NCBI GenBank assembly: GCA_003024785.1
Contig: PUQB01000521.1
Span: forward strand, 1-64,000
Direction: 5' to 3'
Source: Selaginella tamariscina
Taxonomy: Eukaryota; Streptophyta; Lycopodiopsida; Selaginellales; Selaginellaceae
DNA length: 64,000 nucleotides
Made by a program: the position numbers and the translations under genes. This document shows positions 1-64,000 of the stretch, one piece after another. The notes beneath the pieces are model-generated. The model worked only from the letters and a program-made list of their open reading frames with translations. It searched no databases and was not told the DNA's origin. Numbering within the stretch: position 1 is the stretch's first letter; the number at the start of each line of letters is the position of its first letter.

Positions 1-1239
1 ATGGCCCTGTTGAGAGTTCAGGTTCAGTGGAGGGATCTAGCTCAAATAGTGTACATGTGTCCTCAACATCAAATAAGCTTCCTCGTCATTTGCTTTTACA
101 GATGGATAATTGTGCAGGCGAGAACAAAAATAGGTAAATCATTTTACTTAAGGGTTTCTCAAGCTCATACTTACTTTTATTTTCTAGATATGTGCTAGCA
201 TACTTGTCAATGCTTGTTGCCAAAGGTGTGTTTGAAACAATCACGCTCAGTTTTCTTATGGTTGGTCACACTCATGAAGATATTGATGCGTTCTTCAGCA
301 AGGTCTCCAACTCTACAAAAAGGACAAGTGCACTTACCTTACCGCATATGATGAATCTTTTTGAAAATTGCATCTCCAAAAAAAGTTGTGCTTTGCTTGT
401 GACTGAGGTGCCAGACTTCAAAAAATTTCTCAAGGAGTATATAAAAGAGGGGAGTGATTCTTTAGTTGGTCACCTTGTGCCGCTACAATTCTTTTTCTCC
501 ATACGAGATGGTATACCTATTATGCAGTACAAGTTACGGCCATCAAGCAGGAGTGGTTACCGAAAGAGGGGTTAATGCTCTTCAAAAGTGGAGAGAATGG
601 AAAGCCACTTCTCCCAGAAGGACAACCAGACCCTATTCCATTGAGTGCCCAGCTCAAGGAACAAGAGGTTATTATTGATGGCATAAAAAATATGTGGCAT
701 GGGTTCAAAAATCGATGCCAAAGAATTCTGATAAGGCAACTGGTTACTCAGAACTATATAAGCATGTGGTCGACTATTGGGAGACTGTTGTTCGAGAGTT
801 GGAAGGGCCTACTGTCACAAGTACAGAATTGCAACACCCTTTTTGGCCTAAAACAAGGTGGCGAGAGGAGATTGAAATGACATCACTGAGCACAGACGAC
901 ATAGAAGCCAGTAGTGATGTGGAAGTGCAAACCCCACACTTTGTTGGACAAAGGAACCAAAAACCTAAAGCATACTTTGATTGCTGCCAGGATCTTCAAA
1001 AACTAATGATGGTTCTCATTACTCCAGATGCGTCATATAATCAGCCTATTTGGATGGGTCAAATTATCGACACACCTGAAGTAATCACAAAAAATAGTAT
1101 TGTTAAGGTTGCATGGTTCAAACCACAAAAAAGGCGACACGAGAAGGTTAAATCCATTCGATATAGGTAGATGTCAAGAAACGTTGATAAAGTCACAATT
1201 AACAAAACTGCAAGGGAATGTATGTTTTCTGAAGCTTAA
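1..1239 (+). pseudogene. Transposase-like DUF7869-type protein, C-terminal part (copy A, decayed)
   Basis: The reading frame starts within an exon ending at 133, continues after a 54-bp intron (134-187) and carries the MDNCAGENKN and VGHTHEDID motifs expected of the catalytic part of an RNase H-fold transposase. The frame is broken at about 545 (missing bases in the arginine-glutamate region), again near 690, and about 83 bp present in copies B and D is deleted near 1147. The homologous stop would be at 1237-1239, but the shifted frame stops at 1170. The protein is therefore non-functional as read. Assignment to DUF7869-type proteins rests on motif pattern and memory, not on a search. Confidence 0.75.
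134..187 (+). other. 54-bp spliceosomal intron (copy A)
   Basis: GTAAAT opens and TTTTCTAG closes a 54-bp insertion between the codons for Asn-Arg and Tyr-Val-Leu-Ala. Removing it keeps the frame. The same intron is at 34414-34467, 36884-36937 (minus) and 60630-60683. Confidence 0.8.
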
Positions 1240-1742
1240 AGCAATTATAAAATTATAAAATATCATATATTTAATATTCATAATTATTATAAACTCTTTA
1301 ATAATAGTGCCAAATTTTACTTAACTATATAAATTTAAAAAACGATATGGAAGATTATTAGAGGATTTTGTATATTATATATATATTATTACTACTACAA
1401 ATTTTTAATTAATAATGTTATATTTAAATATTAATATTTTAATAACAACATCAATATTTATATAATGTACCTCTTATGCTCTTCCTTAATTGTTATATTA
1501 GATAATATATTATATAATTTAATACTTTCTACTTTTATAATGTTATTAATTTTTGTTCAATGAATGCTATAATTTATTAAAGGGTTGAATACAAAATAGA
1601 ATATTTTAAAGAATATTCTATTTTCAAACATATATTCTAAAGAATATTCCTTTAATATTAGAAAATGCTAATTAAATAGTTAAAATTGCTAATTATTAGG
1701 AAATGGGACTATAGCCATGCCCATTTTAGTTACAACTTGCAT

Positions 1743-4060
1743 TGATGTGTTTAGAGACTATCTAGACAAGTTCGTAGTGGTGTATATTGATGACCAATTT
1801 AACAATCAAGGAACATGTAAAGCACTTGGAAAAGATGTTTTAGAAATTGAGAGAGAACCTGCTATATGCTAAAGAAAGCAAGTGTGCGTTTGGTCAAACC
1901 AAGACAAACTTCTTGAACACTCAATTTCAGGTGGGAAAGTTGTCATGGATCCAAAGAAAGTACAAGCCATTACCAAGTTGCAAATTTTGAAAGACGTACA
2001 TGAAGTTAAAATAATTTTTATGTACATGAAGTTAGAGCATTTCTTGGATTGACAGGGTATTATCAAAGGTTCATAAAAGATTATTTAAAGATTGCAACTC
2101 CATTGACCAACCTCATAAAAAACATTTCTTGACACTAGACTCTAAAGTGCCAACGAGCGTTTATCAGACTCAAAGAAGCTATCTTTTCTAAGCTTGTGTT
2201 GCAATTGCTAACTTTTGAAGATTCATTTGAGGTTGAATCTAATGCATCCAACTTTGCAATTGGTGGTGTATTATAAAAAAAGACATCTGATGTCCTTCTT
2301 TTCGAAGAAGTTGGATGCAACACAAGTTCGATGGCCTACTCACAAAAAGGAAATATATGTTATTATTGCTTCCTTGGAATATTGGCCTCATTATCTTTTA
2401 AGTCATGGCACTATGGTTTGAACATATAGTGTAGTTTTAAGGTACTTTGAAATGCAATTAAAGTTATCGCCAAAATATGCTAAATGGCAGTAGAAGTTAA
2501 CTCAATTTCAACATGAATTTAGACATAAAAACTGAAAAAGATAATGTGATAGCTGACGCACTCAATAAGAAGGGTCATCTTCATATTATGTTGGTACCAG
2601 TGTCAACTTTGGTAGATGAATTTGTGATGGCATATTCTTAAGATGAGTTTGCTAATGAGGCTTTGAACCTAGTAACAAAGAGGAAACGAGTTCATCAATT
2701 ACGAAGAGATGGTGATATTCCACTAGAAATATAAAGAAAATTGAACACACTCAAGCAAGCACAATTTATAGTATGAGATGGGGTTCTTTATTATAAAAGA
2801 AGAGACTTTATGTTTTAAAAGGGACATAGAAGCAAAGGTTGTTAAGAGAATATCACGATGTTCCTTTGGCAAGACATGGTGGAAGACTTAAGACGTTGGC
2901 TCTACTGAAACATGGATTTTATTGGCCGAGAATGATAAATGACGTTATTGAGTATGTTAAGATATGTTCCACATGTTAACAAGTGAAGAGTCAATCACAA
3001 AAACGAGTTGGGAAGTTGCAGTGAATATGGCCATTTTAGAGCGTTACTTTGGACTTTGTCACGGCATTGCAAAAATCTTGTGGTTTTAATGCCCTCATGA
3101 TGGTGGTCGATCGATTTTCAAAGGTTACTCATTTTATTCTAACTTTAGAGACGGTGAATGCGAAATAAGTAACAAAGCTATTTTTCTACGAAGTCATAAG
3201 AGTATGCAAACTACTGAAAATGATGATTGTAGATTGAGATCCTTGATTTATAGGCAAATTTTAGGAAACGTTGTTTAAATAGTTTGGCACGATGCTAAAG
3301 TTTAGTATAGCTTATCATATGTAAATAAATGGTCAAAACAGAGGGTGAACTGACAAGTCGAGAACTATCTTAGATGTTATGTTCAAGGTGATCAACTTGA
3401 TTGGGTTGAACACTTGGATATATCTAAGATATGTTATAATAACTCGATGGACACTGCAATTAGGTGTAACCCAATGGAAGTGTTAATTAGAAATAAGGGT
3501 GATATTCCTCAAAGCATGGTGTTACCAAAAGACAATACCATTCGAGTTCCTTTTTGTAGCAGAGGTCATTGGACATTTGTATCTTGCATGGGATGCTACG
3601 TGTCAAGCAATGATTGCAACACAAGAAAAATATCGTCAACAGTACGATAAGCATCGGCGGGATGTAGAGTATAAAGTTGGTGTTATGGTATTGATGAGTA
3701 CCATAAACTTAACGTTTTTAACAACTTTTTGAGGAAGTTTCTATTGCACACGAGTAGGCAAGTTGACTTATGGGTTAGATCTTACTCCAGAGTTGGGAGT
3801 GATACACAATTTGTTTTATGTTAATCTACTCGAACCATGTCACAAGGATGAAAAACATTCAAAAAAATATTATAATTTACGTCCGCCTCCAAAATTAGTT
3901 GGTGAGGAGAAAGAATTCAAGGTTAAGGCAATATTAAAAAGGAGGAACATGGGCGGTGAAAACGTAAACATGAATATTTCGTTAAGTGGAAAGGTTACCT
4001 GACATGTAAGTCGACATGAGAACCATTGGAGAATCTACAAAATGCGATGGAGTTAGTGAA
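1743..4060 (+). pseudogene. pol: Chromovirus pol remnant (RT-RNase H-integrase-chromodomain)
   Basis: The codons for the RT active site (YIDD) are followed by a missing stretch, so the catalytic loop is immediately disrupted. Short open pieces read as RNase H (LEYWPHYL, residues typical of the family), the integrase zinc-binding region (HGGR...GFYWP), the integrase C-terminal region before the chromodomain (2 pieces between 3414 and 4002), and a chromodomain match (FVKWKGY-like). No open frame longer than about 80 codons survives. This is a dead gene recognised by comparison with the minus-strand element at 11640-14464. Confidence 0.75.
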
Positions 4061-4775
4061 TGAGTTCGAAGCGAGGTCTCAAGCTATTTGTTATGATGTT
4101 GAAAAATAAAGTGGACTTAATTTCTTATTAATCTAGGGGTCGACAAATAATATTAACTAAAGACCTCCGATATAAATTCTAGTTAAAGTAAAGAAATTAA
4201 TTAATTTATTGTCTGTGTTAGGTGAAAGACTTTGTAAATGTGCAAAAGATCTCCATGTGACTTCATGTCATAGGTGGTGCCTTCGACAACTAAGTTAATA
4301 ACTTAGTGAATAACAATTTTGGAGTACTTGGCTTTGCGTAATGCAAGGGGGATAAATAAATTAAGTGAAATTTTTACTAACTCTATATAGAGTGATTATG
4401 TTAGTTTTTGGTTAAATTTTTCTAACTTAATTTAGTCTTAGACTTTTACTTTGGAGTTGACTGTTGTCACCTACTATATTATGTTGACGGGCCCTAAATA
4501 TAGTAGGAAACGAGTCTACTTAATGCACTTGGGTATCTAGTGATGGTTTAGCTAAGTGTCATTAGGTATTTGCAAGAAACTTTAGGTAAAGTTAGAACTT
4601 ACCTTCTAGAATACTCTCCCCCAATTTTGACATTCAAGTTAGGTTTTCCAGTTAGTTTAGATGAGTTTGGCATGTTGACCCCCCCTCGGTAGGGTTTAGG
4701 GGTAGAAGTTATGTTAGGTTTCTCATTAACTAAGGGGTTGATATTCCATGCTAGCCCACTTACACGTTGTTAACA
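1743..4775 (+). mobile_element. Decayed chromovirus (Ty3/gypsy) fragment: RT, RNase H, integrase, chromodomain, partial LTR
   Basis: Plus-strand remnant of the same family as the complete element at 10288-17575. In order one can read the RT YIDD region (about 1780-1800), the RNase H region (about 2200-2450), the integrase zinc finger (about 2870-2990), the integrase core and C-terminus (3000-3900), and a chromodomain trace (3965-4050). These are followed by the 3' non-coding region and a 5'-truncated LTR (about 4446-4775). Many stop codons and small indels show it is old. The junction with copy A at 1742/1743 means everything upstream of RT lies outside the window. The LTR start and polypurine tract are lost in a deletion near 4440. 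Confidence 0.8.
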
Positions 4776-4999
4776 TGTGTTCACAGTGTAGAAACGTTTC
4801 CCAATTAAAGCTGAGGGGATTTCAACCTTATATTAGCTTTATATGTCACTTATCTCGTCTCTAAAGTTAAAGATAAGATTTTGTTTTGGCCATTGCCATG
4901 TAGCATTCATAGGAAGCATATGTTTAATAGATCATATATCATAATTATGCATTTGCATTACTAAATGATTAGAAAGAGATAACAATGTGGAGACTTACT
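4776..4999. other. Unassigned AT-rich spacer
   Basis: The LTR homology stops near 4775. The next 220 bases match nothing else I could see in the window and have no coding signal. Confidence 0.4.
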
Positions 5000-7900
5000 T
5001 CTCTCTTAAGATTCTCTCTTTCATGCATTGCTCTCCTCTATAGCATTCCATAGCTCCACTATAACCTTCATAGCCTTCATAGCTGTCATAGCCCCCTTCT
5101 TGCCCTAACTGAATCCTATCCTCCTCTGCCTCTTCATACCAACCATCATAACCGTTTACTTCTTTCTTGAGTAAGATCCTTCTTATCATTGTAGGATTTT
5201 TCATATCCTGTAGAATTTTCCTATCATCATAGGATTTTCTTATTGCTCCTTTCTTATGAGTTTTCCTTCACTGTAGGAAAATTTTATGTATGCAGTTTTC
5301 CTACATGCTATATTTTTTACTTTCATGGTACTTTAGATTCTCTTCTTTATACTTCTAAAAGTTATTTCTCTCTTCCTTAAATTCTTGGCTGGAAGTTGAT
5401 ATGATTTTCTGTATCTTATTCCTTAAGTTTAGCATTTGTTTTCTTTTCATGTTTCTTAGGCTCATCCTCTATAAATAGAATAGGAAAAACATCCTTTTTC
5501 ATAATATCATTTAACTTCTTGTAATTTACACATACTCTCAATTTTTCATTTTTTTTAGGAATAATTACAAGTGGTAATAACTATTATGCACCTTGTATAA
5601 GATAAATGAAATCAACATTTAACAGCTTATATATCTCCTCCTTAATAAGATGTGCATAATTAGGATTCATCCTGTATACTTCACTTTTTAATAATAATTG
5701 TATAGTGTGTGTACACAAATTAGAAGGTATACCTTTAAGATCTTTATAAGATCATGCAAAAACGTCCTAATACTTTTAAAGCAAGTTCAATTTTTTTTTT
5801 GTAATTCTTTATTTAATCTTGAGCAATAAATAAATTTTAGGCTCATTTTTTATGTCTATATTTACTTGTTCTAAAGGATCTATGGTATACACATATGTAT
5901 ACTCTGCATGCTGTTCTTGTAAATCAATCTCATACGAAATTGCTTTATAAATTTTTTTCTGCAATCCAAGCTTATCGTTTTCCTTTTGCTAAATAGTTTT
6001 CTTTCCTTTCAACACTATATGAAAGTCTATATTTGTTAAGACCTTTAGATTACGATATGCATTCAAAATTTTTACTATCTAACCCATTAAACTAGTCATA
6101 TCCTTAAGTCAGTTTTCCTTTTTAACGTACTTTTTAATATGATTATAGATCATTAGTTTATTTCTTCTTCTCCCAGCATCATCTTTCCTATTCCCCAATT
6201 ATGTATAGCTTTGGCATATTTAACCAAGATCTGCCTAATAACATGTTATATACAATATCTTTTCCTTCCATTTGGAGGACAATGAATTATACCTTATGCT
6301 TAAGATCTTTTATGAATATAGTCACTCCTCTCACTATACTCACAGGCTTAACACTTCTTTGATCTGCCATTTTTAGATTAAAAGGAGTAGGCTCAATAGG
6401 ACCTAAACCCATTTTTTTTACAAACATGTTCTTCAATAAAGTTAACTCTTAAACCTCTATCTATAAGAACTCCTTTTATCCAATATATATTATGATGTTG
6501 AGTACATATCCATCATAATCATATTCTTTTCATAATGCTTCTCTACTCGGTGAACTTTATGTCTTGTATAAGTAGGTAAAGATTTTGGGATAATGTTTAA
6601 CATTTGCAAATTTTGATTTTTAATATATGGGGCAATATGTATTAATTGTCCCAACATAATTGTGATTTCTTGACTCAATGCACTTTGAGCCATTGATTCT
6701 ACCACATCATTTGAAATCTGCTTCATCGAAATACTTTGCTTTACAGGAATATCCTTTTTCACAAGAATATCCTTTACCTCCAGAATATTCCTTCCTAAAA
6801 TAGAATTGGTTATTTTTAGATCTTTTTGGTTTATTCTTGGTTTCTTGACCATGATCTGAAATAGACTAGGGGAGATCTCGTTCCTGAAGATGAATGTTCA
6901 TCTTTTCTCTTGTCTGCATAGTATCCTGAATGGATATACAGAATTTTTTCCTTTGTCATGAATTTCTGTTTCTGAAATTTGTTTTCTTTTGTACAGGTTA
7001 TTGCTCTCACATCAGACTGATTTCTATCTCACTCTTCCCCACATCAATTAATCGAGCTTCAAGCTGATGTTTAAGAGCATTACCTGAAGTAAAAGGTTGA
7101 TTCCTAAGACAATTTGAAGAAATATGTCCTTTCTCTCCACATGTATATTAATGGAATTCCTTCTTTACACTTCTCTTTGTATATATCATTTTGATCTTTA
7201 TAAATTTCTTTTCTTGGATATGATCTTTCTAGTCCGATGTAGGACACTTTTTTCTTCCCATATTAGGCTTGTATGGTAGAGTATAATTAGTTTGATTCCT
7301 TTCATACAGCCTATCACTTCCTCCTGTTAAGGAGCATCCCTTCTATTATTAAAGGGATTTTTGTTTCTTCCTTTTGCCCCAGGAATATGTTAATAGAGGT
7401 TGTCTCACAGGAAGCGGCTTGTCATACTGGCATTCCTTTTTTTTCACACGTGCCACATTTTAATTGATAAAATATTTACAATCTCTTGTTGAATGTCCTT
7501 CTTTATCACAAATTTGACATTTTGGCACTTTAGTCTGTATTCATCCACAATATACCTAAGATTTTTACACTTAGCACATCATACCTTAGCATCCAATTCC
7601 TTATACATATAATTTTTTTAAGGATTTAAGCAACTGTAATAACATTTTCTCATCAGCCTTATAGTCTCAAACCTTAATAGGTTCTTCCTCATCAACTAAA
7701 CTATCCTCTCTTCTCTTTGAGGACTTTATCTTTCTTCTGCTACATTCTCTATTTGTTTCCTCTTTTCTCATAATCTTTCAAATGCTTTACAAGATATTTC
7801 TTATTTACTTCTTGAATCATCATCGCATAATGCCTATATGGCTTCTGAAATCCTTGTTTATACCATTAAAGCAAAGCATCTCCTTACCATATAATTTACA

Positions 7901-8570
7901 TTTCTTTTCATGCTTCTTGAAACGATGTGTATATTCTTCTATAGTTTCAATTTTTCTTTATAGGATATTCCGGAGCTTCTCAAAGTGCCCTTCCGACAAC
8001 TCTTCATTTTTAAAGTATTCTTTAAAAAACTTTTGTAACGTTCTCATAATCTTCTTTCACATCTTTCTCTAACTCATAATATCAATCAGATGCATTTCCT
8101 TTTAATGTGTGAAAAAAATATAGCTTATTTTATACAGCTTACAACTTTCTCAAACTTAGCAAGTGTCTTTTCTTCTTTCTTATGGAAAATATGGAGTACA
8201 TCAATGTTCCTCCTAACATTCTGGAGAAAAATGTCATAGACATTCTCAGTGGGTTTTCTCTACCACCTTCCTTTGCACTAAGATGAAAACTTCCATGAAA
8301 TCCTCCTCCTGTCTATTATGAAATCCTGTTTCTTCTAACTCCTCTTCTTTTGCAATTTGATAGTCACCATATTATATATCCTTCACACCTTTAGTGGCAC
8401 TTTCTCTTATTTGATTAATGAGTCTAATAAGAGCTTCTTGCCTATTGACAATATTTATTTTCTCTACATGAGCAATCTCTCTCTCGACCTGCTTATTCTC
8501 TCTCTCTCTTGCTAGAGATGAATTAGGATTATGATAATCTAAGGCTTCATCCATCATCATATACACACTT
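5000..8570 (-). mobile_element. Degenerate Ty3/gypsy relic with double zinc-knuckle Gag
   Basis: Read on the minus strand this stretch gives Gag-like sequence (about 8100-7700), a CCHC zinc knuckle CQICDKEGHSTRDC (about 7525-7478), a second knuckle with its first Cys lost (about 7150-7090), a protease/linker segment resembling the YNMLLGRSWL block of plant gypsy polyproteins (about 6270-6195), and an RT segment with the PLVIIPKKNEKLRVCVNYKKL pattern (about 5600-5515). It differs from the chromovirus family elsewhere in the window. Stops are frequent and no LTR could be delimited. The longest open pieces are 120 codons or fewer (for example 6852-6490). Confidence 0.65.
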
Positions 8571-8834
8571 TTTTTTTCACTTAAGCTCTACTTCTTTTAG
8601 AGTTATTTCACATATTTAGAGCAGTTTCCCCCAACACCCCGGTGGATCGGTTCATGGGGGCCTGGCATTCCTCCCCTGCGCATGCCTCCCCACAAAACTC
8701 ACTTGCGGCTAAAATGGTGCTCGACATGAAACTCTCTGTATAGATATCTAACGTAACTGGCGTTTCTAGTCCCCTCCAGGCAGTAGGGCTTGTTGCAAGG
8801 GTTTGAAGGAGCAAGCATCCTTGTTGTTCTCCAT
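8571..8834. other. Unassigned segment with a GC-rich core
   Basis: The stretch 8620-8830 is much richer in GC than its surroundings (for example CCCCAACACCCCGGTGG). It lies just upstream of the minus-strand Gag remnant, so it may be leader or LTR of that relic. No repeat partner was seen, and a 68-codon antisense frame here has no recognisable features. Confidence 0.3.
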
Positions 8835-9865
8835 ATTACTCCTCACTTAAGAATTTCATGAATTCCTACACAACAATGAAAAATCCCTTTATGGTTATGA
8901 ATCAACCCTTGTTCAAGAGCTTATCCCCACATTGCAAACAACGTTACAGATTCCAAGATTAAAGAGTTAATAATGAATATGCAAAAGTGTGAGTTGAACG
9001 CCTTCACTATGCAAGTCCTTCATTACTCAGTAAACTAAAAATGTAAATGTATGTTTTCAACATTACTCTTTCTAGTAGATCATGCCATTTACCCAAAAGT
9101 TGCCTTGATAGCGATGCAACATTAAATTCGTTTATTGCCAACATATATATTCTATCTCATTCTTATGATCCCACATGAGATAACTTCATAATCAAGTTAA
9201 TTGAACTAGCTAACTTGAATACAAAGTGCACGCTTATAGCTAATTAAGGTTTCAAGTTGTACTTGTTCAAATCAGGTAACTTGAACTTAATAAACTATTC
9301 ACCTAATGTTACTTGTAGCTAGTGTAATTAAAATATTACGAACATCAGACAATACTTTGATTACATTGGATCTTTGAACCAACTGCTTAATATATTTATC
9401 ATATGTTAATATCTGACTTTTTGTTGTATTATAAGTTTATCACCATAGTCTGCTTTTGGAGTTACACTCTCGAAAACATGTACTATAATGAGAGCTTATT
9501 TTACAACTTCTATTAAAATGTAGTGTTCACTCTTATGTTTGAATATGCCCTTCTTTTGAAGTCAAAGACGCACATTTGAACATAAGTCTTTCCCCATTTG
9601 ACCATTATTGTTGGACCCAATATTGAATCTTGACTTAAGCCAAAACTCAATGGACACTGTCTGTTTCCAAATCATGTGTTATCCCAAATTAAAACACCTT
9701 TAAAAAAAAAGAAAAATTTTCAATAATGTGTAGACTTAGGATATCACAAGACCCACCTCACAAGACTTAGTTTGTAAGCCAGAACAAACTAACATGCCAT
9801 GTCTTATAGAAGTATATGGTAAAGTAACCAAGATAAAATAACCTGACATACAACTTGGAAGTTGA
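8835..9865 (-). mobile_element. LARD interior fragment, minus strand
   Basis: This segment is the reverse complement of 19163-20152, the internal non-coding region of LARD-1. For example, 9736-9921 (minus) and 19129-19311 (plus) encode nearly the same short open frame. The block joins directly to LTR sequence at 9866. The LTR edge and primer-binding site expected between them are missing, so the copy is internally deleted. Confidence 0.75.
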
Positions 9866-9939
9866 CTTCCAAATGGCCTTTCGACGTCAATTCCCTGTGT
9901 GAGCAATGCTAAGTCTTCCAAGATGACCCCAAGAGTCTA
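9866..9939 (-). mobile_element. LARD-type LTR fragment (left piece of the LTR split by LARD-1)
   Basis: This 74-bp piece matches the reversed LTR at 51350-51420 (TGTGTGAG...CTAAGTCTTCCAAGAT). It is interrupted at GTCTA by LARD-1, and the rest of this LTR resumes at 26251. Confidence 0.8.
9935..9939. repeat. Target-site duplication GTCTA (left, LARD-1)
   Basis: GTCTA immediately precedes the LTR start TGTCATAG. An identical GTCTA follows the LTR end at 26251-26255. The related unoccupied site reads GAGTCTGACTCA near 51410. Confidence 0.9.
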
Positions 9940-10287
9940 TGTCATAGTTTTTACTTTGACTCGACCCTTTACTTTGGACGTTGACTGTTGTTACCTACTG
10001 TACTATGTTGATGAACCCTAGATGTAGTGAGAAACAGCCTCGTTTAGTGCACTTAGGTGTTTAGGGGTAATCTGGCCGGCTATCTTTAGATGTTGCGAGA
10101 AACTCTAAGCGAAAGTAGCACTTACCTTCTAGAAAATCCACCCCCAATTTTGACGTCCTAGTAAGGTGAGTTTGGCATGTTAAATAGGGCTAGGAACACC
10201 CCTAGGGTTGACCTAACCCTAGGGTTACCCTAACCCACACCCTAAAAAACCCCACCCCCTTGGGTAGGGTTTTAGGGTTAGAGTTAG
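9940..10287 (+). repeat. LARD-1 5' LTR, first part
   Basis: Begins TGTCATAGTTTTTAC and runs through telomere-like CCCTAA/TTAGGG-rich sequence (10180-10287) before the chromovirus insertion. It is matched by 22747-23090 in the 3' LTR. Confidence 0.88.
10283..10287. repeat. Target-site duplication GTTAG (left, chromovirus-1)
   Basis: GTTAG directly abuts the LTR end TGTCAGAG and is repeated at 17576-17580. The sister LTR at about 23085 shows the unoccupied site, TTAGAGTAGGCTAAG. Confidence 0.92.
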
Positions 10288-11244
10288 TGTCAGAGTTTTT
10301 ACCTGGTGCCACAAAGGCGGCTTGCCAGGTGCCAACCCTGGAATCCCCTCTCTGGAAACCCCACGGAATCTGGTAAAGTAACCCGTATTAGGAACCCAAG
10401 CCTTAGGAACTCAAACCCTAACTGACTAAGTCCACGAACGAGACTCACCTTGTGAATCAGGATACACGGACTAGCCGAGCTTTAGGTGTCGTTCCTAGCT
10501 TGGCGTGGTTGAGGCGGCCGGAGCAAGGCCTCAACCACTAGTTCTGCGGAACGTGAACTCGGGCAATGTCTTTGAGCTTGCGAGCAGGTTTTCGGACCAA
10601 GGAATCTGCTAACTCCTTGGAAGTGACGTGCCCTATCTCAAAGGCAAGATCCTGCCAACGATAAGGATAGTCTAACCCTAGGGTGGGTTGTACCCCTGTC
10701 GTGTGGAAGTTTGGGCGGCACAACAGAGGGTTGCACCTTGACGACACAAGCTTAGCTTGCACCGGTAGGAGGTTAACGAGCTCTCTTTTGAACCCAGGAA
10801 GCCTCACTACATATACTCTACCTTATTTATGTGACGGACCCCCCCCCCCTGTTTACCTAAATGAGTAAGTGGGCTGGCACGGAAATGCCAGCCCTTAGAG
10901 AAAATGGTTGTCCTAACCTAACCCTAAACCTAACCCCTAGGGGGGGGTATTAGGGCGTGGGGTTAGGGCAACCCTAGGGTTAGGTCAACCCTAGGGTGTC
11001 CCTAACCCTTTTTTGACAAGCTATATTTATAACCTAGAACGTCAAACGGGGGAGAGTTTCTAGAGGTAAGTTCTAGCTTCGCCTAGATGCAAATACCTAA
11101 TGACACCCGGCCGGACCATCACTAGATACCCAAGTGCACTAACGGGCCTGTTTCCTACTACATCTAGGGTTCGTCACACAACTCGGTAGGTAACAACAGT
11201 CAAACCCCAAAGTAAAGGGTCGAGTCATAGTAAAAACTATGACA
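10288..11244 (-). repeat. Chromovirus-1 3' LTR
   Basis: The LTR is 957 bp, bounded by TGTCAGAGTTTTTAC and GTAAAAACTATGACA, which are imperfect inverted ends. It contains telomere-like CCCTAA-rich sequence (about 10910-11010) and a C-run of about ten at 10842. Relative to the 5' LTR it lacks a handful of single bases and one short block near 11085. Confidence 0.93.
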
Positions 11245-11258
11245 CACTCCCCGCCTTT
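11245..11258 (-). promoter_or_regulatory. Polypurine tract of chromovirus-1
   Basis: On the minus strand AAAGGCGGGGAGTG lies directly against the 3' LTR start. It is the expected primer site for plus-strand DNA synthesis. The equivalent in LARD-1 is AAAGGCGTGAGTG at 22734-22746. Confidence 0.8.
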
Positions 11259-11625
11259 GAAAATGTCAACGTCCTCGTTGACGTCTAACTCCAAGACTAG
11301 ATAGGTTAGGAAAAATTAACTGAAAACTAACACTAATCACTCTATGCGGAGTCAGCAAAAGTTCACAAGTTTTATTACCCCCCTTGCATTACGCGAAGCC
11401 AATACTTCAGAACCGTCGTTCACTGAGCGAGAACTCAGCTGCCGGAGGCACCACCTGCGACAAGAAGTCATTTGGAGACCTTTTGCACGTCTGCAAAGTC
11501 TGTCACCCGACACAGACAACAAGTTAGTTAATTTCTTTAGTTAACTAGAATTTATATTGGAGGCCTCTAGTTAAGTTGTCTGTCGGCCCCTAGGTTAAAA
11601 GAAAAACTTTATTTCTTAATCAGTT
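11245..11625 (-). other. 3' non-coding region of chromovirus-1
   Basis: A segment of about 380 bp between the chromodomain stop and the 3' LTR. It is closely matched by 22380-22740 in LARD-1, 4110-4430 in the old copy and 54010-54360 in chromovirus-2. Its conservation in the coding-free LARD suggests a role in transposition (packaging or plus-strand priming). That role is inference. Confidence 0.75.
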
Positions 11626-11629
11626 TGAG

Positions 11630-14464
11630 ACCTTGCCTCAAACTCATTCACAACTCCATCGCGTTCTGCAGATTCTCCAATGGTTCCCATGTCGACTCGC
11701 ATGCCGGGTACCCTTTCCACTTAACAAGATATTCACGTTTACGTTTTCGGTCCATGAATGTTTCCCCTTTAATATGCCTCAACTTCAAATTCTTTCTCCT
11801 CACCAACTAACTCTGGGCGGACGTAATTATGATATCTATGTGGATGTTTCTCATCCTTGTGGAATGGCTCGAGCAATTGACATGAAACACATTGTGTATT
11901 GTTCCCAACTCTGGAGGAAGATCTAACCATAAGCCACTTTCCCTACTTGCTTCACCACCTTGTATGGACCTATGTAGTGCGATAGAAACTTCCTCGAAAG
12001 AGTGTTGGAACCTTCAGGTTTTTGGTACTCAACAATACCATATCCCCAACCTGATACTCTACATCCCGCCGATGTTTATCGTACTGCTGACGATACCTTT
12101 CCTGTGCTGCAGCCATCGCTTGACGAGCAGCTTCCCATGTTCGATACAATTGTCCCGTGAACTCTGCTACAGATGGAACTCGATTGCTATCGTCTTTCGG
12201 TAACACCATACTCTGAGGAATACCACCCTTATTCCCAGTTAACACTTCCATCGGGCTACATCCGATTGCAGTGTGTGTCGAGTTATTGTAACATATCTCA
12301 GCCATATCAAGTGTTCAGCCCAATCAAGTTGATCACCTTGAACATAGCATCTGAGATAGTCCTCGACTTGTCGGTTTACCCTCTCCGTCTGACCATCGTT
12401 TGTGGATGATAAGCCGTACTAAACTCAGCATCGTACCAAATTGCTTGAACAACGTTCCCCAAAACTTGCCAGTAAATCGAGGATCCCGATCTGAGATCAT
12501 CGTTTCCGGTAGCCCTCGCACTCTTACGACTTCGTGGAAGAACAACTTGCTGCTGTTTTGCATTCACTGTCTCTACAGTTGGAATGAAATGAGCAACCTT
12601 TGAAAATCGATCGACACCACCATGAGCATTGAAACCACAAGATTTTGGCAATCCCATGATAAAGTCCAAAGTAACACTTTGAAATGGCCGCTCTGGAATC
12701 GGTATACATTGTAACTTCCCAGCTCGTTTTTGCGAACGACTTTTACTTGTTGACATGTGGGGCATGTCTTGACATACTTGGCAACATCATCTATCATACC
12801 CGGCCAATAGAATCCCTGTTTCAACAAAGCCAACGTCTTGTGCCTTCCACCATGTCCTGCCAAAGGAACGTCGTGATGCTCTCTTAATAGCCTCTCCCTC
12901 CATGTCCCTTCTGGAACATAGAGTCTCTTTTCTTTATAATAAAGAACTCCATCTCGTACTGCAAAATGGCCTGTTTGAGTGCATCCATTCGACTTTCTAT
13001 TCCTGCTGGAATATTACCATCTCTTCGTAATTGATGAACTTGTTTCCTCTTTGCCACCAGGCTCAAAGCTTCCTTGGCAAACTTGTCCTGAGGATACGCC
13101 GTCACAAATTCATCCACCAAAGTTGACATGGGTGCTGACATAATACGAAGATGACCCTTTCTACTGAGTGCATCAGCTACCACATTGTCCTTTCCCGCCT
13201 TATGTGATTTCAGGCTGAAATCGTGCCAACTTCTGCTGCCATCTAGCATACTTGGTGATAGCTTCGGCTGCGTTTCAAAATACCTTAGAGTTACACTATC
13301 TGTCCAAACCACAGTGCCATGACTTGGAAGATAATGACGCCAATACTCCAAGGAAGCAACAATAGCATACATCTCCTTTTCGTGAGTAGGCCATCGAGTT
13401 TGCGCGGCATCTAACTTCTTCGAGAAAAAGGACACTGGATGTCCTTTCTGTTGCAATACACCACCAATTGCAAAGTCGGAAGCGTCACATTCTACTTCAA
13501 AGGGATCTTCAAAGATGGGCAACTGCAAAACTGGCTCAGAAGAGATAGCCTCTTTGAGTTTGACGAATGCACGTTGGCACTCTGGAGTCCAATGCCATGG
13601 AATGTTTTTCGTAAGATCTGTCAATGGGGCCGCTATTTCCGAGTAACCCTTTATGAATCTTCGGTAATACCCTGTCAGACCAAGAAATGATCTAACTTCA
13701 TGCACGTCTTTTAAAGTCATCCACTCAGTAATAGCTTGAATTTTCTTTGGGTCCATGGCAACCTCCCCACCTGAGATCAAGTGTCCCAAGAAATCTATCT
13801 TGGTTTGACCAAATGCGCACTTGCTTTCTTTAGCATACAACTGGTTCTCTCTCAACCTCTGAAACACTTTTTCTAAGTGTTCCACATGTTCTTCAATTGT
13901 CGAACTGAAAATCAGAATGTCATCAATATACACCACTACGAACTCGTCTAGATAGTCTCTAAACACATCATCCATCATTGTGCAAAAAGTTGCTGGAGCA
14001 TTGCACAACCCGAATGGCAAGACTAGAAACTCAAATGATCCATAACGCGTTCGAAAAGCGGTCTTCTCAATGTCATTCTCTGCTACCCGAATCTGATGGT
14101 ACCCGATCTCAAGTCTATTCTTGAAAAATACTTTGCTTTTGATAGCCTATCAAATAAGTCGTCCACTCGGAAGAGGATACTTATTTTTGATAGTTATCGC
14201 GTTCAGTGCTCGATAGTCCACACACATTCGCATCGTACCATCCTTTTTCATTACAAACAAGATAGGTGCACCATATGGTGATCGACTAGGTCGAATGTGT
14301 CCTCGACCAATCAATTCTGTCAGCTGTCTCTTCAATTCTACTAACTCTTGAGGATTCAACCGATATGGGGCTCTTGCCGGTGGAGACGAACCTGGCAAAA
14401 TCTCTATCTGTGGTCCACAGCTCGACGTGGAGGTAACTCGGCGGCAAGTCTTCTGGCAACACAT
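11630..14464 (-). pseudogene. pol: Chromovirus-1 pol: RT, RNase H, integrase, chromodomain (frameshifted)
   Basis: Pol copies element RNA into DNA and inserts it. The largest open piece (14020-12884, 378 codons) holds the RT active site YIDDILIF at about residues 32-39, and RNase H beginning ECDASDFAIGGVL near residue 168. Next come the integrase HHCC zinc finger (H4, H8, C34 and C37 of the piece at 12863-12573), the core (DFIMGLPKS, ISDRDPRFTG) and the C-terminal domain. The last block (about 11740-11640) reads [11 protein letters not shown]...STWEPLENL, a chromodomain that would steer insertion to methylated-histone chromatin. Pieces lie in different frames, so several single-base breaks separate them. 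The glutamate-bearing end of the integrase catalytic triad lies in a scrambled stretch near 12400. Confidence 0.9.
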
Positions 14465-14699
14465 CCTTAAACATGTTCAAGACTTCCAAAATAGGTTAGG
14501 AACAGATTCTTGACCATCTCCTATTTTGACTTCACCAGTATCCAAAACCATTGCAAGAAACACACGTTGATGTCTAACTGCTTACGCAACTGAGTTAAGG
14601 TAAGGAACATAGGATTCCAATCCTTATCAGTTAGCGTTTCCATTTGAGTGGTCTTTCTAATGCTTCTTTATCTGCTGCAAGCGTGATTCGATTATCTCC

Positions 14700-16300
14700 G
14701 GAACCCCTCATTTCGATTACATGTTTATGGAACCATTCCATACCCAAACAAAGTCAAACCCCGTCATATTCAAGACAACTAAGTCTAGCTTAGCCTTCCA
14801 ATCTTTGATTTGGACAGGAACTGCCCTTGCTATATTATTAGTATTTTGAGAACCTTTGCCAAAATTGATCTTTATTTCACACATCTTTATTACATCCAAA
14901 TTCAATCGACGAGCTAGACTAGTCGATATGAAGTTGTATGTTGCTCCAGTATCGATCATCATTCGGACTCGGTCCCCTCGTATCCTTCCTGTCAAATATA
15001 GCAAAGGGTCAGTTTTGTCTTGAATAGCGAATAAGGCAGGTTGTGTCTGGCACAACATTACCTCTTCTGACTCATCTTCCGGATCTTCAAGCGTTTCTGG
15101 TTCAGCAACTTCCTCTTCTACCATCGCCTTGAAATGTCCTGATTGTTGTGAGGGTGCCGGACACTCTTTAGCAAAATGACCAGGCTTGTTACAATTATAA
15201 CATTTCACGACCCCGCCTGCGGAACGCGGGGAGCAGACTTTGGAGCCGATCCTTTGGTCTGCTGAGGAGGTGGTAACGCCAATGGTTTCCGAAATCCGGT
15301 GGGTCTTGATGTGTCCGAAAACTTGGAACTGCCGACAAAGGGACTTGCACTTCGAATTGATGTGATTGATTGGTCTTCCTATCAAACCTTCTGAACCCAG
15401 ACTTTGGAGGAAACCTCCTTGGTTTAGGTTTTGCTTCCTCCCCTTTGTACAAGTCTTCTAACGACATGCCATAAGCAACCTTTTGAGCTGCCTCTTGACA
15501 TTCCCGATAGCTTGTGGCTTGTACCTTAAGATCTCCCTTCGCGTTTTCTCATTCAAGCTAGCCATGAAGCAACTTCGAGCTTCATCATCGCTCATATTTG
15601 GCACCAATCGCCGTACACTTTCGAATCGATAAACGTGGTCCATGGACTTCCCCGAACTCCCTGTTGACAAAGTGCCAGGTCAGCACGCAATCGCAAACCG
15701 AGATCATCCGGCATATACTGCTTTTTGATCTCCTTTTTCATGTGCTTCCAGCTGTTTCGGTATCCACGTTCACCTTCAACAATTCGCCACCAAGTCTTAG
15801 CTTCTTCTTTAAGAAACTGCTTGGCACATGCAACCTTTTCTGTCTTTCTCACGGAAGCAGCCTCGAAATAGCTTTCCATATCATACAACCAGTCATCCAA
15901 AACCTTGTAATCCTTTGAACCCATGAAATTCGAAGGCTTTACCGGTTTGAATTTACTGGGACCTCCACCAACTACTTCCGTCGAAGAATCTGATTCAGAG
16001 GAACCTGACTCTGAGTCATGCTTCTTCTTCTTTTCCGTGTGTCTGGTTGCGGAACACTGGCACTGCGTATTCGTTGGAATCCGAACGGCAACATTATCGA
16101 TTCGGTCGTTCAACCCCAAGAACATCCCCTCGAAGTTCTTTAGGGCATCCATCATTATTTCTCGCCAACCAGGTCGTTGTCTAACCTAGGGGGTCGACCT
16201 GGATCAGCCTCATCCATCTCCTCATTTTGAGCCTCTGCGACAGCCCTCTCTGCCTCAGGCTCTGGTTGCTTTCTTTGCTCATCGTATTGAACCCTAGTTC
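14700..16300 (-). pseudogene. gag: Chromovirus-1 gag-protease (frameshifted)
   Basis: Gag forms the particle that packages element RNA, and protease matures it. An open frame from 16155 (187 codons) has an acidic serine-rich stretch then a capsid-like retrotransposon Gag region. Further pieces (15670-15458, 15467-15195) continue it in other frames. The 222-codon piece 15385-14717 holds the zinc knuckle CYNCNKPGHFAKEC (residues about 62-75) and the aspartic protease motif IDTGATYNF (about 144-152). Sequence upstream to about 16290 also looks Gag-like, so the true start is probably there, with a frameshift near 16180. At least three frame breaks are present. Confidence 0.87.
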
Positions 16301-16591
16301 AACACTCGGAGAATATGCTTGGAATATTCCCAATGTGAAGTTGGAAACACCCTGCACAGGTTGTACACCCACACACATCAGCTTAAACTAGCATAAGACT
16401 TTCGGACATACCTAGAATCTCACGCCGACTCACTGAGCAAGTGTTCTCCGAAGTTTGACAACTCACAGGATCAAACTCTCTGCGCAGAATACAGACATGT
16501 TAACCAAAGCGATAGAGTAGATCAAGAATTTAGAGTTATCTAAACATTGAAACACCTATGACTTAAGGTAGTCCTACTGACCGCAGAGAAC

Positions 16592-16607
16592 TTGCTCCGA
16601 TACCAAT
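16592..16607 (-). promoter_or_regulatory. Primer-binding site of chromovirus-1 (initiator Met-tRNA)
   Basis: On the minus strand, just inside the 5' LTR, the sequence is ATTGGTATCGGAGCAA. It matches the plant iMet tRNA primer site TGGTATCAGAGC with one mismatch. Confidence 0.85.
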
Positions 16608-17575
16608 TGTCAGAGTTTTTACCTGGTGCCACAAAGGCGGCTTGCCAGGTGCCAACCCTGGAATCCCCTCTCTGGAAACCCCACGGAATCTGGTAAAGTA
16701 ACCCGTATTAGGAACCCAAGCCTTAGGAACTCAAACCCTAACTGACTAAGTCCACGAACGAGACTCACCTTGTGAATCAGGATACACGGACTAGCCGAGC
16801 TTTAGGTGTCGTTCCTAGCTTGGCGTGGTTGAGGCGGCCGGAGCAAGGCCTCAACCACTAGTTCTGCGGAACGTGAACTCGGGCAATGTCTTTGAGCTTG
16901 CGAGCAGGTTTTCGGACCAAGGAATCTGACTAACTCCTTGGAAGTGACGTGCCCTATCTCAAAGGCAAGATCCTGCCAACGATAAGGATAGTCTAACCCT
17001 AGGGTGGGTTGTACCCCTGTCGTGTGGAAGTTTGGGCGGCACAACAGAGGGTTGCACCTTGACGACACAAGCTTAGCTTGCACCGGTAGGAGGTTAACGA
17101 GCTCTCTTTTGAACCCAGGAAGCCTCACTACATATACTCTACCTTATTTATGTGACGGACCCCCCCCCCCTGTTTACCTAAATGAGTAAGTGGGCTGGCA
17201 CGGAAATGCCAGCCCTTAGAGAAAATGGTTGTCCTAACCTAACCCTAAACCTAACCCCTAGGGGGGGGTATTAGGGCGTGGGGTTAGGGCAACCCTAGGG
17301 TTAGGTCAACCCTAGGGTGTCCCTAACCCTTATTTTGACAAGCTATACTTTATAACCTAGAACGTCAAACCGGGGGAGAGTTTCTAGAAGGTAAGTTCTA
17401 GCTTCGCCTAGAGTTTCCTGCAAATACCTAATGACACCCGGCCGGACCATCACTAGATACCCAAGTGCACTAACGGGCCTGTTTCCTACTACATCTAGGG
17501 TTCGTCACACAACTCGGTAAGTAACAACAGTCAAACCCCAAAGTAAAGGGTCGAGTCATAGTAAAAACTATGACA
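16608..17575 (-). repeat. Chromovirus-1 5' LTR
   Basis: The LTR is 968 bp with the same ends as the 3' LTR and is almost identical to it. It carries a candidate TATA box and telomere-like blocks (about 17230-17330). Confidence 0.93.
17140..17155 (-). promoter_or_regulatory. Candidate LTR core promoter (TATA-like)
   Basis: On the minus strand CACATAAATAAGG follows a run of ten G's and precedes AGAGTATATGTAG. The same block recurs in every LTR of both families in the window (for example 17671-17683 plus, 23209-23222 plus), which fits a core promoter. No transcript evidence is available. Confidence 0.4.
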
Positions 17576-17580
17576 GTTAG
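17576..17580. repeat. Target-site duplication GTTAG (right, chromovirus-1)
   Basis: Identical to 10283-10287. The host LTR sequence resumes with GCTAAGTTAAACACTC. Confidence 0.92.
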
Positions 17581-18947
17581 GCTAAGTTAAACACTCTCTC
17601 ATTAACTTAATAAGGGGCAAGCTAATTTAGTGCCAGCCCACTTACACATACAGGAAAGGGGGGGGTCCGTCACATAAATAAGGTAAAGTATGTAGGAATG
17701 AGGGTTCCTGGGTTCATGACTGAGCTCGTTACTCTTCTCCCGGTGCAAGCTCTAGGTTGTGTCGTTAAGGCACAACCTCTGTTGTGCCACCCTAACTTCC
17801 AGATGACAGGGGTACGTCCCACCTTCGGGTAGCTTACCCTTAACATTGGCGAATCCATGCCTGGAAGGTCTTGTCGGATGCACGTTCCAAGAGGCAGAGG
17901 TTGAGGCTTGTCTCCAACCTCCTCCTCCACGTCAAGCTAGGTGTAACACTCACGGCCAAGTAAGGCACATCTGTGTCCTTGTCCAACCGTGGGCGTGGGA
18001 TCTTGTTTGATGAGTTTGCATTACCCAGTTCCTGAGGGTTCACTAAGGGGTTCTAGAGTTGGCATTTAGGAGCCACGTTTGTGGCACTTGGTGCAACTCT
18101 TGAAGCTAAGAGTTATGGCATGATAGCCCACATCGGGGAAGGTACTGTCACATAGAGATGTACACTAGGCTAAACGTCACATGATACAACGCCCGAGGCA
18201 CGCCCTTTGGGGTTATGTCATGGGCTTGTCGCCAAGGGGTTGACAAACAGGCATGCTTATGCTCGCGCTAGGGTGCTAAGTCTTGGGCATTTGCTCAAGG
18301 GAGGTTAGGTCTCGTAACTAGGTGTGCTTAGGCACACTTGGCTAGGAGAGTGTTCTCCTTGGAATCCAGGGGTTGAACAACCTAAGCTCGTTAGCATAAG
18401 CCCTTTCATGAGGCACTCGCAAGGTCATGTACTTGGGGCTATCTAAACCTAGCCTTAGGGAGTTTGCTTAGCAGAAAACTCGTGTCCGTCTACGGCGCAC
18501 ACTCGTGTCCTCACTAAGTACTAGCCCTAGGTCTAGGGTATGACTTGGCCACTCAAACCCTTAGGGGTTAGTTGTGGTTCAAGGTACCCCTTGTTGCCCT
18601 AAAGGGGATGATGGTGATTCCTCAAGGGGTAAGTGACGATGCCTTAATTCTATCACAGGGGTATGTGTAAGACACATTTCCTTTGTGAGGTTAGGGCATG
18701 AGCATGTCTAGGTCTACTAGGACAGGATCCTAAACTCTACTCGGGTTATCCTCTAGGGTTCAGGGGATGGTCATTTTAGGGGACTTAGGGTAGGACTCTA
18801 AGTCTTCTGCCCAATTGGGCCTCTGAGTCAGACTCTTAGGGAACCATCTTAGAAGACTTAGCATTGTTACACAAGTTGATGACGCCGGATGGCCACTTGG
18901 CATCCACGTGTTGCCACGTGTTGGCCCTTTGGGTCAAAACTCTGATA
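17581..18947 (+). repeat. LARD-1 5' LTR, second part
   Basis: Continues the LTR interrupted at 10287 and ends at AAAACTCTGATA beside the primer-binding site. It contains a run of eight G's, the TATA-like block (17671-17683) and non-coding sequence shared with 25399-26250, 47521-48678 and, reversed, 23633-25398 and 51310-52968. Confidence 0.87.
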
Positions 18948-18949
18948 AT

Positions 18950-18962
18950 TGGTATTGGAGCC
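18950..18962 (+). promoter_or_regulatory. Primer-binding site of LARD-1
   Basis: TGGTATTGGAGCC lies two bases after the LTR end. It differs from the iMet tRNA site TGGTATCAGAGCC at two positions. Confidence 0.8.
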
Positions 18963-21900
18963 ATTCTCTACGGTCAGTAGGACTACCTAAAGTTGTAGGG
19001 TGTCTTAGGGTTTAGTTAGTTCTAAATTCTTGAAGTACTTTATTACTTTTGGCTAACGTCTGAATTCTGCGTGGAGAGTTGGTCCTAAGATCTATAACTC
19101 TTCATATTTATACCTACTTCTTAAATGGGTGTGGGTTATGGACTCGAATGTCAAAGGTAACACTTGGAAGTCAACTTCCAAGTTGTATGCTAGGTTATTT
19201 TACCTTGTGGTCGTCTTGGTTACTTTACCATATACTTTTACAAAACATGGCATGTTAGTTTGTTCTGGCTTACAAACTAAGTCTTGTGAGGTGGGTCTTG
19301 TGATATCCTAAATTTACACATTATTGAAAATTTTCTTTTTTTTTAAGGTGTTTGAATTTGGGATAACACATGATTTGGAAATAAATAGTGTCCATTGAGT
19401 TTTGGCTTAGGTCAAGATTCAATATCGGGTTCGACATTAGTGTTCAAACGGGGAAAGACTTGTGTTCAAAAGTGCGTCTTTGACTTTGGGAGAAGGGGCA
19501 TATTTAAACATAAGAGTGAACACTACATTCTGACAAAAAGTTGTAAAATAAGCTCTCATTATAGTGGTGTTTTTCAGAGTGTAACTCCAGAAGCAGACAT
19601 GGTGATGAACTTATAATACAACGAAATGTTAAATATTAACATATGATGAATATGTTAAGCAGTTGGTTCGAAGATCCAATGTAATCAAAGTATTATCTGA
19701 TGTTCGCAATATTTTGATGATGCTAGCTACAAGTAACATTAGGTGGAATAGTTTATTAAGTTCAAGTCACCTAATTTGAACAAAGTACAACTTGAAACCT
19801 TAGTTGGTTGTAAGCGCGCACTTTGTATTCAAATTAGCTAACTCAACTAACTGATTATGAAGTTGTCTCATGTGGGATCTTAAAAATGAGATAAAATAAT
19901 AGATTTTGGTAGTAGACGGATTTAATGTTGCATCCCTATCAATGCAGCTTTGGGATAGATGGCATGATCTATTCAAAAAAAGTAATGTTGGAAACATATG
20001 TTTACATTTTCAGTTTACTAAGTAATGAAGAACTTGCATAGTGAAGGCGTTCGGCGCACACTTGTGCATTTTCATTGTTAACTCTTTAATCTTGGAATCT
20101 GTAACGTTGTTTGCAATGTGGGAATAAGCTCTTGAACAAAGGTGATTCCTTGGTTAAAAGAGCATGATTTGGGATTCTCCACTTTGGTTATTAACTAAGG
20201 AAACTTACTAAGTTTGATAGCTTATGTTGGGAACTATCGATGAGCTAGTAATAGTAGGATTTCCATTAGAGGTTTAAGTGCATGTATCTCCTTAGAGAGT
20301 CGGTATTCAATGAGAATTAGAAATTAATATTAAAAATCAATATCAATTTCATTTTGGAGTCAAATACAATTATTCAAAGATGGTTTCTTGATTGTGTATC
20401 ATGGTCGCAAATGTGGCACTTAAAGAACAAATAAAGTATGTATCTTCAGTCCTTCGGAATATTGAAAAGTAAACTTTTCTTATTTGAAGGTTGATGGTGT
20501 TTCTTGGGTTCGTTACAAGTTTTATCTCAAGGTTTGATGGTGTTCCTTGAGTTGAGTTTAACATTCGTAAAAGTACAATATCGAGTTTTGTGATTAACTC
20601 AAAAGTTGGTGTCCCTTCTTGATGATTGTAATTCAAGGTTCTTAACATATGGTTCAATATCCGGTTCGAGAATATGAGGTTTCCTATGAGATATTTATAT
20701 TTCTAGCCTTTGACAAAATTTGTGATAATCTTTTCAAGATTGGTTATAAATACTTGTCAAAATATGATATGATATGTCTTCAATATTGAGTTTGGAGCGC
20801 TCAATATCAAAAACTTGGTTATGATCACATGAACTGGCCATAATCATATAATAGAAAGACTAAGCAGACTTGAGTTCGACACTTTGGTAAGATAGTACCT
20901 TAGTGTAGTAACTTGAAACATGTTTTTAAGTTAGTTGAGAAATGAGGCGTTTCTCAATACATTGCTTGAGGGTAATGTGGTACTTTGTGAATGGCTAGGT
21001 GTCTGGAATGAATAATGTATCTTAGCTCAACATACTTAACTAAATATCTTATTCATGTTTGGGAAGATGCTGACTTATGAGATATGACTAAAACATGAAG
21101 TTAATATGACACTTTAGTGTTATGATAACATTTATGTGGAGGTTAATATCTTACTAAATCAGTTAATGAACCAAACACTAGTTATGATTCTTCTTAGCCT
21201 TTGAAACAAGTTTCTCAAATACTGTCGTAACATTATATTTCTATCTCAAAATTGAAGTCGATTCATATAAATTAAGACCATGTCTATATTATAGTTGTAA
21301 CATTTTGATAAATTGATACGATTATAAGGTTATATCTGCTAGTATAACAACTAGTTAATAAACTTAGGATTTGAACATTAAAAACGATCATTATCCATTT
21401 GAGAGTATCAATATCAAAATTACAACTGTTTATGGAATAAGGATTAGTTTTAAAAGATGTTTATCAAAACACTAATTGTTCGAATTAGTGAAAATGCTAT
21501 ACTTTGGTATAGTGTTGAGAAACATTTACGAAAATCAGTTAAGAGTTGGAAAAATATAATGTTACGAAGGCGTGCAATATTCTGAGTTTAGAGAGACTCT
21601 TATCATGGAAACTAAGTTTTGAAATTTGATATTTTTAAACTTAATGAGATAAAGAGTTAGAAAGTATTGAACGGCATCTAGTATGATGTACTCTTTGGGG
21701 AATGAGTACAATGAAAGTGACAATTAAAAGACGTGTTATCTAAGGTCATCAATTGAGGCACTAGAGATGGGTTGAATTTCCTAGTTTCCACATTAATTTG
21801 TAAGAAAGGTATGTTAACTTATCTGGTCCCTGAACTGGTCAATGTTATGAAAGAGTACAAGCTAGGTGCGAAAGACGAATGGTAGAGCTGTCAAGCACGG

Positions 21901-22379
21901 GTCGTGACAAAGCTATCACACTTGGTTGTAGATTTGACTCAATTTGGTTCTTATCGGGAATAAATTATGTTAATGCCACACCAAGTGGATGGCATTTGGC
22001 AGATTGGTATGACCTTGTTGTATAACATGTGTATAGCTATGCGCCTCTGTGATCGCCCTGGCCAGATTACATGTCTACAAAAAACAGGGTTTCAGGATAG
22101 TACTCTGAGTATCGAAAAAGAGCTTGATTCCGATAAAGTCTCATACCTAGTCTGACGTAACTATATACTAACAAGGGATAGGTATAGTAGCATGTAAAGG
22201 GGTAATGAGAAGCACCGAGGGATACAGAAAAGTGAGGCTATATACTATGACATGTGGAAATGTGCAACAATTGGAGAAATGTGAAGGCATTTGGTTAAGC
22301 ACTTGAGATGGACGTCAAAGTGCTTGTTGTGTGCTAAGACAACAGGGTCGTCAATAAGCGTTTGATATTAAGAAATAAA
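18963..22379 (+). other. LARD-1 interior, no recognisable genes
   Basis: About 3.4 kb of AT-rich sequence with only short frames (at most 95 codons) that show no zinc knuckle, protease, RT or integrase motif. Parts recur at 8835-9865 (reversed), 44161-44490 and 55367-55680, so the region is a shared family sequence and not random filler. The frame at 21967-22155 has no recognisable features. Confidence 0.7.
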
Positions 22380-22746
22380 GCAAGTCTTTATTTCTTATTA
22401 ACCAAGGGGCGGCAACAACACTAACTAGAGGCCTCCAATATAAATTCTAGTTAAGTAAGAAATTAACCAGTGTTGTGTGTGTCGGGTGACAGACTTTGCA
22501 GACATGCAAAAGGTCTCCAAGTGACTTCATGTCATAGGTGGTGCCTCCGGCAGCTGGGTTTACGACTCAGTGAACAACAGTTTTGAAGTACTTGGTTTCG
22601 CGTAATGCAAGGGGTAATAAAACTTATGTGAACTTTTGGCTGGACTCTACATAGAGTGATATGTTAGTTTGGTTAATTTTTTCTAACATTATCTAGCCTT
22701 GGATTGAACGTCAACGAGGACGTTGACATTTTCAAAGGCGTGAGTG
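22380..22746 (+). other. LARD-1 3' non-coding region and polypurine tract
   Basis: Closely matches the chromovirus-1 3' region (11245-11625 reversed), including AACGAGGACGTTGACATT and the final tract AAAGGCGTGAGTG (22734-22746) before the 3' LTR. It is the strongest link between the non-coding element and its presumed helper. Confidence 0.8.
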
Positions 22747-23140
22747 TGTCATAGTTTTTATTATAACTCGACCCTTTACTTTGGACGTTGACTGTTGTTA
22801 CCTACTGTACTTTGTTGACGGGACCTTAGATGTAGTGAGAAACAGCCCCGCTTAGTGCACTTAGGTGTTTAGGGTAGTCCAGCCGACTATCTTACATGTC
22901 GCAAGAAACTCTAAGTGAAGGTAGCACTTACCTTCTAGAAAATCCACCCCCGATTTTGACGTCTAGTAAGGTGAGTTTGGCATGTAAATAGGGTTAGGAA
23001 CACCCCTAGGGTTGACCTAACCCTAGGGTTACCCTAACCCACACCCTAAAAAACCCCACCCCTTGGGTAGGGTTTTAGGGTTAGAGTAGGCTAAGTTAAA
23101 CACTCTCTCATTAACTTAATAAGGGGCAAGCTAATTTAGT

Positions 23141-23166
23141 CTGAACCCTAAACCCTAAACCCTAAA
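23141..23166. repeat. Short interstitial telomeric insertion, three CCCTAAA units
   Basis: Between GCTAATTTAGT and CCAGCCCAC the sister LTR (17627-17640) has only GC. Here a stretch with three CCCTAAA units is inserted. Confidence 0.8.
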
Positions 23167-23632
23167 CCAGCCCACTTACACATACAGGAAGGGGGGGGGG
23201 GGGGGCCGTCACATAAATAAGGTAAAGTATGTAGGAATGAGGATTCCTGGGTTCATGACTGAGCTCGTTACTCTTCTCCCGATGCAAGCTCTAGGTTGTG
23301 TCATCAAGGCACAACCCTTTGTTGTGCCACCCTAACTTCCAGATGACAGGGGTACGTCCCACCTTCGGGTAGTTTACCCTTAACGTGGCGAATCCATGCC
23401 TGGGAGGTTTTGTCGGGATGCACGTTCCAAGGCAGAGGTTGAGGCTTGTCTCCAACTTCCTCCTCCACGTCAAGCTAGGTTGTAGCACTCATGACCAAGA
23501 AAGGCACATCTTGTGTCCTTTTCCAACCATGGCGTGGGATCTTGTTTGACGAGTTCGCATTACCCAGTTCCTGAGGGTTCACTAAGGGGTTCTAGAGTTG
23601 GCATTTAGGAGCCACGTTTGTGCACTTGCAAT

Positions 23633-25398
23633 TGTCAGAGTTTTAACCCAAAGGGCCAAACACGTGGCAACACGTGGCTGCCAGGTGGCCATTGGCTCAT
23701 CACCTGTGTAGCAACGCTAAGTTTCCCAAAAACAACCCCAACGACCACTGGTTAGACTCTAATGCCAAGTGGACAGGAGACTTAGGGTTTAGCCTAAGTC
23801 TCCCTAGAATGTCTACCCCCAGAACCCTTGAGGGATAACCCTAGTTGACTTAGGGTTTAGCCTAAGTCTCCCTAGAGTGTCTACCCCCAAAACCCTTGAG
23901 GGATAACCCTAGTTGACTTAGGGTCTTGCTCTAGAAGACCTAGACAGGCTCATGCCCTACCCCCATCAAGGAGACGTGTGTTCCACACATACCCCTGGAC
24001 GGAATTAAGGCATCGTCACTTACCCCTTGAGGAATCACCCTCATCCGGGAGTACAACCCTTTAGGGCGACAAGGGCTACCCTGAACCACGACTAACCCCT
24101 AAGGGTTTGAGTGGCCAAGTTATACCCTAGACCTAGGGCTAGTACTTAGTGAGGACACGAGTGTGCGCCGTAGGCGAACACGAGTGTTCTGCTAAGCAAA
24201 CTCCCTAAGGCTAGGTTTGGGATAACCTTAAGCACATGACCTTGCGAGTGCCTCACGAAAGGGCTTCTGCTAACACGCTTAGGTTGTTCAACCCTTGAAT
24301 TCCAAGGAGAACATCCCCTAGCCAAGTGTGTCAAAGCACACCTAGTTATGAGACCTAACCTCCCTTGAGCGGATGCCCAAGGCTTAGCACCCTAGTGCAA
24401 GCACAAGCATGTCTATTTGTTAAGGTATCCAACCCCTTGGCAACAAGCCCATGACATAACCCCAAAGGGGCGTGCCTCAGGCGTTGTACCATGTGACGTT
24501 TAGCCCAGTGTCACATCTCTATGTGACACTGCCTTCCCCAATGTGGGCTATCATGCCATAGCCCTTAGATTCAAGAGTTGCACCAAGTGCCACAAACGTG
24601 GCTCCTAAATGTCAACTCTAGAACCCCTCAATTATCCCTCAAGACTCGGTAAGGAAACCCTGTCAATCAAGAACCCACAACCACAGTTGGACAAAGACAC
24701 GAACGTGCCCTGGTTAGCTGTGAGTGTTGCTCTTAGCTTGACGTGGAGGAGGCTGGAGACAAGCCTCAACCTGTGCCTCTTGGAACGTGCATTCCGACAA
24801 GACTCCTAGGCACGGATTCGCCAACGTTAAGGGTAAGCTACCCCGAAGGTGGGACGTACCCCTGGCATCTGGAAGTTAGGGCGGCACAACAGAGGGTTGT
24901 GCCTTAACGACACAAGCTAGAGCTTGCACCGGGAGAAGAGTAACGAGCTCAGTCATGAACCCAGGAACCCTCACTCCTATATACTACCTTATTTATGTGA
25001 CAGAGCCCCCCCCCTGTTTTCCTGTTTACATAAGTGGGCTAGCACTGAAATCTCATTCCCAAAGGAAATATACTTGGTGAGTTATCCATCGACCCCTAAA
25101 CCCTAACCTGTCAAACCTAAGGGTATTTCTAAGCATATCCGACATGCCGAACTCACCGGAACTAGCCATTAATCCAACCGGGACACGGAAAACCAAGGTA
25201 AGAGTTTTCTAGATGGAAGTGCTAGCTTCGCCCAGAGTTTCTTGCAATACCTAATGACACCCGGCCGGACCATCACTAGGTATCCAAGTGCACTAAGCGG
25301 GCCTGTTTCTTCTACACCTAGGGCTTATCAACATAGTACAGTAGGTAACAACAGTCAACGTCCAAAGTAAGGGTTGAGTCGTAGTAAAAACTATGACA
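23633..25398 (-). mobile_element. LARD-type solo LTR inserted in the 3' LTR of LARD-1
   Basis: The 1766-bp LTR reads TGTCAGAGTTTTAACC to AAAACTATGACA and has no interior. CACTTG flanks both sides (23623-23628 and 25399-25404). Five extra bases, partly GCAAT, sit between the left duplication and the LTR and may be a remnant of internal PBS sequence. It most likely arose by LTR-LTR recombination after insertion. Confidence 0.8.
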
Positions 25399-26250
25399 CA
25401 CTTGGTGCAACTCTTGAAGCTAAGAGCTATGGCATGATAGCCCACATCGGGAAGGTACTGTCACATATAGATGTGACACTAGGCTAAACGTCACACGATA
25501 CAACGCCCGAGGCACGCCCTTTGGGGTTATGTCATGGCTTGTCACCAAGGGGTTGATAGCTTGTGCTCGCGCTAGGGTGCTAAGTCTTGGGCATTTGCTC
25601 AAGGGAGGTTAGGTTTTTGTAACTAGGTCTGCTAAGGCACACTTGACTAGGGGAGTGTTTTCCTTGGAATCCAGGGGTTGAACAACTTAAGCTCGTTAGC
25701 AGAAGCCCTTTCATGAGGCACTCGCAAGGTCATGTACTTGGGGTTATCCAAACCTAGCCTTAGGGAGTTTGCTTAGCAAAACACTCGTGTCCGTCTACAG
25801 TGCACACTGATGTCCTCACTAAGTACTAGCCCTAGGTCTAGGGTTGACTTGGCCACTCAAACCCTTAGGGGTTAGTTGTGGTTCAAGGTACCCCTTGTTG
25901 CCTTAAAGGGGTTGTACTCCCGGATGAGGGTGATTCCTCAAGGGGTAAGTGTGATGCCTTAGCTCTGTCATGAGGGTATGTGTGAGACACATCTCCTTTG
26001 TGAGGTTAGGGCATGAGCATGTCTAGGTCTACTAGGACAGGATCCTAAACTCTACTCGGGTTATCCTCTAGGGTTCAGGGGATGGTCATTCTAGGAGACT
26101 TAGGGTAGGACTCTAAGTCTTCTGCCCAATTGGGCCTCTAAGTCAGACTCTAGGGTTATCTTAGAAGACTTAGCACTGCTCACACAGGGTGATGACGCCG
26201 GATGGCCACTTGGCAGCCACGTGTTGGCCCTTCGGGTCAAAACTATAATA

Positions 26251-27101
26251 GTCTAACTCAGATGCCTAGTTAAATAGAAGACTTAGAGTCCTACCCTAAG
26301 TCCCCTAGAATGACCATCCCCCGAACCCTAAAGGATATTCCAAGTAATCTTTAGGATCCTATCCCAGTAGACCTAGACAGGCTCATGTCCTAACCCCACA
26401 AAGGAGATGTGTCTCACACATGCCCCCATGACAGAGCTAAGGCATCGTCACTTACCCCTTGAGGAATCACCCTCATTCAAGAGTACAACCCCTTTAGGGC
26501 GACAAGGGGTGGCTAACCCTAGGGATTTGAGAAACCAAGTTATACCCTAGACCTAAGGCTAGTGAGGAACTAGTGTGCGCCATTGAAGAACACAAGTGTT
26601 TTGTTAAGCAACTCCCTAGGGTTAGGTTTGGATAACCCTAAGTACATGACCTTGCAAGTGCCTCATGAAAAGGCCCCTGCTAACAAGCTTAGGTTGTTCA
26701 ACCCCTAGATTCCAAGGAGAACACTCCTTTAGCCAAGTGTGTCAATGCACATCTAGCTATTAGACCTAACCTCCCTCGAATCGATGCCCAAGGCTTAACA
26801 CCCTAGTGTGAGCACAAGCATGCCTGTTTTGTCAGAGTATCCAACTCCTTGGCAACAAACCCATAACACAACCCCAAAGGGCATGCCTAGGCATTGGATC
26901 GCGTGAGATAGAGCCTAGTGTCACATCTCTATGTGACACTGCCTTCCACGATGTGGGCTATCATGCCATAGCCCTTGGATTCAAGAGTTGTGCCAATGTG
27001 GCTCTTAAATGCCAACTCTAGGAACCCTTAGTGAACCCTCAGGAACTAGGTAACGTGAACCTGTCAAACAAGATCCCATGCCCACATTTGGACAAGGACA
27101 C
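26251..27101 (-). mobile_element. LARD-type LTR fragment (right piece of the LTR split by LARD-1)
   Basis: Reversed LTR sequence continuing from 9939. It is cut at GGACAC by the left end of transposon copy B. In the relatives near 24690 and 52260 the LTR continues with GAA(C/T)GTGCC. Confidence 0.8.
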
Positions 27102-27136
27102 ATGCACGTTGTAACTAAAGTGGGCATGATACGTGA
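27102..27136 (+). repeat. Left terminal inverted repeat, copy B
   Basis: Matches the reverse complement of 44124-44160 (outer end of copy C) almost base for base, and the ends at 1742, 36074 and 62322 over the first 25 or so bases. Confidence 0.85.
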
Positions 27137-27379
27137 AAATGGGAATATAAAATAAATTACTAATTAATACTTAAGTTTTAATTATTAATTAATTATTTAA
27201 TTAATATGTAATTAAGCTTAAATATTAATTAATTAATTAATTAATCTTTCAATAACCTTACTTAGTAAGGAATTTCCTAAACTATCTTAGAATATTCATA
27301 TTATTTCTAAAAATAGTTTACAATAATGAGAAATACTATCAAACATAATTACAAATGAAATCATTTCCTTATTAACATG

Positions 27380-28578
27380 TTAATTTATTATAAATACTTT
27401 CTTCCTAACCATACAGAGAAATCTCCTCATTTTGTCTAAATCATCACTCTCCGGATTAATCAAATCATTTTGGTCAATATATTGATGTTGTTGCCACCAC
27501 CTAACACTCTCACGAATGCAATTGGGAGTTGCCATCCTTGTTAAACATAAGATGTAATAAGACCAGGTCTGCATAAAGGCTCATCTAAAAATTGACGTTC
27601 CTTAAGAATAATATTATAAAGCACCTGGTGCTATCCTTCATTTTATAAAATTCAAAATCACGAGAAAGAAAAGCTTCAGGAAATGTATGATACGGTGGAT
27701 ACTGCTCACAAAAATTTTCGAGATTCTTCTTTCTGAGGCACGTATCCAAGTAGTTCACTAGCTCATCCATGATATCGGTATCAGAATATGGATCGAAAGT
27801 GATTGGATGAATACAAGCAATGTTTTGGTTGAGCATAGCCTTTTGAGGAGAGTCGTCTACTACTAAGATATGTGCATTCTTCGTTATCCTTAAGCGACTG
27901 ATCTCCCCATGAGTCCCAATTATTCTTTCATTCTTGAAGAAGTATGGCTTGCTTTCCTTTCTTATATTGTGAAATTCGAGAGGTTTATAACACATTCGCT
28001 GGTCAAAAATCCAATCTTTACGAATCACCTCTTCTGCAACACTACAATGTTTCTTAAGCAAATTCAACAGCGGTGTTAAGTTATGAATCTGCATGCATGA
28101 CCAAATCCCCACAAGCGCACCCATCTCCTTAAGCTTTTTGAAAGAGACGATCCAACCCTGGACGAAAAATAATATCATATCGAAATTTACCATGACAAGG
28201 AATGAAATCTCCTTGTTTGATTTCTTTTTTCCTATTCTCGGGCCTTTGTCGATGAAGCAGAACACCATTGACATCCAACAACACAATATGGCCATGAGTA
28301 ACATGAGATAGCGTTGCCTCTTGAATACTTTGCAAATCACTTGTTTGCTCCCTTTCACATTTATCCGTTGCCACTATCTCGTTGCCTATCCCTTCATCAT
28401 TTAATTGTACATCATCCTTACAAGATTCAGATATTGCATGCGCTGAAGAAATTGATTTCGGAACTGAAGCCAATAAAAATGATGATGAAAAAACTGAAGT
28501 GGCCCCCATGGTAACGATGTTTTGAGCTGCATTATTATCCATTTCCTGCATGAACTCTGTCATTTTGACATGTGGCAC
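27380..28578 (-). pseudogene. FCP1/NLI-interacting-factor-like HAD phosphatase, cargo of copy B (frameshifted)
   Basis: Family members remove phosphate from proteins such as the RNA polymerase II tail, using a DxDx(T/V) nucleophile motif. Here the first frame (28578-28129, 149 codons) has an N-terminal serine-rich region, then VLLDVNGVLLHRQRP and RYDIIFRPGLDRLF. After a one-base shift in an A-run (about 28135) the second frame (28358-27585) continues with KEMGALVGIWS and ILVVDDSPQKAML, the fourth HAD motif. A further shift near 27620 separates the tail. The second motif-I aspartate is Asn (DVN), a variant I recall from plant NIF-domain proteins, so enzymatic activity is doubtful. Three copies of the gene exist in the window. 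It looks like a captured host gene, but capture is inference. Confidence 0.7.
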
Positions 28579-28840
28579 AAGAAATTGTCGTTAAACCCCT
28601 CTCTTACCTCATTGCCAATGCTGAAAATCCATGTTCTCAATTGTTTCATTACATCTGCAAAATGATAATTAGCTGACCTTAAAATTATCAAGGTATATTA
28701 TTTACCTTGTTAATGTGTGACCATGTTTGAACTAAAAGCTTCATTAATCCTTGAGAATTATTTTCTGTACAAATATAAACGAATATACAAAATGCCTTAT
28801 GTTACACTCATTTACAACTATTCGTCACTCTAACAATTCA

Positions 28841-29460
28841 TTAACAATTCTTCTTCGCTATTACCTTCTGAGTGAGGCGAAGAAGTCTAAGCCGCTTGTG
28901 AGATGGTTCAAGATCTTCTTCATCTTCTATTGATGTTTCCATGGGTAATGAAGTGTGCAAATGTTCTGTACTCCTCGAGATAACTTCCGGTCTAATATCT
29001 GATTGAAGTTCGTCCTCAGACTCCGACATTTGAACCAGATTTCGTCTTCAGAGCTATCGCACTTATCTGGAGGGAACTTTCTCAAATACTCCTTTATGGA
29101 TTCGTTGGGGTACTCAGTTGAGACCTATCTATCCACTTGTTCAGGTCCTCAAACCATGGTCTTATCCTTTTCAACGGCAAATACACATGTATGCCGAAGG
29201 TAACACTCCTTCAAGACAGACCCCCTAGTGCAGTAGTCAAAAACCCACGCATCACTGTGAGGACCCCTGATCAAGTTGACAATGCTCCATGCCGCTTGAC
29301 TTGTGATGTTTGGATAACGTACATTGCCGAATACGTCACTCTCACCTATCGGTGTATCGGATGGAGGTTCAGGGCCATTGGAGTGCAAACAGATGCCTGG
29401 CCAGTCATTTGGAAGTTTGAAACTGTTTGGCGCATTACAAACCCTAGGAATATACTTAAA
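28841..29460 (-). pseudogene. Uncharacterised minus-strand cargo ORF of copy B
   Basis: A frame from 29388 (79 codons, with VFGNVRYPNITSQAAW) and an overlapping acidic frame (29029-28841, MSESEDELQSDIRPE) are conserved in copies C (41930-42497, plus) and D (57420-57947, minus). It lies upstream of, and on the same strand as, the phosphatase-like ORF. The two could be exons of one gene. I do not recognise the sequence. The coding signal is the persistence of PSDTPI and NVRYPNITSQ across copies. Confidence 0.45.
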
Positions 29461-29579
29461 CCCTAAAAGGAATAGAAATATATTAACCCTAATCGAATAT
29501 TCCTTTTAAGAATATACTTAAACCCTAAAAAGAATAAACTATAGATTCGCCCTAAACGAATATTCTTTCATTATATTAT

Positions 29580-30330
29580 CAGCGTGTGCGTGTGCGTGTG
29601 TATCACATACACCCCAAGAATAAATATCATGCAAGGGTTTAACACGTGTATGAAAGTGTTAAAGTTTCACATACAACGATACATATATACACACATAGTA
29701 TTATAACATAGACATACATACATATTAGTATATATTAATATTAGAGAGACAGAGTACAGGATCATGTATGGTGTGTATGTATGAGAGAAGAGTGAGAGTG
29801 TTAACAAATTAAATTCATACACATTGGATATATTAGTACACACATATACATACACACGTGTATACACACAGACATACATACATATTACATGTGTAAATTC
29901 AATGTAGGGTTTAGGGTTTAGGGTTAGGATGGATCATGCATGGTGTTTATGTATGAGAGGAGTGAGTGTTATACACAGATATACATTATACATATTACAT
30001 AATATTGTAACATCAGTACATATTATGGATCATGCATGGTGTGTATGTATGAGAGAAGAGACAGGCTACATATTATGGATCATGATCATGCATGGTGTGT
30101 ATGTATGAGAGAAGGGATTATGCATGGTGACACTGTGTATGTATGAGAGAAGAGATAGAGTGTTAACAAATGAAAATCGTACACATTGCATATATTATAT
30201 TAGTACACATATATACATACACACGTGTATACACACAGACATACATATATATTACATGTGTAAATTCAATGTGTTACATACACACACACTGAGTACATAT
30301 AGATCATACATGCGTTGAACATGATGTTTT
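29580..30330. repeat. Degenerate tandem repeats (CATGCATGGTGTGTATGTATGAGAGAAGAG unit, TG/CA tracts)
   Basis: At least five copies of a unit of about 34 bp (CATGCATGGTGTGTATGTATG followed by AGAGAAGAG) occur from 29760 to 30150, mixed with CA/TG dinucleotide tracts, CACGTGTATAC blocks and a short telomere-like GGGTTTAGGGTTTAGGG (29904-29925). Copy C mirrors this at 41000-41760. Copy D lacks it. Confidence 0.75.
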
Positions 30331-31050
30331 TCAATAAAGAAGCAACATATAATTTCTCAAGTTTGGTTTAGGGCAATGTGCATGTGTGTGCATATGTGTC
30401 TCTGTAAGTGCTTCTAATGCGTGTGCACATGTATATATAAATTTATGATTGTGTTTATATATAATATGTGCAAAACAAACATCGAATAATTAAGAAAATA
30501 ATATTAATATACACACTATGAACATATTTTAAATTATACATAATAATATATGATTTTATCTAATATATAGCCATATATAGTTTTAATAATATATATTAAT
30601 TTAAATTGATAATAAGGTTTAACACTAGAATATTCTTGAAATAATAACAAATTAATTGAGAAAATCCCATTAATATATACAAATGTAGAATAATTACTGA
30701 GATAATTAAGAATAAGACTAATTTAATTATGATAATTGTTTAATATTGGAATATTCTTTGAATATTAAGAAAATAAAAAGAATATCCCATTAATAGTAGG
30801 AAATGTAAATTAATTACTCGAGTAATTAAGAAAATAATAATAATAAACAGACTATGAATATATTTTAAATGATACATAATAATATATCAATTTATTTATT
30901 GTATTATGTATATATATATATAATATAAACTTAATAATATATACTTGAATATTAAGAATGTAGAATAATTACAAAAATTTCGTAATATTAAACAGCTTGA
31001 AGCACTTGAATGACATTAAATGCAATTTTAAAACACTCATTGGAATTGGA
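30331..31050. other. AT-rich spacer of copy B without genes
   Basis: Rich in AATATT and TATATA motifs, with no frame of note. It is mirrored in copy C (40240-40990) and absent from copy D. Confidence 0.6.
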
Positions 31051-31061
31051 GAGTATATATG
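31051..31061 (+). promoter_or_regulatory. Candidate TATA box of the transposase gene
   Basis: GAGTATATATG lies about 290 bp before a strong 5' splice site. The same sequence is conserved in copy C (near 40200). Copy D has lost this region. Confidence 0.4.
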
Positions 31062-31064
31062 TCA

Positions 31065-31342
31065 GACTGTCGGTTATTTGTTTCAACTCATCTTAAATTT
31101 TCTTTTCTGTTATTTCAAAAATTTCGAATTTCTGACATAAGTATTATCAGTCTGACATGTAAATTTGAAAATACATTTAATTTCCCACTCAAATTCAGAT
31201 CTGGTTCTTTCTCCGGCAAGGGTTTCTTCATTTTCACTCTTCAGATTTTCTTTTTTCTTCTTAGTGATCAGCTCAGGAGCGACATTAAATTGGGTGCGCT
31301 ATTGTTTATAGGAAAGCACGGCGCCTTCAGTGCTGTTTACAA
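31065..31342 (+). other. Putative leader exon 1 of the transposase gene (copy B)
   Basis: This CT-rich, leader-like segment ends TTTACAA before GTAAGTATT, a near-consensus plant donor site. An open frame of 95 codons crosses it (31059-31346), but its protein looks unconserved, so it is more likely untranslated. Copy C has the same splice site (complement near 39911). Confidence 0.4.
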
Positions 31343-32477
31343 GTAAGTATTATAAACAAATTTAGATATATTTATAAAGATTCACTCTCTTACATTCTCT
31401 CTTAAATTTTAGAATTTAGGGATTTAGGAATGCATTAGGATTACAATATATTCTGTTAGGGATTTATCCCGTTTAAATATACTTTTAACTTAGTATTCTC
31501 GGTTAGCCGGGGCGGCGGGATTAATCCGGCCATTTTTTTTTCGCCTCTTTGAAGAGGTGGGATTAATCCCGCCACCATCTCTTTCATAGCTATGGCAGAA
31601 TTAGTTCGGGCAATGCTTCTCCGCCTCTTAAAAAGAGCGGCGAGATTAATCCCGCCGATAACTCTCTCAACTGATAATGATTTACTTGAATTTATTAGAA
31701 AGAGTTGTCGGCGGGATTAATCTCGCCAACCATTTTAGGAGGCAGAGAAGGGGTGGCGGGATTAATCTCACTACTTCCCTGTTTTAAATATTTGTGGGCA
31801 GAATTCATCCCGAATCTCTTTGAAATCATAGTTTCGGAGAGAGTTGTGGGCGGGATTAATCCCGCCGCTTATTCCCCGTCGTCAGAGTTGTGGGCGGGAT
31901 TAATCCCGCCGCCTATTCTCCGTCGTCAGTGTTGTGGGCGGGATTAATCCCGCCCCCTCTTCCTCGTCGGAGGAATTTGGCGGGATTAATCCCGCCGACT
32001 CTCAGGAGGAAGATGCGGCGGGATTAATCCCGCCGGTACTTCCTAGAGGGAGCCCGCGGCGGGATTAATCCCGCCGCTACTCCTCGTCGGAGGGAGCCCG
32101 CGGCGGGATTAATCCCGCCGCTACTTCCTCGTCGAGGGAGTCTGCGGCGGGATTAATCCCGCCGTACTTCTCGTCTGAGGGAGCCCGCGGCGGGATTAAT
32201 CCGCCTCTCTCCGACGGGGTAGAGTCGGCGGCGGGATTAATCCCGCCGACTCTCTCCGATGGGGTAGAGTCGGCGGATTAATCCCGCCGACTCACTCTGA
32301 AGGGGTAGAGTCTGCGGCGGGATTAATCCCGCCCATCAGTTATATTAATAAAGCATGAGATATTTTTTATATATAATTATGTATTATTGCACATGCATAT
32401 TATTAAGCAACTGCAGTTATGATTTCTTAAAATATTGCATAAACAGATATCATAAATAACACAATTTTTATGTGCAG
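31343..32477 (+). other. Putative first intron of the transposase gene, carrying the palindrome array
   Basis: The donor GTAAGTATT at 31343 and acceptor TTTATGTGCAG ending 32477 would remove 1135 bp and place the first AUG (32484) six bases into exon 2. The acceptor is kept in copies C and D, and the donor in C. This needs RNA evidence. Confidence 0.45.
31514..32333. repeat. Array of 17 palindromes, consensus GGCGGGATTAATCCCGCC (copy B)
   Basis: The unit is a perfect 18-bp palindrome with an ATTAAT core. Starts I could place in the regular part are 31849, 31893, 31937, 31979, 32017, 32058, 32102, 32146, 32189, 32230, 32272 and 32316, giving spacings of 38-44 bp (mean near 42). Units at the left edge are degenerate (GGTGGG, GGCGAG) and wider apart. 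Spacers are partly repetitive (CCTCGTCGGAGGGAG, CTCTCCGATGGGGTAGAG). Confidence 0.92.
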
Positions 32478-32483
32478 GACAAT

Positions 32484-35400
32484 ATGTATAATACTGGAGA
32501 TAAAGTATGTCTTCTTCGGAACAACGAGATAGTTGGCACTGGAACTGTGGAAGTTCGAGATGATAATGCATCATGTCACAATATTGCCCAAGGATCTTGT
32601 GTGTACGTATGGGTGAACACCATTTTCAAGCATGTTGAGGTTCCTGGAATGGAATTTGAGGAGGGTTCTCCTGTATTGTGGAATTTGGATGAAGTCAAGG
32701 CTGACACAGAATATACAGAGTCACAAACAAACAGTAGCACGAGTTTTCCAGATGATGGCTTGCCTGCTGTGATGGATGAGGTGATTCTCTTTCTTCATGA
32801 GATTGAGGTTGGGAGAGGCATCATCACAGCTATAAATCCAATGGAAGCAGTGTCAGAAGAGAAACTAGGGTCCGACTTCGTGGGTGTAGTTGTGACAGAG
32901 GTTTCACCTAATGGCACTTTGCATCCTGGATCCCTCGTGAGGTGGCGAACATCTGAATTAAGACGGCAAGATGGTTCAACATATTCTGGGTTGGATTTCA
33001 ATAATAACAACCCGGAAGAACAACTCATATTTGAAGAGGTTCCTTGCATTGGTCCTATTAAAGAAAAAGGCGATTCATGGGTTGCAGATCTTCCCCTACA
33101 TGTTTCAGCAAGAGGATGAAGATGGATCCTACATCTTCCGAAAGTGTTACGAGCATTTCCACGATTGACTGCTGCAAGAAGAAGTGTTGTCAGATGGCAG
33201 ACCGGAATGAAATTACCCAATGTAGACATGTCTTTCGTACGCTCACCCAAAAGCAAAGGCATGAGTTTGTATATGCTGCACTAACTGGGTGTATTGATGG
33301 AATGGCTTCGGACACAGGTTATCAGAGTACATCCATGGTATTTAATAAGGTGGCCATCTGCTTCAAAGCTTGGTAATATATGGGATCCCAAAGACCACGT
33401 TCTACCGTCGGAGGGATGAGTGGTTAGATGGAGCGCGAACCTCAGTACATGGGAACACTGGCTTGGTCAAAACCCGCTCTCACATTATGGCAGCCATAGA
33501 GATACTCAAGGCTTTTGTGGAAGCAAATGCAGACAGGATGCCTCACAAATGCCGAACCACAAATGCAGGGGTCAGGGAAAATCTCAAGGTTTTGCCTTCG
33601 ATCTACACTCAATTGAAGCTGTGTGAACATGTGAACAAGTGCCTCAGCTTGATGGGGCTGCAAGCAATCTGCACTGGTACCTTCAACAACATATGGAATA
33701 CTCATTTTAAGGATGTGGAGATTGCAAAACACTCTAGCTTTTCCAAGTGTGACACTTGTACATCATTGAAGGCTGCAGAGGCTTGTGCAAAAACCTTGGT
33801 GGAGATCACTGCCATTCAAAAGAAGATGGAGGCCCACATGATTGCAACAAACTTGCCGGTCTCAGTACTATGCACACCGCATGCTTTCTGTGTCACACCC
33901 ATCAGAGTACCTGTGCTTGATCCATGACAAGATGGATCATTCAAAGACCAGCATTCCAAAGCTCGTTGCAACACCAAAGTGCCTTGGAAATGTCATGAAA
34001 CTTCCGATTTCATTGACAGGTGTGCTAACACATGGACACGGTTGTGAATCATATGGACACTTTTCACTTCCACATTGGTCTAGCGACTCCAATTTCACTA
34101 TTGGGTCGTTGGCCATGTGTTTCAGAAACCTTGAAGCCCACTCACAGACAAGTCCTATCGGTGATCTCAAAGTGAAGAAACAACACCTTCAACCTTTACA
34201 TAATGCTCTCATGAACACGTCTGCACTTGAGGCTACTTGGGAATATGAGAGGCATTGTCAGCAACCTGCACAAAAAACAGATGGCCCTGTTGAGAGTTCA
34301 GGTTCAGTGGAGGGATCTAGCTCAAATAGTGTACATGTGTCCTCAACATCAAATAAGCTTCCTCGTCATTTGCTTTTACAGATGGATAATTGTGCAGGCG
34401 AGAACAAAAATAGGTAAATCATTTTACTTAAGGGTTTCTCAAGCTCATACTTACTTTTATTTTCTAGATATGTGCTAGCATACTTGTCAATGCTTGTTGC
34501 CAAAGGTGTGTTTGAAACAATCACGCTCAGTTTTCTTATGGTTGGTCACACTCATTGATGCGTTCTTCAGCAAGGTCTCCAACTCTACAAAAAGGACAAG
34601 TGCACTTACCTTACCGCATATGATGAATCTTTTTGAAAATTGCATCTCCAAAAAAAGTTGTGCTTTGCTTGTGACTGAGGTGCCAGACTTCAAAAAATTT
34701 CTCAAGGAGTATATAAAAGAGGGGAGTGATTCTTTAGTTGGTCACCTTGTGCCGCTACAATTCTTTTTCTCCATACGAGATGGTATACCTATTATGCAGT
34801 ACAAGTTACGGCCATCAGAGCAGGAGTGGTTACCGAAAGAGGGGTTAATGCTCTTCAAAAGTGGAGAGAATGGAAAGCCACTTCTCCCAGAAGGACAACC
34901 AGACCCTATTCCATTGAGTGCCCAGCTCAAGGAACAAGAGGTTATTATTGATGGCATCAAAAAATATGTGGCATGGGTTCAAAAATCGATGCCAAAGAAT
35001 TCTGATAAGGCAACTGGTTACTCAGAACTATATAAGCATGTGGTTGACTATTGGGAGACTGTTGTTCGAGAGTTGGAAGGGCCTACTGTCACAAGTACAG
35101 AATTGCAACACCCTTTTTGGCCTAAAACAAGGTGGCGAGAGGAGATTGAAATGACATCACTGAGCACAGACGACATAGAAGCCAGTAGTGATGTGGAAGT
35201 GCAAACCCCACACTTTGTTGGACAAAGGAACCAAAAACCTAAAGCATACTTTGATTGCTGCCAGGATCTTCAAAAACTAATGATGGTTCTCATTACTCCA
35301 GATGCGTCATATAATCAGCCTATTTGGATGGGTCAAATTATCGACACACCTGAAGTAATCACAAAAAATAGTATTGTTAAGGTTCAAACCACAAAAAAGG

Positions 35401-35580
35401 CGACACGAGAAGGAGAGCGAAAGATATAATGGATGCCTAGAGAAAACATGGTCTCCCAATCAAAAAGACCCAGCATGTTTTATAAATGTTAAATCCATTC
35501 GATATGGGTGGATGTCAAGAAGCGTTGATAAAGTCACGATTAACAAAACTGCAAGGGAATGTATGTTTTCTGAAGCTTAA
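32484..35580 (+). pseudogene. Transposase-like DUF7869-type protein (copy B, frameshifted)
   Basis: This is the presumed transposase of the element. From the first AUG after the acceptor: a beta-rich module (GDKVCLLRNNEIVGTGTVEV), a second similar one (VILFLHEIEVGRGIIT), a Cys-rich segment (CCKKKCC), a region like that preceding DUF7869 (RTLTQKQRHEFVYAAL, then GIPKTTFYRRRDEW), and a Cys pair (KCDTC). The putative catalytic part has IHDKMDHSK, MDNCAGENKN and, after a 54-bp intron, VGHTHEDID; these fit a D-D-(H/D) RNase H-like core. Frame is lost at about 33057, a stop follows the Ala-Trp codons at about 33374, and further indels lie near 33845 and 34553. Copies A and D read through some of these points, so an intact relative may exist elsewhere. 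Confidence 0.72.
34414..34467 (+). other. 54-bp intron of the transposase gene (copy B)
   Basis: GTAAATC...TTTTCTAG lies between the MDNCAGENKN and VGHTHEDID motifs. Position and length are identical in all four copies. Confidence 0.8.
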
Positions 35581-36074
35581 AGCAATTACAAAATTATAAA
35601 ATATCATATATTTAATATTCATAATTATTATAAACTCTTTAATAATAGTACCAAATTGTTTACTTAACTATATAAATTTAAAAAATGATATGGAAGATTG
35701 ACTATATTATTATAGGTTTATATATATTTATTATTACTATAAATTTTTAATTAATATTATATTTAAATATTAATATTTTAATAACAACATCAATATTTAT
35801 ATAATGTACCTCTTATGCTCTTCCTTAATTGTTATATTAGGCAATATATTATATAATTTAATACCTTTATTTATAATGTTTAATTTTTGTTCAATGAATG
35901 CTATAATTTATTAAAGGGTAGAATACAAAATAGAATATTCTAAAGAATATTCTATTTTCAAACATATATTCTAAAGAATATTCCTTTAATATTAGAAAAT
36001 GCTAATTAAATAGCTAAAATTGCTAATTATTAGGAAATGGGACTATAGCCATGCCCATTTTTTACAACTTGCAT
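35581..36074. other. AT-rich 3' tail and right terminal repeat of copy B
   Basis: Non-coding, with repeated AATATTCTAAAGAATATT motifs (35935-35990). It ends in the terminal repeat GCCATGCCCAT...TACAACTTGCAT. The same tail is at 1240-1742 and 61808-62322. It is missing from copy C. Confidence 0.75.
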
Positions 36075-36077
36075 ATT

Positions 36078-38847
36078 AGTTTTTTGAAGATCCTGGCAGC
36101 AATCAAAGTATGCTTTAGGTTTTTGGTTCCTTTGTCCAACAAAGTGTGGGGTTTGCACTTCCACATCACTACTGGCTTCTATATCGTCTGTGCTCAGTGA
36201 TGTCATTTCAATCTCCTCTCGCCACCTTGTTTTAGGCCAAAAAGGGTGTTGCAATTCTGTACTTGTGACAGTAGGCCCTTCCAACTCTCGAACAACAGTC
36301 TCCCAATAGTCAACCACATGCTTATATAGTTCTGAGTAACCAGTTGCCTTATCAGAATTCTTTGGCATCGATTTTTGAACCCATGCCACATATTTTTTGA
36401 TGCCATCAATAATAACCTCTTGTTCCTTGAGCTGGGCACTCAATGGAATAGGGTCTGGTTGTCCTTCTGGGAGAAGTGGCTTTCCATTCTCTCCACTTTT
36501 GAAGAGCATTAACCCCTCTTTCGGTAACCACTCCTGCTCTGATGGCCGTAACTTGTACTGCATAATAGGTATACCATCTCGTATGGAGAAAAAGAATTGT
36601 AGCGGCACAAGGTGACCAACTAAAGAATCACTCCCCTCTTTTATATACTCCTTGAGAAATTTTTTGAAGTCTGGCACCTCAGTCACAAGCAAAGCACAAC
36701 TTTTTTTGGAGATGCAATTTTCAAAAAGATTCATCATATGCGGTAAGGTAAGTGCACTTGTCCTTTTTGTAGAGTTGGAGACCTTGCTGAAGAACGCATC
36801 AATATCCAACCATAAGAAAACTGAGCGTGATTGTTTCAAACACACCTTTGGCAACAAGCATTGACAAGTATGCTAGCACATATCTAGAAAATAAAAGTAA
36901 GTATGAGCTTGAGAAACCCTTAAGTAAAATGATTTACCTATTTTTGTTCTCGCCTGCACAATTATCCATCTGTAAAAGCAAATGACGAGGAAGCTTATTT
37001 GATGTTGAGGACACATGTACACTATTTGAGCTAGATCCCTCCACTGAACCTGAACTCTCAACAGGCCATCTGTTTTTTGTGCAGGTTGCTGACAATGCCT
37101 CTCATATTCCCAAGTAGCCTCAAGTGCAGACGTGTTCATGAGAGCATTATGTAAAGGTTGAAGGTGTTGTTTCTTCACTTTGAGATCACTGATAGGACTT
37201 GTCTGTGAGTGGGCTTCAAGGTTTCTGAAACACATGGCCAACGACCCAATAGTGAAATTGGAGTCGCTAGACCAATGTGGAAGTGAAAAGTGTCCATATG
37301 ATCACAACCGTGTCCATGTGTTAGCACACCTGTCAATGAAATCGGAAGTTTCATGACATTTCCAAGGCACTTTGGTGTTGCAACGAGCTTTGGAATGCTG
37401 GTCTTTGAATGATCCATCTTGTCATGGATCAAGCACAGGTACTCTGATGGGTGACACAGAAAGCATGCGGTGTGCATAGTACTGAGACCGGCAAGTTTGT
37501 TGCAATCATGTGGGCCTCCATCTTCTTTTGAATGGCAGTGATCTCCACCAAGGTTTTTGCACAAGCCTCTGCAGCCTTCAATGATGTACAAGTGTCACAC
37601 TTGGAAAAGCTAGAGTGTTTTGCAATCTCCACATCCTTAAAATGAGTATTCCATATGTTGTTGAAGGTACCAGTGCAGATTGCTTGCAGCCCCATCAAGC
37701 TGAGGCACTTGTTCACATGTTCACACAGCTTCAATTGAGTGTAGATCGAAGGCAAAACCTTGAGATTTTCCCTGACCCCTGCATTTGTGGTTCGGCATTT
37801 GTGAGGCATCCTGTCTGCATTTGCTTCCACAAAAGCCTTGAGTATCTCTATGGCTGCCATAATGTGAGAGCGGGTTTTGACCAAGCCAGTGTTCCCATGT
37901 ACTGAGGTTCGCGCTCCATCTAACCACTCATCGGGTCTTTGGGATCCCATATATACTGTACCAAGCTTTGAAGCAGATGGCCACCTTATTAAATAGGATG
38001 TACTCTGATAACCTGTGTCCGAAGCCATTCCATCAATACACCCAGTTAGTGCAGCATATACAAACTCATGCCTTTGCTTTTGGGTGAGCGTACGAAAGAC
38101 ATGTCTACATTGGGTAATTTCATTCCGGTCTGCCATCTGACAACACTTCTTCTTGCAGCAGTCAATCGTGGAAATGCTCGTAACACTTTCGGAAGATGTA
38201 GGATCCATCTTCACCCTCTTGCTGAAACATGCAGGGGAAGATCTGCAACCCATGAATCGCCTTTTTCTTATAATAGGACCAATGCAAGGAACCTCTTCAA
38301 ATATGAGTTGTTCTTCCGGGTTGTTATTATTGAAATCCAACCCAGAATATGTTGAACCATCTTGCCGTCTTAATTCAGATGTTCGCCACCTCACGAGGGA
38401 TCCAGGATGCAAAGTGCCATTAGGTGAAACCTCTGTCACAACTACACCCACGAAGTCGGACCCTAGTTTCTCTTCTGACACTGCTTCCATTGGATTTATA
38501 GCTGTGATGATGCCTCTCCCAACCTCAATCTCATGAAGAAAGAGAATCACCTCATCCATCACAGCAGGCAAGCCATCATCTGGAAAACTCGTGCTACTGT
38601 TTGTTTGTGACTCTGTATATTCTGTGTCAGCCTTGACTTCATCCAAATTCCACAATACAGGAGAACCCTCCTCAAATTCCATTCCAGGAACCTCAACATG
38701 CTTGAAAATGGTGTTCACCCATACGTACACACAAGATCCTTGGGCAATATTGTGACATGATGCATTATCATCTCGAACTTCCACAGTTCCAGTGCCAACT
38801 ATCTCGTTGTTCCGAAGAAGACATACTTTATCTCCAGTATTATACAT
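36078..38847 (-). pseudogene. Transposase-like DUF7869-type protein (copy C, truncated)
   Basis: Its N-terminal half is the best preserved in the window. One frame runs from the acceptor site through the two beta-rich modules, the Cys-rich segment and KCDTC to about 37429. A shift before the IHDKMDHSK block then moves the rest to other frames. The frame 36857-36030 carries IDAFFSK and continues to the truncation point at the codons for CCQDLQK. The GHTHED part is deleted (ATATCCAACC at 36800-36810), so the putative catalytic site is broken. The 54-bp intron is at 36884-36937. Confidence 0.72.
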
Positions 38848-38996
38848 ATTGTCCTGCACATAAATAATTGTGTTATTTATGATATCTGTTTATGCAATAT
38901 TTTAAGAAATCATAACTGCGTTGCTTAATAATATGCATGTGCAATAATACATAATTATATAAAATAATATCTCATGCTTTATTAATATAACTGATG

Positions 38997-39741
38997 GGCG
39001 GGATTAATCCCGCCGCAGACTCTACCCCTTCAGAGTGAGTCGGCGGGATTAATCCCGCCGTCGACTCTACCCCATCGGAGAGAGTCGGCGGGATTAATCC
39101 CGCCGCCGATCCTCGTCGGAGAGAGGCGGCGGGATTAATCCCGCCGCGGGCTCCCTCCGACGAGAAGTAGCGGCGGGATTAATCCCGCCGCGGGCTCCCT
39201 CCGACGAGGAAGTACCGGCGGGATTAATCCCGCCGCCGGATCTTCCTCGTGAGAGTCGGCGGGATTAATCCGCCGCAAATTCCTCCACGAGGAAGAGGGG
39301 GCGGGATTAATCCCGCCCACACACTGACGACGGAGAATAGGCGGCGGGATTAATCCCGCCCACAACTCTGACGACGGGGAATAAGCGGCGGGATTAATCC
39401 CGCCACAACTCTCTCCGAAACTATGATTTCAAAGAGATTCGGGATGAATTCTGCCCACAAATATTTAAAACAGGGAAGTATGGCGAGATTAATCCCGCCA
39501 CCCCTTCTCTGCCTCCTAAAATGGTTGGCGAGATTAATCCCGCCGACAACTCTTTCTAATAAATTCAAGTAAATCATTATCAGTTGAGAGAGTTATCGGG
39601 GATTAATCTCGCCGCTCTTTTTAAGAGGCGGAGAAGCATTGCCCGAACTAATTCTGCCATAGCTATGAAAGAGATGGTGGCGGGATTAATCCCGCCACCT
39701 CTTCAAAGAGGCGAAAAAAAATGGCCGGATTAATCCCGCGC
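38997..39741. repeat. Palindrome array, about 15 units (copy C)
   Basis: Mirror of the copy B array with the same GGCGGGATTAATCCCGCC consensus, same spacing and same gradient of degeneration away from the transposase. Unit number and spacers differ from B, so arrays have gained or lost units. Confidence 0.9.
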
Positions 39742-40239
39742 CCCGGCTAACCGAGAATATTAAGTTAAAAGTATATTTAAACGGGATAAATCCCTAACAG
39801 AATATATTGTAATCCTAATGCATTCCTAAATCCCTAAATTCTAAAATTTAAGAGAGAATGTAAGAGAGTGAATCTTTATAAATATATCTAAATTTGTTTA
39901 TAATACTTACTTGTAAACAGCACTGAAGGCGCCGTGCTTTCCTATAAACAATAGCACCCAATTTAATGTCGCTCCTGAGCTGATCACTAAGAAGAAAAAA
40001 GAAAATCTGAAGAGTGAAAAAAAAGAAATGAAGAAACCCTTGCCGGAGAAAGAACCAGATCTGAATTTGAGTGGGAAATTAAATGTATTTTCAAATTTAC
40101 ATGTCAGACTGATAATACTTATGTCAGAAATTCAAATTTTTGAAATAACAGAAAAGAAAATTTAAGATGAGTTGAAACAAATAACCGACAGTCTGACATA
40201 TATACTCTCCAATTCCAATGAGTGTTTTAAAATTGCATT

Positions 40240-41880
40240 TAATGTTATTCAAGTGCTTCAAGCTGTTTAATATTACGAAATTTTTGTAATTATTCTACAT
40301 TCTTAATATTCAAGTATATATTATTAGTTTATATTATATTATATATATATATATATATAATATATATATATATATACACTAATAAATAAATAAATTGATA
40401 TATTATTATGTATCATTTAAAATATATTCATAGTCTGTTTATTATTATTATTTTCTTAATTACTCGAGTAATTAATTTACATTTCCTACTATTAATGGGA
40501 TATTCTTTATTATTTTCTTAATATTGAAAGAATATTCCAATATTAAACCTGATTATCATAATTAAATTAGTCTTATTTTAATTATCTCAGTAATTATTCT
40601 ACATTTGTATATATTAATGGGATTTTCTCAATTAATTTGTTATTATTTCAAGAATATTTAGTGTTAAACCTTATTATCAATATTAAATTAATATATATTA
40701 TTAAAACTATATATGGCTATATATTAGATAAAATCATATATTATTATGTATAATTTAAAATATGTTCATAGTGTGTATATTAATATTATTTTCTTAATTA
40801 TTCGATGTTTGTTTTGCACATATTATATATAAACACAATCATAAATTTATATATACATGTGCACACGCATTAGAAGCACTTACAGAGACACATATGCACA
40901 CACATGCACATTGCCCTAAACCAAACTTGAGAAATTATATGTTCTTCTTTATTGAAAAACATCATGTTCAACGCATGTATGATCTATATGTACTCAGTGT
41001 GTGTGTATGTAACACATTGAATTTACACATGTAATATATATGTATGTTGTGTGTATACACGTGTATGTATATATGTGTACTAATATATGCAATGTGTACG
41101 ATTTTCATTTGTTAACACTCTATCTCTTCTCTCATACATACACAGTGTCACCATGCATAATCCCTTCTCTCATACATACACACCATGCATGATCATGATC
41201 CATAATATGTAGCCTGTCTCTTCTCTCATACATACACACATGCATGATCCATAATATATGATGTTACAATATTATGTAATATGTATAATGTATATCTGTG
41301 TATAACACTCACTCCTCTCATACATAAACACCATGCATGATCCATCTAACCTAAACCCTAAACCCTAAACCCTACATTGAATTTACACATGTAATATGTA
41401 TGTATGTCTGTGTGTATACACGTGTGTATGTATATGTGTGTACTAATATATCCACATGTGTATGAATTTAATTTGTTAACACTCTTCTCTCTCTCATACA
41501 TACACACCATGCATGATCCATAATATGTATTGTCACTCTTCTCTCATACATACACACCATACATGATCCTGTACTCTTCTCTCTAATATTAATATGTACT
41601 AATATGTATGTATTCTGTGTATAATATTATGTGTGTATATAGTTATCGCTGCACGTGAAACTTTAATACTCTCATGACATACACGTGTTAACCCTTGCAT
41701 GATATTTATCTTGGGGTGTATGTGATACACCCATGCACACGCACACGCTGATAATATAATGAAAGAATATTCGTTTAGGGCGAATCTATAGTTTATTCTT
41801 TTTAGGGTTTAAGTATATTCTTAGAAGTATATTTGATTAGGGTTAATTATATTCTATTTCTTTTAGGGTTAAGTATATTC
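40240..41880. repeat. AT-rich spacer and degenerate tandem repeats (copy C)
   Basis: Reverse complement of 29580-31050, with a TA dinucleotide run (40335-40375), CATGCATG-type units (41120-41520) and a telomere-like CCCTAAACCCTAAACCC block (41350-41375). No genes are seen. Confidence 0.7.
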
Positions 41881-41899
41881 CTAGGGTTTGTAATGCGCC

Positions 41900-42497
41900 A
41901 CACAATTTCAAAATTCCAAATGAACTGGCCAGGCATCTGTTTGCACTCCAACGGCCTGAACCTCCATTCGATACACCGATAACTGAGAGTGACGTATTCG
42001 GCAATGTACGTTATCCAAACATCACAAATCAAAGCGGCACGGAGCATCGTCAACTTGATCAGGGTCCTCACAATGATGCGTGGGTTTGACTACTACACTA
42101 GGGGTCGTCTTGAAGGAGTGTTACCTTCGGGATACATGTGTATTTGCCGTTGAAAAGGATAAGACCATGGTTGAGGACCTGAACAATGGATCGATAGGTT
42201 CTCAACTGACTACCCCAACGAATCCATAAAGGAGTATTTGAGAAAGTTCCTTCCCGATAAATGCGATAGCTCTTGAAGACGAATCTGGTTCAATGTTGGA
42301 GTCTGAGGACGAACTTCAATCAAATATTAGACCGGAAGTTATCTCGAGGAGTAAGAACATTCGCACACTCCATTACCCATGGAAACATTAATAGAAGATA
42401 CAGAGATCATGAACCATCTCACAAGCGGCTTAGACCTTCTTCGCCTCACTCAGAAGGTATAGCGAAGAAAGAATTTGTTAATGAGTTCTTAGAGTGA
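41900..42497 (+). pseudogene. Uncharacterised cargo ORF (copy C)
   Basis: Homologue of 28841-29460. Short frames show PSDTPI, GNVRYPNITNQ-like sequence and, from 42273, SLRTNFNQILDRKLSRG in the alternative frame. Several indels break it. Confidence 0.4.
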
Positions 42498-42751
42498 TGA
42501 ATAGTTGTAAATGAGAATAACATAAGGCATTTTATAATATTTCGTTTATATTTGTACAGAAAATAAATTCTCAAGGATTAATGAAGCTTTTAGTTCAAAC
42601 ATGGGTCACACATTAACAAGGTAAATAATATACCTTGATAATTTTAAGGTCAGCTAATTATCATTTCGCAGATGTAATGAAACAATTGAGAACATGGATT
42701 TTCAGTATTGGCATGAGGTAAGAGAGGGGTTTGGCGACAATTTTTTGTGCC

Positions 42752-43931
42752 ACATGTCAGAATGACAGAGTTCATGTAGGAAATGGATAATATGCAGCTC
42801 AAAACATCGTTACCATGGGGCCACTTCAGTTTTTTCATCATCATTTTTATTGGCTTCAGTTCCGAAATCAATTTCTTCAAGCGCATGCAATATCTGAATC
42901 TTGTAAGATGATGTACAATTAAATGATGAAGGGATAGGCAACGAGATAGTGTCAATGGATAAATGTGAAAGGGAGCAAACAAGTGATTTGCAAAGTATTC
43001 AGAGGCAATGCTATCCCATGTTATCATGGCCATATTATGTTGTTGGATGTCAATGGTGTTCTGCTTCATCAACAAAGGCCCGAGGATAGAAAAAAGAATC
43101 AAACAAGGAGATTTCATTCCTTGTCATGGTAAATTTTGATATAATATTATTTTTCGTCCAGGGTTGGATCGTCTCTTTTAAAAGCTTAAGGAGATGGGTG
43201 CACTTATGGGGATTTGGTCATGCATGCAGATTCATAACTTAACACCGATGTGAATTTGCTTAAGAAACATTGCAGTGTTGCAGAAGAGGTGATTCGTAAA
43301 GATTGGATTTTTGACCAGCAATATGTTTAAACCTCTCGAATTTCACAATATAAGAAGGAAAGCAAGTCATACTTCTGCAAGAATGAAAGATTAATTGGGC
43401 TTCATGGGGAGATCAGTCGCTTAAGGATAATAAAGAATGCACATATCTTAGTAGTAGACGACTCTCCTTAGAAGGCTATGCTCAACCAAACATTGCTTGT
43501 ATTCATTCAATCACTTTCAATCCATATTCTGATACTGATATTATGGATGAGCTAGTGAATTACTTGGATACGTGCCTCAGAAAGAAGAATCTCAAAAAAT
43601 TTTTATGAGCAGTATTCACCGTATCAACATTTCCTGAAGCTTTCTTTCTCGTGATTTTGAATTTTATAAAATGAAGGATAGCAACCGGGCGCTTTATAAT
43701 ATTATTCTTAAGGAACGTCATTCTTTAGATGAGCCTTTATGCAGACCTGGTCTTATTACATCTTATGTATTAACAAGGATGGCAACTCCCAATTGCATTC
43801 GTGAGAGTGTTAGGTGGTGGTGGCAACAACATCAAGATATTGACCAAAATGATTTGATTAATCCGGAGAGTGATGATTTAAATAAAATGAGGAGAGATTT
43901 CTCTGTATGGTTAGGAAGAAAGTATTTATAA
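42752..43931 (+). pseudogene. FCP1/NIF-like HAD phosphatase cargo (copy C, heavily frameshifted)
   Basis: The motif-I block (LLDVNGVLLHQQRP, about 43040-43080), the RPGLDRL block (about 43160) and the DDSP block (about 43455) are all present but in different frames, with an in-frame stop just after DDSP. The C-terminal 86 codons (43671-43931, with ATPNCIRESVRWW) are open. It is less conserved relative to B than the transposase half is. Confidence 0.65.
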
Positions 43932-44160
43932 ATAAATTACATGTTGATAAGAAAATAACATGTTGAATATTCTAAGATAGTTTAGGAATATTCCTTACTA
44001 AGTAAGGTTATTGAAGGATTAATTAATTAATTAATTAATATTTAAGGCTTAATTACATATTAATTAAATGATTAATTAATAATTAAAACTTAAGTATTAA
44101 TTAGTAATTATTTATATTCTCATTTTCACGTATCATGCCCACTTTAGTTACAATGTGCAT

Positions 44161-44490
44161 AGAGTATGAAGTTGAAGATCTCCATTTTGCTTATGAAACT
44201 AAGTAAGGAAACTTGTTAAGTTCTATAGTTTGTATTGAAGAACATTAATTAGCCAGAAACAATCAAATATATGATGGAGGTTGGGTTCTTAGAGAGTCAA
44301 TATTCAATAGAATTTGAGGTTCAATAATAGTTGAATTAGTTTCTTGACTCTGCATTGTTGTCAAACACTAATCATTCAAATTAGTGGAGATATTATATAC
44401 TTTCATATAACTTTGTGGGAAATGTTTACATAATTTTTGAAAGTTAAAAAATAGATATAATATTACAAATGTGTAGTAGTACAAATTTAG
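44161..44490 (+). mobile_element. LARD-2 interior fragment (left of nested insertion)
   Basis: Matches LARD-1 interior at about 20175-20330 and 21470-21590 (for example AAGTAAGGAAACTTGTTAAG and AACACTAATCATTCAAATTAGTG). The fragment resumes at 55367 after the nested gypsy element. Confidence 0.7.
44486..44490. repeat. Target-site duplication TTTAG (left, gypsy-3)
   Basis: Matches TTTAA at 55367-55371. LARD-1 shows the empty site as GAGTTTAGAGAGAC near 21588. Confidence 0.65.
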
Positions 44491-44735
44491 TGTTAGGCAC
44501 CAATATGTACAAAAAAACCCTCACAAGACCACCCAACTCCCTGAGCTGTCCCTAGTCTCCACATGTTGCTCTCCAAAAAGGTTTAATATTAGAGTGCCTC
44601 CCTTAATCCTCCCATATCCCTTTATACACTAGATCTATATTCTTTTTGGATTCTTTTATATTTACGTAATAGCCTTTAAGGAATATTCTAGCTTATGGAA
44701 TACTATTTAAATTTGTTATATGGGTCATAACCATC

Positions 44736-45606
44736 CTCCCCATTAGCAAGTCCTTGTCCTCAAGGGTAGTATAACTTACTCAACTGGTCCCATTTTAGCC
44801 TTGTACATCCACAAAGAATTTACCCAAGACTCGTTCCTTGTGAGTACTTTTTTAATTGTCTAACATGAAACATTGGGTGCACTCTCACTCCTTCTGGTAC
44901 GTAGTTGATATGCCACCTTATCAATACGCTCCAAAATCTCATACCTAAGAGACAACTTATGATTGTGTCCCTTTCATAAGGCCACAATAGTTGTTCCACC
45001 TTACATGTGTGACAAATATCACTCAGAGATATACATAATCTCCGACCTAAAACTCTTGAAAGCTTATGTGCTCATTAGCAAACTTAATAGCTTAACTCTA
45101 AACTGCTTTTAAATTTTTCTTGCACAAATTTTCAATGTTCTTAAGCTCAACACTAAGATCATTCATATTGCCCTAGGCTTCTTACTTGTTACCCCAATTC
45201 AAAACTGTCTTGAGATGCTATCCAAACATAACATAGTATGGACTCATCCAATCCAGTTGTTATTACATGCAAACTCGAGTAATGGAATATACTATTCCAT
45301 TGGCCTTCCTTCTAATTAATAATAACTTAGCATATCTTCCAGAATTTGGTTCACCATCTTTGTTTGCCCATCTATTTTAGGATGATCTCCGTTGCATAAC
45401 TTAAGCATGCATCACTTCAATATCATTTGAAAATCCGTGATAGGAAATACATGTTGCAATACATCGTAGCCAGCTATGAATGCATTCAATTCTTCCCTAG
45501 GTAACTAACTTGACAAACTTTGTCAACCTGTCCAATGACCATACATGTCCTATATGTCCTTGGCAAATGGGTGACGAAGTCCATAGAGATATTGCCTCCA
45601 ATACAA
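44736..45606 (-). pseudogene. Gypsy-3 integrase remnant
   Basis: On the minus strand one reads SMDFVTHLPRT (core start), HPKIDGQTKMVNQIL (near the catalytic Glu), SPYYVMFG and finally RYEILERIDKVAYQL, the typical C-terminal block of gypsy integrases. Stops interrupt it. No Gag, RT or RNase H remains. Confidence 0.7.
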
Positions 45607-45651
45607 TTTGTTAGGCACCAATATATACAAACTAAAAAACCTCACAAGATC

Positions 45652-45656
45652 ACTTA
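45652..45656. repeat. Target-site duplication ACTTA (left, chromovirus-2)
   Basis: Pairs with ACCTA at 55162-55166 (one mismatch). Confidence 0.6.
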
Positions 45657-46535
45657 GGTCATAGTTTTTACTATCACTCGACCCTTTATTTTGAAGGTTG
45701 AAATGTTGTTACCTAAAGTTGTGCGATGAACTCTAGATGTAAAGGACAGGCACACTTAGTGCATTCTTGGGTATCTGATGATGGTCCAACTAGGTGTCAT
45801 TAGGTATTACATGAAACTCTAAGAAGCTAGAACTTACTTTTTTAAAAACTCTTCCTCAAGGGACACCCTAAAAAACTTGCCTTAACCCACGCCTTATACT
45901 TCCCCCATGGGGTTAGGTTTAGGGTTAAAGTTAGGTCATCTAATTAGGGTTGGCATTTCGTGCCAGCCCACTTACTCAATTAGGAAATCATGGGGGAGGC
46001 TCCATATGATAAATAAGGATAAGGTAGAGTATATGTAATGAAGAGTTCATGGGTTTAAAAGAGAGCTCATTATTCTCCTGCTGGTGCAAGCTAAAGCTTA
46101 TGTCATCAATTCACAACTCTCCGTTGTGTTGCCCTAACTTCCACATGACAAGGGACCCTTATCTTTGGCAAGATTTCACTCTTGTGATTGGGTACATCGT
46201 GCCCAAGGAGTTAGCCAATTCTTTAGTCTGTTTACCCCGCTCGCAAACATGGAAAGGATTGCTCGAGTTCATGTTTTGTAAGGATAATGGTTGAGGCCTT
46301 TCTTTGGCTGCCTCACACACCTATCTAGGAATAATATACTTGTAGCTCAGCTAACCACACATCTTAACTCATGAGGTGAGCTTTGATTGTGGACTTGGCC
46401 AATTGGGGGTATGAATTCCTAAGTGACGGGTTCCTAACACAGGCTTTAACTAGATATTGTGGGGGTTTCCTTAGAGGCATTCTAGGGTTAACATTTGGCA
46501 ACTTGCCTTTGTGGCACCATATAAAAACTCTAACA
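45657..46535 (+). repeat. Chromovirus-2 5' LTR
   Basis: Starts GGTCATAGTTTTTACTA (first base changed from T) and ends AAAACTCTAACA, followed by ATTGGTTGAGAAAAG in place of the primer site. Confidence 0.82.
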
Positions 46536-46889
46536 ATTGGTTGAGAAAAGTTCTTTGCGGTTAGTAGGATTATCTAAACTTATAGGGTGTTTTAGTGTTT
46601 AGACTCTAAATTCTTAATTTACTCTATACTTTCGGTTGACATATCTATATTGTTCACAAAGAGTTTAATGTTGTGAGTTATCAATCTTTTAATAACACTT
46701 ACTTAGCAAGACGACATGAAATTTTAGATATGTTTGAAAGTCTTGTGTTGGTTTAAGCTGAAGTGTGTGGGTGTTTCAAAGTTCATATGAAGAACATTCC
46801 AAAGCATATTCTCTATGTTGAAAACTAGGGTTCAATAACATAACCAAGAGAAAGCAACTAGAGCCTGAGGTAAGAGGACTGTCATAAAG

Positions 46890-49240
46890 GCTCGAAATGA
46901 GGAGATGGATGAGCTAACCTAGGTCAACTCTCTAGGGTTAGACAACAACATGGCTGGTGGTAAATAATGATGGATGCCCTCAAACAAACTTTGAAGGAAT
47001 GTTTTAAGGGTTGAACAATCAATTGGTAATATTGATGATTGGATTTTAATGGTTACCACAATACCAAACGTTTCGCAATCAGACACACAAAAGAAGAAAA
47101 AACATGATTTAAAATCAAGTTCTTCTAGATCAGACTTTTCAATGGATGAAGATAGTGTGTGGTCCCAATAAGTTCAAGTATGTCAAACCTTCAGATTTTG
47201 TGAGTTCAAAGACTACAAAGTTCTGGATGATTGGTTATATGATATGAAAAGTTATTTCGTGGTTGCTTTTGTGAAAAAAGTGTGTGCCAAGTAGGAGAAG
47301 CTAAAACTTGGTGGCGGATTGTTGAAGATGAATGTGGATATTGAAACAACTAAAAACATATGAAAAGAAAGATCAAAAAGTAGTATATGCTAGAAAGACA
47401 TCCTAAAGTACAAGCCAACAAGCTATTAAAAATGTTAGAAGGTAACTCAAAAGGTTGCTTATGGCATATCATTAAAAGATTTGTACAATATAGGCGAGGA
47501 ACCAAAACCTAAATTGCAGATGTCATAGCTTTTACTATGGGGGGGGGGGGGGGGGGGGGGGGGTCCATCACATAAATAAGGTAAAGTTTGTAGCAAGAGA
47601 GCTCTGGGTTTATGACTAACTTCCAGATAATAGGGGCACGTCCCACTTATGGGGTAGCTTAATCTTAACGTTAGCGAATCTATGCCTGGGAGGTCTTGTC
47701 AGAATATGCAGGTTCTAAGGGTTATAGGTTGTCCACATCAAAAGCTAAGAGCAACACTCACAACTAAGTAGGGCATGTTCGTGTCCTTGTCTAAATTGTG
47801 GTCATGGGTTCTTAATTGATAAGGTTTCCTTATCGAGTTCCTGAGGGATAACAAATGGGTTCTAAAGTTGGCATTGAGAGCCACATTCGTGGCACTTGGT
47901 GCAACTCTTGAATCCAAGGGGCTATGGCATAATAACACATATCTGGGAAACAATGTCACATCTTCATGTGACATTAGGTTAAACGGCACACAATACAACG
48001 CCTAAGGCATGCCTTTTGGGGTTGTGTTATGGGTTTGTCGCTAAGGGGTTAGATACTTTAATAAACATGCATGCTTGTGCTTGCATTAGGGTGCTAAGCC
48101 TTGGGTGTGCTTTAGCACACTTGGCTAGGGAAGTGTTCTCCTTAGAATCTAGGGGTTGAACAACTTAGCTTGTTAGGGTTATCCATGTACTTAGGGTTAT
48201 CCAAGCCCAGCCTTAAAGCGCACACTCACGCCCTCACTAAGTATTAGCCCTAGGTCTAGGGTATGACCTGGCCACTCAAACCCTTAGGGGTTAGTTGTGA
48301 TTCAGGGCACCCCTTGACACCCTAAAGGGGTTGTACTCCCAGATGAGGATGATTCCTTAAGGGGTAAGTGATGATGCCTTAGCTCTATCACAGGGGTATG
48401 TGTGAGACACATCTCATTGTGGGGTTAGGACATGAGCATGTCTAGGTCTACTGAGATAGGATCCTAAAATCTACTCATGATATCCTCTAGGGTTCAGGGA
48501 ATGGTCATTCGAGGGGACTTAGGATGGGACTCTAAGTCTTCTATTTAACTAGGCATCTGAGTCAAACTCTTGGGTCATCTTGAAAAATTTAATGGTGCTC
48601 ACACGTGATGATGACACCAGATGGTCACTATGCAGGCACGTGTTGCCACGTGTTGGCCCTTTGGGTTAAAACTCTAACGGTGGAGTTATTCTCTAACATC
48701 TAGGTTTAGAAGGTTTGATAAACAACCAAATCAATCACCATCAATCCGAAGTGCAAGTCCCTTTGTTGGCAATTCCAAATTTTCAAACACATCAAGACCT
48801 ATTGAATCTTGAAAACCGTTAGTGTTACCACCACCTCAACAAGCCAAGGGCCCAACTCCAAAGTTTGTTCCTTCGCAATCCATAAGTAAAATTCCAAAAT
48901 GTTATAATTGCAACAAGTTTGGTCATTTTGTTATGGAATTTCGAACATCCTCACAACAATCAAGTCATTTCGAAGTGATGGTAAAACAAGAAATTGTTGG
49001 AGCTAAAACGCTTAAAGATTCAAAAGATAATCAGAAGAGGTAATGTTGTGACAGGGGATCGAATCCAAACGATGATCAATACTAAAGTAACATACAACTT
49101 CATATTGATTAGTTTAGCTCGTCGATTAAATTTGGATGTAATAAAGCTAAGTGAAATAAAGATCAATTTTGGCAAAGGTTTTCAAAATGCTAATAATATA
49201 GCAAGGGTAGTTCTTGTCCAAATCAAAAGTTAAAAGGTTA
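46890..49240 (+). pseudogene. gag: Chromovirus-2 gag-protease, interrupted by an LTR
   Basis: Gag homology runs from 46890 to 47520 and resumes at about 48695 after a LARD-type LTR. The zinc knuckle (48898-48942) reads CYNCNKFGHFVMEF, so its last Cys is replaced by Phe. The protease motif reads INTKVTYNF (about 49075-49101) where chromovirus-1 has IDTGATYNF, so the catalytic Asp is lost. Many stops are present. Confidence 0.8.
47521..48678 (+). mobile_element. LARD-type LTR, internally deleted, with a 25-base G run
   Basis: Begins TGTCATAGCTTTTACTATG, then jumps straight to a G homopolymer of about 25 bases (47539-47563) and the TATA-like block CACATAAATAAGG, so some 330 bp of the usual 5' LTR part are missing. 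The 3' end (AAACTCTAAC) is followed by a PBS-like trace (GGTGGAGTTATTCTCTAAC). It is therefore not a clean solo LTR, and no target duplication is evident. Confidence 0.7.
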
Positions 49241-49426
49241 AGCTAGACTTAATTGTCCTAAATATGATGGGGTTTGACTTTGTGTTGGGTATGAAATAAT
49301 TTTATAAATATGTAGTCAAAATGAGGGAATCTGAGGATAATCGAATCACACTAGCAATGAACAAGGAGGATTTTTAAAAAAACATTGCTCAAGATAGAAA
49401 CATTAATTGATAAATATTAGAATCTT

Positions 49427-51309
49427 ATGTTTCTCACCTTAACTCAGTTGCGTAAGGCGGTTAAACATCAGGAATATGTATTTTTTGCAATGGTTTTAAA
49501 TACCGGTGAAGTCAAAATAAGGAATGATCAAGAATTTATTCATGGTCCCATTTTGGAAATCTTAAACATGTTTAAAGATATGTTGCTAGAAGACTTACCA
49601 CCTGAGTTACTTCCACATCGAGGTGTGGATCATAAAATAGAAATTCTGCCAAGTTTGTCTCCATCAGCAAGAGCCCTTTATTGGTTAAATCCTCAAGAGA
49701 TTGAATTGAAGAGATAGTTGACGGAATTGATTGGTTGAGAACACATTCGGCCTAGCCAATCCCCGTATGGTGCATCAATTCTATTTGTAATGAAAAAAAA
49801 ATGGTACAATGCATATGTGTGTGGAATATCGAGCATTGAACGTTATAACTATCAAAAATAAATATCATTTTCCGTGAGTGAATCACTTATTTAATAAGCT
49901 ATTGAAAGCAAAATATTTTCAAAAATAAACTTGACATTTGGATACCATCAGATTCGGGTAACAAAGAATGATATCGAGAAGACCGTGTTTTGAGCATGTT
50001 ATGGATCATTTGAGTTTCTAGTCTTGTCATTCGAGTTGTTCAATGCTCTAGTTTGCACAATGATGGATGATGCGTTTAGAGACTATCTAGAAGAGTTTAT
50101 AGTGATGTATATTGATGACATTTTGGTCTTCAATTTGACAATTGAGAAATATATAGAACACTTGAAAAAGGTGTTTTAGATATTAGGGAGAACCAGTTGT
50201 ATACTAAAGAAAGCAAGTGTACATTTCTTCAAACCAAGATAGACTTCTTGGGACACTTGATATCAAGTGAGAAAGTTGTGATTGATTAAAAAAAGTTTAA
50301 ACTATTACCAAGTGGATGATTTTGAAAAATGTACATGAAGTCAGATCATTTCTTGGTCTGACATGTTATTACCTCATGTTCATAAAAGATTACTCAAAAT
50401 AATAACCTTATTAACAAATCTTACAAAGAACATTCCATGGCATTGGACTCCGAAGTGCTAGCGTGCGTTTATTAAACTCAAAGAAGCTATATCTTTTGAG
50501 CCAATTTTGCAGGTACCCATCTTTAAAGATTCATTTGAGGTAGAGTGTGACGCTTCTGACTTTGCAATTGGTGGTGTATTGCAAAAAAAAAAAGGGACAT
50601 ATGGTGTTCGTTTTCTCAAAGAAGTTAGATGCTGCACAAATTTGATGACTACTAATGGTAAAGAGATGTATGCTATTGTTGCTTTCTTGAAGTATTGATG
50701 TCATTATTTTTAAGTCATGGCACTATGTTTGGATAGATAGTGTAACTCTAAAGTATTTTGAAATGTAACTGAAGCTATCACCAAACTATGCTAAATGGCA
50801 GCAAATGTTGGTGTGATTTTAGCCTAAAATTAGATACAAAGCTGGAAAAGACAATGTGATAGTTAACACACTTAGTAGAAAAGGTCATATTTGTATTATG
50901 TTGGCAACAATCTCAACTTTGGTGGATGAATTTGTGATAGTATATCCTCAAGACGACTTTACTAAGGAGGCCTTAAACCTAGTAGCAAAGAGGAAACAGG
51001 TTCATCAATTACAAAGAGATGCTGATGTTCCAATAAAAATAAAAAGTCGAATTGATGCACTAAATCATGTGGGATGGAGTTCTTTATTATAAAGAAAAGA
51101 GACTTTATGTTCCAAAAGGGACATGGAGGCAAATATTGTTAACAAAACATCAAGATGTTTCTTTGGCAAAACATGGTGGAAGGCATAAGACATTAACACT
51201 ACTAAAACATGGATTTTATTGGCTAGAAATGATAAATGATATTGTTGAGTATATTAAAACATGCCTAACATGTCAACAAATGAAGAGTCAATTGCAAAAA
51301 CGGGCTGGG
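49427..51309 (+). pseudogene. pol: Chromovirus-2 pol, first part: RT, RNase H, integrase zinc finger
   Basis: RT begins near 49680 (ARALYWLNPQE) and contains an intact-looking YIDD motif at about 50109-50120. RNase H (ECDASDFAIGGVL) is at 50540-50580. The integrase zinc finger (HGGRHKTLTLLKHGFYW, CLTCQQ) is at 51170-51290. The frame breaks repeatedly. The integrase is cut by the solo LTR at 51310. Confidence 0.85.
51305..51309. repeat. Target-site duplication CTGGG (left, solo LTR)
   Basis: Identical to 52969-52973. Chromovirus-1 has the single unoccupied site GAGCTGGGAAGTT on its minus strand near 12720. Confidence 0.9.
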
Positions 51310-52968
51310 TGTTAGAGTTTTAACACGAAGGGTCAACACGTGGTTGCCAAGTGGCTATTTGACGTCATCACCCTGTGTGAGAAACACTAAGTCTTCCAAG
51401 ATAACCCTAAGAGTCTGACTCATAGGCCCAATTAGGTAAAAGACTTAGAGTCCTACCCTAAATCCCTAGAATGACCATCCTTGAACCCTAGAGGATAACC
51501 TGAGTAGATTTTAGGATCCTATCTCAGTACCCTAACCCCACAAAGGAGATATGTCTCACACATACCCCGTGACAGAGCCAAAGCATTGTCACTTACCCCT
51601 TGAGGAATCACCCTCATTCAGGAGTACAAACCCCTTTAGGGCGACCCTGAACCACGACTAACCCTTAAGGGTTCGAGTGGCCAAGTCAAATCCTAGACCT
51701 AGGGCTAATACTTAGTGAGGACACGAGTGGTGGGTGTTAGGCGGACACGAGTGGTGGGTGTTAGGCGAACACGAGTGTTCTGCTAAGCAAACTCCCTAAG
51801 GCTAGGTTTGGATAACCCTAAATACATGACCTTGTGAGTGTTTCACAAAAAGGCTCATGCTAACAAGCTTAGGTTATTCAACCTCTGGATTCCAAGGAGA
51901 ACACTCCTCTAGCCAAGTGTGCCAAAGCACACTTAGTTACGAGACCTAACCTCCCTTGAGCGGATGCCCAAGGCTTAGCACCCTAGTGCAAGCACAAGCA
52001 TGCCTTGGCGACAAACCCAAGATACAACCCCAAAAAGCATGCCTTGGGCATTGTATTGCATGATGTCCAGCGCAATGTCACATCTTCATGTAACATTGTC
52101 TTTCACAATGTAGGCTATCATGCCATAGCCCTTAGATTCAAGAGTTGCACCAAGTGCCACAAACGTGGCTCCTAAATGCTAACTTTAGAACCCCTTAGTG
52201 AACCCTTAGGAAGTGGATAACGTGAACATGTCAACAAGATCCTATGCCCACAATTGAACAAGGACACGAATGTGCCTTGCTTGGCCATGAGTGCTACACA
52301 TGGCTTGACATGGAGGAGGAGACTACAGACAAGCCTTTATCTTTGCCTCTTGGAATGTGCATTCTGACAAGACCTTCCAAGCATGGATTTCATCAACGTT
52401 AAGGGTGAGCTACCCGAAGATGGGACGTACCCCTGTCATCTGGAAGTTAGGGTGGCACAACAGAGGGTTGTGCCTTAATAACACAAACTAGAGCTTGCAC
52501 CGGGAGAAGAGTAACGATCTCAGTCATGAATTTAGGAACCCTTACTCCTATATACTACCTTATTTATGTGATAGACCCCCCCCGCCCCTTGTTTTCCTAT
52601 TTATATAAGTGGGCTGGCATGGAATCTCATTCCCAAAGGGAATATACTTGGTGAGTTATCCATCAACCCCTAAACCCTAATCTATCAAACCTAGGGGTAT
52701 TTTTAAACATATCTGATGTGCCGACCTCACCAAAAAAGCCATTAACCCAATTGGGACATGGAAAACCAAGGTAAGAATTTTTAAATGGAAGTGTTAGCTT
52801 CGTCTAGAGTTTCTTACAAATACCTAATGACACCCGACCAAACCATCACTAGATATCCAAGTGCATTAAGGGCCTGTTTCTTTTACACCTAGGGTTTATC
52901 AACATAGTACAGTATGTAACAATAGTCAACATCCAAAGTAAAATGGGAGCCATAATAAAAACTATACA
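51310..52968 (-). mobile_element. LARD-type solo LTR inserted in chromovirus-2 integrase
   Basis: A 1659-bp reversed LTR (TGTTAGAGTTTTAACAC to AAAACTATACA) with perfect CTGGG duplications and no interior. This is the cleanest solo LTR in the window. Confidence 0.9.
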
Positions 52969-53990
52969 CTGGGAAGTTGCAATGTATATTGATTCCGAAG
53001 TGGCCATTTCAAAGTGTTACTTTGGACTTTATCATGGAATTGCCAAATCTTGTGGTTTCAATGCCCTTATGGTGGTGGTTGATCGATTTCCAAAGGTTGT
53101 TCATTTCATTTAAACTATGAAGACAATGAATGCAAAATAAGTAACAAAGTTGTTCTTTTACAAGGTCGTAGAAGTTGATCTCATATCGAGATCCTTGATT
53201 GGAACGTTGTTTAAACAGTTTGGTACAATGCTAAAGTTTAGTACGGCTTACCATCCATAAATAAATAGTCAAACGGAGAGGGTGAACCAATAAGTCAGAA
53301 CTATCTTAAATGTTATGTTCAAAATGATCAACTTGATTGAGTTGAACACTTCGATATGGCTAAGATATGTTTTAATAATTTGACACACACTACAATTGGG
53401 TGTAGCTTGATGGAGGTGTTAATTGGAATAAGGGGATATTTCTCAAAGCATGGTGTTATCAAAGGATAATGTCAATTAAGTTCCCTTTGTAGCAAAGTTC
53501 ACTGGACAGTTGTACCATACATGGAAAGTTGCTCATCAAGCGATGACTGCAACACAAGAAAGGTATTGTCAATAATACAATAAGCATGGATGTAGAGTAT
53601 CAGGTTGGAAATATGATATTGTTAAGTACTAAAAAAACTAACAATTCCAACGATTCTTTTGAAAAAGTTTTTATTACACTACATAGGTCTATACAAGGTG
53701 GTAAAGCAAGTAAGGAATGTGGCTTATGGTTAAATTCTCCTCCAAAGTTGGGAGCGATACACAATGTGTTTTATGTCAATTTACTCAAATATTTCATAAG
53801 GATGAGAAGTTTATGTCTGCCTCCAAAATTAATTGGCGAGGAAAAAGAGATCGAAGTTGAGGCAATATTAAAAGGGAGGAACATTCATGGATGGTGAAAA
53901 TGTAAACATGAATATCTTATTAAGTGGAAAGATTACGGGCATGCGAATTGACATAGGAATCATTGGAGAATCTATAGAACGTGATGGAAT
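52969..53990 (+). pseudogene. pol: Chromovirus-2 pol, second part: integrase core and chromodomain
   Basis: Resumes exactly at the duplicated CTGGG. It carries integrase core traces (CGFNALMVVVDRFPKVVHF), a TTAYHP-like stretch near 53255, the C-terminal block (53400-53840) and a chromodomain trace with LIKWK-like sequence at about 53915-53935. Stops and indels abound. Confidence 0.8.
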
Positions 53991-53994
53991 TGGT

Positions 53995-54363
53995 GAATGA
54001 GTTTGAGGCAAGGTCTCAAGCTGATTAATAAATAAAGTTTTCTTTCTTCTTAACCTAGGGGTCAACATATAACATTAACTAGAGACCTCTTATATAAATT
54101 CTAGTTAACTTAAAAGAAATTAACTAACTTGTTATTTGTGTAAGGTGACAGACTTTGCAGACATGCAAAAGGTTTCTAGGTGACTTCAGCAACTAAGCTT
54201 GTCGCATAGTGAAGTACTTGGCTTTGCGTAATGCAAGGTGAGTAATGAAAATTATGTGAACTACTTTTGCTAACTTTGCATAGAGTAGTTTTTAGTTAAT
54301 TTTCTTAACCTAGTTTAGTCTTAAACATCAACAAGGACATTGATATTTTTACAGGTGGGAGTA
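53995..54363 (+). other. Chromovirus-2 3' non-coding region
   Basis: Same conserved block as 11245-11625 (reversed) and 22380-22746. The polypurine tract is eroded to GGTGGGAGTA before the LTR. Confidence 0.7.
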
Positions 54364-55161
54364 TGTCATAGTTTTTATTATGACTCGACCTTTTACTTTG
54401 AAGGTTATATCATTAAATATTTGCAAGAAACTTTATGCGAAATTAGAACTTATCTTTTAAAAAACTCTCATTCAATTTCATGTTACTAGTTAGATTTTCC
54501 TCAAGAGTAGCTTGTTAAAAAGAGTTAAGAACACCTCTAGGGTTGACCTAGCCCTAGGGTTTCTTTAACCCCCTAGGGGTTAGGTTTAGGGTTAGTAAGT
54601 TAGGTCATCTCATTTCATTAAGGGTTGACATTCCGTGCCAGCCCACTTACTCAATTAGGAAAAGGATTTAAAAGAGTTCATAGGTTCAAAAAGAGCTCGT
54701 TATTCTCCTATCATGCAAGTTAAACTTGTGTCATCAAGGTACAACTCTCTATTGTGCCATCCTAGTACGTCCCACCTTTGGGTTAACATGTCCTTATTCT
54801 TAATAGAATTTTGCCCTTGTGATTGGGTACATCACACCCAAGGAGTTAGCCAATTCTTTGGTCTATTTATCCACTCACAAGCCTGAAAAGAATTGCTTGA
54901 GTTCCAACCCATTTTGTAAGGATAGTGGTTGAGGCCTTGCTTTGACTACCTCATCCATGTCAAACTAGAAATAATACTTGCAGCTTGCTAGCTCACACAT
55001 CCTGACTCACAAAGGTGAGCCTTAACCATGGACTTGGCCAACCGAGGGTATGAGTTCCTAAGTGACAAGTTCCTCTTAAAAACAATGTCAAGATAACTTC
55101 TCCCAATTGTATATTATCACTACCACACTTATACTCTTAACTTACCAGTAAAACTTTAACA
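54364..55161 (+). repeat. Chromovirus-2 3' LTR
   Basis: Starts TGTCATAGTTTTTATTATG and ends AGTAAAACTTTAACA. It contains CCCTAG/TTAGGG telomere-like traces (54540-54600) and internal deletions relative to the 5' LTR. Confidence 0.8.
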
Positions 55162-55366
55162 ACCTAACTGTATCTAGTCTCAACATGCTACTCTCCAAAA
55201 AGGCTTCCAATATTAGGGTGTCTTCCTTAATCCTCCTATATCCCTTTTATACACTAGATATATATTCTTTTTGGATTCTTTTACATACATATAATAACCT
55301 TTAAGGAATATCTTGGTTTATACCTTTTTGGAAATTATTTTTTGATTTGTTATATGGGTCATAACA

Positions 55367-55850
55367 TTTAAAAAGACTATTATTTAAAAATTAAGTTTTA
55401 AAATTTATTTTATACTTAGTGAGATAAGAAGTTATGAATTATTAAATGAATATATATATTGTATTCTTTCGGGAATAAGTAATGTGAAAATGTCAATTAA
55501 GATGCCTGATATTTAAAGCTTATTAGTGAGACACTAGGTATAGGTTGGGTTTCTTAGTTTTCACATTGGTTTATTAAAAAAAATGTTAACTTATATTTGC
55601 TTCTTGAACGGGTTGATACTAAAGAGTATAAGGTTGGTAATTAAACATGAAGGCTAGATGAGACTTTGTTACATACATGTTATTATCATGTGAGCCTAAC
55701 CCTAAACCTACCTAGGAGTGTTCCTAGCCTTATTTGACATGTTAGACTCACCAAAATTACTATGAAAACTAGACGAGACATTAAAATCGAGAGAGAGCCA
55801 AGATATCCTTAAATACTCAACACCAAATGCTGTTTTTTACAACACTTATA
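55367..55850 (+). mobile_element. LARD-2 interior fragment (right of nested insertion) and LTR-like scrap
   Basis: The stretch 55367-55660 continues LARD interior (compare 21590-21900, for example TTCGGGAATAAGTAATG and GAACGGGTTGATACTAAAGAGTA). From about 55690 a short piece resembles reversed LTR sequence (CCTAACCCTAAACCTA, GACATGTTAGACTCACC). No gene is present. Confidence 0.6.
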
Positions 55851-55963
55851 TTCCTAAAATATCTTAGAATATTCATATTATTCTAAAAATAGTTTACAAT
55901 AATTAAAAAATACTATCAAACATAATTACAAATGAAATCATTTTTTAACAACATGTTAATTTT

Positions 55964-57166
55964 TTATAAATACTTTCTTCCAATCATACAGAGAAATCTT
56001 CTCATTTTGTCTAAATTATGACTCTCTGGATTAATCGAATCATTTTGGTCAATATCTTGATGTTGTTGCCACCACCTAACACTCTCACGAATGCAATTGG
56101 GAGTTGCCATCCTTGTTAATACATAAAATGTGATAAGAGAAGGTCTACATAAAGGCTCATCTAAAAATTGACGTTCCTTAAGAATAATATTATAAAGTGC
56201 TCGGTTGCTATCCTTCATTTTATAAAATTTAAAATCACGAGAAAGAAAAGCTTTAGGAAATGTTTGATATGATGGATACTGCTCATAAAAGTTTTTGAGA
56301 TTCTTCTTTCTAAGGTATGTATCTAAGTAGTTCACTAACTCATCCATGATATCGGTATCAGAATATGGGTCGAAAGTGAATGGATGAATACAAGCAATGT
56401 TTTGGTTGAGCATAGCCTTCTGAGGAGAGTCGTCTACCACTAACATATGTGCGTTCTTCATTATCCTTAAACGACTGATCTCCCCATGAGTCCCAATAAA
56501 TCTTTCATTCTTGAAAAAGTATGGCTTACTTTCTTTTTTTATATTGTAAAATTTGAGAGGTTTATAACATACTCGTTAATCAAAAATCTAATCTTTAAGA
56601 ATCACCTCTTCTGCAACACTACAATGTTTCTTAAGCAAATTCAACATCGGTGTCAAGTTATGAATCTGCATGCATGACCAAATCCCCACAAGCGCACCCA
56701 TCTCCTAAGCTTTTGAAAGACATGGTCCAACTTGGACAAAAATAATATCATATCAAAATTTACCATGACAAGGAATGAAATCTCCTTGTTTGATTTCTTT
56801 TTTCCTATCCTCAGGCCTTTATCGATGAAGCAAAACACCATTGATATCCAACAACACAATATGGCCATGAGTAACATGGGATAGCGTTGCCTCTTAAATA
56901 CTTTGCAACTCACTTGTTTGCTCCCTTTCACATTTATCTATTGACACTATCTCATTGCCTATCCCTTTATCATTTAATTGTACATCATCCTTATAAGATT
57001 CAGATATTGCAGGTGCTGAAGAAATTGATTTCGGAACTGAAGCCAATAAAAATGGTGATGAAAAAATTAAAGTGGTCCCCATGGTAACGATGTTTTGAGC
57101 TGCATTATTATCATTTCCTGCATGAACTCTGTCATTCTGACATGTGGCACAAGAAAGTTTTGTCAA
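55964..57166 (-). pseudogene. FCP1/NIF-like HAD phosphatase cargo (copy D, frameshifted)
   Basis: The C-terminal half is the best of the three copies: 165 open codons (56461-55964) include LVVDDSPQKAML and ATPNCIRESVRWW. Upstream, motif I reads LLDINGVLLH (near 56840) and the N-terminal frame (57166-56894) ends in a premature stop before it. The open tail in D compared with B suggests damage after transposition or base-calling errors. Confidence 0.68.
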
Positions 57167-57419
57167 ACCCCTCTCTTATCTCATGGCAATGTTGAAAATC
57201 CATATTCTCAACTGTTTCATTATCTGCAAAATGATAGTTAGCTAACCTTATAATTATTAAGGTATATTATTTACTTTGTTAATGTGCGACTTATGTTTAA
57301 ACTAAAAGCTTCATTAATCCTTGAAAATTTATTTTCTATACAAATATAAACGAAATATACAAAAATGCCTTATGTTACATTCATTTACAACTATTCGTCA
57401 CTCTAAGAACTTATTAACA

Positions 57420-57960
57420 ATTCTTCTTCGCTATTACCTTCTGAGTGAGACGAAGAAGGTCTAGGCTGCTTGTGAGATGGCTCATGATCTTCCGTATCTT
57501 TTGTTGATGTTTCAGAGTGTGTAAATGTTATGTACTCCTCGAGATAACTTCTGGTCTAATATCTAATTGAAGTTCGTTCTTAGACTCCGACATTGAACCA
57601 GATTCGTCTTCAGAGCTATTGCACTTATCGGGAGGGAACTTTCTCAAATACTCATGTATGGGTTTGTTGGGGTAGTCAATTGAGAACCTCTCTATCACTT
57701 GTTCAGGTCCTCAACCATGGTCTTATCCGTTTCAACGGCAAAGACACATGTATCTCGAAGGTAACACTCCTTCAAGACGGACCCCTAGTGCAGTAATCAA
57801 AAACCCACGCATCACTTGAGGACCCCTAATTAAGTTGACGATGCTCCGTGCCACTTGACTTGTAATGTTTGGATAACGTACATTGCCGAATACATCCCTC
57901 TCAACTATTGGTGTATCGGATGGAGGTTCAGGCCCATTGGAGTGCAAACAAATGCCTGGC
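57420..57960 (-). pseudogene. Uncharacterised cargo ORF (copy D)
   Basis: Homologue of 28841-29460. The frame 57947-57732 has MHSNGPEPPSDTPIVER and VFGNVRYPNITSQ, then shifts. Same order and strand relative to the phosphatase-like gene as in B. Confidence 0.42.
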
Positions 57961-58159
57961 CAGTCAATTGAAAGTTTGGCGCATTCCTAACAACCAAGTG
58001 AATAATGGTATCAATGCACTTCGGATCAGCATCATTTATATAAAATCCTGTTCAACGATGTCTATTCTTCTTGGCGTATGTTGTACGTAAACCTTCTACA
58101 TTTTAGACAGAAACGTTTGGGATTGGTCCAACTCACCAATGGAGGAAAAAAAGAAGGGT

Positions 58160-58562
58160 GGCGGGATTCATCCCTCCACCAGGCATTGAAGGCTCGGCGG
58201 GATTAATTCCGCCGCCCAGGCCCTTCCCGCATGCAATGTGCGGCGGGATTAATCGCCGCCTAGGCCCTTTAGACAAGCATTTGGTGACGAGATTAATCCC
58301 ACTACCCAAGACGCGGGCTATGGGCGACAGATTAATCTTGCCAGATTTCGTGCAGGCATTAATCCGGGGGCGGGATTAATCCCGCTGCTTCTTCTTCGTC
58401 GGAGGGAGTCCGCGGTAGATTAATCCCGCCGCCTCTCTCCGATGAGGAAGATCCGGCGGTGGAATTAATCCCGCCGCGGACTCCCTTCAAGAAGAAGCGG
58501 CGAGATTAATCCCGCCGACTCACTCCGAAGGGATAGAGTCGGCAGCGGGATTAATCCCGCCC
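58160..58562. repeat. Palindrome array, about 10 units (copy D)
   Basis: Units are more degenerate than in B and C (ATTCAT or GGTAGATTAAT variants), but the ATTAAT core and spacing persist. The units next to the transposase are the best preserved. Confidence 0.88.
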
Positions 58563-58723
58563 ATCATTTGTATTAATGAAACATAAGATATTATCTCTAT
58601 ACATAATTATGTATTATTGCACATGTATATTATTGAATAACTGCAGTTCAGATTTCTTAAAATATTGCATAACAGATATCATAAATAACACAATTATTTA
58701 TGTGCAGGACAATATGTTTAATA

Positions 58724-61700
58724 TGGAGATAAAGTATGTCTTCTTCGGAACAATAAGATAGTTGGCACTGGAACTGTGGAAGTTCGAGATGGTAATGCAT
58801 CATGTCACAATATTGCCCAAGGATCTTGTGTGTACGTATGGGTGAACACCATTTACAAGCATGTTGAGGTTCTGGGAATGGAATTTGAGGAGGGTTCTCC
58901 TGTATTGTGGAATTTGGATGAAGTCAAGGCTGACACAGAATATGCAGAGTCACAAACAAATAAGCACGAGTTTACCAGATGATGGCTTGCCTGCTGTGAT
59001 GGATGAGGTGATTCTCTTTCTTCATGAGATTGAGGTTGGAAGAGGCATCATCACAGCTATAAATCCAATGGAAGCAGTGTCAGAAGAGAAACTAGGGTCC
59101 GACTTCGTGGGTGTAGTTGTGACAGAGGTTTCACCTAATGGCACATTGCATCCTGGATCCCTCGTGAGGTGGCGAACATCTGAATTAAGACGGCAAGATG
59201 GTTCAACATATTCTGGGTTGGATTTCAATAATAACAACCCGGAAGAACAACTCATATTTGAAGAGGTTCCTTGCATTGGTCCTATTGTAAGAAAAAGGCG
59301 ATTCATGGGTTGCAGATCTTCCCCTGCAAGTTTCAGCAAGAGGGTAAGATGGATCCTACATCTTCCGAAAGTGTTACGAGCATTTCCACGATTGACTGCT
59401 GCAAGAAGAAGTGTTGTCAGATGGCAGACCGGAATGAAATTACCCAATGTAGACATGTCTTTCGTATGCTCACCCAAAAGCAAAGGCATGAGTTTGTATA
59501 TGCACTAACTGGGTGTATTGATGGAATGGCCTCGGACACAGGTTATCAGAGTACATCCATGGTATTTAATAAGGTGGCCATCTGCTTCAAAGCTTGGTAC
59601 AGTATATACGGGATCCCAAAGACCACGTTCTACCGTCGGAGGGATGAGTGGCTAGATGGAGCGCGAACCTCAGTACATGGGAACACTCGCTTGGTCAAAA
59701 CCCGCTCTCACATTATGGCAGCCATAGAGATACTCAAGGCTTTTGTGGAAGCAAATGCAGACAGGATGCCTCACAAATGCAGGGGTCAGGGAAAATCTCA
59801 AGGTTTTGCCTTCAATCTACACTCAATTGAAGCTGTGTGAACATGTGAACAAGTGCCTCAGTTTGATGGGGCTCCAAGCAATCTGCACTGGTACCTTCAA
59901 CAACATATGGAATACTCATTTTAAGGATGTGGAGATTGCAAAACACTCTAGCTTTTCCAAGTGTGACACTTGTACATCATTGAAGGCTGCAGAGGCTTGT
60001 GCAAAAACCTTGGTGGAGATCACTACCATTCAAAAGAAGATGGAGGCCCACATGATTGCACAACAAACTTGCCGGTCTCAGTACTATGCACACCGCATGC
60101 TTTCTGTGTCACGCCCATCAGAGTACCTGTGCTTGATCCATGACAAGATGGATCATTCAAAGACCAGCATTCCAAAGCTCGTTGCAACACCAAAGTGCCT
60201 TGGAAATGTCATGAAACTTCCGATTTCATTGACAGGTGTGCTAACACATGGACACGGTTGTGAGTCATATGGACACTTTTCACTTCCACATTGGTCTAGC
60301 GACTCCAATTTCACTATTGGGTCGTTGGCCATGTGTTTCAGAAACCTTGAAGCCCACTCACAGACAAGTCCTATCAGTGATCTCAAAGTGAAGAAACAAC
60401 ACCTTCAACCTTTACATAATGCTCTCATGAACACGTCTGCACTTGAGGCTACTTGGGAATATGAGAGGCATTGTCAGCAACCTGCACAAAAAACAGATGG
60501 CCCTGTTGAGAGTTCAGGTTCAGTGGAGGGATCTAGCTCAAATAGTGTACATGTGTCCTCAACATCAAATAAGCTTCCTCGTCATTTGCTTTTACAGATG
60601 GATAATTGTGCAGGCGAGAACAAAAATAGGTAAATCATTTTACTTAAGGGTTTCTCAAGCTCATACTTACTTTTATTTTCTAGATATGTGCTAGCATACT
60701 TGTCAATGCTTGTTGCCAAAGGTGTGTTTGAAACAATCACGCTCAGTTTCTTATGGTTGGTCACACTCATGAAGATATTGATGCGTTCTTCAGCAAGGTC
60801 TCCAACTCTACAAAAAGGACAAGTGCACTTACCTTACCGCATATGATGAATCTTTTTGAAAATTGCATCTCCAAAAAAAGTTGTGCTTTGCTTGTGACTG
60901 AGGTGCCAGACTTCAAAAAATTTCTCAAGGAGTATATAAAAGAGGGAGTGATTCTTTAGTTGGTCACCTTGTGCCGCTACAATTCTTTTTCTCCATACGA
61001 GATGGTATACCTATTATGCAGTACAAGTTACGGCCATCAGCAGGAGTGGTTACCGAAAGAGGGTTAATGCTCTTCAAAAGTGGAGAGAATGGAAAGCCAC
61101 TTCTCCCAGAAGGACAACCAGACCCTATTCCATTGAGTGCCCAGCTCAAGGAACAAGAGGTTATTATTGATGGCATCAAAAAATATGTGGCATGGGTTCA
61201 AAAATCGATGCCAAAGAATTCTGATAAGGCAACTGGTTACTCAGAACTATATAAGCATGTGGTCGACTATTGGGAGACTGTTGTTCGAGAGTTGGAAGGG
61301 CCTACTGTCACAAGTACAGAATTGCAACACCCTTTTTGGCCTAAAACAAGGTGGCGAGAGGAGATTGAAATGACATCACTGAGCACAGACGACATAGAAG
61401 CCAGTAGTGATGTGGAAGTGCAAACCCCACACTTTGTTGGACAAAGGAACCAAAAACCTAAAGCATACTTTGATTGCTGCAAGGATCTTCAAAAACTAAT
61501 GATGGTTCTCATTACTCCAGATGCGTCATATAATCAGCCTATTTGGATGGGTCAAATTATCGACACACCTGAAGTAATCACAAAAAATAGTATTGTTAAG
61601 GTTGCATGGTTCAAACCACAAAAAAGGCGACACGAGAAGGAGAGCGAAAGATATAATGGATGCCTAGAGAAAACATGGTCTCCCAATCAAAAAGACCCAG

Positions 61701-61807
61701 CATGTTTTATAAATGTTAAATCCATTCGATATGGGTGGATGTCAAGAAGCGTTGATAAAGTCACGATTAACAAAACTGCAAGGGAATGTATGTTTTCTGA
61801 AGCTTAA
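58724..61807 (+). pseudogene. Transposase-like DUF7869-type protein (copy D, frameshifted)
   Basis: Starts downstream of the same acceptor (TTTATGTGCAG). An early one-base loss in the first module and others near 58965, 59280 and 59500 break the N-terminal half. From 59743 a 296-codon frame runs through KCDTC, IHDKMDHSK and MDNCAGENKN to the intron (60630-60683). Breaks follow at about 60748, in a T run just upstream of the GHTHED codons, and near 60945. Then 278 codons (60971-61807) reach the C-terminus with a third beta-rich module (IWMGQIIDTPEVI). It is the only copy with a complete C-terminal region. Confidence 0.74.
60630..60683 (+). other. 54-bp intron of the transposase gene (copy D)
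   Basis: Same donor GTAAATC and acceptor TTTTCTAG as in copies A-C, with frame kept on removal. Confidence 0.8.
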
Positions 61808-62322
61808 AGCAATTACAAAATTATAAAATATCATATATTTAATATTCATAATTATTATAAACTCTTTAATAATAGTACCAAATTTTGTTACTATATACTA
61901 TATAAATTTAAAAAATGATATGGAAGATTGACTATATTATTATAGGATTTGATATTATATATATATATATATATTATTACTACTACAAATTTTTAATTAA
62001 TAATGTTATATTTAAATATTAATATTTTAATAACAACATCAATATTTATATAATGTACCTCTTATGCTCTTCCTTAATTGTTATATTAGGCAATATATTA
62101 TATAATTTAATACCTTTACTTTTATAATGTTATTAATTTTTGTTCAATGAATGCTATAATTTATTAAAGTCAAATACAAAATAAATATTCTAAAGAATAT
62201 TTTTTTCAAACATATATTCTAAAGAATATTCTTTAATATTAGAAAATGCTAATTAAATAGCTAAATTGTTAATTATTAAGAAATAGAACTATAGCTATGC
62301 CCATTTTAATTACAACATGCAT
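61808..62322. other. AT-rich 3' tail and right terminal repeat of copy D
   Basis: Contains a TA run (61955-61970), AATATTCTAAAGAATATT motifs and the end GCTATGCCCATTTTAATTAC, then AACATGCAT. Confidence 0.75.
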
Positions 62323-62708
62323 ATATGCATGGTCTCATATGTATGTACGTATTTAATGTCTAAATGTCAATTAGCATATTATTTTGTGTACAGGAAAGTT
62401 GGCAGAGGGGCATGTGAAGTCCTAATGGTAAAGACTGGTGGCATAGGTAAGATAACCTTCACCTTCGAAGAAAAAACACTCTAATGCTTAGCCGTTTCAA
62501 ATACCAGACTCAACATTTCGAACATTGAAACAAGCTCAGTCATGTGGGTTTGTTTAACATTGCCACCACGAACAACTCATAGACATTGAGGAATGTGAAC
62601 ACCACCATGTGCATTGCTCTAACCAAAACATCTCCGTTTACATGGACCTAAGGAAATAAGATGGTCCGATTTTCATAACCCTGCCATTTAGGGTTGGGGT
62701 AGACATAG
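62323..62708 (+). promoter_or_regulatory. 5' flank of COG1 (promoter and leader expected here)
   Basis: These 386 bp separate the transposon end from the COG1 start codon. No TATA box at a convincing distance and no clear splice pair were seen. An upstream TAG directly precedes the chosen ATG in the same frame. Any promoter must lie here or inside transposon D. Confidence 0.4.
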
Positions 62709-64000
62709 ATGAGGGGCGGTAGATTCGAGCAGAGGAGGGGAGATGGCAATGTGCGAAATGCCGAGGCACTCTTGGAGACGCGATCTGTGGGCGAAATTCG
62801 TGAGGTGGAAGCGGCAACCCGCAAGGAGATCCAAGACAAGCAGGAAGAACTGCGGCAGCTGGTGGGGGCTAGTTACAGAGACTTGATTGATTCTGCTGAT
62901 TCCATAGTCATCATGGGCAAGTGCTGCGACTGCATCATGGCCAACCTCGCTGGCATGGCGCAGGGCCTCGACTCCCTCACGCAAAACATCCAGATCTCGG
63001 CGCAGCCGGCAGCAGTGAGCAGCAGCAGCAGGCAGGAACTATATGGCATTGGCAGCAGGGTCAAGTACCTAGTCGACACGCCGGAGAAGATCTGGGGCTG
63101 CCTGGACGAACATATGTACCTCGAGGCAGCTGAGCGGTATTTGCGAGCACGCCAGGTGCACTCGCTTCTCGTTGGCAGAGAGGATGCCACCGTGAGCCGC
63201 TTTCCCCTATTGAGGCACCAGTGGCCTCTTGTGGACACGTTCCAGGGCCAGATCTCTAACCGCAGTCGCGAGCGGATACAAGAGCTTGGACTTGCTGCTT
63301 CAGACTATGCGGTTGCTCTTGCCGCCGTCGCAATTGTCGACGACTCTACCTCCTCACACATCTTCTCCCTCTTCCTGGACACAAGAAAGGCATGGTTGAA
63401 GAACTACTTGCACGCCGCCGTCAGCAGCAGCAACCAAGCCAGTCAGAGAGTTGGCATCCTCTCCAAAGCGATTGATGTAATTCTGGTAACCTTGTGCCAC
63501 ATTGGCCAGCTCTTTTTGGAGGTCTCGCCGGGAGCGTCTCCCCTGCTATTTACCACTGCTCTTACGGCCCCACCATCGTCGCAGCTCTTCGGGGGCATCT
63601 CCAATCCCGACAACGAAGTGAGAGCGTGGAAGCTGCACAGGCACAAGTTGGAAGCTAGCATGGTGCCATTGTCGCCCGAATTTGTGGCTCAGGAGAGCCT
63701 CAACTTCCTTACAAGTTGCGCTCATGACCTGTTCGTGGAAGCTCATGCCATTCTTTCCGGGGTGTTCACAGGCAAGGATCTTGCAGAACTTGAGAGATCG
63801 ATTAGATTTCATATCCAGGAGCAGACTGCCCTGCAGGACAGCGTGGAATGGCTGAAGGGGGCATTTGGCCAGATTGTGAGCTCTCCATGGGACTTCTTGA
63901 GTGCATTGCTGTTGAAAACGTCGTTGAATCTGTGGGACGCTCTCTTTGAGAAGATGTTCGTCACGAGGATGAAAGGGATCGTCTACTCCCGTGTTGAGGA
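62709..64000 (+). CDS. COG1: Conserved oligomeric Golgi complex subunit 1 (COG1), 5' part, runs off the window
   Basis: COG1 is part of the lobe A/B bridge of the eight-subunit COG tether, which recycles Golgi enzymes by capturing retrograde vesicles. The first 430 codons are open with no stop. Residues about 17-100 match the Vps51-type N-terminal region: NAEALLETRSVGEIREVEA, a helical KEEL-type stretch (KQEELRQLVGASYRDLIDS) and the COG1 hallmark SADSIVIMG. Further blocks include YLVDTPEKIWGCLDE and YLEAAERYLRARQVH. The start is chosen because it gives a short leader before the conserved region and an in-frame TAG lies directly upstream. A later start is unlikely, since conserved residues begin about codon 17. 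No intron is visible. Codon use is far richer in GC than the surrounding transposons, as expected of a host gene. Confidence 0.93.
   Translation, partial: MRGGRFEQRRGDGNVRNAEALLETRSVGEIREVEAATRKEIQDKQEELRQLVGASYRDLIDSADSIVIMGKCCDCIMANLAGMAQGLDSLTQNIQISAQPAAVSSSSRQELYGIGSRVKYLVDTPEKIWGCLDEHMYLEAAERYLRARQVHSLLVGREDATVSRFPLLRHQWPLVDTFQGQISNRSRERIQELGLAASDYAVALAAVAIVDDSTSSHIFSLFLDTRKAWLKNYLHAAVSSSNQASQRVGILSKAIDVILVTLCHIGQLFLEVSPGASPLLFTTALTAPPSSQLFGGISNPDNEVRAWKLHRHKLEASMVPLSPEFVAQESLNFLTSCAHDLFVEAHAILSGVFTGKDLAELERSIRFHIQEQTALQDSVEWLKGAFGQIVSSPWDFLSALLLKTSLNLWDALFEKMFVTRMKGIVYSRVE

What the first reader, a model, noticed from the sequence alone, without database searches (positions are those of the whole stretch)
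31514..32333. Regular array of 18-bp perfect palindromes in a transposon, spaced about four helical turns apart
Seventeen copies of GGCGGGATTAATCCCGCC sit 38-44 bp apart upstream of the transposase coding region, with a gradient from degenerate (far) to perfect (near the gene). A symmetric site points to a dimeric DNA-binding protein. A spacing near 42 bp would put all sites on the same face of the helix, so cooperative assembly (transpososome, enhancer or silencing complex) is plausible. Short subterminal arrays are known in CACTA and MuDR-like elements, but I know of no such long internal palindrome array.
Basis: seen in the sequence. Interest (0 to 1): 0.9.

Follow-up and report, generated by a model that had tools for sequence, protein, structure and literature searches.

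The report
Paired palindrome arrays in a transposon
A DNA transposon with thousands of ends in this genome carries two long rows of one 18-letter mirror-image DNA site, one in front of each of its two genes, which look like landing strips for a regulatory protein and may be how the element controls or protects its own activity.

Summary
The array is real: 17 sites within 3 mismatches of GGCGGGATTAATCCCGCC, 10 of them perfect; the window holds two more arrays. The window's copies are deletion derivatives. Copies elsewhere in the same 301-Mb genome show a transposon of about 14-15 kb with 27-bp inverted ends (3,901 ends) and a 4-bp TSD in 5 of 10 copies checked. It has two outward-facing genes: DUF7869, a probable DDE-type transposase, and a gene ending in an FCP1/NIF-like domain. 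Each has its own array on its 5' side. The perfect 18-mer occurs 27,128 times. Of the first 100 listed sites, 99 lie in clear family copies and 1 in an uncertain one; 20 of 20 pattern-drawn places also lie in the family. The two arrays share motif and a 44-46 bp step but their spacers are unrelated, so the motif itself is maintained. Helical phasing is not supported, and the arrays lie 4-5 kb inside the ends, so transpososome assembly is not favoured. Best reading (inference): binding arrays for a dimeric regulator of both element genes, working like VANC target arrays of VANDAL elements, in a different transposase family. The binder is unidentified.

The parts
27102..36074 (+). Transposon copy A: internal-deletion derivative of the family, both ends present
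   Evidence: Ends shared with copies B, C and D and with 3,901 genomic ends; lacks reference 2440-7476, including array 2
27102..27128 (+). Left terminal inverted repeat, ATGCACGTTGTAACTAAAGTGGGCATG
   Evidence: Sequence; pattern count in own genome
36048..36074 (-). Right terminal inverted repeat of copy A (slightly degraded)
   Evidence: cleaner in copy D ending at 1742
31514..32333 (.). Array 1: 17 sites with 3 or fewer mismatches (10 perfect), upstream of the DUF7869 gene
31459..31470 (.). Isolated degenerate core site GGGATTTATCCC just outside the array
31343..32477 (+). Predicted 5' leader intron holding array 1 (donor CAA|GTAAGTATT, acceptor TGTGCAG|GACAATATG)
   Evidence: 20-mers around donor and acceptor exact in 13 of 14 and 11 of 14 other copies, with the core sites between them; splicing itself not tested; copy C lacks the donor
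32484..35400 (+). DUF7869 (PF25273) gene, broken by small indels in this copy; probable DDE/D transposase
   Evidence: fold of a relative
27585..28373 (-). Remnant of gene 2: C-terminal FCP1/NIF-like HAD domain (PF03031)
36075..44160 (-). Copy B, inverted, abutting copy A and lacking the 793 bp next to its right end; forms a 17-kb palindrome with A
38997..39740 (.). Array 1 of copy B (14 sites with 3 or fewer mismatches, 10 perfect)
55851..62322 (+). Copy C: derivative lacking the left end
58160..58561 (.). Array of copy C (7 sites with 3 or fewer mismatches, none perfect): array-2-like spacers on the left joined to array-1 units on the right
1..1742 (+). Copy D: right end of the element, ending inside a retrotransposon reverse-transcriptase region

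Best explanation
The palindromes are binding sites for a dimeric, sequence-specific DNA-binding protein, laid out in one array at the 5' side (probably inside the leader intron) of each of the transposon's two outward-facing genes. Filling an array would recruit or exclude chromatin and transcription factors and so switch both element genes together. The likeliest binder is one of the element's own two proteins, which would make the arrays a self-recognition and positive-feedback (anti-silencing) device, working like VANC on VANDAL motif arrays. Shown: anatomy, motif conservation against spacer turnover, linkage to the family in the sites sampled, one array per gene. Inferred: that a protein binds, that it is a dimer, that it is element-encoded, and that the outcome is activation.
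For: One array lies on the 5' side of each gene: DUF7869 on the right, gene 2 on the left. Arrays 1 and 2 share the 18-mer and a 44-46 bp step, but their spacers are unrelated (best identity 0.63 against 0.58 for shuffled ones; within an array 0.86 and 0.83). Within the window arrays, site identity is 0.77-0.87 against 0.49-0.50 for spacers. Copies A and C differ at 6 of 89 site bases but 17 of 95 spacer bases (Fisher p = 0.026). Of the first 100 listed exact sites, 99 lie in clear family copies, and 20 of 20 pattern-drawn places do. The family is large and looks young: 3,901 ends, many listed DUF7869 matches with the same 95-bit score, some in open frames near 1,000 aa. A published precedent exists for clustered, tandemly evolving motif arrays in non-coding parts of a TE, bound by its own anti-silencing protein (PMC5735166).
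Against: No binding, expression or methylation data. No recognised DNA-binding domain in gene 2, and only a by-eye helix-turn-helix-like stretch in the DUF7869 protein. CpG observed/expected of the array-1 spacers (0.75) is not clearly above the element's flanks (0.63-0.68), though the DUF7869 gene is at 0.38, so there is no independent sign of hypomethylation. Between the young copies A and B, sites are no better kept than spacers (1 of 302 against 2 of 452 substitutions; 9 against 12 indels). Array 1 lies about 150 bp and array 2 several hundred bp from the start codon. One array (L090) lies just outside a left end and its membership is uncertain.
Confidence: 0.5

Rival explanations
1. The arrays are transposition enhancers: the transposase binds the repeated sites and the arrays help bring the two ends together, as proposed for the tandem repeats of Galileo.
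For: The Galileo transposase THAP domain binds sites in tandem repeats of its long TIRs (PMC3688188, abstract and discussion). Two arrays per element, one in each half. Deletion derivatives A, B and C in the window still hold an array. One array-2 example has R 0.64 at 10.5 bp.
Against: Arrays lie about 5.4 kb and 3.8 kb from the ends, not in or near the TIRs; no general helical phasing; each array is beside a gene start rather than an end.
Confidence: 0.17
2. The sites recruit a host transcription factor (for example one reading the GGCGGGA half, which recalls an E2F site), so that element genes follow the host cell cycle or tissue.
For: Half-site TCCCGCC resembles E2F sites (recalled; the listings gave nothing directly on point). 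Sites sit 5' of both genes.
Against: The best-kept bases are the central ATTAAT, not the GC arms; E2F would not need a perfect 18-bp palindrome (recalled); the sites sampled are almost all in this one family.
Confidence: 0.16
3. The arrays act as nucleic-acid structure: transcripts or single strands fold into long hairpins that feed small-RNA silencing or block transcription.
For: The proximal array folds at -366 kcal/mol against -221 for shuffles; keeping sites and shuffling spacers costs about 42 kcal/mol, as spacers occur in both orientations.
Against: Any row of palindromes folds; hairpin function would not keep the letters of the 18-mer identical between arrays 1 and 2. Silencing bait would harm the element, yet the family looks young and abundant.
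Confidence: 0.09
4. Neutral satellite-like expansion inside a transposon, with no function for the palindrome.
For: Spacers within one array are related by local duplication and inversion; indels are common in the arrays and hit sites as often as spacers between A and B.
Against: Two arrays with unrelated spacers share one 18-mer and step; old distal units largely keep the site although their spacers have lost likeness.
Confidence: 0.08

Closest known systems
VANDAL21 / VANC21 (Arabidopsis VANDAL elements with TE-encoded anti-silencing protein)
   Same: [quoted passage not shown] at high density only in that family (PMC5735166, passages)
   Different: Motif there is 9 bp, not a perfect palindrome, arrayed in one orientation; here an 18-bp perfect palindrome at a 44-46 bp step with unrelated spacers. 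Transposase gene is DUF7869; TSD 4 bp. No VANC homologue was recognised and no binding is shown here
Galileo / Foldback-like elements (P superfamily)
   Same: Multiple repeated sites for an element protein within one element (PMC3688188)
   Different: Galileo sites lie in long terminal repeats; here TIRs are about 27 bp and arrays are 4-5 kb inside
CACTA (En/Spm) TnpA site clusters (recalled; the paper search held no paper)
   Same: Clustered short sites for an element-encoded regulator near an element promoter (recalled)
   Different: Those are subterminal and not perfect palindromes; TSD 3 bp (recalled)
Sola superfamily (features recalled; only its name in PMC4455052 seen, passages)
   Same: 4-bp target duplication, three-aspartate type transposase (both recalled features)
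   Different: No sequence comparison with a Sola transposase could be made; relation untested

Membership tests
Cut-and-paste DNA transposon | Terminal inverted repeats | tested here: met
   27-bp ends, 1995 + 1906 matches at 2 or fewer mismatches, 0 for the reversed control
Cut-and-paste DNA transposon | Target-site duplication of fixed length | tested here: met
   Exact 4-bp repeats flank 5 of 10 full-length copies; the other 5 show none
Cut-and-paste DNA transposon | RNase H-like DDE/D transposase | tested here: inconclusive
   [not shown]
VANDAL/VANC system | Motif array in non-coding element regions, specific to the family | tested here: met
   one of 11 clusters uncertain
VANDAL/VANC system | MULE transposase | tested here: not met
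   Pfam finds only DUF7869 in the transposase gene
VANDAL/VANC system | VANC-type protein | tested here: inconclusive
   8 pieces of gene 2 scanned: only NIF above its Pfam cut-off; gene 2 not read in full
VANDAL/VANC system | Protein binding and loss of methylation | not testable with these tools
   Needs bench data
Galileo/Foldback | Repeats lie in long terminal inverted repeats | tested here: not met
   Arrays about 5.4 and 3.8 kb from the ends
Sola superfamily | 4-bp TSD | tested here: met
   that this defines Sola is recalled
Sola superfamily | Sequence likeness to Sola transposases | not tested
   No Sola reference sequence at hand

The most novel reading that the evidence does not exclude
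A second, independently evolved, VANC-like self-recognition system: a DUF7869 transposon writes the same 18-bp palindromic address in front of both of its genes, and its own protein reads that address to keep the copies of the family, and little else in the genome, switched on. That would explain about 27,000 perfect sites that, where sampled, lie in one young family.
Probability: 0.3. Interest if true: 0.85.

Novelty: new variant of a known kind. Interest (0 to 1): 0.7.

Why it matters
If right, clustered address sites read by a transposon's own regulator have evolved more than once, in unrelated transposase families. The system is unusually testable: one exact 18-bp site, about 27,000 copies, two genes, and a natural comparison between array 1, array 2 and derivatives that lost one of them. 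The element also gives the uncharacterised DUF7869 family a clear setting (27-bp TIR, 4-bp TSD, high copy), supporting a transposase role.

Tried and rejected
Helical phasing: not supported. Coding repeat (45 bp = 15 codons; frames run open through some arrays): rejected, since steps of 44, 46, 41 and 38 bp break the frame. Spacers as palindromes in themselves: 6 of 43 spacers tested reach p under 0.05, not general. CpG retention as a sign of hypomethylation: not clear (whole array 1.21, spacers 0.75, flanks 0.63-0.68, gene 0.38). CRISPR-like array: rejected, because spacers are related to one another and the host is eukaryotic. Bacterial operator or terminator: exact motif in 49 stretches of prokaryote contigs, one of them (L012) with two copies, the other 48 with one each; 1 viral contig. 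DUF7869 relatives in viral contigs: none of 47 pattern stretches. Whole-protein model of P0002: poor (pLDDT 54.7), not used. Solved relatives by sequence: none credible. Gene 2 relatives: none at E 0.001 among 560 candidates; the ParB-like look of one stretch of gene 2 is by eye only and got no Pfam or PDB support. tRNAs: none. Literature: DUF7869 in 0 papers; term searches listed no paper whose title or abstract start describes this array; those papers were not opened. A count of sites with a neighbour within 40 bp did not complete.

Full report
WHAT IS THERE. The window holds the array named in the finding: 17 sites with 3 or fewer mismatches to GGCGGGATTAATCCCGCC at 31514-32333, 10 perfect, where shuffled sequence gives none. 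Two more arrays lie at 38997-39740 (14 sites) and 58160-58561 (7 sites). Self-comparison shows why: 27102-35281 and 36075-44160 are inverted copies of each other at 93% identity, and 55851-62322 and 1-1742 are further partial copies. The sequence is eukaryotic: a short intron-like interruption inside the DUF7869 gene (by eye) and LTR-retrotransposon proteins nearby.

THE ELEMENT. Copies A, C and D end at the same right-hand sequence and A and B share the left end; the two ends form an inverted repeat, ATGCA(C/A)GTTGTAACTAAA(G/A)TGGGCATG. In the assembly that holds the window (300.7 Mb, 1,391 contigs) this end occurs 3,901 times at 2 or fewer mismatches, with 0 for the reversed control, which would be about two thousand elements, derivatives included. 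Ten pairs of ends 13.9-15.0 kb apart, chosen from the 100 listed places, were checked: 5 of 10 have an exact 4-bp repeat outside the ends (TAGA, CGTT, CTAT, TGGT, ATTG), 5 of 10 have none.

FULL-LENGTH ANATOMY. A nearly complete copy at about C1:2072815-2087177 (L090, L091; its right end is among the listed ends, its left end is not and is placed by the blastn match that starts at window base 27106) reads, left to right: left end; a gene on the minus strand (gene 2) whose last part is an FCP1/NIF-like HAD domain (PF03031, E 2.1e-12 in a composite of window frames; 3.1e-10 in L090) and whose start lies on the array-2 side; array 2; about 3.4 kb of intergenic sequence, partly short repeats; array 1; the DUF7869 gene on the plus strand; right end. 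L090 and L091 leave about 100 bases unread between them. Two arrays a few kb apart on the 5' sides of the two outward-facing genes are also seen in L081, L085, L086, L087 and L088. Window copies A and B lost reference 2440-7476 with array 2; copy C carries array-2-like spacers joined to array-1 units.

THE MOTIF IS MAINTAINED, NOT THE REPEAT. The exact 18-mer occurs 27,128 times in the genome. The first 100 listed places, all on contig C1, fall in 11 stretches, which were fetched. Ten of the 11 arrays or array pairs, holding 99 of the 100 sites, lie in copies of this family; the one in L089 is an older or rearranged copy. The eleventh (L090, 1 exact site, 14 cores) lies just outside another copy's left end, beside weaker intergenic-like matches (73-82%), and is uncertain. 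A second sample, drawn by a base pattern 300 bp away, gave 20 places on 20 contigs: 20 of 20 lie in the family, 6 at array 1 with DUF7869 coding sequence in view, 14 at array 2. This sample is not strictly random, since the pattern hits like places in like copies (about 8 of the 14 array-2 places begin with nearly the same spacer). In it array 1 has 14-18 sites (45 of 96 perfect) and array 2 has 17-31 (147 of 355 perfect), counting sites with at least 14 matches; modal steps are 44-45 and 44/46 bp. Spacers of array 1 and array 2 are unrelated (best identity 0.63; shuffled 0.58), while spacers within one array are alike (0.86 and 0.83). Within window arrays the sites are 0.77-0.87 identical and spacers 0.49-0.50, near shuffled (0.43-0.46). 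Copies A and C differ at 6 of 89 site bases and 17 of 95 spacer bases. Against this, the very similar copies A and B show no difference between sites and spacers. The centre ATTAAT is the best-kept part in both arrays, although site calls need a minimum match and so favour this somewhat.

ORIENTATION AND GROWTH. Spacers recur in direct (28 of 325 pairs with z above 4) and inverted (16 of 325) orientation, and shuffling only the spacers weakens the predicted fold (-359 to a mean of -317, sd 6): units have been copied and flipped. Sites nearest the gene are best matched and the far ones decay (14 loci), consistent with new units being added on the gene side.

POSITION RELATIVE TO GENES. A strong splice donor-like sequence (CAA|GTAAGTATT) precedes array 1 and an acceptor-like one (TGTGCAG|GACAATATG) follows it; the 20-mers around them are exact in 13 of 14 and 11 of 14 other copies, the core sites lie between, and the last site is 146-156 bp before the start codon. 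Copy C lacks the donor. Gene 2 likewise has an acceptor-like TTTTGCAG between array 2 and its first start codon in L097, the one copy looked at. That the arrays lie in leader introns is an inference from sequence.

HOW IT MOST LIKELY WORKS. A symmetric site, kept while its surroundings turn over, placed in many copies before both genes of one element and, where sampled, hardly anywhere else, is what a binding platform for the element's own regulator should look like. The nearest tested precedent is VANDAL21, where VANC21 binds a 9-bp motif clustered in non-coding regions, introns and upstream of element genes, evolving by tandem repeats, and removes silencing marks (PMC5735166, passages; PMC10398659, abstract). 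Here the site, transposase and TSD differ, so this is 'works like', not 'is a'. A role in bringing ends together, as suggested for Galileo (PMC3688188, abstract and discussion), is less likely because the arrays lie 4-5 kb inside the ends. The binder could still be a host factor.

LIMITS. No eukaryotic genome other than the window's own could be searched, so conservation between species is unknown. No methylation, RNA or binding data. Copy numbers are from pattern counts.

Noticed in passing
window 27102-44160: Copies A and B form a 17-kb near-perfect palindrome; B is truncated exactly at A's right end and the lost 793 bp of B are not next to A's left end, which is retrotransposon sequence. 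Could be insertion of A into B followed by loss, or aberrant transposition.
   Followed up: partly
window 1742-1743: Copy D's right end sits inside the reverse-transcriptase region of an LTR retrotransposon.
   Followed up: partly
window 9900-27100 and 45650-55100: Several direct and inverted LTR-retrotransposon-like repeats, with short telomere-like AACCCTA repeats.
   Followed up: no
window 27585-28373 (-); L090 6492-7229 (-): A transposon-borne FCP1/NIF-like HAD domain with DxN in place of the usual DxD (by eye); unusual cargo or second transposition protein.
   Followed up: partly
L091 431-1054 (-), L082 5699-6397: Gene 2 holds a stretch (RPLNQERVAELM...IISGQHTITAAQRL) that by eye recalls ParB-type domains; the L091 piece got no Pfam or PDB support.
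   Followed up: partly
G000 C80:563731 and 563980; C1:2394829 and 2395078: Two left ends only about 250 bp apart, in the same orientation in one case and head to head in the other: possible end duplications or nested insertions.
   Followed up: no
window 32447-35281 against 36075-38900: Copies A and B differ by 7 substitutions and 11 indels in the aligned gene region, so small indels outnumber substitutions; may be real slippage or assembly error.
   Followed up: no
L090 3637-5473: A degraded array (14 cores, 1 exact site) just outside another copy's left end; its membership in the family is uncertain.
   Followed up: partly
L012 88-306: The only one of 49 prokaryotic stretches with two exact copies of the 18-mer (201 bp apart, Saprospiraceae contig).
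   Followed up: no
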